This document shows positions 1-64,000 of a DNA stretch of 64,000 nucleotides, one piece after another. The stretch lies in NCBI GenBank assembly GCA_037783545.1, contig JBBELK010001477.1:84571-148570 (forward strand), read 5' to 3'. This DNA is from Henricia sp. BOLD:AAB3569. Lineage: Eukaryota; Echinodermata; Asteroidea; Spinulosida; Echinasteridae. A program made the translations under genes and the position numbers. The notes beneath the pieces are model-generated. The model saw only the letters and a list, made by a program, of their open reading frames with translations. It was not told where the DNA came from and made no database searches. Numbering within the stretch: position 1 is the stretch's first letter; the number at the start of each line of letters is the position of its first letter.

Positions 1-228
1 GTTATTCCCCTAACCGTGGCTGTTGGGACACCCTGCGCATGCGCCGCGCTGGTGTACATTTGTACGGCCGTTGACTCACCCCAGATTGTGACGGGAATTA
101 GGTCAAAGTGTGTCCCAAATGCCGGCAAATTTGGAAATCAAGGAATTTTCCAACCAACTTCAAATTTTGCATGCTCCAAACTGTATATATTCCGCACTTG
201 TCATGCAAAATTGACAGATTTTCGCTGG
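1..228 (+). repeat. Partial 279-class monomer at the left edge
   Basis: The window opens at monomer position 52 (inside GGTTATTCC), so the first 51 bases of this unit lie outside. It carries the long form of the GC-rich site (TGCGCATGCGCC) and otherwise reads as consensus. The array must therefore continue to the left. Confidence 0.95.
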
Positions 229-3200
229 GAAATGACGGATAAATTTCAGAGTTTAGGGAAAACGGAGCTCGGCTGCGTGGTTATTCCCCTAACCGTGGCT
301 GTTGGGACACCCTGCGCCGCGCTGGTGTACATTTGTACGGCCGTTGACTCACCCCAGATTGTGACGGGAATTAGGTCAAAGTGTGTCCCAAATGCCGGCA
401 AATTTGGAAATCAAGGAATTTTCCAACCAACTTCAAATTTTGCATGCTCCAAACTGTATATATTCCGCACTTGTCATGCAAAATTGACAGATTTTCGCTG
501 GGAAATGACGGAGACATTTCAGAGTTTAGGGAAAACGAAGCTCGGCTGCGTGGTTATTCCCCTAACCGTGGCTGTTGGGACACCCTGCGCATGCGCCGCG
601 CTGGTGTACATTTGTACGGCCGTTGACTCACCCCAGATTGTGACGGGAATTAGGTCAAAGTGTGTCCCAAATGCCGGCAAATTTGGAAATCAAGGAATTT
701 TCCAACCAACTTCAAATTTTGCATGCTCCAAACTGTATATATTCCGCACTTGTCATGCAAAATTGACAGATTTTCGCTGGGAAATGACGGATAAATTTCA
801 GAGTTTAGGGAAAACGGAGCTCGGCTGCGTGGTTATTCCCCTAACCGTGGCTGTTGGGACACCCTGCGCCGCGCTGGTGTACATTTGTACGGCCGTTGAC
901 TCACCCCAGATTGTGACGGGAATTAGGTCAAAGTGTGTCCCAAATGCCGGCAAATTTGGAAATCAAGGAATTTTCCAACCAACTTCAAATTTTGCATGCT
1001 CCAAACTGTATATATTCCGCACTTGTCATGCAAAATTGATAGATTTTCGCTAGGAAATGACGGAGAAATTTCAGAGTTTAGGGAAAACGGAGCTCGGCTG
1101 CGTGGTTATTCCCCTAACCGTGGCTGTTGGGACACCCTGCGCCGCGCTGGTGTACATTTGTACGGCCGTTGACTCACCCCAGATTGTGACGGGAATTAGG
1201 TCAAAGTGTGTCCCAAATGCCGGCAAATTTGGAAATCAAGGAATTTTCCAACCAACTTCAAATTTTGCATGCTCCAAACTGTATATATTCCGCACTTGTC
1301 ATGCAAAATTGATAGATTTTCGCTGGGAAATGACGGAGAAATTTCAGAGTTTAGGGAAAACGGAGCTCGGCTGCGTGGTTATTCCCCTAACCGTGGCTGT
1401 TGGGACACCCTGCGCCGCGCTGGTGTACATTTGTACGGCCGTTGACTCACCCCAGATTGTGACGGGAATTAGGTCAAAGTGTGTCCCAAATGCCGGCAAA
1501 TTTGGAAATCAAGGAATTTTCCAACCAACTTCAAATTTTGCATGCTCCAAACTGTATATATTCCGCACTTGTCATGCAAAATTGATAGATTTTCGCTGGG
1601 AAATGACGGAGAAATTTCAGAGTTTAGGGAAAACGGAGCTCGGCTGCGTGGTTATTCCCCTAACCGTGGCTGTTGGGACACCCTGCGCCGCGCTGGTGTA
1701 CATTTGTACGGCCGTTGACTCACCCCAGATTGTGACGGGAATTAGGTCAAAGTGTGTCCCAAATGCCGGCAAATTTGGAAATCAAGGAATTTTCCAACCA
1801 ACTTCAAATTTTGCATGCTCCAAACTGTATATATTCCGCACTTGTCATGCAAAATTGACAGATTTTCGCTGGCAAATGACGGATAAATTTCAGAGTTTAG
1901 GGAAAACGGAGCTCGGCTGCGTGGTTATTCCCCTAACCGTGGCTGTTGGGACACCCTGCGCCGCGCTGGTTGTCATTTGTACGGCCGTTGACTCACCCCA
2001 GATTGTGACGGGAATTAGGTCAAAGTGTGTCCCAAATGCCGGCAAATTTGGAAATCAAGGAATTTTCCAACCAACTTCAAATTTTGCATGCTCCAAACTG
2101 TATATATTCCGCACTTGTCATGCAAAATTGACAGATTTTCGCTGGGAAATGACGGAGACATTTCAGAGTTTAGGGAAAACGAAGCTCGGCTGCGTGGTTA
2201 TTCCCCTAACCGTGGCTGTTGGGACACCCTGCGCATGCGCCGCGCTGGTGTACATTTGTACGGCCGTTGACTCACCCCAGATTGTGACGGGAATTAGGTC
2301 AAAGTGTGTCCTAAATGCCGGCAAATTTGGAAATCAAGGAATTTTCCAACCAACTTCAAATTTTGCATGCTCCAAACTGTATATATTCCGCACTTGTCAT
2401 GCAAAATTGACAGATTTTCGATGGGAAATGACGGATAAATTTCAGAGTTTAGGGAAAACGGAGCTCGGCTGCGTGGTTATTCCCCTAACCGTGGCTGTTG
2501 GGACACCCTGCGCCGCGCTGGTGTACATTTGTACGGCCGTTGACTCACCCCAGATTGTGACGGGAATTAGGTCAAAGTGTGTCCCAAATGCCGGCAAATT
2601 TGGAAATCAAGGAATTTTCCAACCAACTTCAAATTTTGCATGCTCCAAACTGTATATATTCCGCACTTGTCATGCAAAATTGATAGATTTTCGCTGGGAA
2701 ATGACGGAGAAATTTCAGAGTTTAGGGAAAACGGAGCTCGGCTGCGTGGTTATTCCCCTAACCGTGGCTGTTGGGACACCCTGCGCCGCGCTGGTGTACA
2801 TTTGTACGGCCGTTGACTCACCCCAGATTGTGACGGGAATTAGGTCAAAGTGTGTCCCAAATGCCGGCAAATTTGGAAATCAAGGAATTTTCCAACCAAC
2901 TTCAAATTTTGCATGCTCCAAACTGTATATATTCCGCACTTGTCATGCAAAATTGACAGATTTTCGCTGGGAAATGACGGAGACATTTCAGAGTTTAGGG
3001 AAAACGAAGCTCGGCTGCGTGGTTATTCCCCTAACCGTGGCTGTTGGGACACCCTGCGCATGCGCCGCGCTGGTGTACATTTGTACGGCCGTTGACTCAC
3101 CCCAGATTGTGACGGGAATTAGGTCAAAGTGTGTCCCAAATGCCGGCAAATTTGGAAATCAAGGAATTTTCCAACCAACTTCAAATTTTGCATGCTCCAA

Positions 3201-5752
3201 ACTGTATATATTCCGCACTTGTCATGCAAAATTGACAGATTTTCGCTGGGAAATGAAGGAGAAATTTCAGAGTTTAGGGAAAACGGAGCTCGGCTGCGTG
3301 GTTATTCCCCTAACCGTGGCTGTTGGGACACCCTGCGCATGCGCCGCGCTGGTGTACATTTGTACGGCGGTTGACTCACCCCAGATTGTGACGGGAATTA
3401 GGTCAAAGTGTGTCCCAAATGCCGGCAAATTTGGAAATCAAGGAATTGTCCAACCAACTTCAAATTTCGCATGCTCCAAACTGTATATATTCCGCACTTG
3501 TCATGCAAAATTGACAGATTTTCGCTGGGAAATGACGGAGACATTTCAGAGTTTAGGGAAAACGGAGCTCGGCTGCGTGGTTATTCCCCTAACCGTGGCT
3601 GTTGGGACACCATGCGCATGCGCCGCGCTGGTGTACATTTGTACGGCCGTTGACTCAACCCAGATTGTGACGGGAATTAGGTCAAAGTGTGTCCCAAATG
3701 CCGGCAAATTTGGAAATCAAGGAATTTTCCAACCAACTTCAAATTTTGCATGCTCCAAACTGTATATATTCCGCACTTGTCATGCAAAATTGACAGATTT
3801 TCGCTGGGAAATGACGGATAAATTTCAGAGTTTAGGGAAAACGGAGCTCGGCTGCGTGGTTATTCCCCTAACCGTGGCTGTTGGGACACCCTGCGCCGCG
3901 CTGGTGTACATTTGTACGGCCGTTGACTCACCCCAGATTGTGACGGGAATTAGGTCAAAGTGTGTCCCAAATGCCGGCAAATTTGGAAATCAAGGAATTT
4001 TCCAACCAACTTCAAATTTTGCATGCTCCAAACTGTATATATTCCGCACTTGTCATGCAAAATTGACAGATTTTCGCTGGGAAATGACGGAGACATTTCA
4101 GAGTTTAGGGAAAACGAAGCTCGGCTGCGTGGTTATTCCCCTAACCGTGGCTGTTTGGGACACCCTGCGCATGCGCCGCGCTGGTGTACATTTGTACGGC
4201 CGTTGACTCACCCCAGATTGTGACGGGAATTAGGTCAAAGTGTGTCCCAAATGCCGGCAAATTTGGAAATCAAGGAATTTTCCAACCAACTTCAAATTTT
4301 GCATGCTCCAAACTGTATATATTCCGCACTTGTCATGCAAAATTGACAGATTTTCGCTGGGGAAATGACGGAGACATTTCAGAGTTTAGGGAAAACGGAG
4401 CTCGGCTGCGTGGTTATTCCCCTAACCGTGGCTGTTGGGACACCATGCGCATGCGCCGCGCTGGTGTACATTTGTACGGCCGTTGACTCACCCCAGATTG
4501 TGACGGGAATTAGGTCAAAGTGTGTCCCAAATGCCGGCAAATTTGGAAATCAAGGAATTTTCCAACCAACTTCAAATTTTGCATGCTCCAAACTGTATAT
4601 ATTCCGCACTTGTCATGCAAAATTGACAGATTTTCGCTGGGAAATGACGGAGACATTTCAGAGTTTAGGGAAAACGAAGCTCGGCTGCGTGGTTATTCCC
4701 CTAACCGTGGCTGTTGGGACACCCTGCGCATGCGCCGCGCTGGTGTACATTTGTACGGCCGTTGACTCACCCCAGATTGTGACGGGAATTAGGTCAAAGT
4801 GTGTCCCAAATGCCGGCAAATTTGGAAATCAAGGAATTTTCCAACCAACTTCAAATTTTGCATGCTCCAAACTGTATATATTCCGCACTTGTCATGCAAA
4901 ATTGACAGATTTTCGCTGGGAAATGACGGAGACATTTCAGAGTTTAGGGAAAACGGAGCTCGGCTGCGTGGTTATTCCCCTAACCGTGGCTGTTGGGACA
5001 CCATGCGCATGCGCCGCGCTGGTGTACATTTGTACGGCCGTTGACTCAACCCAGATTGTGACGGGAATTAGGTCAAAGTGTGTCCCAAATGCCGGCAAAT
5101 TTGGAAATCAAGGAATTTTCCAACCAACTTCAAATTTTGCATGCTCCAAACTGTATATATTCCGCACTTGTCATGCAAAATTGACAGATTTTCGCTGGGA
5201 AATGACGGAGAAATTTCAGAGTTTTAGGGAAAACGGAGCTCGGCTGCGTGGTTATTCCCCTAACCGTGGCTGTTGGGACACCCTGCGCCGCGCTGGTGTA
5301 CATTTGTACGGCCGTTGACTCACCCCAGATTGTGACGGGAATTAGGTCAAAGTGTGTCCCAAATGCCGGCAAATTTGGAAATCAAGGAATTTTCCAACCA
5401 ACTTCAAATTTTGCATGCTCCAAACTGTATATATTTCGCACTTGTCATGCAAAATTGACAGATTTTCGCTGGGAAATGACGGAGAAATTTCAGAGTTTAG
5501 GGGAAAACGGAGCTCGGCTGCGTGGTTATTCCCCTAACCGTGGCTGTTGGGACACCCTGCGCATGCGCCGCGCTGGTGTACATTTGTACGGCCGTTGACT
5601 CACCCCAGATTGTGACGGGAATTAGGTCAAAGTGTGTCCCAAATGCCGGCAAATTTGGAAATCAAGGAATTTTCCAACCAACTTCAAATTTTGCATGCTC
5701 CAAACTGTATATATTCCGCACTTGTCATGCAAAATTGACAGATTTTCGCTAG
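229..5752 (+). repeat. Zone A block 1: 20 monomers, including a run of five 273-bp units
   Basis: The block ends in a TAG-bearing monomer. Monomers at 781-1053, 1054-1326 and 1327-1599 all carry GATAGATT and look like a tandem triplication of one 273-bp unit. With 1600-1872 and 1873-2145 they make five short units in a row, the longest such run in the window. At 4081-4640 and 4641-5198 the pair ACGAAGC-type then CACCATGCGC-type occurs twice without the TACGGCGG/AATTGTCC monomer that separates them elsewhere (for example 3250-3528), which indicates deletion of that unit followed by duplication of the pair. The last five monomers contain several single-base insertions. Confidence 0.85.
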
Positions 5753-6026
5753 GAAATGACGGAGAAATTTCAGAGTTTAGGGGAAAACGGAGCTCGGCTG
5801 CGTGGTTATTCCCCTAACCGTGGCTGTTGGGACACCCTGCGCCGCGCTGGTGTACATTTGTACGGCCGTTGACTCACCCCAGATTGTGACGGGAATTAGG
5901 TCAAAGTGTGTCCCAAATGCCGGCAAATTTGGAAATCAAGGAATTTTCCAACCAACTTCAAATTTTGCATGCTCCAAACTGTATATATTCCGCACTTGTC
6001 ATGCAAAATTGACAGATTTTCGCTGG
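5753..6026 (+). repeat. 273-class monomer following a TAG unit (one-base insertion)
   Basis: A single short-form monomer, 274 bp long because of an extra G in TTTAGGGG near 5780-5783. It links the end of block 1 to the duplicated five-monomer modules. It should not be confused with the true 274-bp class of zone C, which has a different deletion. Confidence 0.85.
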
Positions 6027-7423
6027 GAAATGACGGAGACATTTCAGAGTTTAGGGAAAACGAAGCTCGGCTGCGTGGTTATTCCCCTAACCGTGGCTGT
6101 TGGGACACCCTGCGCATGCGCCGCGCTGGTGTACATTTGTACGGCCGTTGACTCACCCCAGATTGTGACGGGAATTAGGTCAAAGTGTGTCCCAAATGCC
6201 GGCAAATTTGGAAATCAAGGAATTTTCCTACCAACTTCAAATTTTGCATGCTCCAAACTGTATATATTCCGCACTTGTCATGCAAAATTGACAGATTTTC
6301 GCTGGGAAATGACGGAGAAATTTCAGAGTTTAGGGAAAACGGAGCTCGGCTGCGTGGTTATTCCCCTAACCGTGGCTGTTGGGACACCCTGCGCATGCGC
6401 CGCGCTGGTGTACATTTGTACGGCGGTTGACTCACCCCAGATTGTGACGGGAATTAGGTCAAAGTGTGTCCCAAATGCCGGCAAATTTGGAAATCAAGGA
6501 ATTGTCCAACCAACTTCAAATTTTGCATGCTCCAAACTGTATATATTCCGCACTTGTCATGCAAAATTGACAGATTTTCGCTGGGAAATGACGGAGACAT
6601 TTCAGAGTTTAGGGAAAACGGAGCTCGGCTGCGTGGTTATTCCCCCTAACCGTGGCTGTTGGGACACCATGCGCATGCGCCGCGCTGGTGTACATTTGTA
6701 CGGCCGTTGACTCAACCCAGATTGTGACGGGAATTAGGTCAAAGTGTGTCCCAAATGCCGGCAAATTTGGAAATCAAGGAATTTTCCAACCAACTTCAAA
6801 TTTTGCATGCTCCAAACTGTATATATTCCGCACTTGTCATGCAAAATTGACAGATTTTCGCTGGGAAATGACGGAGAAATTTCAGAGTTTAGGGAAAACG
6901 GAGCTCGGCTGCGTGGTTATTCCCCTAACCGTGGCTGTTGGGACACCCTGCGCCGCGCTGGTGTACATTTGTACGGCCGTTGACCTCACCCCAGATTGTG
7001 ACGGGAATTAGGTCAAAGTGTGTCCCAAATGCCGGCAAATTTGGAAATCAAGGAATTTTCCAACCAACTTCAAATTTTGCATGCTCCAAACTGTATATAT
7101 TTCGCACTTGTCATGCAAAATTGACAGATTTTCGCTGGGAAATGACGGGAGAAATTTCAGAGTTTAGGGAAAACGGAGCTCGGCTGCGTGGTTATTCCCC
7201 TAACCGTGGCTGTTGGGACACCCTGCGCATGCGCCGCGCTGGTGTACATTTGTACGGCCGTTGACTCACCCCAGATTGTGACGGGAATTAGGTCAAAGTG
7301 TGTCCCAAATGCCGGCAAATTTGGAAATCAAGGAATTTTCCAACCAACTCAACTTCAAATTTTGCATGCTCCAAACTGTATATATTCCGCACTTGTCATG
7401 CAAAATTGACAGATTTTCGCTGG
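6027..7423 (+). repeat. Zone A five-monomer module, copy 1
   Basis: The order is ACGAAGC-type with TTTTCCTACC, TACGGCGG/AATTGTCC, GAGACA/CACCATGCGC with GACTCAACCC, 273-class with TATTTCGC, 279-class ending TGG. It is followed directly by a second copy. It is 1397 bp against a nominal 1389 bp because it carries an extra C at 6642-6646, an extra C at 6984-6985, an extra G at 7147-7149 and a tandem duplication of CAACT at 7345-7354. Confidence 0.85.
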
Positions 7424-8813
7424 GAAATGACGGAGACATTTCAGAGTTTAGGGAAAACGAAGCTCGGCTGCGTGGTTATTCCCCTAACCGTGGCTGTTGG
7501 GACACCCTGCGCATGCGCCGCGCTGGTGTACATTTGTACGGCCGTTGACTCACCCCAGATTGTGACGGGAATTAGGTCAAAGTGTGTCCCAAATGCCGGC
7601 AAATTTGGAAATCAAGGAATTTTCCTACCAACTTCAAATTTTGCATGCTCCAAACTGTATATATTCCGCACTTGTCATGCAAAATTGACAGATTTTCGCT
7701 GGGAAATGACGGAGAAATTTCAGAGTTTAGGGAAAACGGAGCTCGGCTGCGTGGTTATTCCCCTAACCGTGGCTGTTGGGACACCCTGCGCATGCGCCGC
7801 GCTGGTGTACATTTGTACGGCGGTTGACTCACCCCAGATTGTGACGGGAATTAGGTCAAAGTGTGTCCCAAATGCCGGCAAATTTGGAAATCAAGGAATT
7901 GTCCAACCAACTTCAAATTTTGCATGCTCCAAACTGTATATATTCCGCACTTGTCATGCAAAATTGACAGATTTTCGCTGGGAAATGACGGAGACATTTC
8001 AGAGTTTAGGGAAAACGGAGCTCGGCTGCGTGGTTATTCCCCTAACCGTGGCTGTTGGGACACCATGCGCATGCGCCGCGCTGGTGTACATTTGTACGGC
8101 CGTTGACTCAACCCAGATTGTGACGGGAATTAGGTCAAAGTGTGTCCCAAATGCCGGCAAATTTGGAAATCAAGGAATTTTCCAACCAACTTCAAATTTT
8201 GCATGCTCCAAACTGTATATATTCCGCACTTGTCATGCAAAATTGACAGATTTTCGCTGGGAAATGACGGATAAATTTCAGAGTTTAGGGAAAACGGAGC
8301 TCGGCTGCGTGGTTATTCCCCTAACCGTGGCTGTTGGGACACCCTGCGCCGCGCTGGTGTACATTTGTACGGCCGTTGACTCACCCCAGATTGTGACGGG
8401 AATTAGGTCAAAGTGTGTCCCAAATGCCGGCAAATTTGGAAATCAAGGAATTTTCCAACCAACTTCAAATTTTGCATGCTCCAAACTGTATATATTTCGC
8501 ACTTGTCATGCAAAATTGACAGATTTTCGCTGGGAAATGACGGAGAAATTTCAGAGTTTAGGGAAAACGGAGCTCGGCTGCGTGGTTATTCCCCTAACCG
8601 TGGCTGTTGGGACACCCTGCGCATGCGCCGCGCTGGTGTACATTTGTACGGCCGTTGACTCACCCCAGATTGTGACGGGAATTAGGTCAAAGTGTGTCCC
8701 AAATGCCGGCAAATTTGGAAATCAAGGAATTTTCCAACCAACTTCAAATTTTTGCATGCTCCAAACTGTATATATTCCGCACTTGTCATGCAAAATTGAC
8801 AGATTTTCGCTAG
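7424..8813 (+). repeat. Zone A five-monomer module, copy 2
   Basis: It has the same marker order as the preceding module, including the shared private variant TTTTCCTACC in its first monomer, so the two are a recent tandem duplication. It differs by GATAAATTTC in the fourth monomer and by ending in TAG (8811-8813). One extra T (8749-8753) makes it 1390 bp. Confidence 0.85.
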
Positions 8814-11800
8814 GAAATGACGGAGAAATTTCAGAGTTTAGGGAAAACGGAGCTCGGCTGCGTGGTTATTCCCCTAACCGTGGCTGTTGGGACACCCTGC
8901 GCCGCGCTGGTGTACATTTGTACGGCCGTTGACTCACCCCAGATTGTGACGGGAATTAGGTCAAAGTGTGTCCCAAATGCCGGCAAATTTGGAAATCAAG
9001 GAATTTTCCAACCAACTTCAAATTTTGCATGCTCCAAACTGTATATATTCCGCACTTGTCATGCAAAATTGATAGATTTTCGCTGGGAAATGACGGAGAA
9101 ATTTCAGAGTTTAGGGAAAACGGAGCTCGGCTGCGTGGTTATTCCCCTAACCGTGGCTGTTGGGACACCCTGCGCCGCGCTGGTGTACATTTGTACGGCC
9201 GTTGACTCACCCCAGATTGTGACGGGAATTAGGTCAAAGTGTGTCCCAAATGCCGGCAAATTTGGAAATCAAGGAATTTTCCAACCAACTTCAAATTTTG
9301 CATGCTCCAAACTGTATATATTCCGCACTTGTCATGCAAAATTGACAGATTTTCGCTGGGAAATGACGGATAAATTTCAGAGTTTAGGGGAAAACGGAGC
9401 TCGGCTGCGTGGTTATTCCCCTAACCGTGGCTGTTGGGACACCCTGCGCCGCGCTGGTGTACATTTGTACGGCCGTTGACTCACCCCAGATTGTGACGGG
9501 AATTAGGTCAAAGTGTGTCCCAAATGCCGGCAAATTTGGAAATCAAGGAATTTTCCAACCAACTTCAAATTTTGCATGCTCCAAACTGTATATATTCCGC
9601 ACTTGTCATGCAAAATTGACAGATTTTCGCTGGGAAATGACGGAGACATTTCAGAGTTTAGGGAAAACGAAGCTCGGCTGCGTGGTTATTCCCCTAACCG
9701 TGGCTGTTGGGACACCCTGCGCATGCGCCGCGCTGGTGTACATTTGTACGGCCGTTGACTCACCCCAGATTGTGACGGGAATTAGGTCAAAGTGTGTCCC
9801 AAATGCCGGCAAATTTGGAAATCAAGGAATTTTCCAACCAACTTCAAATTTTGCATGCTCCAAACTGTATATATTCCGCACTTGTCATGCAAAATTGACA
9901 GATTTTCGCTGGGAAATGACGGATAAATTTCAGAGTTTAGGGAAAACGGAGCTCGGCTGCGTGGTTATTCCCCTAACCGTGGCTGTTGGGACACCCTGCG
10001 CCGCGCTGGTGTACATTTGTACGGCCGTTGACTCACCCCAGATTGTGACGGGAATTAGGTCAAAGTGTGTCCCAAATGCCGGCAAATTTGGAAATCAAGG
10101 AATTTTCCAACCAACTTCAAATTTTGCATGCTCCAAACTGTATATATTCCGCACTTGTCATGCAAAATTGATAGATTTTCGCTGGGAAATGACGGAGAAA
10201 TTTCAGAGTTTAGGGAAAACGGAGCTCGGCTGCGTGGTTATTCCCCTAACCGTGGCTGTTGGGACACCCTGCGCCGCGCTGGTGTACATTTGTACGGCCG
10301 TTGACTCACCCCAGATTGTGACGGGAATTAGGTCAAAGTGTGTCCCAAATGCCGGCAAATTTGGAAATCAAGGAATTTTCCAACCAACTTCAAATTTTGC
10401 ATGCTCCAAACTGTATATATTCCGCACTTGTCATGCAAAATTGACAGATTTTCGCTGGGAAATGACGGATAAATTTCAGAGTTTAGGGAAAACGGAGCTC
10501 GGCTGCGTGGTTATTCCCCTAACCGTGGCTGTTGGGACACCCTGCGCCGCGCTGGTGTACATTTGTACGGCCGTTGACTCACCCCAGATTGTGACGGGAA
10601 TTAGGTCAAAGTGTGTCCCAAATGCCGGCAAATTTGGAAATCAAGGAATTTTCCAACCAACTTCAAATTTTGCATGCTCCAAACTGTATATATTCCGCAC
10701 TTGTCATGCAAAATTGACAGATTTTCGCTGGGAAATGACGGAGACATTTCAGAGTTTAGGGAAAACGAAGCTCGGCTGCGTGGTTATTCCCTAACCGTGG
10801 CAGTTGGGACACCCTGCGCATGCGCCGCGCTGGTGTACATTGGTACGGCCGTTGACTCACCCCAGATTGTGACGGGAATTAGGTCAAAGTGTGTCCCAAA
10901 TGCCGGCAAATTTGGAAATCAAGGAATTTTCCAACCAACTTCAAATTTTGCATGCTCCAAACTGTATATATTCCGCACTTGTCATGCAAAATTGACAGAT
11001 TTTCGCTGGGAAATGACAGAGAAATTTCAGAGTTTAGGGAAAACGGAGCTCGGCTGCGTGGTTATTCCCCTAACCGTGGCTGTTGGGACACCCTGCGCAT
11101 GCGCCGCGCTGGTGTACATTTGTACGGCGGTTGACTCACCCCAGATTGTGACGGGAATTAGGTCAAAGTGTGTCCCAAATGCCGGCAAATTTGGAAATCA
11201 AGGAATTGTCCAACCAACTTCAAATTTTGCATGCTCCAAACTGTATATATTCCGCACTTGTCATGCAAAATTTACAGATTTTCGCTGGGAAATGACGGAG
11301 ACATTTCAGAGTTTAGGGAAAACGGAGCTCGGCTGCGTGGTTATTCCCCTAACCGTGGCTGTTGGGACACCATGCGCATGCGCCGCGCTGGTGTACATTT
11401 GTACGGCCGTTGACTCAACCCAGATTGTGACGGGAATTAGGTCAAAGTGTGTCCCAAATGCCGGCAAATTTGGAAATCAAGGAATTTTCCAACCAACTTC
11501 AAATTTTGCATGCTCCAAACTGTATATATTCCGCACTTGTCATGCAAAATTGACAGATTTTCGCTGGGAAATGACGGAGAAATTTCAGAGTTTAGGGAAA
11601 ACGGAGCTCGGCTGCGTGGTTATTCCCCTAACCGTGGCTGTTGGGACACCCTGCGCCGCGCTGGTGTACATTTGTACGGCCGTTGACTCACCCCAGATTG
11701 TGACGGGAATTAGGTCAAAGTGTGTCCCAAATGCCGGCAAATTTGGAAATCAAGGAATTTTCCAACCAACTTCAAATTTTGCATGCTCCAAACTGTATAT

Positions 11801-12119
11801 ATTTCGCACTTGTCATGCAAAATTGACAGATTTTCGCTGGGAAATGACGGAGAAATTTCAGAGTTTAGGGAAAACGGAGCTCGGCTGCGTGGTTATTCCC
11901 CTAACCGTGGCTGTTGGGACACCCTGCGCATGCGCCGCGCTGGTGTACATTTGTACGGCCGTTGACTCACCCCAGATTGTGACGGGAATTAGGTCAAAGT
12001 GTGTCCCAAATGCCGGCAAATTTGGAAATCAAGGAATTTTCCAACCAACTTCAAATTTTGCATGCTCCAAACTGTATATATTCCGCACTTGTCATGCAAA
12101 ATTGACAGATTTTCGCTAG
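8814..12119 (+). repeat. Zone A block: 12 monomers ending in TAG
   Basis: It starts with 273-bp units (GATAGATT variants at 8814-9086 and 9913-10185) alternating with GATAAATTTC units, and ends with the five-monomer module at 10732-12119. The module's first monomer has a one-base C loss (TTATTCCCTAACC, 10789-10791) and private changes GCAGTTGGG and CATTGGTAC. GCAGTTGGG recurs at about 13840, linking it to the next block. Confidence 0.85.
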
Positions 12120-14885
12120 GAAATGACGGAGAAATTTCAGAGTTTAGGGAAAACGGAGCTCGGCTGCGTGGTTATTCCCCTAACCGTGGCTGTTGGGACA
12201 CCCTGCGCCGCGCTGGTGTACATTTGTACGGCCGTTGACTCACCCCAGATTGTGACGGGAATTAGGTCAAAGTGTGTCCCAAATGCCGGCAAATTTGGAA
12301 ATCAAGGAATTTTCCAACCAACTTCAAATTTTGCATGCTCCAAACTGTATATATTCCGCACTTGTCATGCAAAATTGACAGATTTTCGCTGGGAAATGAC
12401 GGAGAAATTTCAGAGTTTAGGGAAAACGGAGCTCGGCTGCGTGGTTATTCCCCTAACCGTGGCTGTTGGGACACCCTGCGCATGCGCCGCGCTGGTGTAC
12501 ATTTGTACGGCCGTTGACTCACCCCAGATTGTGACGGGAATTAGGTCAAAGTGTGTCCCAAATGCCGGCAAATTTGGAAATCAAGGAATTTTCCAACCAA
12601 CTTCAAATTTTGCATGCTCCAAACTGTATATATTCCGCACTTGTCATGCAAAATTGATAGATTTTCGCTGGGAAATGACGGAGAAATTTCAGAGTTTAGG
12701 GAAAACGGAGCTCGGCTGCGTGGTTATTCCCCTAACCGTGGCTGTTGGGACACCCTGCGCCGCGCTGGTGTACATTTGTACGGCCGTTGACTCACCCCAA
12801 ATTGTGACGGGAATTAGGTCAAAGTGTGTCCCAAATGCCGGCAAATTTGGAAATCAAGGAATTTTCCAACCAACTTCAAATTTTGCATGCTCCAAACTGT
12901 ATATATTCCGCACTTGTCATGCAAAATTGACAGATTTTCGCTGGGAAATGACGGATAAATTTCAGAGTTTAGGGAAAACGGAGCTCGGCTGCGTGGTTAT
13001 TCCCCTAACCGTGGCTGTTGGGACACCCTGCGCCGCGCTGGTGTACATTTGTACGGCCGTTGACTCACCCCAGATTGTGACGGGAATTAGGTCAAAGTGT
13101 GTCCCAAATGCCGGCAAATTTGGAAATCAAGGAATTTTCCAACCAACTTCAAATTTTGCATGCTCCAAACTGTATATATTCCGCACTTGTCATGCAAAAT
13201 TGACAGATTTTCGCTGGGAAATGACGGAGACATTTCAGAGTTTAGGGAAAACGAAGCTCGGCTGCGTGGTTATTCCCCTAACCGTGGCTGTTGGGACACC
13301 CTGCGCATGCGCCGCGCTGGTGTACATTTGTACGGCCGTTGACTCACCCCAGATTGTGACGGGAATTAGGTCAAAGTGTGTCCCAAATGCCGGCAAATTT
13401 GGAAATCAAGGAATTTTCCAACCAACTTCAAATTTTGCATGCTCCAAACTGTATATATTCCGCACTTGTCATGCAAAATTGACAGATTTTCGCTGGGAAA
13501 TGACGGATAAATTTCAGAGTTTAGGGAAAACGGAGCTCGGCTGCGTGGTTATTCCCCTAACCGTGGCTGTTGGGACACCCTGCGCCGCGCTGGTGTACAT
13601 TTGTACGGCCGTTGACTCACCCCAGATTGTGACGGGAGTTAGGTCAAAGTGTGTCCCAAATGCCGGCAAATTTGGAAATCAAGGAATTTTCCACCCAACT
13701 TCAAATTTTGCATGCTCCAAACTGTATATATTCCGCACTTGTCATGCAAAATTGACAGATTTTCGCTGGGAAATGACGGAGACATTTCAGAGTTTAGGGA
13801 AAACGAAGCTCGGCTGCGTGGTTATTCCCCTAACCGTGGCAGTTGGGACACCCTGTGCATGCGCCGCGCTGGTGTACATTTGTACGGCCGTTGACTCACC
13901 CCAGATTGTGACGGGATTTAGGTCAAAGTGTGTCCCAAATGCCGGCAAATTTGGTAATCAAGGAATTTTCCAACCAACTTCAAATTTTGCATGCTCCAAA
14001 CTGTATATATTCCGCACTTGTCATGCAAAATTGACAGATTTTCGCTGGGAAATGACGGAGAAATTTCAGAGTTTAGGGAAAACGGAGCTCGGCTGCGTGG
14101 TTATTCCCCTAACCGTGGCTGTTGGGACACCCTCCGCATGCGCCGCGCTGGTGTATATTTGTACGGCGGTTGACTCACCCCAGATTGTGACGGGAATTAG
14201 GTCAAAGTGTGTCCCAAATGCCGGCAAATTTGGAAATCAAGGAATTGTCCAACCAACTTCAAATTTTGCATGCTCCAAACTGTATATATTCCGCACTTGT
14301 CATGCAAAATTGACAGATTTTCGCTGGGAAATGACGGAGACATTTCAGAGTTTAGGGAAAACGGAGCTCGGCTGCGTGGTTATTCCCCTAACCGTGGCTG
14401 TTGGGACACCATGCGCATGCGCCGCGCTGGTGTACATTTGTACGGCCGTTGACTCACCCCAGATTGTGACGGGAATTAGGTCAAAGTGTGTCCCAAATGC
14501 CGGCAAATTTGGAAATCAAGGAATTTTCCAACCAACTTCAAATTTTGCATGCTCCAAACTGTATATATTTCGCACTTGTCATGCAAAATTGACAGATTTT
14601 CGCTGGGAAATGACGGAGAAATTTCAGAGTTTAGGGAAAACGGAGCTCGGCTGCGTGGTTATTCCCCTAACCGTGGATGTTGGGACACCCTGCGCATGCG
14701 CCGCGCTGGTGTACATTTGTACGGCCGTTGACTCACCCCAGATTGTGACGGGAATTAGGTCAAAGTGTGTCCCAAATGCCGGCAAATTTGGAAATCAAGG
14801 AATTTTCCAACCAACTTCAAATTTTGCATGCTCCAAACTGTATATATTCCGCACTTGTCATGCAAAATTGACAGATTTTCGCTAG
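12120..14885 (+). repeat. Zone A block: 10 monomers, 2766 bp, ending in TAG
   Basis: It holds four 273-bp and six 279-bp units with no indels, so it is the cleanest zone A unit and the best candidate for the ancestral zone A HOR. Private changes include GGGAGTTAGG (about 13635), TTCCACCCAAC (about 13690), CCCTGTGCATG (about 13852), CCCTCCGCATG (about 14130) and GTGGATGTTGG (about 14675). Confidence 0.85.
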
Positions 14886-17372
14886 GAAATGACGGAGAAA
14901 TTTCAGAGTTTAGGGAAAACGGAGCTCGGCTGCGTGGTTATTCCCCTAAGCGTGGCTGTTGGGACACCCTGCGCCGCGCTGGTGTACATTTGTACGGCCG
15001 TTGACTCACCCCAGATTGTGACGGGAATTAGGTCAAAGTGTGTCCCAAATGCCGGCAAATTTGGAAATCAAGGAATTTTCCAACCAACTTCAAATTTTGC
15101 ATGCTCCAAACTGTATATATTCCGCACTTGTCATGCAAAATTGACAGATTTTCGCTGGGAAATGACGGAGACATTTCAGAGTTTAGGGAAAACGGAGCTC
15201 GGCTGCGTGGTTATTCCCCTAACCGTGGCTGTTGGGACACCCTGCGCATGCGCCGCGCTGGTGTACATTTGTACGGCCGTTGACTCACCCCAGATTGTGA
15301 CGGGAATTAGGTCAAAGTGTGTCCCAAATGCCGGCAAATTTGGAAATCAAGGAATTTTCCAACCAACTTCAAATTTTGCATGCTCCAAACTGTATATATT
15401 CCGCACTTGTCATGCAAAATTGACAGATTTTCGCTGGGAAATGACGGAGAAATTTCAGAGTTTAGGGAAAACGGAGCTCGGCTGCGTGGTTATTCCCCTA
15501 ACCGTGGCTGTTGGGACACCCTGCGCATGCGCCGCGCTGGTGTACATTTGTACGGCCGTTGACTCACCCCAGATTGTGACGGGAATTAGGTCAAAGTGTG
15601 TCCCATATGCCGGCAAATTTGGAAATCAAGGAATTTTCCAACCAACTTCAAATTTTGCATGCTCCAAACTGTATATATTCCGCACTTGTCATGCAAAATT
15701 GACAGATTTTCGCTGGGAAATGACGGAGAAATTTCAGAGTTTAGGGAAAACGGAGCTCGGCTGCGTGGTTATTTCCCTAACCGTGGCTGTTGGGACACCC
15801 TGCGCCGCGCTGGTGTACATTTGTACGGCCGTTGACTCACCCCAGATTGTGACGGGAATTAGGTCAAAGTGTGTCCCAAATGCCGGCAAATTTGGAAATC
15901 AAGGAATTTTCCAACCAACTTCAAATTTTGCATGCTCCAAACTGTATATATTTCGCACTTGTCATGCAAAATTGACAGATTTTCGCTGGGAAATGACGGA
16001 GAAATTTCAGAGTTTAGGGAAAACGGAGCTCGGCTGCGTGGTTATTCCACTAACCGTGGCTGTTGGGACACCCTGCGCATGCGCCGCGCTGGTGTACATT
16101 TGTACGGCCGTTGACTCACCCCAGATTGTGACGGGAATTAGCTCAAAGTGTTTCCCAAATGCCGGCAAATTTGGAAATCAAGGAATTTTCCAACCAACTT
16201 CAAATTTTGCATGCTCCAAACTGTATATATTCCGCACTTGTCATGCAAAATTGACAGATTTTCGCTGGGAAATGACGGAGAAATTTCAGAGTTTAGGGAA
16301 AACGGAGCTCGGCTGCGTGGTTATTCCCCTAACCGTGGCTGTTGGGACACCCTGCGCATGCGCCGCGCTGGTGTACATTTGTACGGCCGTTGACTCACCC
16401 CAGATTGTGACGGGAATTAGATCAAAGTGTGTCCCAAATGCCGGCAAATTTGGAAATCAAGGAATTTTCCAACCAACTTCAAATTTTGCATGCTCCAAAC
16501 TGTATATATTCCGCACTTGTCATGCAAAATTGACAGATTTTTGCTGGGAAATGACGGAGAAATTTCAGAGTTTAGAGAAAACGGAGCTCTGCTGCGTGGT
16601 TATTCCCCTAACCGTGGCTGTTGGGACACCCTGCGCCGCGCTGGTGTACATTTGTACGGCCGTTGACTCACCCCAGATTGTGACGGGAATTAGGTCAAAG
16701 TGTGTCCCAAATGCCGGCAAATTTGGAAATCAAGGAAATTTCCAACCAACTTCAAATTTTGCATGCTCCAAACTGTATATATTTCGCACTTGTCATGCAA
16801 AATTGACCGATTTTCGCTGGGAAATGACGGAGAAATTTCAGAGTTTAGGGAAAACGGAGCTCGGCTGCGTGGTTATTCCCCTAACCGTGGCTGTTGGGAC
16901 ACCCTGCGCATGCGCCAAGCTGGTGTACATTTGTACGGCCGTTGACTCACCCCAGATTGTGACGGGAATTAGGTCAAAGTGTGTCCCAAATGCCGGCAAA
17001 TTTGGAAATCAAGGAATTTTCCAACCAACTTCAAATTTTGCATGCTCCAAACTGTATATATTCCGCACTTGTCATGCAAAATTGACAGATTTTCGCTGGG
17101 AAATGACGGAGAAATTTCAGAGTTTAGGGAAAACGGAGCTCTGCTGCGTGGTTATTCCCCTAACCGTGGCTGTTGGGACACCCTGCGCCGCGCTGGTGTA
17201 CATTTGTACGGCCGTTGACTCACCCCAGATTGAGACGGGAATTAGGTCAAAGTGTGTCCCAAATGCCGGCAATTTTGGAAATCAAGGAATTTTCCAACCA
17301 ACTTCAAATTTTGCATGCTCCAAACTGTATATATTCCGCACTTGTCATGCAAAATTGACAGATTTTCGCTAG
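14886..17372 (+). repeat. HOR unit, 9 monomers (2487 bp), early zone B form
   Basis: The order is t1-like, a GAGACA unit, a unit with GTGTCCCATATGCC, a 273 unit with TTATTTCCCTAACC and TATTTCGC, t9, t10, t11, t12 (GCCAAGCTGG), t13. Its second half matches the 13-mer from t9 to t13. The two units with CCCATATG and ATTTCCC are shared only with 17373-20678. It looks like the junction form between zone A and the regular HOR. Confidence 0.88.
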
Positions 17373-20300
17373 GAAATGACGGAGAAATTTCAGAGTTTAG
17401 GGAAAACGGAGCTCGGCTGCGTGGTTATTCCCCTAACCGTGGCTGTTGGGACACCCTGCGCCGCGCTGGTGTACATTTGTACGGCCGTTGACTCACCCCA
17501 GATTGTGACGGGAATTAGGTCAAAGTGTGTCCCAAATGCCGGCAAATTTGGAAATCAAGGAATTTTCCAACCAACTTCAAATTTTGCATGCTCCAAACTG
17601 TATATATTCCGCACTTGTCATGCAAAATTGACAGATTTTCGCTGGGAAATGACGGAGACATTTCAGAGTTTAGGGAAAACGGAGCTCGGCTGCGTGGTTA
17701 TTCCCCTGACCGTGGCTGTTGGGACACCCTGCGCATGCGCCGCGCTGGTGTACATTTGTACGGCCGTTGACTCACCCCAGATTGTGACGGGAATTAGGTC
17801 AAAGTGTGTCCCAAATGCCGGCAAATTTGGAAATCAAGGAATTTTCCAACCAACTTCAAATTTTGCATGCTCCAAACTGTATATATTCGGCACTTGTCAT
17901 GCAAAATTGACAGATTTTCGCTGGGAAATGACGGAGAAATTTCAGAGTTTAGGGAAAACGGAGCTCGGCTGCGTGGTTATTCCCCTAACCGTAGCTGTTG
18001 GGACACCCTGCGCCGCGCTGGTGTACATTTGTACGGCCGTTGACTCACCCCAGATTGTGACGGGAATTAGGTCAAAGTGTGTCCCAAATGCCGGCAAATT
18101 TGGAAATCAAGGAATTTTCCAACCAACTTCAAATTTTGCATGCTCCAAACTGTATATATTCCGCACTTGTCATGCAAAATTGACAGATTTTCGCTGGGAA
18201 ATGACGGAGACATTTCAGAGTTTAGGGAAAACGGAGCTCGGCTGCGTGGTTATTCCCCTAACCGTGGCTGTTGGGACACCATGCGCATGCGCCGCGCTGG
18301 TGTACATTTGTACGGCCGTTGACTCACCCCAGATTGTGACGGGAATTAGGTCAAAGTGTGTCCCAAATGCCGGCAAATTTGGAAATCAAGGAATTTTCCA
18401 ACCAACTTCAAATTTTGCATGCTCCAAACTGTATATATTCCGCACTTGTCATGCAAAATTGACAGATTTTCGCTGGGAAATGACGGAGAAATTTCAGAGT
18501 TTAGGGAAAACGAAGCTCGGCTGCGTGGTTATTCCCCTAACCGTGGCTGTTGGGACACCCTGCGCCGCGCTGGTGTACATTTGTATGGCCGTTGACTCAC
18601 CCCAGATTGTGACGGGAATTAGGTCAAAGTGTGTCCCAAATGCCGGCAAATTTGGAAATCAAGGAATTTTCCAACCAACTTCAAATTTTGCATGCTCCAA
18701 ACTGTATATATTCCGCACTTGTCATGCAAAATTGACAGATTTTCGCTGGGAAATGACGGAGAAATTTCAGAGTTTAGGGAAAACGGAGCTCGGCTGCGTG
18801 GTTATTCCCCTAACCGTGGCTGTTGGGACACCCTGCGCATGCGCCGCGCTGGTGTACATTTGTACGGCCGTTGACTCACCCCAGATTGTGACGGGAATTA
18901 GGTCAAAGTGTGTCCCATATGCCGGCAAATTTGGAAATCAAGGAATTTTCCAACCAACTTCAAATTTTGCATGCTCCAAACTGTATATATTCCGCACTTG
19001 TCATGCAAAATTGACAGATTTTCGCTGGGAAATGACGGAGAAATTTCAGAGTTTAGGGAAAACGGAGCTCGGCTGCGTGGTTATTTCCCTAACCGTGGCT
19101 GTTGGGACACCCTGCGCCGCGCTGGTGTACATTTGTACGGCCGTTGACTCACCCCAGATTGTGACGGGAATTAGGTCAAAGTGTGTCCCAAATGCCGGCA
19201 AATTTGGAAATCAAGGAATTTTCCAACCAACTTCAAATTTTGCATGCTCCAAACTGTATATATTTCGCACTTGTCATGCAAAATTGACAGATTTTCGCTG
19301 GGAAATGACGGAGAAATTTCAGAGTTTAGGGAAAACGGAGCTCGGCTGCGTGGTTATTCCACTAACCGTGGCTGTTGGGACACCCTGCGCATGCGCCGCG
19401 CTGGTGTACATTTGTACGGCCGTTGACTCACCCCAGATTGTGACGGGAATTAGCTCAAAGTGTTTCCCAAATGCCGGCAAATTTGGAAATCAAGGAATTT
19501 TCCAACCAACTTCAAATTTTGCATGCTCCAAACTGTATATATTCCGCACTTGTCATGCAAAATTGACAGATTTTCGCTGGGAAATGACGGAGAAATTTCA
19601 GAGTTTAGGGAAAACGGAGCTCGGCTGCGTGGTTATTCCCCTAACCGTGGCTGTTGGGACACCCTGCGCATGCGCCGCGCTAGTGTACATTTGTACGGCC
19701 GTTGACTCACCCCAGATTGTGACGGGAATTAGATCAAAGTGTGTCCCAAATGCCGGCAAATTTGGAAATCAAGGAATTTTCCAACCAACTTCAAATTTTG
19801 CATGCTCCAAACTGTATATATTCCGCACTTGTCATGCAAAATTGACAGATTTTTGCTGGGAAATGACGGAGAAATTTCAGAGTTTAGAGAAAACGGAGCT
19901 CTGCTGCGTGGTTATTCCCCTAACCGTGGCTGTTGGGACACCCTGCGCCGCGCTGGTGTACATTTGTACGGCCGTTGACTCACCCCAGATTGTGACGGGA
20001 ATTAGGTCAAAGTGTGTCCCAAATGCCGGCAAATTTGGAAATCAAGGAAATTTCCAACCAACTTCAAATTTTGCATGCTCCAAACTGTATATATTTCGCA
20101 CTTGTCATGCAAAATTGACCGATTTTCGCTGGGAAATGACGGAGAAATTTCAGAGTTTAGGGAAAACGGAGCTCGGCTGCGTGGTTATTCCCCTAACCGT
20201 GGCTGTTGGGACACCCTGCGCCGCGCTGGTGTACATTTGTACGGCCGTTGACTCACCCCAGATTGTGACGGGAATTGGGTCAAAGTGTGTCCCAAATGCC

Positions 20301-20678
20301 GACAAATTTGGAAATCAAGGAATTTTCCAACCAACTTCAAATTTTGCATGCTCCAAACTGTATATATTCCGCACTTGTCATGCAAAATTGACAGATTTTC
20401 GCTGGGAAATGACGGAGAAATTTCAGAGTTTAGGGAAAACGGAGCTCGGCTGCGTGGTTATTCCCCTAACCGTGGCTGTTGGGACACCCTGCGCCGCGCT
20501 GGTGTACATTTGTACGGCCGTTGACTCACCCCAGATTGTGACGGGAATTAGGTCAAAGTGTGTCCCAAATGCCGGCAAATTTGGAAATCAATGAATTTTC
20601 CAACCAACTTCAAATTTTGCATGCTCCAAACTGTATATATTCCGCACTTGTCATGCAAAATTGACAGATTTTCGCTGG
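17373..20678 (+). repeat. HOR unit, 12 monomers (3306 bp), lacking a TAG end
   Basis: The order is t1, t2, t3, t4, t5, CCCATATG unit, ATTTCCC unit, t9, t10, t11, then two 273-bp units. It joins the t1-t5 head of the 13-mer to the middle of the preceding unit. The last two monomers are short forms. One has GGGAATTGGGTC and GCCGACAAA (20252-20310). The final one has AATCAATGAATT near 20588, which introduces a stop in the frame open elsewhere. It is the only zone B unit that does not end in a TAG monomer. Confidence 0.88.
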
Positions 20679-23600
20679 GAAATGACGGAGAAATTTCAGA
20701 GTTTAGGGAAAACGGAGCTCGGCTGCGTGGTTATTCCCCTAACCGTGGCTGTTGGGACACCCTGCGCCGCGCTGGTGTACATTTGTACGGCCGTTGACTC
20801 ACCCCAGATTGTGACGGGAATTAGGTCAAAGTGTGTCCCAAATGCCGGCAAATTTGGAAATCAAGGAATTTTCCAACCAACTTCAAATTTTGCATGCTCC
20901 AAACTGTATATATTCCGCACTTGTCATGCAAAATTGACAGATTTTCGCTGGGAAATGACGGAGACATTTCAGAGTTTAGGGAAAACGGAGCTCGGCTGCG
21001 TGGTTATTCCCCTGACCGTGGCTGTTGGGACACCCTGCGCATGCGCCGCGCTGGTGTACATTTGTACGGCCGTTGACTCACCCCAGATTGTGACGGGAAT
21101 TAGGTCAAAGTGTGTCCCAAATGCCGGCAAATTTGGAAATCAAGGAATTTTCCAACCAACTTCAAATTTTGCATGCTCCAAACTGTATATATTCGGCACT
21201 TGTCATGCAAAATTGACAGATTTTCGCTGGGAAATGACGGAGAAATTTCAGAGTTTAGGGAAAACGGAGCTCGGCTGCGTGGTTATTCCCCTAACCGTAG
21301 CTGTTGGGACACCCTGCGCCGCGCTGGTGTACATTTGTACGGCCGTTGACTCACCCCAGATTGTGACGGGAATTAGGTCAAAGTGTGTCCCAAATGCCGG
21401 CAAATTTGGAAATCAAGGAATTTTCCAACCAACTTCAAATTTTGCATGCTCCAAACTGTATATATTCCGCACTTGTCATGCAAAATTGACAGATTTTCGC
21501 TGGGAAATGACGGAGACATTTCAGAGTTTAGGGAAAACGGAGCTCGGCTGCGTGGTTATTCCCCTAACCGTGGCTGTTGGGACACCATGCGCATGCGCCG
21601 CGCTGGTGTACATTTGTACGGCCGTTGACTCACCCCAGATTGTGACGGGAATTAGGTCAAAGTGTGTCCCAAATGCCGGCAAATTTGGAAATCAAGGAAT
21701 TTTCCAACCAACTTCAAATTTTGCATGCTCCAAACTGTATATATTCCGCACTTGTCATGCAAAATTGACAGATTTTCGCTGGGAAATGACGGAGAAATTT
21801 CAGAGTTTAGGGAAAACGAAGCTCGGCTGCGTGGTTATTCCCCTAACCGTGGCTGTTGGGACACCCTGCGCCGCGCTGGTGTACATTTGTATGGCCGTTG
21901 ACTCACCCCAGATTGTGACGGGAATTAGGTCAAAGTGTGTCCCAAATGCCGGCAAATTTGGAAATCAAGGAATTTTCCAACCAACTTCAAATTTTGCATG
22001 CTCCAAACTGTATATATTCCGCACTTGTCATGCAAAATTGACAGATTTTCGCTGTGAAATGACGGAGAAATTTCAGAGTTTAGGGAAAACGGAGCTCGGC
22101 TGCGTGGTTATTCCCCTAACCGTGGCTGTTGGGACACCCTGCGCATGCGCCGCGCTGGTGTACATTTGTACGGCCGTTGACTCACCCCAGATTGTGACGG
22201 GAATTAGCTCAAAGTGTTTCCCAAATGCCGGCAAATTTGGAAATCAAGGAATTTTCCAACCAACTTCAAATTTTGCATGCTCCAAACTGTATATATTCCG
22301 CACTTGTCATGGAAAATTGACAGATTTTCGCTGGGAAATGACGGAGAAATTTCAGAGTTTAGGGAAAACGGAGCTCGGCTGCGTGGTTATTCCCCTAACC
22401 GTGGCTGTTGGGACACCCTGCGCCGCGCTGGTGTACATTTGTACGGCCGTTGACTCACCCCAGATTGTGACGGGAATTAGGTCAAAGTGTGTCCCAAATG
22501 CCGGCAAATTTGGAAATCAAGGAATTGTCCAACCAACTTCAAATTTTGCATGCTCCAAACTGTATATATTCGGCACTTGTCATGCAAAATTGACAGATTT
22601 TCGCTGGGAAATGACGGAGAAATTTCAGAGTTTAGGGAAAACGGAGCTCGGCTGCGTGGTTATTCCCCTAACCGTGGCTGTTGGGACACCCTGCGCATGC
22701 GCCGCGCTGGTGTACATTTGTACGGCCGTTGACTCACCCCAGATTGTGACGGGAATTAGCTCAAAGTGTTTCCCAAATGCCGGCAAATTTGGAAATCAAG
22801 GAATTTTCCAACCAACTTCAAATTTTGCATGCTCCAAACTGTATATATTCCGCACTTGTCATGCAAAATTGACAGATTTTCGCTGGGAAATGACGGAGAA
22901 ATTTCAGAGTTTAGGGAAAACGGAGCTCGGCTGCGTGGTTATTCCACTAACCGTGGCTGTTGGGACACCCTGCGCATGCGCCGCGCTGGTGTACATTTGT
23001 ACGGCCGTTGACTCACCCCAGATTGTGACGGGAATTAGCTCAAAGTGTTTCCCAAATGCCGGCAAATTTGGAAATCAAGGAATTTTCCAACCAACTTCAA
23101 ATTTTGCATGCTCCAAACTGTATATATTCCGCACTTGTCATGCAAAATTGACAGATTTTCGCTGGGAAATGACGGAGAAATTTCAGAGTTTAGGGAAAAC
23201 GGAGCTCGGCTGCGTGGTTATTCCCCTAACCGTGGCTGTTGGGACACCCTGCGCATGCGCCGCGCTGGTGTACATTTGTACGGCCGTTGACTCACCCCAG
23301 ATTGTGACGGGAATTAGATCAAAGTGTGTCCCAAATGCCGGCAAATTTGGAAATCAAGGAATTTTCCAACCAACTTCAAATTTTGCATGCTCCAAACTGT
23401 ATATATTCCGCACTTGTCATGCAAAATTGACAGATTTTTGCTGGGAAATGACGGAGAAATTTCAGAGTTTAGAGAAAACGGAGCTCTGCTGCGTGGTTAT
23501 TCCCCTAACCGTGGCTGTTGGGACACCCTGCGCCGCGCTGGTGTACATTTGTACGGCCGTTGACTCACCCCAGATTGTGACGGGAATTAGGTCAAAGTGT

Positions 23601-24269
23601 GTCCCAAATGCCGGCAAATTTGGAAATCAAGGAAATTTCCAACCAACTTCAAATTTTGCATGCTCCAAACTGTATATATTTCGCACTTGTCATGCAAAAT
23701 TGACCGATTTTCGCTGGGAAATGACGGAGAAATTTCAGAGTTTAGGGAAAACGGAGCTCGGCTGCGTGGTTATTCCCCTAACCGTGGCTGTTGGGACACC
23801 CTGCGCATGCGCCGCGCTGGTGTACATTTGTACGGCCGTTGACTCACCCCAGATTGTGACGGGAATTAGGTCAAAGTGTGTCCCAAATGCCGGCAAATTT
23901 GGAAATCAAGGAATTTTCCAACCAACTTCAAATTTTGCATGCTCCAAACTGTATATATTCCGCACTTGTCATGCAAAATTGACAGATTTTCGCTGGGAAA
24001 TGACGGAGAAATTTCAGAGTTTAGGGAAAACGGAGCTCTGCTGCGTGGTTATTCCCCTAACCGTGGCTGTTGGGACACCCTGCGCCGCGCTGGTGTACAT
24101 TTGTACGGCCGTTGACTCACCCCAGATTGAGACGGGAATTAGGTCAAAGTGTGTCCCAAATGCCGGCAATTTTGGAAATCAAGGAATTTTCCAACCAACT
24201 TCAAATTTTGCATGCTCCAAACTGTATATATTCCGCACTTGTCATGCAAAATTGACAGATTTTCGCTAG
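20679..24269 (+). repeat. Complete 13-monomer HOR unit (3591 bp), copy 1
   Basis: All types t1 to t13 are present once and in order: seven 279-bp and six 273-bp monomers. Boundaries: t1 20679-20951, t2 -21230, t3 -21503, t4 -21782, t5 -22055 (ends TGT instead of TGG), t6 -22334, t7 -22607, t8 -22886, t9 -23165, t10 -23444, t11 -23717, t12 -23996, t13 -24269. It is a near-identical partner of 39174-42764. Confidence 0.95.
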
Positions 24270-26750
24270 GAAATGACGGAGAAATTTCAGAGTTTAGGGA
24301 AAACGGAGCTCGGCTGCGTGGTTATTCCCCTAACCGTGGCTGTTGGGACACCCTGCGCCGCGCTGGTGTACATTTGTACGGCCGTTGACTCACCCCAGAT
24401 TGTGACGGGAATTAGGTCAAAGTGTGTCCCAAATGCCGGCAAATTTGGAAATCAAGGAATTTTCCAACCAACTTCAAATTTTGCATGCTCCAAACTGTAT
24501 ATATTCCGCACTTGTCATGCAAAATTGACAGATTTTCGCTGGGAAATGACGGAGACATTTCAGAGTTTAGGGAAAACGGAGCTCGGCTGCGTGGTTATTC
24601 CCCTGACCGTGGCTGTTGGGACACCCTGCGCATGCGCCGCGCTGGTGTACATTTGTACGGCCGTTGACTCACCCCAGATTGTGACGGGAATTAGGTCAAA
24701 GTGTGTCCCAAATGCCGGCAAATTTGGAAATCAAGGAATTTTCCAACCAACTTCAAATTTTGCATGCTCCAAACTGTATATATTCGGCACTTGTCATGCA
24801 AAATTGACAGATTTTCGCTGGGAAATGACGGAGAAATTTCAGAGTTTAGGGAAAACGGAGCTCGGCTGCGTGGTTATTCCCCTAACCGTGGCTGTTGGGA
24901 CACCCTGCGCCGCGCTGGTGTACATTTGTACGGCCGTTGACTCACCCCATATTGTGACGGGAATTAGGTCAAAGTGTGTCCCAAATGCCGGCAAATTTGG
25001 AAATCAAGGAATTTTCCAACCAACTTCAAATTTTGCATGCTCCAAACTGTATATATTCCGCACTTGTCATGCAAAATTGACAGATTTTCGCTGGGAAATG
25101 ACGGAGACATTTCAGAGTTTAGGGAAAACGGAGCTCGGCTGCGTGGTTATTCCCCTAACCGTGGCTGTTGGGACACCATGCGCATGCGCCGCGCTGGTGT
25201 ACATTTGTACGGCCGTTGACTCACCCCAGATTGTGACGGGAATTAGGTCAAAGTGTGTCCCAAATGCCGGCAAATTTGGAAATCAAGGAATTTTCCAACC
25301 AACTTCAAATTTTGCATGCTCCAAACTGTATATATTCCGCACTTGTCATGCAAAATTGACAGATTTTCGCTGGGAAATGACGGAGAAATTTCAGAGTTTA
25401 GGGAAAACGAAGCTCGGCTGCGTGGTTATTCCCCTAACCGTGGCTGTTGGGACACCCTGCGCCGCGCTGGTGTACATTTGTATGGCCGTTGACTCACCCC
25501 AGATTGTGACGGGAATTAGGTCAAAGTGTGTCCCAAATGCCGGCAAATTTGGAAATCAAGGAATTTTCCAACCAACTTCAAATTTTGCATGCTCCAAACT
25601 GTATATATTCCGCACTTGTCATGCAAAATTGACAGATTTTCGCTGTGAAATGACGGAGAAATTTCAGAGTTTAGGGAAAACGGAGCTCGGCTGCGTGGTT
25701 ATTCCCCTAACCGTGGCTGTTGGGACACCCTGCGCATGCGCCGCGCTGGTGTACATTTGTACGGCCGTTGACTCACCCCAGATTTTGACGGGAATTAGCT
25801 CAAAGTGTTTCCCAAATGCCGGCAAATTTGGAAATCAAGGAATTTTCCAACCAACTTCAAATTTTGCATGCTCCAAACTGTATATATTCCGCACTTGTCA
25901 TGCAAAATTGACAGATTTTTGCTGGGAAATGACGGAGAAATTTCAGAGTTTAGAGAAAACGGAGCTCTGCTGCGTGGTTATTCCCCTAACCGTGGCTGTT
26001 GGGACACCCTGCGCCGCGCTGGTGTACATTTGTACGGCCGTTGACTCACCCCAGATTGTGACGGGAATTAGGTCAAAGTGTGTCCCAAATGCCGGCAAAT
26101 TTGGAAATCAAGGAAATTTCCAACCAACTTCAAATTTTGCATGCTCCAAACTGTATATATTTCGCACTTGTCATGCAAAATTGACCGATTTTCGCTGGGA
26201 AATGACGGAGAAATTTCAGAGTTTAGGGAAAACGGAGCTCGGCTGCGTGGTTATTCCCCTAACCGTGGCTGTTGGGACACCCTGCGCATGCGCCGCGCTG
26301 GTGTACATTTGTACGGCCGTTGACTCACCCCAGATTGTGACGGGAATTAGGTCAAAGTGTGTCCCAAATGCCGGCAAATTTGGAAATCAAGGAATTTTCC
26401 AACCAACTTCAAATTTTGCATGCTCCAAACTGTATATATTCCGCACTTGTCATGCAAAATTGACAGATTTTCGCTGGGAAATGACGGAGAAATTTCAGAG
26501 TTTAGGGAAAACGGAGCTCTGCTGCGTGGTTATTCCCCTAACCGTGGCTGTTGGGACACCCTGCGCCGCGCTGGTGTACATTTGTACGGCCGTTGACTCA
26601 CCCCAGATTGAGACGGGAATTAGGTCAAAGTGTGTCCCAAATGCCGGCAATTTTGGAAATCAAGGAATTTTCCAACCAACTTCAAATTTTGCATGCTCCA
26701 AACTGTATATATTCCGCACTTGTCATGCAAAATTGACAGATTTTCGCTAG
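24270..26750 (+). repeat. Shortened HOR unit, 9 monomers (2481 bp), t6/t10 fusion
   Basis: The order is t1 to t5, a t6/t10 hybrid, t11, t12, t13. The hybrid (25647-25925) has the t6 marker TTAGCTCAAAGTGTTTCC near 25795 but normal CATGCAAA and the t10 ending TTTTTGCTGG near 25918. The exchange therefore fell between about 25812 and 25905. Exactly 1110 bp are missing relative to the 13-mer. Confidence 0.92.
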
Positions 26751-29700
26751 GAAATGACGGAGAAATTTCAGAGTTTAGGGAAAACGGAGCTCGGCTGCGT
26801 GGTTATTCCCCTAACCGTGGCTGTTGGGACACCCTGCGCCGCGCTGGTGTACATTTGTACGGCCGTTGACTCACCCCAGATTGTGACGGGAATTAGGTCA
26901 AAGTGTGTCCCAAATGCCGGCAAATTTGGAAATCAAGGAATTTTCCAACCAACTTCAAATTTTGCATGCTCCAAACTGTATATATTCCGCACTTGTCATG
27001 CAAAATTGACAGATTTTCGCTGGGAAATGACGGAGACATTTCAGAGTTTAGGGAAAACGGAGCTCGGCTGCGTGGTTATTCCCCTGACCGTGGCTGTTGG
27101 GACACCCTGCGCATGCGCCGCGCTGGTGTACATTTGTACGGCCGTTGACTCACCCCAGATTGTGACGGGAATTAGGTCAAAGTGTGTCCCAAATGCCGGC
27201 AAATTTGGAAATCAAGGAATTTTCCAACCAACTTCAAATTTTGCATGCTCCAAACTGTATATATTCGGCACTTGTCATGCAAAATTGACAGATTTTCGCT
27301 GGGAAATGACGGAGAAATTTCAGAGTTTAGGGAAAACGGAGCTCGGCTGCGTGGTTATTCCCCTAACCGTGGCTGTTGGGACACCCTGCGCCGCGCTGGT
27401 GTACATTTGTACGGCCGTTGACTCACCCCATATTGTGACGGGAATTAGGTCAAAGTGTGTCCCAAATGCCGGCAAATTTGGAAATCAAGGAATTTTCCAA
27501 CCAACTTCAAATTTTGCATGCTCCAAACTGTATATATTCCGCACTTGTCATGCAAAATTGACAGATTTTCGCTGGGAAATGACGGAGACATTTCAGAGTT
27601 TAGGGAAAACGGAGCTCGGCTGCGTGGTTATTCCCCTAACCGTGGCTGTTGGGACACCATGCGCATGCGCCGCGCTGGTGTACATTTGTACGGCCGTTGA
27701 CTCACCCCAGATTGTGACGGGAATTAGGTCAAAGTGTGTCCCAAATGCCGGCAAATTTGGAAATCAAGGAATTTTCCAACCAACTTCAAATTTTGCATGC
27801 TCCAAACTGTATATATTCCGCACTTGTCATGCAAAATTGACAGATTTTCGCTGGGAAATGACGGAGAAATTTCAGAGTTTAGGGAAAACGAAGCTCGGCT
27901 GCGTGGTTATTCCCCTAACCGTGGCTGTTGGGACACCCTGCGCCGCGCTGGTGTACATTTGTATGGCCGTTGACTCACCCCAGATTGTGACGGGAATTAG
28001 GTCAAAGTGTGTCCCAAATGCCGGCAAATTTGGAAATCAAGGAATTTTCCAACCAACTTCAAATTTTGCATGCTCCAAACTGTATATATTCCGCACTTGT
28101 CATGCAAAATTGACAGATTTTCGCTGTGAAATGACGGAGAAATTTCAGAGTTTAGGGAAAACGGAGCTCGGCTGCGTGGTTATTCCCCTAACCGTGGCTG
28201 TTGGGACACCCTGCGCATGCGCCGCGCTGGTGTACATTTGTACGGCCGTTGACTCACCCCAGATTTTGACGGGAATTAGCTCAAAGTGTTTCCCAAATGC
28301 CGGCAAATTTGGAAATCAAGGAATTTTCCAACCAACTTCAAATTTTGCATGCTCCAAACTGTATATATTCCGCACTTGTCATGGAAAATTGACAGATTTT
28401 CGCTGGGAAATGACGGAGAAATTTCAGAGTTTAGGGAAAACGGAGCTCGGCTGCGTGGTTATTCCCCTAACCGTGGCTGTTGGGACACCCTGCGCCGCGC
28501 TGGTGTACATTTGTACGGCCGTTGACTCACCCCAGATTGTGACGGGAATTAGGTCAAAGTGTGTCCCAAATGCCGGCAAATTTGGAAATCAAGGAATTGT
28601 CCAACCAACTTCAAATTTTGCATGCTCCAAACTGTATATATTCGGCACTTGTCATGCAAAATTGACAGATTTTCGCTGGGAAATGACGGAGAAATTTCAG
28701 AGTTTAGGGAAAACGGAGCTCGGCTGCGTGGTTATTCCCCTAACCGTGGCTGTTGGGACACCCTGCGCCGCGCTGGTGTACATTTGTACGGCCGTTGACT
28801 CACCCCAGATTGTGACGGGAATTAGGTCAAAGTGTGTCCCAAATGCCGGCAAATTTGGAAATCAAGGAATTTTCCAACCAACTTCAAATTTTGCATGCTC
28901 CAAACTGTATATATTCCGCACTTGTCATGCAAAATTGACAGATTTTCGCTGGGAAATGACGGAGAAATTTCAGAGTTTAGGGAAAACGGAGCTCGGCTGC
29001 GTGGTTATTCCCCTAACCGTGGCTGTTGGGACACCCTGCGCATGCGCCGCGCTGGTGTACATTTGTACGGCCGTTGACTCACCCCAGATTGTGACGGGAA
29101 TTAGGTCAAAGTGTGTCCCAAATGCCGGCAAATTTGGAAATCAAGGAATTGTCCAACCAACTTCAAATTTTGCATGCTCCAAACTGTATATATTCCGCAC
29201 TTGTCATGCAAAATTGACAGATTTTCGCTGGGAAATGACGGAGACATTTCAGAGTTTAGGGAAAACGGAGCTCGGCTGCGTGGTTATTCCCCTAACCGTG
29301 GCTGTTGGGACACCATGCGCATGCGCCGCGCTGGTGTACATTTGTACGGCCGTTGACTCACCCCAGATTGTGACGGGAATTAGGTCAAAGTGTGTCCCAA
29401 ATGCCGGCAAATTTGGAAATCAAGGAATTTTCCAACCAACTTCAAATTTTGCATGCTCCAAACTGTATATATTCCGCACTTGTCATGCAAAATTGACAGA
29501 TTTTCGCTGGGAAATGACGGAGAAATTTCAGAGTTTAGGGAAAACGAAGCTCGGCTGCGTGGTTATTCCCCTAACCGTGGCTGTTGGGACACCCTGCGCC
29601 GCGCTGGTGTACATTTGTATGGCCGTTGACTCACCCCAGATTGTGACGGGAATTAGGTCAAAGTGTGTCCCAAATGCCGGCAAATTTGGAAATCAAGGAA

Positions 29701-31718
29701 TTTTCCAACCAACTTCAAATTTTGCATGCTCCAAACTGTATATATTCCGCACTTGTCATGCAAAATTGACAGATTTTCGCTGTGAAATGACGGAGAAATT
29801 TCAGAGTTTAGGGAAAACGGAGCTCGGCTGCGTGGTTATTCCACTAACCGTGGCTGTTGGGACACCCTGCGCATGCGCCGCGCTGGTGTACATTTGTACG
29901 GCCGTTGACTCACCCCAGATTGTGACGGGAATTAGCTCAAAGTGTTTCCCAAATGCCGGCAAATTTGGAAATCAAGGAATTTTCCAACCAACTTCAAATT
30001 TTGCATGCTCCAAACTGTATATATTCCGCACTTGTCATGCAAAATTGACAGATTTTCGCTGGGAAATGACGGAGAAATTTCAGAGTTTAGGGAAAACGGA
30101 GCTCGGCTGCGTGGTTATTCCCCTAACCGTGGCTGTTGGGACACCCTGCGCATGCGCCGCGCTGGTGTACATTTGTACGGCCGTTGACTCACCCCAGATT
30201 GTGACGGGAATTAGATCAAAGTGTGTCCCAAATGCCGGCAAATTTGGAAATCAAGGAATTTTCCAACCAACTTCAAATTTTGCATGCTCCAAACTGTATA
30301 TATTCCGCACTTGTCATGCAAAATTGACAGATTTTTGCTGGGAAATGACGGAGAAATTTCAGAGTTTAGAGAAAACGGAGCTCTGCTGCGTGGTTATTCC
30401 CCTAACCGTGGCTGTTGGGACACCCTGCGCCGCGCTGGTGTACATTTGTACGGCCGTTGACTCACCCCAGATTGTGACGGGAATTAGGTCAAAGTGTGTC
30501 CCAAATGCCGGCAAATTTGGAAATCAAGGAAATTTCCAACCAACTTCAAATTTTGCATGCTCCAAACTGTATATATTTCGCACTTGTCATGCAAAATTGA
30601 CCGATTTTCGCTGGGAAATGACGGAGAAAATTCAGAGTTTAGGGAAAACGGAGCTCGGCTGCGTGGTTATTCCCCTAACCGTGGCTGTTGGGACACCCTG
30701 CGCATGCGCCGCGCTGGTGTACATTTGTACGGCCGTTGACTCACCCCAGATTGTGACGGGAATTAGATCAAAGTGTGTCCCAAATGCCGGCAAATTTGGA
30801 AATCAAGGAATTTTCCAACCAACTTCAAATTTTGCATGCTCCAAACTGTATATATTCCGCACTTGTCATGCAAAATTGACAGATTTTTGCTGGGAAATGA
30901 CGGAGAAATTTCAGAGTTTAGAGAAAACGGAGCTCTGCTGCGTGGTTATTCCCCTAACCGTGGCTGTTGGGACACCCTGCGCCGCGCTGGTGTACATTTG
31001 TACGGCCGTTGACTCACCCCAGATTGCGACGGGAATTAGGTCAAAGTGTGTCCCAAATGCCGGCAAATTTGGAAATCAAGGAAATTTCCAACCAACTTCA
31101 AATTTTGCATGCTCCAAACTGTATATATTTCGCACTTGTCATGCAAAATTGACCGATTTTCGCTGGGAAATGACGGAGAAATTTCAGAGTTTAGGGAAAA
31201 CGGAGCTCGGCTGCGTGGTTATTCCCCTAACCGTGGCTGTTGGGACACCCTGCGCATGCGCCAAGCTGGTGTACATTTGTACGGCCGTTGACTCACCCCA
31301 GATTGTGACGGGAATTAGGTCAAAGTGTGTCCCAAATGCCGGCAAATTTGGAAATCAAGGAATTTTCCAACCAACTTCAAATTTTGCATGCTCCAAACTG
31401 TATATATTCCGCACTTGTCATGCAAAATTGACAGATTTTCGCTGGGAAATGACGGAGAAATTTCAGAGTTTAGGGAAAACGGAGCTCTGCTGCGTGGTTA
31501 TTCCCCTAACCGTGGCTGTTGGGACACCCTGCGCCGCGCTGGTGTACATTTGTACGGCCGTTGACTCACCCCAGATTGAGACGGGAATTAGGTCAAAGTG
31601 TGCCCCAAATGCCGGCAATTTTGGAAATCAAGGAATTTTCCAACCAACTTCAAATTTTGCATGCTCCAAACTGTATATATTCCGCACTTGTCATGCAAAA
31701 TTGACAGATTTTCGCTAG
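26751..31718 (+). repeat. Expanded HOR unit, 18 monomers (4968 bp)
   Basis: The order is t1 to t7, a plain 273 unit (28680-28952), a 279 unit with AATTGTCC (28953-29231), then t4, t5, t9, t10, t11, a t12/t10 hybrid (30615-30893, with private GAGAAAATTC), a second t11 (ATTGCGACGG), t12 (GCCAAGCTGG) and t13 (GTGTGCCCC). Two separate expansions are visible: re-entry at t4 after t7, and a local duplication of the t10-t11 pair. Confidence 0.9.
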
Positions 31719-34700
31719 GAAATGACGGAGAAATTTCAGAGTTTAGGGAAAACGGAGCTCGGCTGCGTGGTTATTCCCCTAACCGTGGCTGTTGGGACAC
31801 CCTGCGCCGCGCTGGTGTACATTTGTACGGCCGTTGACTCACCCCAGATTGTGACGGGAATTAGGTCAAAGTGTGTCCCAAATGCCGGCAAATTTGGAAA
31901 TCAAGGAATTTTCCAACCAACTTCAAATTTTGCATGCTCCAAACTGTATATATTCCGCACTTGTCATGCAAAATTGACAGATTTTCGCTGGGAAATGACG
32001 GAGACATTTCAGAGTTTAGGGAAAACGGAGCTCGGCTGCGTGGTTATTCCCCTGACCGTGGCTGTTGGGACACCCTGCGCATGCGCCGCGCTGGTGTACA
32101 TTTGTACGGCCGTTGACTCACCCCAGATTGTGACGGGAATTAGGTCAAAGTGTGTCCCAAATGCCGGCAAATTTGGAAATCAAGGAATTTTCCAACCAAC
32201 TTCAAATTTTGCATGCTCCAAACTGTATATATTCGGCACTTGTCATGCAAAATTGACAGATTTTCGCTGGGAAATGACGGAGAAATTTCAGAGTTTAGGG
32301 AAAACGGAGCTCGGCTGCGTGGTTATTCCCCTAACCGTAGCTGTTGGGACACCCTGCGCCGCGCTGGTGTACATTTGTACGGCCGTTGACTCACCCCATA
32401 TTGTGACGGGAATTAGGTCAAAGTGTGTCCCAAATGCCGGCAAATTTGGAAATCAAGGAATTTTCCAACCAACTTCAAATTTTGCATGCTCCAAACTGTA
32501 TATATTCCGCACTTGTCATGCAAAATTGACAGATTTTCGCTGGGAAATGACGGAGACATTTCAGAGTTTAGGGAAAACGGAGCTCGGCTGCGTGGTTATT
32601 CCCCTAACCGTGGCTGTTGGGACACCATGCGCATGCGCCGCGCTGGTGTACATTTGTACGGCCGTTGACTCACCCCAGATTGTGACGGGAATTAGGTCAA
32701 AGTGTGTCCCAAATGCCGGCAAATTTGGAAATCAAGGAATTTTCCAACCAACTTCAAATTTTGCATGCTCCAAACTGTATATATTCCGCACTTGTCATGC
32801 AAAATTGACAGATTTTCGCTGGGAAATGACGGAGAAATTTCAGAGTTTAGGGAAAACGAAGCTCGGCTGCGTGGTTATTCCCCTAACCGTGGCTGTTGGG
32901 ACACCCTGCGCCGCGCTGGTGTACATTTGTATGGCCGTTGACTCACCCCAGATTGTGACGGGAATTAGGTCAAAGTGTGTCCCAAATGCCGGCAAATTTG
33001 GAAATCAAGGAATTTTCCAACCAACTTCAAATTTTGCATGCTCCAAACTGTATATATTCCGCACTTGTCATGCAAAATTGACAGATTTTCGCTGTGAAAT
33101 GACGGAGAAATTTCAGAGTTTAGGGAAAACGGAGCTCGGCTGCGTGGTTATTCCCCTAACCGTGGCTGTTGGGACACCCTGCGCATGCGCCGCGCTGGTG
33201 TACATTTGTACGGCCGTTGACTCACCCCAGATTGTGACGGGAATTAGCTCAAAGTGTTTCCCAAATGCCGGCAAATTTGGAAATCAAGGAATTTTCCAAC
33301 CAACTTCAAATTTTGCATGCTCCAAACTGTATATATTCCGCACTTGTCATGGAAAATTGACAGATTTTCGCTGGGAAATGACGGAGAAATTTCAGAGTTT
33401 AGGGAAAACGGAGCTCGGCTGCGTGGTTATTCCCCTAACCGTGGCTGTTGGGACACCCTGCGCCGCGCTGGTGTACATTTGTACGGCCGTTGACTCACCC
33501 CAGATTGTGACGGGAATTAGGTCAAAGTGTGTCCCAAATGCCGGCAAATTTGGAAATCAAGGAATTGTCCAACCAACTTCAAATTTTGCATGCTCCAAAC
33601 TGTATATATTCGGCACTTGTCATGCAAAATTGACAGATTTTCGCTGGGAAATGACGGAGAAATTTCAGAGTTTAGGGAAAACGGAGCTCGGCTGCGTGGT
33701 TATTCCCCTAACCGTGGCTGTTGGGACACCCTGCGCATGCGCCGCGCTGGTGTACATTTGTACGGCCGTTGACTCACCCCAGATTGTGACGGGAATTAGC
33801 TCAAAGTGTTTCCCAAATGCCGGCAAATTTGGAAATCAAGGAATTTTCCAACCAACTTCAAATTTTGCATGCTCCAAACTGTATATATTCCGCACTTGTC
33901 ATGCAAAATTGACAGATTTTCGCTGGGAAATGACGGAGAAATTTCAGAGTTTAGGGAAAACGGAGCTCGGCTGCGTGGTTATTCCCCTAACCGTGGCTGT
34001 TGGGACACCCTGCGCATGCGCCGCGCTGGTGTACATTTATACGGCCGTTGACTCACCCCAGATTGTGACGGGAATTAGATCAAAGTGTGTCCCAAATGCC
34101 GGCAAATTTGGAAATCAAGGAATTTTCCAACCAACTTCAAATTTTGCATGCTCCAAACTGTATATATTCCGCACTTGTCATGCAAAATTGACAGATTTTT
34201 GCTGGGAAATGACGGAGAAATTTCAGAGTTTAGAGAAAACGGAGCTCTGCTGCGTGGTTATTCCCCTAACCGTGGCTGTTGGGACACCCTGCGCCGCGCT
34301 GGTGTACATTTGTACGGCCGTTGACTCACCCCAGATTGTGACGGGAATTAGGTCAAAGTGTGTCCCAAATGCCGGCAAATTTGGAAATCAAGGAAATTTC
34401 CAACCAACTTCAAATTTTGCATGCTCCAAACTGTATATATTTCGCACTTGTCATGCAAAATTGACCGATTTTCGCTGGGAAATGACGGAGAAATTTCAGA
34501 GTTTAGGGAAAACGGAGCTCGGCTGCGTGGTTATTCCCCTAACCGTGGCTGTTGGGACACCCTGCGCATGCGCCGCGCTGGTGTACATTTGTACGGCCGT
34601 TGACTCACCCCAGATTGTGACGGGAATTAGGTCAAAGTGTGTCCCAAATGCCGGCAAATTTGGAAATCAAGGAATTTTCCAACCAACTTCAAATTTTGCA

Positions 34701-36692
34701 TGCTCCAAACTGTATATATTCCGCACTTGTCATGCAAAATTGACAGATTTTCGCTGGGAAATGACGGAGAAATTTCAGAGTTTAGGGAAAACGGAGCTCG
34801 GCTGCGTGGTTATTCCCCTAACCGTGGCTGTTGGGACACCCTGCGCCGCGCTGGTGTACATTTGTACGGCCGTTGACTCACCCCAGATTGTGACGGGAAT
34901 TAGGTCAAAGTGTGTCCCAAATGCCGGCAAATTTGGAAATCAAGGAATTGTCCAACCAACTTCAAATTTTGCATGCTCCAAACTGTATATATTCGGCACT
35001 TGTCATGCAAAATTGACAGATTTTCGCTGGGAAATGACGGAGAAATTTCAGAGTTTAGGGAAAACGGAGCTCGGCTGCGTGGTTATTCCCCTAACCGTGG
35101 CTGTTGGGACACCCTGCGCATGCGCCGCGCTGGTGTACATTTGTACGGCCGTTGACTCACCCCAGATTGTGACGGGAATTAGCTCAAAGTGTTTCCCAAA
35201 TGCCGGCAAATTTGGAAATCAAGGAATTTTCCAACCAACTTCAAATTTTGCATGCTCCAAACTGTATATATTCCGCACTTGTCATGCAAAATTGACAGAT
35301 TTTCGCTGGGAAATGACGGAGAAATTTCAGAGTTTAGGGAAAACGGAGCTCGGCTGCGTGGTTATTCCACTAACCGTGGCTGTTGGGACACCCTGCGCAT
35401 GCGCCGCGCTGGTGTACATTTGTACGGCCGTTGACTCACCCCAGATTGTGACGGGAATTAGCTCAAAGTGTTTCCCAAATGCCGGCAAATTTGGAAATCA
35501 AGGAATTTTCCAACCAACTTCAAATTTTGCATGCTCCAAACTGTATATATTCCGCACTTGTCATGCAAAATTGACAGATTTTCGCTGGGAAATGACGGAG
35601 AAATTTCAGAGTTTAGGGAAAACGGAGCTCGGCTGCGTGGTTATTCCCCTAACCGTGGCTGTTGGGACACCCTGCGCATGCGCCGCGCTGGTGTACATTT
35701 ATACGGCCGTTGACTCACCCCAGATTGTGACGGGAATTAGATCAAAGTGTGTCCCAAATGCCGGCAAATTTGGAAATCAAGGAATTTTCCAACCAACTTC
35801 AAATTTTGCATGCTCCAAACTGTATATATTCCGCACTTGTCATGCAAAATTGACAGATTTTTGCTGGGAAATGACGGAGAAATTTCAGAGTTTAGAGAAA
35901 ACGGAGCTCTGCTGCGTGGTTATTCCCCTAACCGTGGCTGTTGGGACACCCTGCGCCGCGCTGGTGTACATTTGTACGGCCGTTGACTCACCCCAGATTG
36001 TGACGGGAATTAGGTCAAAGTGTGTCCCAAATGCCGGCAAATTTGGAAATCAAGGAAATTTCCAACCAACTTCAAATTTTGCATGCTCCAAACTGTATAT
36101 ATTTCGCACTTGTCATGCAAAATTGACCGATTTTCGCTGGGAAATGACGGAGAAATTTCAGAGTTTAGGGAAAACGGAGCTCGGCTGCGTGGTTATTCCC
36201 CTAACCGTGGCTGTTGGGACACCCTGCGCATGCGCCGCGCTGGTGTACATTTGTACGGCCGTTGACTCACCCCAGATTGTGACGGGAATTAGGTCAAAGT
36301 GTGTCCCAAATGCCGGCAAATTTGGAAATCAAGGAATTTTCCAACCAACTTCAAATTTTGCATGCTCCAAACTGTATATATTCCGCACTTGTCATGCAAA
36401 ATTGACAGATTTTCGCTGGGAAATGACGGAGAAATTTCAGAGTTTAGGGAAAACGGAGCTCTGCTGCGTGGTTATTCCCCTAACCGTGGCTGTTGGGACA
36501 CCCTGCGCCGCGCTGGTGTACATTTGTACGGCCGTTGACTCACCCCAGATTGAGACGGGAATTAGGTCAAAGTGTGTCCCAAATGCCGGCAATTTTGGAA
36601 ATCAAGGAATTTTCCAACCAACTTCAAATTTTGCATGCTCCAAACTGTATATATTCCGCACTTGTCATGCAAAATTGACAGATTTTCGCTAG
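31719..36692 (+). repeat. Expanded HOR unit, 18 monomers (4974 bp)
   Basis: The order is t1 to t7, a t8/t9-like unit, t10, t11, t12, then t7, t8, t9, t10, t11, t12, t13. After the first t12 (34479-34757) the unit jumps back to t7 at 34758, so the t7-t12 section is present twice. The first pass lacks one of the two TTAGCTC units. Both t10 copies carry the private TTTATACGG (near 34038 and 35699), shared with 39174-42764. Confidence 0.92.
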
Positions 36693-39173
36693 GAAATGAC
36701 GGAGAAATTTCAGAGTTTAGGGAAAACGGAGCTCGGCTGCGTGGTTATTCCCCTAACCGTGGCTGTTGGGACACCCTGCGCCGCGCTGGTGTACATTTGT
36801 ACGGCCGTTGACTCACCCCAGATTGTGACGGGAATTAGGTCAAAGTGTGTCCCAAATGCCGGCAAATTTGGAAATCAAGGAATTTTCCAACCAACTTCAA
36901 ATTTTGCATGCTCCAAACTGTATATATTCCGCACTTGTCATGCAAAATTGACAGATTTTCGCTGGGAAATGACGGAGACATTTCAGAGTTTAGGGAAAAC
37001 GGAGCTCGGCTGCGTGGTTATTCCCCTGACCGTGGCTGTTGGGACACCCTGCGCATGCGCCGCGCTGGTGTACATTTGTACGGCCGTTGACTCACCCCAG
37101 ATTGTGACGGGAATTAGGTCAAAGTGTGTCCCAAATGCCGGCAAATTTGGAAATCAAGGAATTTTCCAACCAACTTCAAATTTTGCATGCTCCAAACTGT
37201 ATATATTCGGCACTTGTCATGCAAAATTGACAGATTTTCGCTGGGAAATGACGGAGAAATTTCAGAGTTTAGGGAAAACGGAGCTCGGCTGCTTGGTTAT
37301 TCCCCTAACCGTGGCTGTTGGGACACCCTGCGCCGCGCTGGTGTACATTTGTACGGCCGTTGACTCACCCCATATTGTGACGGGAATTAGGTCAAAGTGT
37401 GTCCCAAATGCCGGCAAATTTGGAAATCAAGGAATTTTCCAACCAACTTCAAATTTTGCATGCTCCAAACTGTATATATTCCGCACTTGTCATGCAAAAT
37501 TGACAGATTTTCGCTGGGAAATGACGGAGACATTTCAGAGTTTAGGGAAAACGGAGCTCGGCTGCGTGGTTATTCCCCTAACCGTGGCTGTTGGGACACC
37601 ATGCGCATGCGCCGCGCTGGTGTACATTTGTACGGCCGTTGACTCACCCCAGATTGTGACGGGAATTAGGTCAAAGTGTGTCCCAAATGCCGGCAAATTT
37701 GGAAATCAAGGAATTTTCCAACCAACTTCAAATTTTGCATGCTCCAAACTGTATATATTCCGCACTTGTCATGCAAAATTGACAGATTTTCGCTGGGAAA
37801 TGACGGAGAAATTTCAGAGTTTAGGGAAAACGAAGCTCGGCTGCGTGGTTATTCCCCTAACCGTGGCTGTTGGGACACCCTGCGCCGCGCTGGTGTACAT
37901 TTGTATGGCCGTTGACTCACCCCAGATTGTGACGGGAATTAGGTCAAAGTGTGTCCCAAATGCCGGCAAATTTGGAAATCAAGGAATTTTCCAACCAACT
38001 TCAAATTTTGCATGCTCCAAACTGTATATATTCCGCACTTGTCATGCAAAATTGACAGATTTTCGCTGTGAAATGACGGAGAAATTTCAGAGTTTAGGGA
38101 AAACGGAGCTCGGCTGCGTGGTTATTCCCCTAACCGTGGCTGTTGGGACACCCTGCGCATGCGCCGCGCTGGTGTACATTTGTACGGCCGTTGACTCACC
38201 CCAGATTGTGACGGGAATTAGCTCAAAGTGTTTCCCAAATGCCGGCAAATTTGGAAATCAAGGAATTTTCCAACCAACTTCAAATTTTGCATGCTCCAAA
38301 CTGTATATATTCCGCACTTGTCATGGAAAATTGACAGATTTTCGCTGGGAAATGACGGAGAAATTTCAGAGTTTAGGGAAAACGGAGCTCGGCTGCGTGG
38401 TTAGTCCCCTAACCGTGGCTGTTGGGACACCCTGCGCCGCGCTGGTGTACATTTGTACGGCCGTTGACTCACCCCAGATTGTGACGGGAATTAGGTCAAA
38501 GTGTGTCCCAAATGCCGGCAAATTTGGAAATCAAGGAAATTTCCAACCAACTTCAAATTTTGCATGCTCCAAACTGTATATATTTCGCACTTGTCATGCA
38601 AAATTGACCGATTTTCGCTGGGAAATGACGGAGAAATTTCAGAGTTTAGGGAAAACGGAGCTCGGCTGCGTGGTTATTCCCCTAACCGTGGCTGTTGGGA
38701 CACCCTGCGCATGCGCCAAGCTGGTGTACATTTGTACGGCCGTTGACTCACCCCAGATTGTGACGGGAATTAGGTCAAAGTGTGTCCCAAATGCCGGCAA
38801 ATTTGGAAATCAAGGAATTTTCCAACCAACTTCAAATTTTGCATGCTCCAAACTGTATATATTCCGCACTTGTCATGCAAAATTGACAGATTTTCGCTGG
38901 GAAATGACGGAGAAATTTCAGAGTTTAGGGAAAACGGAGCTCTGCTGCGTGGTTATTCCCCTAACCGTGGCTGTTGGGACACCCTGCGCCGCGCTGGTGT
39001 ACATTTGTACGGCCGTTGACTCACCCCAGATTGAGACGGGAATTAGGTCAAAGTGTGCCCCAAATGCCGGCAATTTTGGAAATCAAGGAATTTTCCAACC
39101 AACTTCAAATTTTGCATGCTCCAAACTGTATATATTCCGCACTTGTCATGCAAAATTGACAGATTTTCGCTAG
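36693..39173 (+). repeat. Shortened HOR unit, 9 monomers (2481 bp), t7/t11 fusion
   Basis: The order is t1 to t6, a t7/t11 hybrid, t12 (GCCAAGCTGG), t13 (GTGTGCCCC). The hybrid (38349-38621) starts with the t7 variant GGTTAGTCCCC (about 38400) and ends with the t11 markers GGAAATTTCC (about 38535) and TTGACCG. It has the same length as 24270-26750 but a different breakpoint, so the two deletions are independent. Confidence 0.92.
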
Positions 39174-42100
39174 GAAATGACGGAGAAATTTCAGAGTTTA
39201 GGGAAAACGGAGCTCGGCTGCGTGGTTATTCCCCTAACCGTGGCTGTTGGGACACCCTGCGCCGCGCTGGTGTACATTTGTACGGCCGTTGACTCACCCC
39301 AGATTGTGACGGGAATTAGGTCAAAGTGTGTCCCAAATGCCGGCAAATTTGGAAATCAAGGAATTTTCCAACCAACTTCAAATTTTGCATGCTCCAAACT
39401 GTATATATTCCGCACTTGTCATGCAAAATTGACAGATTTTCGCTGGGAAATGACGGAGACATTTCAGAGTTTAGGGAAAACGGAGCTCGGCTGCGTGGTT
39501 ATTCCCCTGACCGTGGCTGTTGGGACACCCTGCGCATGCGCCGCGCTGGTGTACATTTGTACGGCCGTTGACTCACCCCAGATTGTGACGGGAATTAGGT
39601 CAAAGTGTGTCCCAAATGCCGGCAAATTTGGAAATCAAGGAATTTTCCAACCAACTTCAAATTTTGCATGCTCCAAACTGTATATATTCGGCACTTGTCA
39701 TGCAAAATTGACAGATTTTCGCTGGGAAATGACGGAGAAATTTCAGAGTTTAGGGAAAACGGAGCTCGGCTGCGTGGTTATTCCCCTAACCGTAGCTGTT
39801 GGGACACCCTGCGCCGCGCTGGTGTACATTTGTACGGCCGTTGACTCACCCCATATTGTGACGGGAATTAGGTCAAAGTGTGTCCCAAATGCCGGCAAAT
39901 TTGGAAATCAAGGAATTTTCCAACCAACTTCAAATTTTGCATGCTCCAAACTGTATATATTCCGCACTTGTCATGCAAAATTGACAGATTTTCGCTGGGA
40001 AATGACGGAGACATTTCAGAGTTTAGGGAAAACGGAGCTCGGCTGCGTGGTTATTCCCCTAACCGTGGCTGTTGGGACACCATGCGCATGCGCCGCGCTG
40101 GTGTACATTTGTACGGCCGTTGACTCACCCCAGATTGTGACGGGAATTAGGTCAAAGTGTGTCCCAAATGCCGGCAAATTTGGAAATCAAGGAATTTTCC
40201 AACCAACTTCAAATTTTGCATGCTCCAAACTGTATATATTCCGCACTTGTCATGCAAAATTGACAGATTTTCGCTGGGAAATGACGGAGAAATTTCAGAG
40301 TTTAGGGAAAACGAAGCTCGGCTGCGTGGTTATTCCCCTAACCGTGGCTGTTGGGACACCCTGCGCCGCGCTGGTGTACATTTGTATGGCCGTTGACTCA
40401 CCCCAGATTGTGACGGGAATTAGGTCAAAGTGTGTCCCAAATGCCGGCAAATTTGGAAATCAAGGAATTTTCCAACCAACTTCAAATTTTGCATGCTCCA
40501 AACTGTATATATTCCGCACTTGTCATGCAAAATTGACAGATTTTCGCTGTGAAATGACGGAGAAATTTCAGAGTTTAGGGAAAACGGAGCTCGGCTGCGT
40601 GGTTATTCCCCTAACCGTGGCTGTTGGGACACCCTGCGCATGCGCCGCGCTGGTGTACATTTGTACGGCCGTTGACTCACCCCAGATTGTGACGGGAATT
40701 AGCTCAAAGTGTTTCCCAAATGCCGGCAAATTTGGAAATCAAGGAATTTTCCAACCAACTTCAAATTTTGCATGCTCCAAACTGTATATATTCCGCACTT
40801 GTCATGGGAAATTGACAGATTTTCGCTGGGAAATGACGGAGAAATTTCAGAGTTTAGGGAAAACGGAGCTCGGCTGCGTGGTTATTCCCCTAACCGTGGC
40901 TGTTGGGACACCCTGCGCCGCGCTGGTGTACATTTGTACGGCCGTTGACTCACCCCAGATTGTGACGGGAATTAGGTCAAAGTGTGTCCCAAATGCCGGC
41001 AAATTTGGAAATCAAGGAATTGTCCAACCAACTTCAAATTTTGCATGCTCCAAACTGTATATATTCGGCACTTGTCATGCAAAATTGACAGATTTTCGCT
41101 GGGAAATGACGGAGAAATTTCAGAGTTTAGGGAAAACGGAGCTCGGCTGCGTGGTTATTCCCCTAACCGTGGCTGTTGGGACACCCTGCGCATGCGCCGC
41201 GCTGGTGTACATTTGTACGGCCGTTGACTCACCCCAGATTGTGACGGGAATTAGCTCAAAGTGTTTCCCAAATGCCGGCAAATTTGGAAATCAAGGAATT
41301 TTCCAACCAACTTCAAATTTTGCATGCTCCAAACTGTATATATTCCGCACTTGTCATGCAAAATTGACAGATTTTCGCTGGGAAATGACGGAGAAATTTC
41401 AGAGTTTAGGGAAAACGGAGCTCGGCTGCGTGGTTATTCCACTAACCGTGGCTGTTGGGACACCCTGCGCATGCGCCGCGCTTGTGTACATTTGTACGGC
41501 CGTTGACTCACCCCAGATTGTGACGGGAATTAGCTCAAAGTGTTTCCCAAATGCCGGCAAATTTGGAAATCAAGGAATTTTCCAACCAACTTCAAATTTT
41601 GCATGCTCCAAACTGTATATATTCCGCACTTGTCATGCAAAATTGACAGATTTTCGCTGGGAAATGACGGAGAAATTTCAGAGTTTAGGGAAAACGGAGC
41701 TCGGCTGCGTGGTTATTCCCCTAACCGTGGCTGTTGGGACACCCTGCGCATGCGCCGCGCTGGTGTACATTTATACGGCCGTTGACTCACCCCAGATTGT
41801 GACGGGAATTAGATCAAAGTGTGTCCCAAATGCCGGCAAATTTGGAAATCAAGGAATTTTCCAACCAACTTCAAATTTTGCATGCTCCAAACTGTATATA
41901 TTCCGCACTTGTCATGCAAAATTGACAGATTTTTGCTGGGAAATGACGGAGAAATTTCAGAGTTTAGAGAAAACGGAGCTCTGCTGCGTGGTTATTCCCC
42001 TAACCGTGGCTGTTGGGACACCCTGCGCCGCGCTGGTGTACATTTGTACGGCCGTTGACTCACCCCAGATTGTGACGGGAATTAGGTCAAAGTGTGTCCC

Positions 42101-42764
42101 AAATGCCGGCAAATTTGGAAATCAAGGAAATTTCCAACCAACTTCAAATTTTGCATGCTCCAAACTGTATATATTTCGCACTTGTCATGCAAAATTGACC
42201 GATTTTCGCTGGGAAATGACGGAGAAATTTCAGAGTTTAGGGAAAACGGAGCTCGGCTGCGTGGTTATTCCCCTAACCGTGGCTGTTGGGACACCCTGCG
42301 CATGCGCCGCGCTGGTGTACATTTGTACGGCCGTTGACTCACCCCAGATTGTGACGGGAATTAGGTCAAAGTGTGTCCCAAATGCCGGCAAATTTGGAAA
42401 TCAAGGAATTTTCCAACCAACTTCAAATTTTGCATGCTCCAAACTGTATATATTCCGCACTTGTCATGCAAAATTGACAGATTTTCGCTGGGAAATGACG
42501 GAGAAATTTCAGAGTTTAGGGAAAACGGAGCTCTGCTGCGTGGTTATTCCCCTAACCGTGGCTGTTGGGACACCCTGCGCCGCGCTGGTGTACATTTGTA
42601 CGGCCGTTGACTCACCCCAGATTGAGACGGGAATTAGGTCAAAGTGTGTCCCAAATGCCGGCAATTTTGGAAATCAAGGAATTTTCCAACCAACTTCAAA
42701 TTTTGCATGCTCCAAACTGTATATATTCCGCACTTGTCATGCAAAATTGACAGATTTTCGCTAG
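39174..42764 (+). repeat. Complete 13-monomer HOR unit (3591 bp), copy 2
   Basis: Types t1 to t13 occur once each, with the same monomer lengths as copy 1 at 20679-24269. By reading I found four differences from copy 1: G to T at 39854, A to G at 40808, G to T at 41483 and G to A at 41773. Others may have been missed. That is about 99.9% identity over 3.6 kb for units 18.5 kb apart. Confidence 0.94.
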
Positions 42765-45700
42765 GAAATGACGGAGAAATTTCAGAGTTTAGGGAAAACG
42801 GAGCTCGGCTGCGTGGTTATTCCCCTAACCGTGGCTGTTGGGACACCCTGCGCCGCGCTGGTGTACATTTGTACGGCCGTTGACTCACCCCAGATTGTGA
42901 CGGGAATTAGGTCAAAGTGTGTCCCAAATGCCGGCAAATTTGGAAATCAAGGAATTTTCCAACCAACTTCAAATTTTGCATGCTCCAAACTGTATATATT
43001 CCGCACTTGTCATGCAAAATTGACAGATTTTCGCTGGGAAATGACGGAGACATTTCAGAGTTTAGGGAAAACGGAGCTCGGCTGCGTGGTTATTCCCCTA
43101 ACCGTGGCTGTTGGGACACCATGCGCATGCGCCGCGCTGGTGTACATTTGTACGGCCGTTGACTCACCCCAGATTGTGACGGGAATTAGGTCAAAGTGTG
43201 TCCCAAATGCCGGCAAATTTGGAAATCAAGGAATTTTCCAACCAACTTCAAATTTTGCATGCTCCAAACTGTATATATTCCGCACTTGTCATGCAAAATT
43301 GACAGATTTTCGCTGGGAAATGACGGAGAAATTTCAGAGTTTAGGGAAAACGAAGCTCGGCTGCGTGGTTATTCCCCTAACCGTGGCTGTTGGGACACCC
43401 TGCGCCGCGCTGGTGTACATTTGTATGGCCGTTGACTCACCCCAGATTGTGACGGGAATTAGGTCAAAGTGTGTCCCAAATGCCGGCAAATTTGGAAATC
43501 AAGGAATTTTCCAACCAACTTCAAATTTTGCATGCTCCAAACTGTATATATTCCGCACTTGTCATGCAAAATTGACAGATTTTCGCTGTGAAATGACGGA
43601 TAAATTTCAGAGTTTAGGGAAAACGGAGCTCGGCTGCGTGGTTATTCCCCTAACCGTGGCTGTTGGGACACCCTGCGCATGCGCCGCGCTGGTGTACATT
43701 TGTACGGCCGTTGACTCACCCCAGATTGTGACGGGAATTAGCTCAAAGTGTTTCCCAAATGCCGGCAAATTTGGAAATCAAGGAATTTTCCAACCAACTT
43801 CAAATTTTGCATGCTCCAAACTGTATATATTCCGCACTTGTCATGGAAAATTGACAGATTTTCGCTGGGAAATGACGGAGAAATTTCAGAGTTTAGGGAA
43901 AACGGAGCTCGGCTGCGTGGTTAGTCCCCTAACCGTGGCTGTTGGGACACCCTGCGCCGCGCTGGTGTACATTTGTACGGCCGTTGACTCACCCCAGATT
44001 GTGACGGGAATTAGGTCAAAGTGTGTCCCAAATGCCGGCAAATTTGGAAATCAAGGAATTGTCCAACCAACTTCAAATTTTGCATGCTCCAAACTGTATA
44101 TATTCGGCACTTGTCATGCAAAATTGACAGATTTTCGCTGGGAAATGACGGAGAAATTTCAGAGTTTAGGGAAAACGGAGCTCGGCTGCGTGGTTATTCC
44201 CCTAACCGTGGCTGTTGGGACACCCTGCGCCGCGCTGGTGTACATTTGTACGGCCGTTGACTCACCCCAGATTGTGACGGGAATTAGGTCAAAGTGTGTC
44301 CCAAATGCCGGCAAATTTGGAAATCAAGGAATTTTCCAACCAACTTCAAATTTTGCATGCTCCAAACTGTATATATTCCGCACTTGTCATGCAAAATTGA
44401 CAGATTTTCGCTGGGAAATGACGGAGAAATTTCAGAGTTTAGGGAAAACGGAGCTCGGCTGCGTGGTTATTCCCCTAACCGTGGCTGTTGGGACACCCTG
44501 CGCATGCGCCGCGCTGGTGTACATTTGTACGGCCGTTGACTCACCCCAGATTGTGACGGGAATTAGGTCAAAGTGTGTCCCAAATGCCGGCAAATTTGGA
44601 AATCAAGGAATTGTCCAACCAACTTCAAATTTTGCATGCTCCAAACTGTATATATTCCGCACTTGTCATGCAAAATTGACAGATTTTCGCTGGGAAATGA
44701 CGGAGACATTTCAGAGTTTAGGGAAAACGGAGCTCGGCTGCGTGGTTATTCCCCTAACCGTGGCTGTTGGGACACCATGCGCATGCGCCGCGCTGGTGTA
44801 CATTTGTACGGCCGTTGACTCACCCCAGATTGTGACGGGAATTAGGTCAAAGTGTGTCCCAAATGCCGGCAAATTTGGAAATCAAGGAATTTTCCAACCA
44901 ACTTCAAATTTTGCATGCTCCAAACTGTATATATTCCGCACTTGTCATGCAAAATTGACAGATTTTCGCTGGGAAATGACGGAGAAATTTCAGAGTTTAG
45001 GGAAAACGAAGCTCGGCTGCGTGGTTATTCCCCTAACCGTGGCTGTTGGGACACCCTGCGCCGCGCTGGTGTACATTTGTATGGCCGTTGACTCACCCCA
45101 GATTGTGACGGGAATTAGGTCAAAGTGTGTCCCAAATGCCGGCAAATTTGGAAATCAAGGAATTTTCCAACCAACTTCAAATTTTGCATGCTCCAAACTG
45201 TATATATTCCGCACTTGTCATGCAAAATTGACAGATTTTCGCTGTGAAATGACGGAGAAATTTCAGAGTTTAGGGAAAACGGAGCTCGGCTGCGTGGTTA
45301 TTCCCCTAACCGTGGCTGTTGGGACACCCTGCGCATGCGCCGCGCTGGTGTACATTTGTACGGCCGTTGACTCACCCCAGATTGTGACGGGAATTAGCTC
45401 AAAGTGTTTCCCAAATGCCGGCAAATTTGGAAATCAAGGAATTTTCCAACCAACTTCAAATTTTGCATGCTCCAAACTGTATATATTCCGCACTTGTCAT
45501 GGAAAATTGACAGATTTTCGCTGGGAAATGACGGAGAAATTTCAGAGTTTAGGGAAAACGGAGCTCGGCTGCGTGGTTATTCCCCTAACCGTGGCTGTTG
45601 GGACACCCTGCGCCGCGCTGGTGTACATTTGTACGGCCGTTGACTCACCCCAGATTGTGACGGGAATTAGGTCAAAGTGTGTCCCAAATGCAGGCAAATT

Positions 45701-48575
45701 TGGAAATCAAGGAATTTTCCAACCAACTTCAAATTTTGCATGCTCCAAACTGTATATATTCCGCACTTGTCATGCAAAATTGACAGATTTTCGCTGGGAA
45801 ATGACGGAGAAATTTCAGAGTTTAGGGAAAACGGAGCTCGGCTGCGTGGTTATTCCCCTAACCGTGGCTGTTGGGACACCCTGCGCATGCGCCGCGCTGG
45901 TGTACATTTGTACGGCCGTTGACTCACCCCAGATTGTGACGGGAATTAGGTCAAAGTGTGTCCCAAATGCCGGCAAATTTGGAAATCAAGGAATTGTCCA
46001 ACCAACTTCAAATTTTGCATGCTCCAAACTGTATATATTCCGCACTTGTCATGCAAAATTGACAGATTTTCGCTCGGAAATGACGGAGAAATTTCAGAGT
46101 TTAGGGAAAACGGAGCTCGGCTGCGTGGTTATTCCCCTAACCGTGGCTGTTGGGACACCCTGCGTCGCGCTGGTGTACATTTGTACGGCCGTTGACTCAC
46201 CCCAGATTGTGACGGGAATTAGGTCAAAGTGTGTCCCAAATGCCGGCAAATTTGGAAATCAAGGAATTTTCCAACCAACTTCAAATTTCGCATGCTCCAA
46301 ACTGTATATATTTCGCACTTGTCATGCAAAATTGACAGATTTTCGCTGGGAAATGACGGAGAAATTTCAGAGTTTAGGGAAAACGGAGCTCGGCTGCGTG
46401 GTTATTCCCCTAACCGTGGCTGTTGGGACACCCTGCACATGCGCCGCGCTGGTGTACATTTGTACGGCCGTTGACTCACCCCAGATTGTGACGGGAATTA
46501 GGTCAAAGTGTGTCCCAAATGCCGGCAAATTTGGAAATCAAGGAATTTTCCAACCAACTTCAAATTTTGCATGCTCCAAACTGTATATATTCCGCACTTG
46601 TCATGCAAAATTGACAGATTTTCGCTGGGAAATGACGGAGAAATTTCAGAGTTTAGGGAAAACGGAGCTCGGCTGCGTGGTTATTCCCCTAACCGTGGCT
46701 GTTGGGACACCCTGCGCATGCGCCGCGCTGGTGTACATTTGTACGGCCGTTGACTCACCCCAGATTGTGACGGGAATTAGGTCAAAGTGTGTCCCAAATG
46801 CCGGCAAATTTGGAAATCAAGGAATTTTCCAACCAACTTCAAATTTTGCATGCTCCAAACTGTATATATTCCGCACTTGTCATGCAAAATTGACAGATTT
46901 TCGCTGGGAAATGACGGAGAAATTTCAGAGTTTAGGGAAAACGGAGCTCGGCTGCATGGTTATTCCCCTAACCGTGGCTGTTGGGACACCCTGCGCATGC
47001 GCCGCGCTGGTGTACATTTGTACGGCCGTTGACTCACCCCAGATTGTGACGGGAATTAGGTCAAAGTGTGTCCCAAATGCCGGCAAATTTGGAAATCAAG
47101 GAATTTTCCAACCAACTTCAAATTGTGCATGCTCCAAACTGTATATATTCCGCACTTGTCATGCAAAATTGACAGATTTTCACTGGGAAATGACGGAGAA
47201 ATTTCAGAGTTTAGGGAAAACGGAGCTCGGCTGCGTGGTTATTCCCCTAACCGTGGCTGTTGGGACACCCTGCGCCGCGCTGGTGTACATTTGTACGGCC
47301 GTTGACTCACCCCAGATTGTGACGAGAATTAGGTCAAAGTGTGTCCCAAATGCCGGCAAATTTGGAAATCAAGGAATTGTCCAACCAACTTCAAATTTTG
47401 CATGCTCCAAACTGTATATATTCCGCACTTGTCATGCAAAATTGACAGATTTTCGCTGGGAAATGACGGAGAAATTTCAGAGTTTAGGGAAAACGGAGCT
47501 CGGCTGCATGGTTATTCCCCTAACCGTGGCTGTTGGGACACCCTGCGCATGCGCCGCGCTGGTGTACATTTGTACGGCCGTTGACTCACCCCAGATTGTG
47601 ACGGGAATTAGGTCAAAGTGTGTCCCAAATGCCGGAAAATTTGGAAATCAAGGAATTTTCCAACCAACTTCAAATTTTGCATGCTCCAAACTGTATATAT
47701 TCCGCACTTGTCATGCAAAATTGACAGATTTTCGCTGGGAAATGACGGAGAAATTTCAGAGTTTAGGGAAAACGGAGCTCGGCTGCGTGGTTATTCCCCT
47801 AACCGTGGCTGTTGGGACACCCTGCGCATGCGCCGCGCTGGTGTACATTTGTACGGCCGTTGACTCACCCCAGATTGTGACGGGAATTAGGTCAAAGTGT
47901 GTCCCAAATGCCGGCAAATTTGGAAATCAAGGAATTGTCCAACCAACTTCAAATTTTGCATGCTCCAAACTGTATATATTCCGCACTTGTCATGCAAAAT
48001 TGACAGATTTTCGCTGGGAAATGACGGAGACATTTCAGAGCTTAGGGAAAACGGAGCTCGGCTGCGTGGTTATTCCCCTAACCGTGGCTGTTGGGACACC
48101 ATGCGCATGCGCCGCGCTGGTGTACATTTGTACGGCCGTTGACTCACCCCAGATTGTGACGGGAATTAGGTCAAAGTGTGTCCCAAATGCCGGCAAATTT
48201 GGAAATCAAGGAATTTTCCAACCAACTTCAAATTTTGCATGCTCCAAACTGTATATATTTCGCACTTGTCATGCAAAATTGACAGATTTTCGCTGGGAAA
48301 TGACGGAGAAATTTCAGAGTTTAGGGAAAACGGAGCTCGGCTGCGTGGTTATTCCCCTAACCGTGGCTGTTGGGACACCCTGCACATGCGCCGCGCTGGT
48401 GTACATTTGTACGGCCGTTGACTCACCCCAGATTGTGACGGGAATTAGGTCAAAGTGTGTCCCAAATGCCGGCAAATTTGGAAATCAAGGAATTTTCCAA
48501 CCAACTTCAAATTTTGCATGCTCCAAACTGTATATATTCCGCACTTGTCATGCAAAATTGACAGATTTTCGCTAG
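42765..48575 (+). repeat. Transition block between zones B and C, 21 monomers (5811 bp)
   Basis: The first part is zone B: t1, t4, t5, t6 (with GATAAATTTC), t7 (with GGTTAGTCCCC), a plain 273 unit, an AATTGTCC 279 unit, t4, t5, t6. From about 45525 the types change: markers CCCTGCACATG (46435, 48383), GGCTGCATGG (46950, 47505) and TATTTCGC appear, as in zone C. Private changes include TTCGCTCGG (46074), TGCGTCGCG (46163), TTTTCACTGG (47180), GACGAGAATT (47332) and GCCGGAAAA (47635). The block ends in TAG at 48573-48575. Confidence 0.88.
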
Positions 48576-49672
48576 GAAATGACGGAGAAATTTCAGAGTT
48601 TAGGGAAAACGGAGCTCGGCTGCGTGGTTATTCCCCTAACCGTGGCTGTTGGGACACCCTGCGCCGCGCTGGTGTACATTTGTACGGCCGTTGACTCACC
48701 CCAGATTGTGACGGGAATTAGGTCAAAGTGTGTCCCAAATGCCGGCAAATTTGGAAATCAAGGAATTGTCCAACCAACTTCAAATTTTGCATGCTCCAAA
48801 CTGTATATATTCCGCACTTGTCATGCAAAATTGACAGATTTTCGCTGGGAAATGACGGAGAAATTTCAGAGTTTAGGGAAAACGGAGCTCGGCTGCGTGG
48901 TTATTCCCCTAACCGTGGCTGTTGGGACACCCTGCGCATGCGCCGCGCTGGTGTACATTTGTACGGCCGTTGACTCACCCCAGATTGTGACGGGAATTAG
49001 GTCAAAGTGTGTCCTAAATGCCGGCAAATTTGGAAATCAAGGAATTTTCCAACCAACTTCAAATTTTGCATGCTCCAAACTGTATATATTCCGCACTTGT
49101 CATGCAAAATTGACAGATTTTCGCTGGGAAATGACGGAGAAATTTCAGAGTTTAGGGAAAACGGAGCTCGGCTGCATGGTTATTCCCCTAACCGTGGCTG
49201 TTGGGACACCCTGCGCATGCGCCGCGCTGGTGTACATTTGTACGGCCGTTGACTCACCCCAGATTGTGACGGGAATTAGTTCAAAGTGTGTCCCAAATGC
49301 CGGCAAATTTGGAAATCAAGGAATTTTCCAACCAACTTCAAATTTTGCATGCTCCAAACTGTATATATTCCGCACTTGTCATGCAAAATTGACAGATTTT
49401 CGCTGGGAAATGACTGAGAAATTTCAGAGTTTAGGGAAAACGGAGCTCGGCTGCGTGGTTATTCCACTAACCGTGGCTGTTGGGACACCCTGCGCATGCG
49501 CTGGTGTACATTTCTACGGCCGTTGACTCACCCCAGATTGTGACGGGAATTAGGTCAAAGTGTGTCCCAAATGCCGGCAAATTTGGAAATCAAGGAATTT
49601 TCCAACCAACTTCAAATTTTGCATGCTCCAAACTGTATATATTTCGCACTTGTCATGCAAAATTGACAGATT

Positions 49673-49691
49673 TTCGCTGGGAAATGACGGA
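49673..49691 (+). other. CENP-B-box-like stretch at the monomer junction (weak)
   Basis: The stretch TTCGCTGGGAAATGACGGA resembles the mammalian CENP-B box core (TTCG, four bases, A, two bases, CGGG), but has about four extra bases between the TTCG and CGG halves and ends CGGA. It is present in almost every monomer; the t10 (TTTTTGCTGG) and TAG variants alter it. I regard it as a resemblance, not an established box. Confidence 0.2.
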
Positions 49692-49730
49692 GAAATTTCA
49701 GAGTTTAGGGAAAACGGAGCTCGGCTGCGT

Positions 49731-49746
49731 GGTTATTCCCCTAACC
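49731..49746. repeat. 5-bp dyad GGTTA / TAACC (representative copy)
   Basis: GGTTA and TAACC flank a 6-nt spacer and could form a small hairpin. In the variants CTGACC and CTAAGC one pair is lost. It is too short to assign a function. Confidence 0.5.
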
Positions 49747-49764
49747 GTGGCTGTTGGGACACCC

Positions 49765-49780
49765 TGCGCATGCGCCGCGC
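49765..49780. other. GC-rich slippage hotspot TGCGCATGCGCCGCGC
   Basis: All three monomer length classes differ only here. The site holds TGCGC twice (with a 1-bp gap) and GCGC three times, includes the palindrome GCGCATGCGC, and has 11 bp of strictly alternating pyrimidine-purine. Such sequence is prone to slippage and to Z-form DNA; this is general knowledge applied here. Loss of 6 bp gives the 273-bp class and loss of 5 bp gives the 274-bp class. Confidence 0.85.
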
Positions 49781-49861
49781 TGGTGTACATTTGTACGGCC
49801 GTTGACTCACCCCAGATTGTGACGGGAATTAGGTCAAAGTGTGTCCCAAATGCCGGCAAAT

Positions 49862-49884
49862 TTGGAAATCAAGGAATTTTCCAA
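49862..49884. repeat. 7-bp dyad TTGGAAA / TTTCCAA (representative copy)
   Basis: Perfect 7-bp arms at 49862-49868 and 49878-49884 with a 9-bp spacer. The AATTGTCC and AATTATCC variants break one base pair; the GGAAATTTCC variant of t11 keeps it. Confidence 0.65.
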
Positions 49885-49893
49885 CCAACTTCA

Positions 49894-49943
49894 AATTTTG
49901 CATGCTCCAAACTGTATATATTCCGCACTTGTCATGCAAAATT
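49894..49943. repeat. 11-bp inverted repeat enclosing TATATA (in every monomer; representative copy)
   Basis: AATTTTGCATG at 49894-49904 and CATGCAAAATT at 49933-49943 are perfect reverse complements separated by 28 bp. TATATA at 49915-49920 lies in the spacer. The arms are intact in most monomers. They are broken in the GAAGGC variants (left arm), the CATGGAAA variants (right arm, zone B t6) and AATTGTGCATG (47124, 58199). Cruciform formation, protein binding or a promoter role are possible, but this is inference. Confidence 0.75.
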
Positions 49944-52900
49944 GACAGATTTTCGCTGGGAAATGACGGAGAAATTTCAGAGTTTAGGGAAAACGGAGCT
50001 CGGCTGCATGGTTATTCCCCTAACCGTGGCTGTTGGGACACCCTGCGCATGCGCCGCGCTGGTGTACATTTGTACGGCCGTTGACTCACCCCAGATTGTG
50101 ACGGGAATTAGGTCAAAGTGTGTCCCAAATGCCGGCAAATTTGGAAATCAAGGAATTTTCCAACCAACTTCAAATTTTGCATGCTCCAAACTGTATATAT
50201 TCCGCACTTGTCATGCAAAATTGACAGATTTTCGCTGGGAAATGACGGAGAAATTTCAGAGTTTAGGGAAAACGGAGCTCGGCTGCGTGGTTATTCCACT
50301 AACCGTGGCTGTTGGGACACCCTGCGCATGCGCTGGTGTACATTTCTACGGCCGTTGACTCACCCCAGATTGTGACGGGAATTAGGTCAAAGTGTGTCCC
50401 AAATGCCGGCAAATTTGGAAATCAAGGAATTTTCCAACCAACTTCAAATTTTGCATGCTCCAAACTGTATATATTTCGCACTTGTCATGCAAAATTGACA
50501 GATTTTCGCTGGGAAATGACGGAGAAATTTCAGAGTTTAGGGAAAACGGAGCTCGGCTGCGTGGTTATTCCCCTAACCGTGGCTGTTGGGACACCCTGCG
50601 CATGCGCCGCGCTGGTGTACATTTGTACGGCCGTTGACTCACCCCAGATTGTGACGGGAATTAGCTCAAAGTGTTTCCCAAATGCCGGCAAATTTGGAAA
50701 TCAAGGAATTTTCCAACCAACTTCAAATTTTGCATGCTCCAAACTGTATATATTCCGCACTTGTCATGCAAAATTGACAGATTTTCGCTGGGAAATGACG
50801 GAGAAATTTCAGAGTTTAGGGAAAACGGAGCTCGGCTGCGTGGTTATTCCCCTAACCGTGGCTGTTGGGACACCCTGCGCCGCGCTGGTGTACATTTCTA
50901 CGGCCGTTGACTCACCCCAGATTGTGACGGGAATTAGGTCAAAGTGTGTCCCAAATGCCGGCAAATTTGGAAATCAAGGAATTTTCCAACCAACTTCAAA
51001 TTTTGCATGCTCCAAATTGTATATATTTCGCACTTGTCATGCAAAATTGACAGATTTTCGCTGGGAAATGACGGAGAAATTTCAGAGTTTAGGGAAAACG
51101 GAGCTCGGCTGCGTGGTTATTCCCCTAACCGTGGCTGTTGGGACACCCTGCGCATGCGCCGCGCTGGTGTACATTTGTACGGCCGTTGACTCACCCCAGA
51201 TTGTGACGGGAATTAGCTCAAAGTGTTTCCCAAATGCCGGCAAATTTGGAAATCAAGGAATTTTCCAACCAACTTCAAATTTTGCATGCTCCAAACTGTA
51301 TATATTCCGCACTTGTCATGCAAAATTGACAGATTTTCGCTGGGAAATGACGGAGAAATTTCAGAGTTTAGGGAAAACGGAGCTCGGCTGCGTGGTTATT
51401 CCCCTAACCGTGGCTGTTGGGACACCCTGCGCCGCGCTGGTGTACATTTGTACGGCCGTTGACTCACCCCAGATTGTGACGTGAATTAGGTCAAAGTGTG
51501 TCCCAAATGCCGGCAAATTTGGAAATCAAGGAATTTTCCAACCAACTTCAAATTTTGCATGCTCCAAACTGTATATATTCCGCACTTGTCATGCAAAATT
51601 GACAGATTTTCGCTGGGAAATGATGGAGAAATTTCAGAGTTTAGGGAAAACGGAGCTCGGCTGCGTGGTTATTCCCCTAACCGTGGCTGTTGGGACACCC
51701 TGCGCATGCGCCGCGCTGGTGTACATTTGTACGGCCGTTGACTCACCCCAGATTGTGACGGGAATTAGGTCAAAGTGTGTCCCAAATGCCGGCAAATTTG
51801 GAAATTAAGGAATTTTCCAACCAACTTCAAATTTTGAAGGCTCCAAACTGTATATATTCCGCACTTGTCATGCAAAATTGACAGATTTTCGCTGGGAAAT
51901 GACGGAGAAATTTCAGTGTTTAGGGAAAACGGAGCTCGGCTGCGTGGTTATTCCCCTAACCGTGGCTGTTGGGACACCCTGCGCATGCGCCGCGCTGGTG
52001 TACATTTGTACGGCCGTTGACTCACCCCGGATTGTGACGGGAATTAGGTCAAAGTGTGTCCCAAATGCCGGCAAATTTGGAAATCAAGGAATTGTCCATC
52101 CAACTTCAAATTTTGCATGCTCCAAATTGTATATATTCCGCACTTGTCATGCAAAATTGACAGATTTTCGCTGGGAAATGACGGAGAAATTTCAGAGTTT
52201 AGGGAAAACGGAGCTTGGCTGCGTGGTTATTCCCCTAACCGTGGCTGTTGGGACACCCTGCGCATGCGCCGCGCTGGTGTACATTTGTACGGCCGTTGAC
52301 TCACCCCAGATTGTGACGGGAATTAGGTCAAAGTGTGTCCCAAATGCCGGCAAATTTGGAAATCAAGGAATTATCCAACCAACTTCAAATTTTGAAGGCT
52401 CCAAACTGTATATATTCCGCACTTGTCATGCAAAATTGACAGATTTTCGCTGGGAAATGACGGAGAAATTTCAGAGTTTAGGGAAAACGGAGCTCGGCTG
52501 CGTGGTTATTCCCCTAACCGTGGCTGTTGGGACACCCTGCGCCGCGCTGGTGTACATTTGTACGGCCGTTGACTCACCCCAGATTGTGACGGGAATTAGG
52601 TCAAAGTGTGTCCCAAATGCCGGCAAATTTGGAAATCAAGGAATTTTCCAACCAACGTCAAATTTTGCATGCTCCAAACTGTATATATTTCGCACTTGTC
52701 ATGCAAAATTGACAGATTTTCGCTGGGAAATGACGGAGAAATTTCAGAGTTTAGGGAAAACGGAGCTCGGCTGCGTGGTTATTCCCCTAACCGTGGCTGT
52801 TGGGACACCCTGCGCATGCGCCGCGCTGGTGTACATTTGTACGGCCGTTGACTCACCCCAGATTGTGACGGGAATTAGCTCAAAGTGTTTCCCAAATGCC

Positions 52901-55900
52901 GGCAAATTTGGAAATCAAGGAATTTTCCAACCAACTTCAAATTTTGCATGCTCCAAACTGTATATATTCCGCACTTGTCATGCAAAATTGACAGATTTTC
53001 GCTGGGAAATGACGGAGAAATTTCAGAGTTTAGGGAAAACGGAGCTCGGCTGCATGGTTATTCCCCTAACCGTGGCTGTTGGGACACCCTGCGCATGCGC
53101 CGCGCTGGTGTACATTTGTACGGCCGTTGACTCACCCCAGATTGTGACGGGAATTAGGTCAAAGTGTGTCCCAAATGCCGGCAAATTTGGAAATCAAGGA
53201 ATTTTCCAACCAACTTCAAATTTTGCATGCTCCAAACTGTATATATTCCGCACTTGTCATGCAAAATTGACAGATTTTCGCTGGGAAATGACGGAGAAAT
53301 TTCAGAGTTTAGGGAAAACGGAGCTCGGCTGCGTGGTTATTCCACTAACCGTGGCTGTTGGGACGCCCTGCGCATGCGCTGGTGTACATTTCTACGGCCG
53401 TTGACTCACCCCAGATTGTGACGGGAATTAGGTCAAAGTGTGTCCCAAATGCCGGCAAATTTGGAAATCAAGGAATTTTCCAACCAACTTCAAATTTTGC
53501 ATGCTCCAAACTGTATATATTCTGCACTTGTCATGCAAAATTGACAGATTTTCGCTAGGAAATGACGGAGAAATTTCAGAGTTTAGGGAAAACGGAGCTC
53601 GGCTGCGTGGTTATTCCCCTAACCGTGGCTGTTGGGACACCCTGCGCCGCGCTGGTGTACATTTGTACGGCCGTTGACTCACCCCAGATTGTGACGGGAA
53701 TTAGGTCAAAGTGTGTCCCAAATGCCGGCAAATTTGGAAATCAAGGAATTTTCCAACCAACTTCAAATTTTGCATGCTCCAAACTGTATATATTTCGCAC
53801 TTGTCATGCAAAATTGACAGATTTTCGCTGGGAAATGACGGAGAAATTTCAGAGTTTAGGGAAAACGGAGCTCGGCTGCGTGGTTATTCCCCTAACCGTG
53901 GCTGTTGGGACACCCTGCGCATGCGCCGCGCTGGTGTACATTTGTACGGCCGTTGACTCACCCCAGATTGTGACGGGAATTAGCTCAAAGTGTTTCCCAA
54001 ATGCCGGCAAATTTGGAAATCAAGGAATTTTCCAACCAACTTCAAATTTTGCATGCTCCAAACTGTATATATTCCGCACTTGTCATGCAAAATTGACAGA
54101 TTTTCGCTGGGAAATGACGGAGAAATTTCAGAGTTTAGGGAAAACGGAGCTCGGCTGCGTGGTTATTCCCCTAACCGTGGCTGTTGGGACACCCTGCGCC
54201 GCGCTGGTGTACATTTGTACGGCCGTTGACTCACCCCAGATTGTGACGGGAATTAGGTCAAAGTGTGTCCCAAATGCCGGCAAATTTGGAAATCAAGGAA
54301 TTTTCCAACCAACTTCAAATTTTGCATGCTCCAAACTGTATATATTCCGCACTTGTCATGCAAAATTGACAGATTTTCGCTGGGAAATGATGGAGAAATT
54401 TCAGAGTTTAGGGAAAACGGAGCTCGGCTGCGTGGTTATTCCCCTAACCGTGGCTGTTGGGACACCCTGCGCATGCGCCGCGCTGGTGTACATTTGTACG
54501 GCCGTTGACTCACCCCAGATTGTGACGGGAATTAGGTCAAAGTGTGTCCCAAATGCCGGCAAATTTGGAAATCAAGGAATTTTCCAACCAACTTCAAATT
54601 TTGAAGGCTCCAAACTGTATATATTCCGCACTTGTCATGCAAAATTGACAGATTTTCGCTGGGAAATGACGGAGAAATTTCAGAGTTTAGGGAAAACGGA
54701 GCTTGGCTGCGTGGTTATTCCCCTAACCGTGGCTGTTGGGACACCCTGCGCATGCGCCGCGCTAGTGTACATTTGTACGGCCGTTGACTCACCCCAGATT
54801 GTGACGGGAATTAGGTCAAAGTGTGTCCCAAATGCCGGCAAATTTGGAAATCAAGGAATTATCCAACCAACTTCAAATTTTGAAGGCTCCAAACTGTATA
54901 TATTCCGCACTTGTCATGCAAAATTGACAGATTTTCGCTGGGAAATGACGGAGAAATTTCAGAGTTTAGGGAAAACGGAGCTCGGCTGCGTGGTTATTCC
55001 CCTAACCGTGGCTGTTGGGACACCCTGCGCCGCGCTGGTGTACATTTGTACGGCCGTTGACTCACCCCAGATTGTGACGGGAATTAGGTCAAAGTGTGTC
55101 CCAAATGCCGGCAAATTTGGAAATCAAGGAATTTTCCAACCAACGTCAAATTTTGCATGCTCCAAACTGTATATATTTCGCACTTGTCATGCAAAATTGA
55201 CAGATTTTCGCTGGGAAATGACGGAGAAATTTCAGAGTTTAGGGAAAACGGAGCTCGGCTGCGTGGTTATTCCCCTAACCGTGGCTGTTGGGACACCCTG
55301 CGCATGCGCCGCGCTGGTGTACATTTGTACGGCCGTTGACTCACCCCAGATTGTGACGGGAATTAGCTCAAAGTTTTTCCCAAATGCCGGCAAATTTGGA
55401 AATCAAGGAATTTTCCAACCAACTTCAAATTTTGCATGCTCCAAACTGTATATATTCCGCACTTGTCATGCAAAATTGACAGATTTTCGCTGGGAAATGA
55501 CGGAGAAATTTCAGAGTTTAGGGAAAACGGAGCTCGGCTGCGTGGTTATTCCCCTAACCGTGGCTGTTGGGACACCCTGCGCCGCGCTGGTGTACATTTG
55601 TACGGCCGTTGACTCACCCCAGATTGTGACGGGAATTAGGTCAAAGTGTGTCCCAAATGCCGGCAAATTTGGAAATCAAGGAATTTTCCAACCAACTTCA
55701 AATTTTGCATGCTCCAAACTGTATATATTTCGCACTTGTCATGCAAAATTGACAGATTTTCGCTGGGAAATGACGGAGAAATTTCAGAGTTTAGGGAAAA
55801 CGGAGCTCGGCTGCGTGGTTATTCCCCTAACCGTGGCTGTTGGGACACCCTGCACATGCGCCGCGCTGGTGTACATTTGTACGGCCGTTGACTCACCCCA

Positions 55901-56876
55901 GATTGTGACGGGAATTAGGTCAAAGTGTGTCCCAAATGCCGGCAAATTTGGAAATCAAGGAATTTTCCAACCAACTTCAAATTTTGCATGCTCCAAACTG
56001 TATATATTCCGCACTTGTCATGCAAAATTGACAGATTTTCGCTAGGAAATGACGGAGAAATTTCAGAGTTTAGGGAAAACGGAGCTCGGCTGCGTGGTTA
56101 TTCCCCTAACCGTGGCTGTTGGGACACCCTGCGCCGCGCTGGTGTACATTTGTACGGCCGTTGACTCACCCCAGATTGTGACGGGAATTAGGTCAAAGTG
56201 TGTCCCAAATGCCGGCAAATTTGGAAATCAAGGAATTTTCCAACCAACTTCAAATTTTGCATGCTCCAAACTGTATATATTCCGCACTTGTCATGCAAAA
56301 TTGACAGATTTTCGCTGGGAAATGACGGAGAAATTTCAGAGTTTAGGGAAAACGGAGCTCGGCTGCGTGGTTATTCCCCTAACCGTGGCTGTTGGGACAC
56401 CCTGCGCATGCGCCGCGCTGGTGTACATTTGTACGGCCGTTGACTCACCCCAGATTGTGACGGGAATTAGGTCAAAGTGTGTCCTAAATGCCGGCAAATT
56501 TGGAAATCAAGGAATTTTCCAACCAACTTCAAATTTTGCATGCTCCAAACTGTATATATTCCGCACTTGTCATGCAAAATTGACAGATTTTCGCTGGGAA
56601 ATGACGGAGAAATTTCAGAGTTTAGGGAAAACGGAGCTCGGCTGCATGGTTATTCCCCTAACCGTGGCTGTTGGGACACCCTGCGCATGCGCCGCGCTGG
56701 TGTACATTTGTACGGCCGTTGACTCACCCCAGATTGTGACGGGAATTAGGTCAAAGTGTGTCCCAAATGCCGGCAAATTTGGAAATCAAGGAATTTTCCA
56801 ACCAACTTCAAATTTTGCATGCTCCAAACTGTATATATTCCGCACTTGTCATGCAAAATTGACAGATTTTCGCTGG

Positions 56877-57150
56877 GAAATGACGGAGAAATTTCAGAGT
56901 TTAGGGAAAACGGAGCTCGGCTGCGTGGTTATTCCACTAACCGTGGCTGTTGGGACACCCTGCGCATGCGCTGGTGTACATTTCTACGGCCGTTGACTCA
57001 CCCCAGATTGTGACGGGAATTAGGTCAAAGTGTGTCCCAAATGCCGGCAAATTTGGAAATCAAGGAATTTTCCAACCAACTTCAAATTTTGCATGCTCCA
57101 AACTGTATATATTTCGCACTTGTCATGCAAAATTGACAGATTTTCGCTGG
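56877..57150 (+). repeat. Representative 274-bp monomer (5-bp shorter class)
   Basis: It has ATTCCACTAACC, then TGCGCATGCGCTGG with CGCGC missing, then TTTCTACGG. The deletion is flanked by GCGC repeats. It breaks the long open frame. Seven copies exist, all in zone C, and all share ATTCCACT and TTTCTACGG, so they descend from one event. Confidence 0.92.
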
Positions 57151-58261
57151 GAAATGACGGAGAAATTTCAGAGTTTAGGGAAAACGGAGCTCGGCTGCGT
57201 GGTTATTCCCCTAACCGTGGCTGTTGGGACACCCTGCGCATGCGCCGCGCTGGTGTACATTTGTACGGCCGTTGACTCACCCCAGATTGTGACGGGAATT
57301 AGGTCAAAGTGTGTCCCAAATGCCGGCAAATTTGGAAATCAAGGAATTTTCCAACCAACTTCAAATTTTGCATGCTCCAAACTGTATATATTCCGCACTT
57401 GTCATGCAAAATTGACAGATTTTCGCTGGGAAATGACGGAGAAATTTCAGAGTTTAGGGAAAACGGAGCTCGGCTGCATGGTTATTCCCCTAACCGTGGC
57501 TGTTGGGACACCCTGCGCATGCGCCGCGCTGGTGTACATTTGTACGGCCGTTGACTCACCCCAGATTGTGACGGGAATTAGGTCAAAGTGTGTCCCAAAT
57601 GCCGGCAAATTTGGAAATCAAGGAATTTTCCAACCAACTTCAAATTTTGCATGCTCCAAACTGTATATATTCCGCACTTGTCATGCAAAATTGACAGATT
57701 TTCGCTGGGAAATGACGGAGAAATTTCAGAGTTTAGGGAAAACGGAGCTCGGCTGCGTGGTTATTCCACTAACCGTGGCTGTTGGGACACCCTGCGCATG
57801 CGCTGGTGTACATTTCTACGGCCGTTGACTCACCCCAGATTGTGACGGGAATTAGGTCAAAGTGTGTCCCAAATGCCGGCAAATTTGGAAATCAAGGAAT
57901 TTTCCAACCAACTTCAAATTTTGCATGCTCCAAACTGTATATATTTCGCACTTGTCATGCAAAATTGACAGATTTTCGCTGGGAAATGACGGAGAAATTT
58001 CAGAGTTTAGGGAAAACGGAGCTCGGCTGCGTGGTTATTCCCCTAACCGTGGCTGTTGGGACACCCTGCGCATGCGCCGCGCTGGTGTACATTTGTACGG
58101 CCGTTGACTCACCCCAGATTGTGACGGGAATTAGCTCAAAGTGTTTCCCAAATGCCGGCAAATTTGGAAATCAAGGAATTTTCCAACCAACTTCAAATTG
58201 TGCATGCTCCAAACTGTATATATTCCGCACTTGTCATGCAAAATTGACAGATTTTCGCTGG

Positions 58262-58534
58262 GAAATGACGGAGAAATTTCAGAGTTTAGGGAAAACGGAG
58301 CTCGGCTGCGTGGTTATTCCCCTAACCGTGGCTGTTGGGACACCCTGCGCCGCGCTGGTGTACATTTGTACGGCCGTTGACTCACCCCAGATTGTGACGG
58401 GAATTAGGTCAAAGTGTGTCCCAAATGCCGGCAAATTTGGAAATCAAGGAATTTTCCAACCAACTTCAAATTTTGCATGCTCCAAACTGTATATATTCCG
58501 CACTTGTCATGCAAAATTGACAGATTTTCGCTGG
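58262..58534 (+). repeat. Representative 273-bp monomer (6-bp shorter class)
   Basis: It is identical in layout to the 279-bp class except that CTGCGCATGCGCCGCG reads CTGCGCCGCG. The missing 6 bp are one copy of the directly repeated TGCGC plus the A between the copies, as expected from slippage. 96 of 230 complete monomers belong to this class. Confidence 0.93.
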
Positions 58535-61500
58535 GAAATGACGGAGAAATTTCAGAGTTTAGGGAAAACGGAGCTCGGCTGCGTGGTTATTCCACTAACC
58601 GTGGCTGTTGGGACACCCTGCGCATGCGCTGGTGTACATTTCTACGGCCGTTGACTCACCCCAGATTGTGACGGGAATTAGGTCAAAGTGTGTCCCAAAT
58701 GCCGGCAAATTTGGAAATCAAGGAATTTTCCAACCAACTTCAAATTTTGCATGCTCCAAATTGTATATATTTCGCACTTGTCATGCAAAATTGACAGATT
58801 TTCGCTGGGAAATGACGGAGAAATTTCAGAGTTTAGGGAAAACGGAGCTCGGCTGCGTGGTTATTCCCCTAACCGTGGCTGTTGGGACACCCTGCGCATG
58901 CGCCGCGCTGGTGTACATTTGTACGGCCGTTGACTCACCCCAGATTGTGACGGGAATTAGCTCAAAGTGTTTCCCAAATGCCGGCAAATTTGGAAATCAA
59001 GGAATTTTCCAACCAACTTCAAATTTTGCATGCTCCAAACTGTATATATTCCGCACTTGTCATGCAAAATTGACAGATTTTCGCTGGGAAATGACGGAGA
59101 AATTTCAGAGTTTAGGGAAAACGGAGCTCGGCTGCGTGGTTATTCCCCTAACCGTGGCTGTTGGGACACCCTGCGCCGCGCTGGTGTACATTTGTACGGC
59201 CGTTGACTCACCCCAGATTGTGACGTGAATTAGGTCAAAGTGTGTCCCAAATGCCGGCAAATTTGGAAATCAAGGAATTTTCCAACCAACTTCAAATTTT
59301 GCATGCTCCAAACTGTATATATTCCGCACTTGTCATGCAAAATTGACAGATTTTCGCTGGGAAATGATGGAGAAATTTCAGAGTTTAGGGAAAACGGAGC
59401 TCGGCTGCGTGGTTATTCCCCTAACCGTGGCTGTTGGGACACCCTGCGCATGCGCCGCGCTGGTGTACATTTGTACGGCCGTTGACTCACCCCAGATTGT
59501 GACGGGAATTAGGTCAAAGTGTGTCCCAAATGCCGGCAAATTTGGAAATTAAGGAATTTTCCAACCAACTTCAAATTTTGAAGGCTCCAAACTGTATATA
59601 TTCCGCACTTGTCATGCAAAATTGACAGATTTTCGCTGGGAAATGACGGAGAAATTTCAGTGTTTAGGGAAAACGGAGCTCGGCTGCGTGGTTATTCCCC
59701 TAACCGTGGCTGTTGGGACACCCTGCGCATGCGCCGCGCTGGTGTACATTTGTACGGCCGTTGACTCACCCCGGATTGTGACGGGAATTAGGTCAAAGTG
59801 TGTCCCAAATGCCGGCAAATTTGGAAATCAAGGAATTGTCCATCCAACTTCAAATTTTGCATGCTCCAAATTGTATATATTCCGCACTTGTCATGCAAAA
59901 TTGACAGATTTTCGCTGGGAAATGACGGAGAAATTTCAGAGTTTAGGGAAAACGGAGCTTGGCTGCGTGGTTATTCCCCTAACCGTGGCTGTTGGGACAC
60001 CCTGCGCATGCGCCGCGCTTGTGTACATTTGTACGGCCGTTGACTCACCCCAGATTGTGACGGGAATTAGGTCAAAGTGTGTCCCAAATGCCGGCAAATT
60101 TGGAAATCAAGGAATTATCCAACCAACTTCAAATTTTGAAGGCTCCAAACTGTATATATTCCGCACTTGTCATGCAAAATTGACAGATTTTCGCTGGGAA
60201 ATGACGGAGAAATTTCAGAGTTTAGGGAAAACGGAGCTCGGCTGCGTGGTTATTCCCCTAACCGTGGCTGTTGGGACACCCTGCGCCGCGCTGGTGTACA
60301 TTTGTACGGCCGTTGACTCACCCCAGATTGTGACGGGAATTAGGTCAAAGTGTGTCCCAAATGCCGGCAAATTTGGAAAACAAGGAATTTTCCAACCAAC
60401 GTCAAATTTTGCATGCTCCAAACTGTATATATTTCGCACTTGTCATGCAAAATTGACAGATTTTCGCTGGGAAATGACGGAGAAATTTCAGAGTTTAGGG
60501 AAAACGGAGCTCGGCTGCGTGGTTATTCCCCTAACCGTGGCTGTTGGGACACCCTGCGCATGCGCCGCGCTGGTGTACATTTGTACGGCCGTTGACTCAC
60601 CCCAGATTGTGACGGGAATTAGCTCAAAGTGTTTCCCAAATGCCGGCAAATTTGGAAATCAAGGAATTTTCCAACCAACTTCAAATTTTGCATGCTCCAA
60701 ACTGTATATATTCCGCACTTGTCATGCAAAATTGACAGATTTTCGCTGGGAAATGACGGAGAAATTTCAGAGTTTAGGGAAAACGGAGCTCGGCTGCATG
60801 GTTATTCCCCTAACCGTGGCTGTTGGGACACCCTGCGCATGCGCCGCGCTGGTGTACATTTGTACGGCCGTTGACTCACCCCAGATTGTGACGGGAATTA
60901 GGTCAAAGTGTGTCCCAAATGCCGGCAAATTTGGAAATCAAGGAATTTTCCAACCAACTTCAAATTTTGCATGCTCCAAACTGTATATATTCCGCACTTG
61001 TCATGCAAAATTGACAGATTTTCGCTGGGAAATGACGGAGAAATTTCAGAGTTTAGGGAAAACGGAGCTCGGCTGCGTGGTTATTCCACTAACCGTGGCT
61101 GTTGGGACGCCCTGCGCATGCGCTGGTGTACATTTCTACGGCCGTTGACTCACCCCAGATTGTGACGGGAATTAGGTCAAAGTGTGTCCCAAATGCCGGC
61201 AAATTTGGAAATCAAGGAATTTTCCAACCAACTTCAAATTTTGCATGCTCCAAACTGTATATATTCTGCACTTGTCATGCAAAATTGACAGATTTTCGCT
61301 AGGAAATGACGGAGAAATTTCAGAGTTTAGGGAAAACGGAGCTCGGCTGCGTGGTTATTCCCCTAACCGTGGCTGTTGGGACACCCTGCGCCGCGCTGGT
61401 GTACATTTGTACGGCCGTTGACTCACCCCAGATTGTGACGGGAATTAGGTCAAAGTGTGTCCCAAATGCCGGCAAATTTGGAAATCAAGGAATTTTCCAA

Positions 61501-62406
61501 CCAACTTCAAATTTTGCATGCTCCAAACTGTATATATTTCGCACTTGTCATGCAAAATTGACAGATTTTCGCTGGGAAATGACGGAGAAATTTCAGAGTT
61601 TAGGGAAAACGGAGCTCGGCTGCGTGGTTATTCCCCTAACCGTGGCTGTTGGGACACCCTGCGCATGCGCCGCGCTGGTGTACATTTGTACGGCCGTTGA
61701 CTCACCCCAGATTGTGACGGGAATTAGCTCAAAGTGTTTCCCAAATGCCGGCAAATTTGGAAATCAAGGAATTTTCCAACCAACTTCAAATTTTGCATGC
61801 TCCAAACTGTATATATTCCGCACTTGTCATGCAAAATTGACAGATTTTCGCTGGGAAATGACGGAGAAATTTCAGAGTTTAGGGAAAACGGAGCTCGGCT
61901 GCGTGGTTATTCCCCTAACCGTGGCTGTTGGGACACCCTGCGCCGCGCTGGTGTACATTTGTACGGCCGTTGACTCACCCCAGATTGTGACGGGAATTAG
62001 GTCAAAGTGTGTCCCAAATGCCGGCAAATTTGGAAATCAAGGAATTTTCCAACCAACTTCAAATTTTGCATGCTCCAAACTGTATATATTCCGCACTTGT
62101 CATGCAAAATTGACAGATTTTCGCTGGGAAATGATGGAGAAATTTCAGAGTTTAGGGAAAACGGAGCTCGGCTGCGTGGTTATTCCCCTAACCGTGGCTG
62201 TTGGGACACCCTGCGCATGCGCCGCGCTGGTGTACATTTGTACGGCCGTTGACTCACCCCAGATTGTGACGGGAATTAGGTCAAAGTGTGTCCCAAATGC
62301 CGGCAAATTTGGAAATCAAGGAATTTTCCAACCAACTTCAAATTTTGAAGGCTCCAAACTGTATATATTCCGCACTTGTCATGCAAAATTGACAGATTTT
62401 CGCTGG

Positions 62407-63243
62407 GAAATGACGGAGAAATTTCAGTGTTTAGGGAAAACGGAGCTCGGCTGCGTGGTTATTCCCCTAACCGTGGCTGTTGGGACACCCTGCGCATGCG
62501 CCGCGCTGGTGTACATTTGTACGGCCGTTGACTCACCCCGGATTGTGACGGGAATTAGGTCAAAGTGTGTCCCAAATGCCGGCAAATTTGGAAATCAAGG
62601 AATTGTCCATCCAACTTCAAATTTTGCATGCTCCAAATTGTATATATTCCGCACTTGTCATGCAAAATTGACAGATTTTCGCTGGGAAATGACGGAGAAA
62701 TTTCAGAGTTTAGGGAAAACGGAGCTTGGCTGCGTGGTTATTCCCCTAACCGTGGCTGTTGGGACACCCTGCGCATGCGCCGCGCTAGTGTACATTTGTA
62801 CGGCCGTTGACTCACCCCAGATTGTGACGGGAATTAGGTCAAAGTGTGTCCCAAATGCCGGCAAATTTGGAAATCAAGGAATTATCCAACCAACTTCAAA
62901 TTTTGAAGGCTCCAAACTGTATATATTCCGCACTTGTCATGCAAAATTGACAGATTTTCGCTGGGAAATGACGGAGAAATTTCAGAGTTTAGGGAAAACG
63001 GAGCTCGGCTGCGTGGTTATTCCCCTAACCGTGGCTGTTGGGACACCCTGCGCATGCGCCGCGCTGGTGTACATTTGTACGGCCGTTGACTCACCCCAGA
63101 TTGTGACGGGAATTAGGTCAAAGTGTGTCCCAAATGCCGGCAAATTTGGAAATCAAGGAATTTTCCAACCAACTTCAAATTTTGAAGGCTCCAAACTGTA
63201 TATATTCCGCACTTGTCATGCAAAATTGACAGATTTTCGCTGG
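62407..63243 (+). repeat. 837-bp three-monomer subunit, first copy
   Basis: Three 279-bp monomers in order: CAGTGTTTAGG/CACCCCGG/AATTGTCCATCC, then GAGCTTGG/GCTAGTG/AATTATCC/GAAGGC, then a plain unit with GAAGGC. The first two types recur exactly 837 bp downstream (62565 matches 63402). The first two types also occur once at 51896-52453 and at 59640-60197. Confidence 0.88.
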
Positions 63244-63801
63244 GAAATGACGGAGAAATTTCAGTGTTTAGGGAAAACGGAGCTCGGCTGCGTGGTTATT
63301 CCCCTAACCGTGGCTGTTGGGACACCCTGCGCATGCGCCGCGCTGGTGTACATTTGTACGGCCGTTGACTCACCCCGGATTGTGACGGGAATTAGGTCAA
63401 AGTGTGTCCCAAATGCCGGCAAATTTGGAAATCAAGGAATTGTCCATCCAACTTCAAATTTTGCATGCTCCAAATTGTATATATTCCGCACTTGTCATGC
63501 AAAATTGACAGATTTTCGCTGGGAAATGACGGAGAAATTTCAGAGTTTAGGGAAAACGGAGCTTGGCTGCGTGGTTATTCCCCTAACCGTGGCTGTTGGG
63601 ACACCCTGCGCATGCGCCGCGCTAGTGTACATTTGTACGGCCGTTGACTCACCCCAGATTGTGACGGGAATTAGGTCAAAGTGTGTCCCAAATGCCGGCA
63701 AATTTGGAAATCAAGGAATTATCCAACCAACTTCAAATTTTGAAGGCTCCAAACTGTATATATTCCGCACTTGTCATGCAAAATTGACAGATTTTCGCTG
63801 G
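63244..63801 (+). repeat. 837-bp subunit, second copy (first two monomers)
   Basis: The CAGTGTTTAGG/CACCCCGG monomer and the GAGCTTGG/GCTAGTG monomer repeat those at 62407-62964 with no difference that I can see. The unit is followed by a 273-class monomer in place of the third member. Confidence 0.87.
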
Positions 63802-64000
63802 GAAATGACGGAGAAATTTCAGAGTTTAGGGAAAACGGAGCTCGGCTGCGTGGTTATTCCCCTAACCGTGGCTGTTGGGACACCCTGCGCCGCGCTGGTG
63901 TACATTTGTACGGCCGTTGACTCACCCCAGATTGTGACGGGAATTAGGTCAAAGTGTGTCCCAAATGCCGGCAAATTTGGAAATCAAGGAATTTTCCAAC
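63802..64000 (+). repeat. Partial 273-class monomer at the right edge
   Basis: The short GC site (CCCTGCGCCGCGC) marks it as the 273-bp class. It is cut by the window at GGAATTTTCCAAC. The array continues to the right. Confidence 0.95.

What the first reader, a model, noticed from the sequence alone, without database searches (positions are those of the whole stretch)
20679..42764. A 13-monomer, 3591-bp higher-order repeat with near-identical complete copies 18.5 kb apart
Complete units at 20679-24269 and 39174-42764 have the same 13 types in the same order. I found four base differences (at 39854, 40808, 41483 and 41773), whereas neighbouring monomers within a unit differ much more. This is the alpha-satellite-like HOR signature and implies recent spread of whole units rather than single monomers.
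Basis: seen in the sequence. Interest (0 to 1): 0.72.

Follow-up and report, generated by a model that had tools for sequence, protein, structure and literature searches.

The report
Sea-star satellite with irregular block duplications

Summary
The pair is real: its two 3591-bp copies differ at exactly the four stated bases. But 13 monomers is not the natural unit. The match is 3927 bp long and is one of 166 multi-monomer block pairs in a 148.6-kb all-satellite contig. Lags vary widely. Lag 13 ranks first in the contig, but 26, 39 and 65 are ordinary and 52 only mildly raised. Monomers (273/279 bp) are 98.2% alike, without diverged types as in alpha satellite. This is a weak, irregular HOR pattern of the Arabidopsis CEN178 kind; exploratory simulations resemble local copying of ~10-monomer blocks. 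The monomer makes up roughly 6% of a 741-Mb genome, probably a sea star's.

Outside the window, arrays are broken by a co-amplified non-satellite island, 40-56 kb in the two copies mapped. Probes find about 35 copies at 96-100% identity, most sharing one island/satellite junction. That is the more interesting structure. Centromere function was not testable; assembly error was not excluded.

The parts
1..64000 (+). Head-to-tail satellite array, monomers mostly of 273 or 279 bp (6-bp ATGCGC-type length difference); the window is the last 64 kb of a 148,570-bp contig that is satellite throughout
   Evidence: Tandem Repeats Finder one row 1-64000; 230 complete monomers cut; contig 537 fuzzy anchors on one strand, none on the other
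20678..24604 (+).
   Evidence: longest stretch with at most 4 mismatches at lag 18495; 4 differences
39173..43099 (+). Block copy B, lag 18,495 bp = 67 monomers
31707..33914 (+). Partial third copy: first 8 monomers of block A (lag 40 from A, lag 27 to B), 2 differences from A
   Evidence: one search run table
34746..36953 (+). Partial copy: 8 monomers matching A from its seventh monomer on (lag 45 from A, lag 22 to B)
   Evidence: one search run table
23050..28383 (+). Adjacent (tandem) duplication of a 9-monomer block, lag 2481 bp
   Evidence: 2853 bp with at most 4 mismatches at lag 2481 starting 23050
50882..54763 (+). Second long block, 3882 bp with at most 4 mismatches, whose partner lies at 58626-62507 (lag 7744 bp, 28 monomers)
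   Evidence: 13-monomer pair with 2 differences
58626..62507 (+). Partner of the 50882 block
18273..45087 (+). Zone of one block lineage: a marker of three variants over two adjacent monomers at 18273, 21579, 25170, 27651, 29307, 32619, 37593, 40074, 43113 and 44769; these two monomers are identical in all ten copies (the marker selects for its own variants, so part of this is by construction)
   Evidence: offsets 0 and +1 show 0 differences to the reference in every row

Best explanation
It is a homogeneous satellite array in which blocks of several to about twenty monomers (of the order of ten, ~3 kb) are repeatedly copied to places some kilobases away, and other blocks are lost. Overlapping copies with different breakpoints give a mosaic of near-identical blocks at irregular lags. 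Shown: the blocks, their irregular lags, their nesting and the lack of a period with echoes. Inferred: the physical process, namely unequal exchange between sister chromatids or homologues and/or ectopic recombinational copying (break-induced replication or long-tract conversion) during repair in the array. Function, if any, is most likely that of other abundant satellites (heterochromatin, perhaps centromere); that was not tested.
For: Runs of monomers with at most 1 difference in the contig: 166 of length 3 or more, 38 of length 5 or more, longest 21; the lags of the 38 spread from 7 to 79; 410 of 537 monomers lie in a run of 3 or more. 50 order shuffles gave a mean of 15.7 runs, longest 5. 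Nesting adds up: 40+27 = 67 and 45+22 = 67. Neighbours are no more alike than average (lag 1 4.93, all pairs 4.86, lags 2-20 4.51, lags over 320 5.43), so copying is in multi-monomer blocks and mostly local. Simulation, 8 seeds per setting: copying within +-30 monomers, mean block 10, 200 events gave medians of 142 runs, 37 long runs, longest 17, 6 tandem-like and median lag 30, against 166, 38, 21, 7 and 27 observed. One other contig shows the same style: on C193 marker spacings 837-831-1110-1383-831 recur starting at 163968, 171454 and 184472, i.e. 7486 and 13018 bp apart (read from the first 100 places listed).
Against: Lag 13 ranks first of 150 in the contig and lag 52 is mildly raised, and near-tandem runs of 9 and 6 monomers at lag 13 exist upstream of the window, so a weak preference for that length is not excluded. 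The simulations are a hand-picked grid with a hand-set starting array, judged by eye, not a fit. Adjacent tandem duplication (mean length 10, 200 events) reached the run count (166) but with 74 long runs and 17 tandem-like ones against 38 and 7; with 100 events it came near the long runs (34) but with 76 runs and 15 tandem-like. So it is less good, not excluded. The steady-state runs (2 seeds per setting) are only a rough guide. No reads were available, so an assembler could have made or collapsed copies.
Confidence: 0.8

Rival explanations
1. A regular alpha-satellite-like HOR array with a 13-monomer unit, here partly rearranged.
For: Two 13-monomer blocks with 4 differences; marker spacing of exactly 3591 bp once, 21579 to 25170, with six consecutive monomers at lag 13 within 0-2 differences; lag 13 first of 150 lags in the contig, lag 52 15th; near-tandem runs of 9 and 6 monomers at lag 13 upstream of the window.
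Against: No echo at 26, 39, 65, 78 or 91 in the contig (ranks 106, 63, 74, 77, 96 of 150); marker spacings 12, 13, 9, 6, 12, 18, 9, 11, 6; monomers 98.2% alike, no discrete types. Of the tandem runs with length at least equal to lag, none is at 13: 21 at 21, 11 at 10, 9 at 9, 4 at 4 and five of 3 at 3.
Confidence: 0.07
2. Assembly artefact: near-identical reads placed twice or a tangled repeat graph produced the duplicated blocks.
For: The contig is pure satellite and ends in it; the assembly also holds a 48.6-kb contig with three mitochondrial COX1 copies 16,221 bp apart, so repeat tangles may occur; one-base length variants cluster in parts of the window. No reads to check.
Against: Copies differ by scattered substitutions and some share rare one-base variants (274-bp monomers at 53273 and 61017, 7744 bp apart); blocks have many lengths and lags, nested consistently; the same style appears on another contig.
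Confidence: 0.08
3. The monomer carries a function as an encoded repeat protein: one frame is open through the consensus monomer and both main lengths are multiples of three.
For: Frame +0 is open through the consensus; stop-free stretches reach 3178 codons in the contig; an open frame arises in only 179 of 5000 shuffled monomers.
Against: Substitutions ignore the frame: 57 synonymous, 144 nonsynonymous and 11 stop variants against 53.1, 147.6 and 11.3 expected; 47 of 537 monomers have lengths not divisible by three.
Confidence: 0.02

Closest known systems
Arabidopsis thaliana CEN178/CEN180 satellite with its HORs as defined by TRASH (PMC10199239, passages read)
   Same: HORs taken as pairs of blocks of 3 or more monomers with few variants, which may overlap and need no monomer classes; [quoted passage not shown]
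   Different: Monomer 273/279 bp rather than 178; an animal, probably a sea star; centromere role not shown here; island-interrupted arrays
Human alpha-satellite HOR arrays (PMC12385485, passages and section 16 read)
   Same: Head-to-tail monomers; whole multi-monomer units copied with high identity (human chr21 canonical 11-mer copies differ by 0.90% on average; this pair by 0.11%)
   Different: Human units consist of strongly diverged monomer types (17.7-22.3% mean within unit for three chr21 HORs) in a tandem period; here about 1.8% and no period with echoes
Satellites of other sea stars (Asterias amurensis, 1.80% of the genome annotated as satellite, PMC11090083, passages read; Marthasterias glacialis is in the species table of the SRF survey, PMC10153287, passages read)
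   Same: Class of animal, if the placing is right
   Different: No monomer sequence of those species could be compared here

Membership tests
Satellite DNA (long tandem array) | Head-to-tail near-identical monomers over tens of kilobases, high copy number | tested here: met
   138,882 exact copies of a 25-mer in the genome, 0 of its reversed control
Alpha-satellite-type (regular) HOR | Discrete, clearly diverged monomer types within the unit | tested here: not met
   4.7 differences per about 276 bp within the unit, 98.2% mean identity overall; human chr21 units 17.7-22.3%
Alpha-satellite-type (regular) HOR | A dominant n-monomer period repeated in tandem, with echoes at multiples | tested here: not met
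   Lag 13 raised and first in the contig, lag 52 mildly raised, lags 26, 39, 65, 78 and 91 not; irregular marker spacings
Alpha-satellite-type (regular) HOR | Unit copies far more alike than monomers inside the unit | tested here: met
   0-1 against 4.7-5.1 differences per monomer
HOR in the TRASH sense | Pair of blocks of at least 3 monomers, each monomer pair within the variant-score limit (default 5) | tested here: met
   166 pairs at the stricter limit of 1 difference; definition from PMC10199239. My differences count a gap as one; TRASH itself was not run
Centromeric satellite | Bound by CENP-A / at the primary constriction | not testable with these tools
   No ChIP, FISH or chromosome map available
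CENP-B-box satellite | Core NTTCGNNNNANNCGGGN (consensus recalled, from no call) | tested here: not met
   0 matches in 64 kb with up to 1 mismatch, 15.45 expected by chance
Protein-coding tandem repeat | Selection against stops and frameshifts | tested here: not met
   11 stop variants against 11.3 expected; 47 of 537 monomers of lengths not divisible by three

The most novel reading that the evidence does not exclude
The satellite belongs to a giant compound repeat shared across chromosomes: satellite arrays of tens of kilobases to over 100 kb alternate with a non-satellite island (40-56 kb where mapped, variable in length) that recurs, with mostly the same island/satellite junction, in about 35 assembled places. 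Islands and arrays would spread between chromosomes as one unit by ectopic exchange, while within each array the satellite is reshuffled locally by ~3-kb block copying; two scales of homogenisation would act at once.
Probability: 0.35. Interest if true: 0.6.

Novelty: new member of a known kind. Interest (0 to 1): 0.33.

Why it matters
It shows how a 'HOR' seen as one near-identical pair can be an ordinary by-product of local block copying in a homogeneous satellite, and that testing the multiples of the period helps to tell the two apart. If the island result holds, this genome offers a marker-rich compound repeat in which exchange between chromosomes could be followed through non-satellite sequence instead of through monomers that all look alike.

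Tried and rejected
Rejected: a coding satellite; the open frame is neutral. CENP-B box core: none. tRNA genes in the window: none. Unusual single-strand DNA fold of one 279-nt stretch: z -1.46, 15 of 200 shuffles as good. Satellite in public viral contigs (one 25-mer) or prokaryote genomes (one 29-mer): no exact match (the tool may leave out records near this genome). Transposase in the island: no Pfam match for two short peptides; for 8 ORFs only two sub-threshold DUF matches, E 0.065 and 0.092; no Rfam family in 7 stretches, 8500 bases. Species: not identified. Literature: six searches in an open-licence library; in the rows listed (titles and abstract starts; 20 of 51, 12 of 15) I saw no paper on a sea-star centromeric satellite or on this monomer.

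Weak points: the genome share of about 6% assumes that other arrays keep the 25-mer as often as this contig (185 exact copies in the window, 462 in the contig of about 538 monomers). Of 1648 first-look candidates only 40 were scored. Counts rest on 40 scored places out of 3399, 74, 2928, 695 and 3536; only one search scored all its candidates (39 of 39). Island identities come from probes of 120 to 1201 bp, not from whole islands; island extents from sparse probe points.
Full report
What was checked. The two stated stretches are each 3591 bp and differ at exactly the four bases named. Cutting the window at a conserved word gives 230 complete monomers, nearly all of 273 or 279 bp. The 6-bp difference is an ATGCGC-type insertion present in about 244 of 537 monomers of the contig. 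Tandem Repeats Finder sees one array from base 1 to 64000. The window is the last 64 kb of contig C1477 (148,570 bp) of a 740.7-Mb assembly in 2104 contigs, and that whole contig is satellite on one strand.

Is it a 13-monomer HOR? In the window, monomers 13 apart differ by 4.46 on average, neighbours by 5.17, all pairs by 4.93, so there is a mild excess. Over the whole contig lag 13 comes first of 150 lags on both measures: 0.1374 of pairs within one difference, with lag 27 next at 0.1373 and a median of 0.061. Against a period of 13, its multiples do not follow: by that share lag 26 ranks 106th, 39 63rd, 65 74th, 78 77th and 91 96th; only 52, 15th, is raised. Inside the window lag 13 ranks 9th by share and 5th by mean difference, behind lags such as 27, 28 and 9.

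The block itself. The collinear match at lag 18,495 bp runs from 20678 to 24604, 3927 bp with 4 mismatches, and differences become more frequent on both sides. A marker of three variants over two adjacent monomers occurs ten times from 18273 to 44769, at spacings of 12, 13, 9, 6, 12, 18, 9, 11 and 6 monomers. Around each copy the similarity to the reference extends a different number of monomers to left and right. The lags add up (40+27 and 45+22 both give 67), as expected of overlapping copies of one lineage. Another block pair (50882 with 58626, lag 7744 bp) is nearly as long (3882 bp), and its 13-monomer core has 2 differences.

How common such blocks are. In the contig, 166 runs of at least 3 monomers with at most one difference each were found, 38 of them at least 5 long, the longest 21; 410 of 537 monomers take part. 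Fifty shuffles of monomer order gave 15.7 such runs on average, at most 43, the longest 5. Neighbouring monomers are not more alike than average (4.93 against 4.86; lags 2-20 4.51), and similarity falls off far away (5.43 beyond 320 monomers). That argues for copying of multi-monomer blocks over short distances, not for slippage of single monomers.

Mechanism. In a grid of simple simulations (64 settings, 8 seeds each, hand-set starting array, judged by eye) local copying within 30 monomers with mean block length 10 and 200 events came near on all five measures; some settings with 60 monomers did almost as well apart from longer lags. Strictly adjacent duplication could reach the number of runs but gave about twice as many long ones and more than twice as many tandem-like ones. 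The steady-state simulations pointed the same way with two seeds each. This is suggestive only. The molecular process (unequal exchange, break-induced replication, conversion) is inferred from general knowledge. With the crown-of-thorns mutation rate of 9.13e-9 per site per generation (PMC10861045, abstract), four differences over 2 x 3591 bp correspond to roughly 60,000 generations. That is my arithmetic, valid only if the rate carries over and no conversion has occurred.

What organism. The mitochondrial contig C2104 (16,221 bp) carries COX1 with 11 in-frame TGA codons. Under the echinoderm code (table 9) eight AAA codons read as asparagine where the invertebrate table gives lysine; that these are conserved asparagines is recalled. 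The tRNAs found before COX1 (minus Leu, Gly, Tyr, then minus Leu, Asn, plus Gln) fit the inverted order of sea stars as I recall it. So it is probably an echinoderm, most likely a sea star; the species is unknown.

Abundance. One 25-mer of the monomer occurs 138,882 times, with no hits for its reversed control. That is at least 38 Mb at 276 bp per copy. Corrected for the share of monomers that keep it exactly here (185 in the window, 462 of about 538 in the contig), it is about 45-48 Mb, roughly 6% of the assembly. Arrays differ by contig: monomers within the small samples from C71 and C142 differ by 2.7 and 3.0 among themselves, but by 7.5 and 11.3 from the window's; C1297 (4.3) is close to the window and C288 (5.6) fairly close (10, 10, 13 and 3 monomers, against 38 of the window's). 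Two variants of the block occur 432 and 480 times and on many contigs (first 100 places listed each), so they are not private to this array. An 822-bp stretch of the block is matched on C1297 at 100% after rounding (the bit score is slightly below the self match), but the best-scoring match of the 3.8 kb around it to the window has 98.7%.

The surroundings beyond the window. A 3-kb probe on C288 holds a junction: 1944 bp without satellite, then satellite. A 350-bp query across it matched across the junction in 38 of 40 scored places (74 candidates), 35 of the 40 at 99-100%; two places (C361, C43) matched only 1-213. A 1201-bp query in the flank was full length or within two bases of it in 36 of 40 scored (3399 candidates). 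A query 4-5 kb upstream of the junction was full length or nearly so at 99-100% in 16 of 40 scored, all on junction contigs; the other 24 were split pieces on other contigs, 91-94% for the main part, as of a dispersed element. Probes about 14.5 and 29.5 kb upstream (distances on C14) fell on junction contigs in 34 and 35 of 40 scored rows, nearly all at 98-100%, plus C1659 at 99% in both; the remaining strays were 91-96%. A 120-bp probe 39-44 kb upstream had 39 candidates, all scored: 35 at 96-100% (some matched in part) on 33 contigs, 32 of which are junction contigs, and 4 at 89-95% elsewhere; four junction contigs (C750, C1685, C475, C1908) lack it.

Layout of the islands. At the points probed, C14 has satellite at 50 kb, none at 60, 70, 85 and 92 kb, and satellite on the same strand at 110 kb. 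C416 has satellite at 30, 107, 120 and 150 kb and none at 60, 80 and 95 kb, with a second junction at 159 kb. So the island is about 40-50 kb on C14 and 44-56 kb on C416 and lies inside arrays. Copies are not uniform: the distance from the 29.5-kb probe to the junction ranges from 15.5 to 50.7 kb over 35 places, so there are large insertions or deletions. On C288 the island lies near the end of a 1.07-Mb contig, after a 78%-identical satellite relic at 1.000 Mb; a probe at 0.960 Mb shows no satellite. Copy numbers are of the assembly and may include both haplotypes; the one sea-star count at hand is 22 chromosomal pseudomolecules in Marthasterias (PMC10015122, abstract). Whether the contigs lie on different chromosomes is unknown. 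The window itself holds no island.

Comparison. The pattern fits the block-pair definition of HOR used for Arabidopsis CEN178 (PMC10199239, passages). The SRF authors suggest that most species do not show rich HOR structure and warn of incidental HORs where the pattern is weak (PMC10153287, passages). It fails two defining features of alpha-satellite HORs (diverged monomer types and a tandem period with echoes). Verdict: real observation, ordinary kind, with a more interesting island structure elsewhere in the same kind of array.

Noticed in passing
L046:1945 (C288:1,047,945) and C14, C416, C704 and about 30 further contigs: Satellite arrays are interrupted by a co-amplified non-satellite island (40-56 kb in two mapped copies, variable), about 35 copies at 96-100% by probes, most with the same island/satellite junction.
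   Followed up: partly
C138:779665-793921: Two island probes hit this contig (at least 0.79 Mb long) at 95% and 91%, about 14 kb apart, a possible old relative or source of the island.
   Followed up: no
L047:2713-2961 and L058 (C288:1,000,001-1,000,300): Satellite relics 74-80% like the monomer (with one 56-bp piece at 98%) inside the island on C14 and upstream of it on C288.
   Followed up: no
C955 (48,576 bp) and C2104 (16,221 bp): C955 carries mitochondrial COX1 three times at 16,221-bp spacing, probably an assembly concatemer of the circular mitochondrial genome.
   Followed up: no
C835 and C62: Long tandem histone gene clusters with about 4.1-kb (C835) and often about 2.4-kb (C62) spacing (150 of 1123 candidates scored).
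   Followed up: no
window 1-64000, frame of the monomer start: One frame is open through the consensus monomer and both main lengths are multiples of three; substitutions show no selection on it.
   Followed up: yes
window 4069-11000 and 49395-61300: Monomers of odd length (274, 280 and others) are listed only in these two parts, none between about 11 and 49 kb.
   Followed up: no
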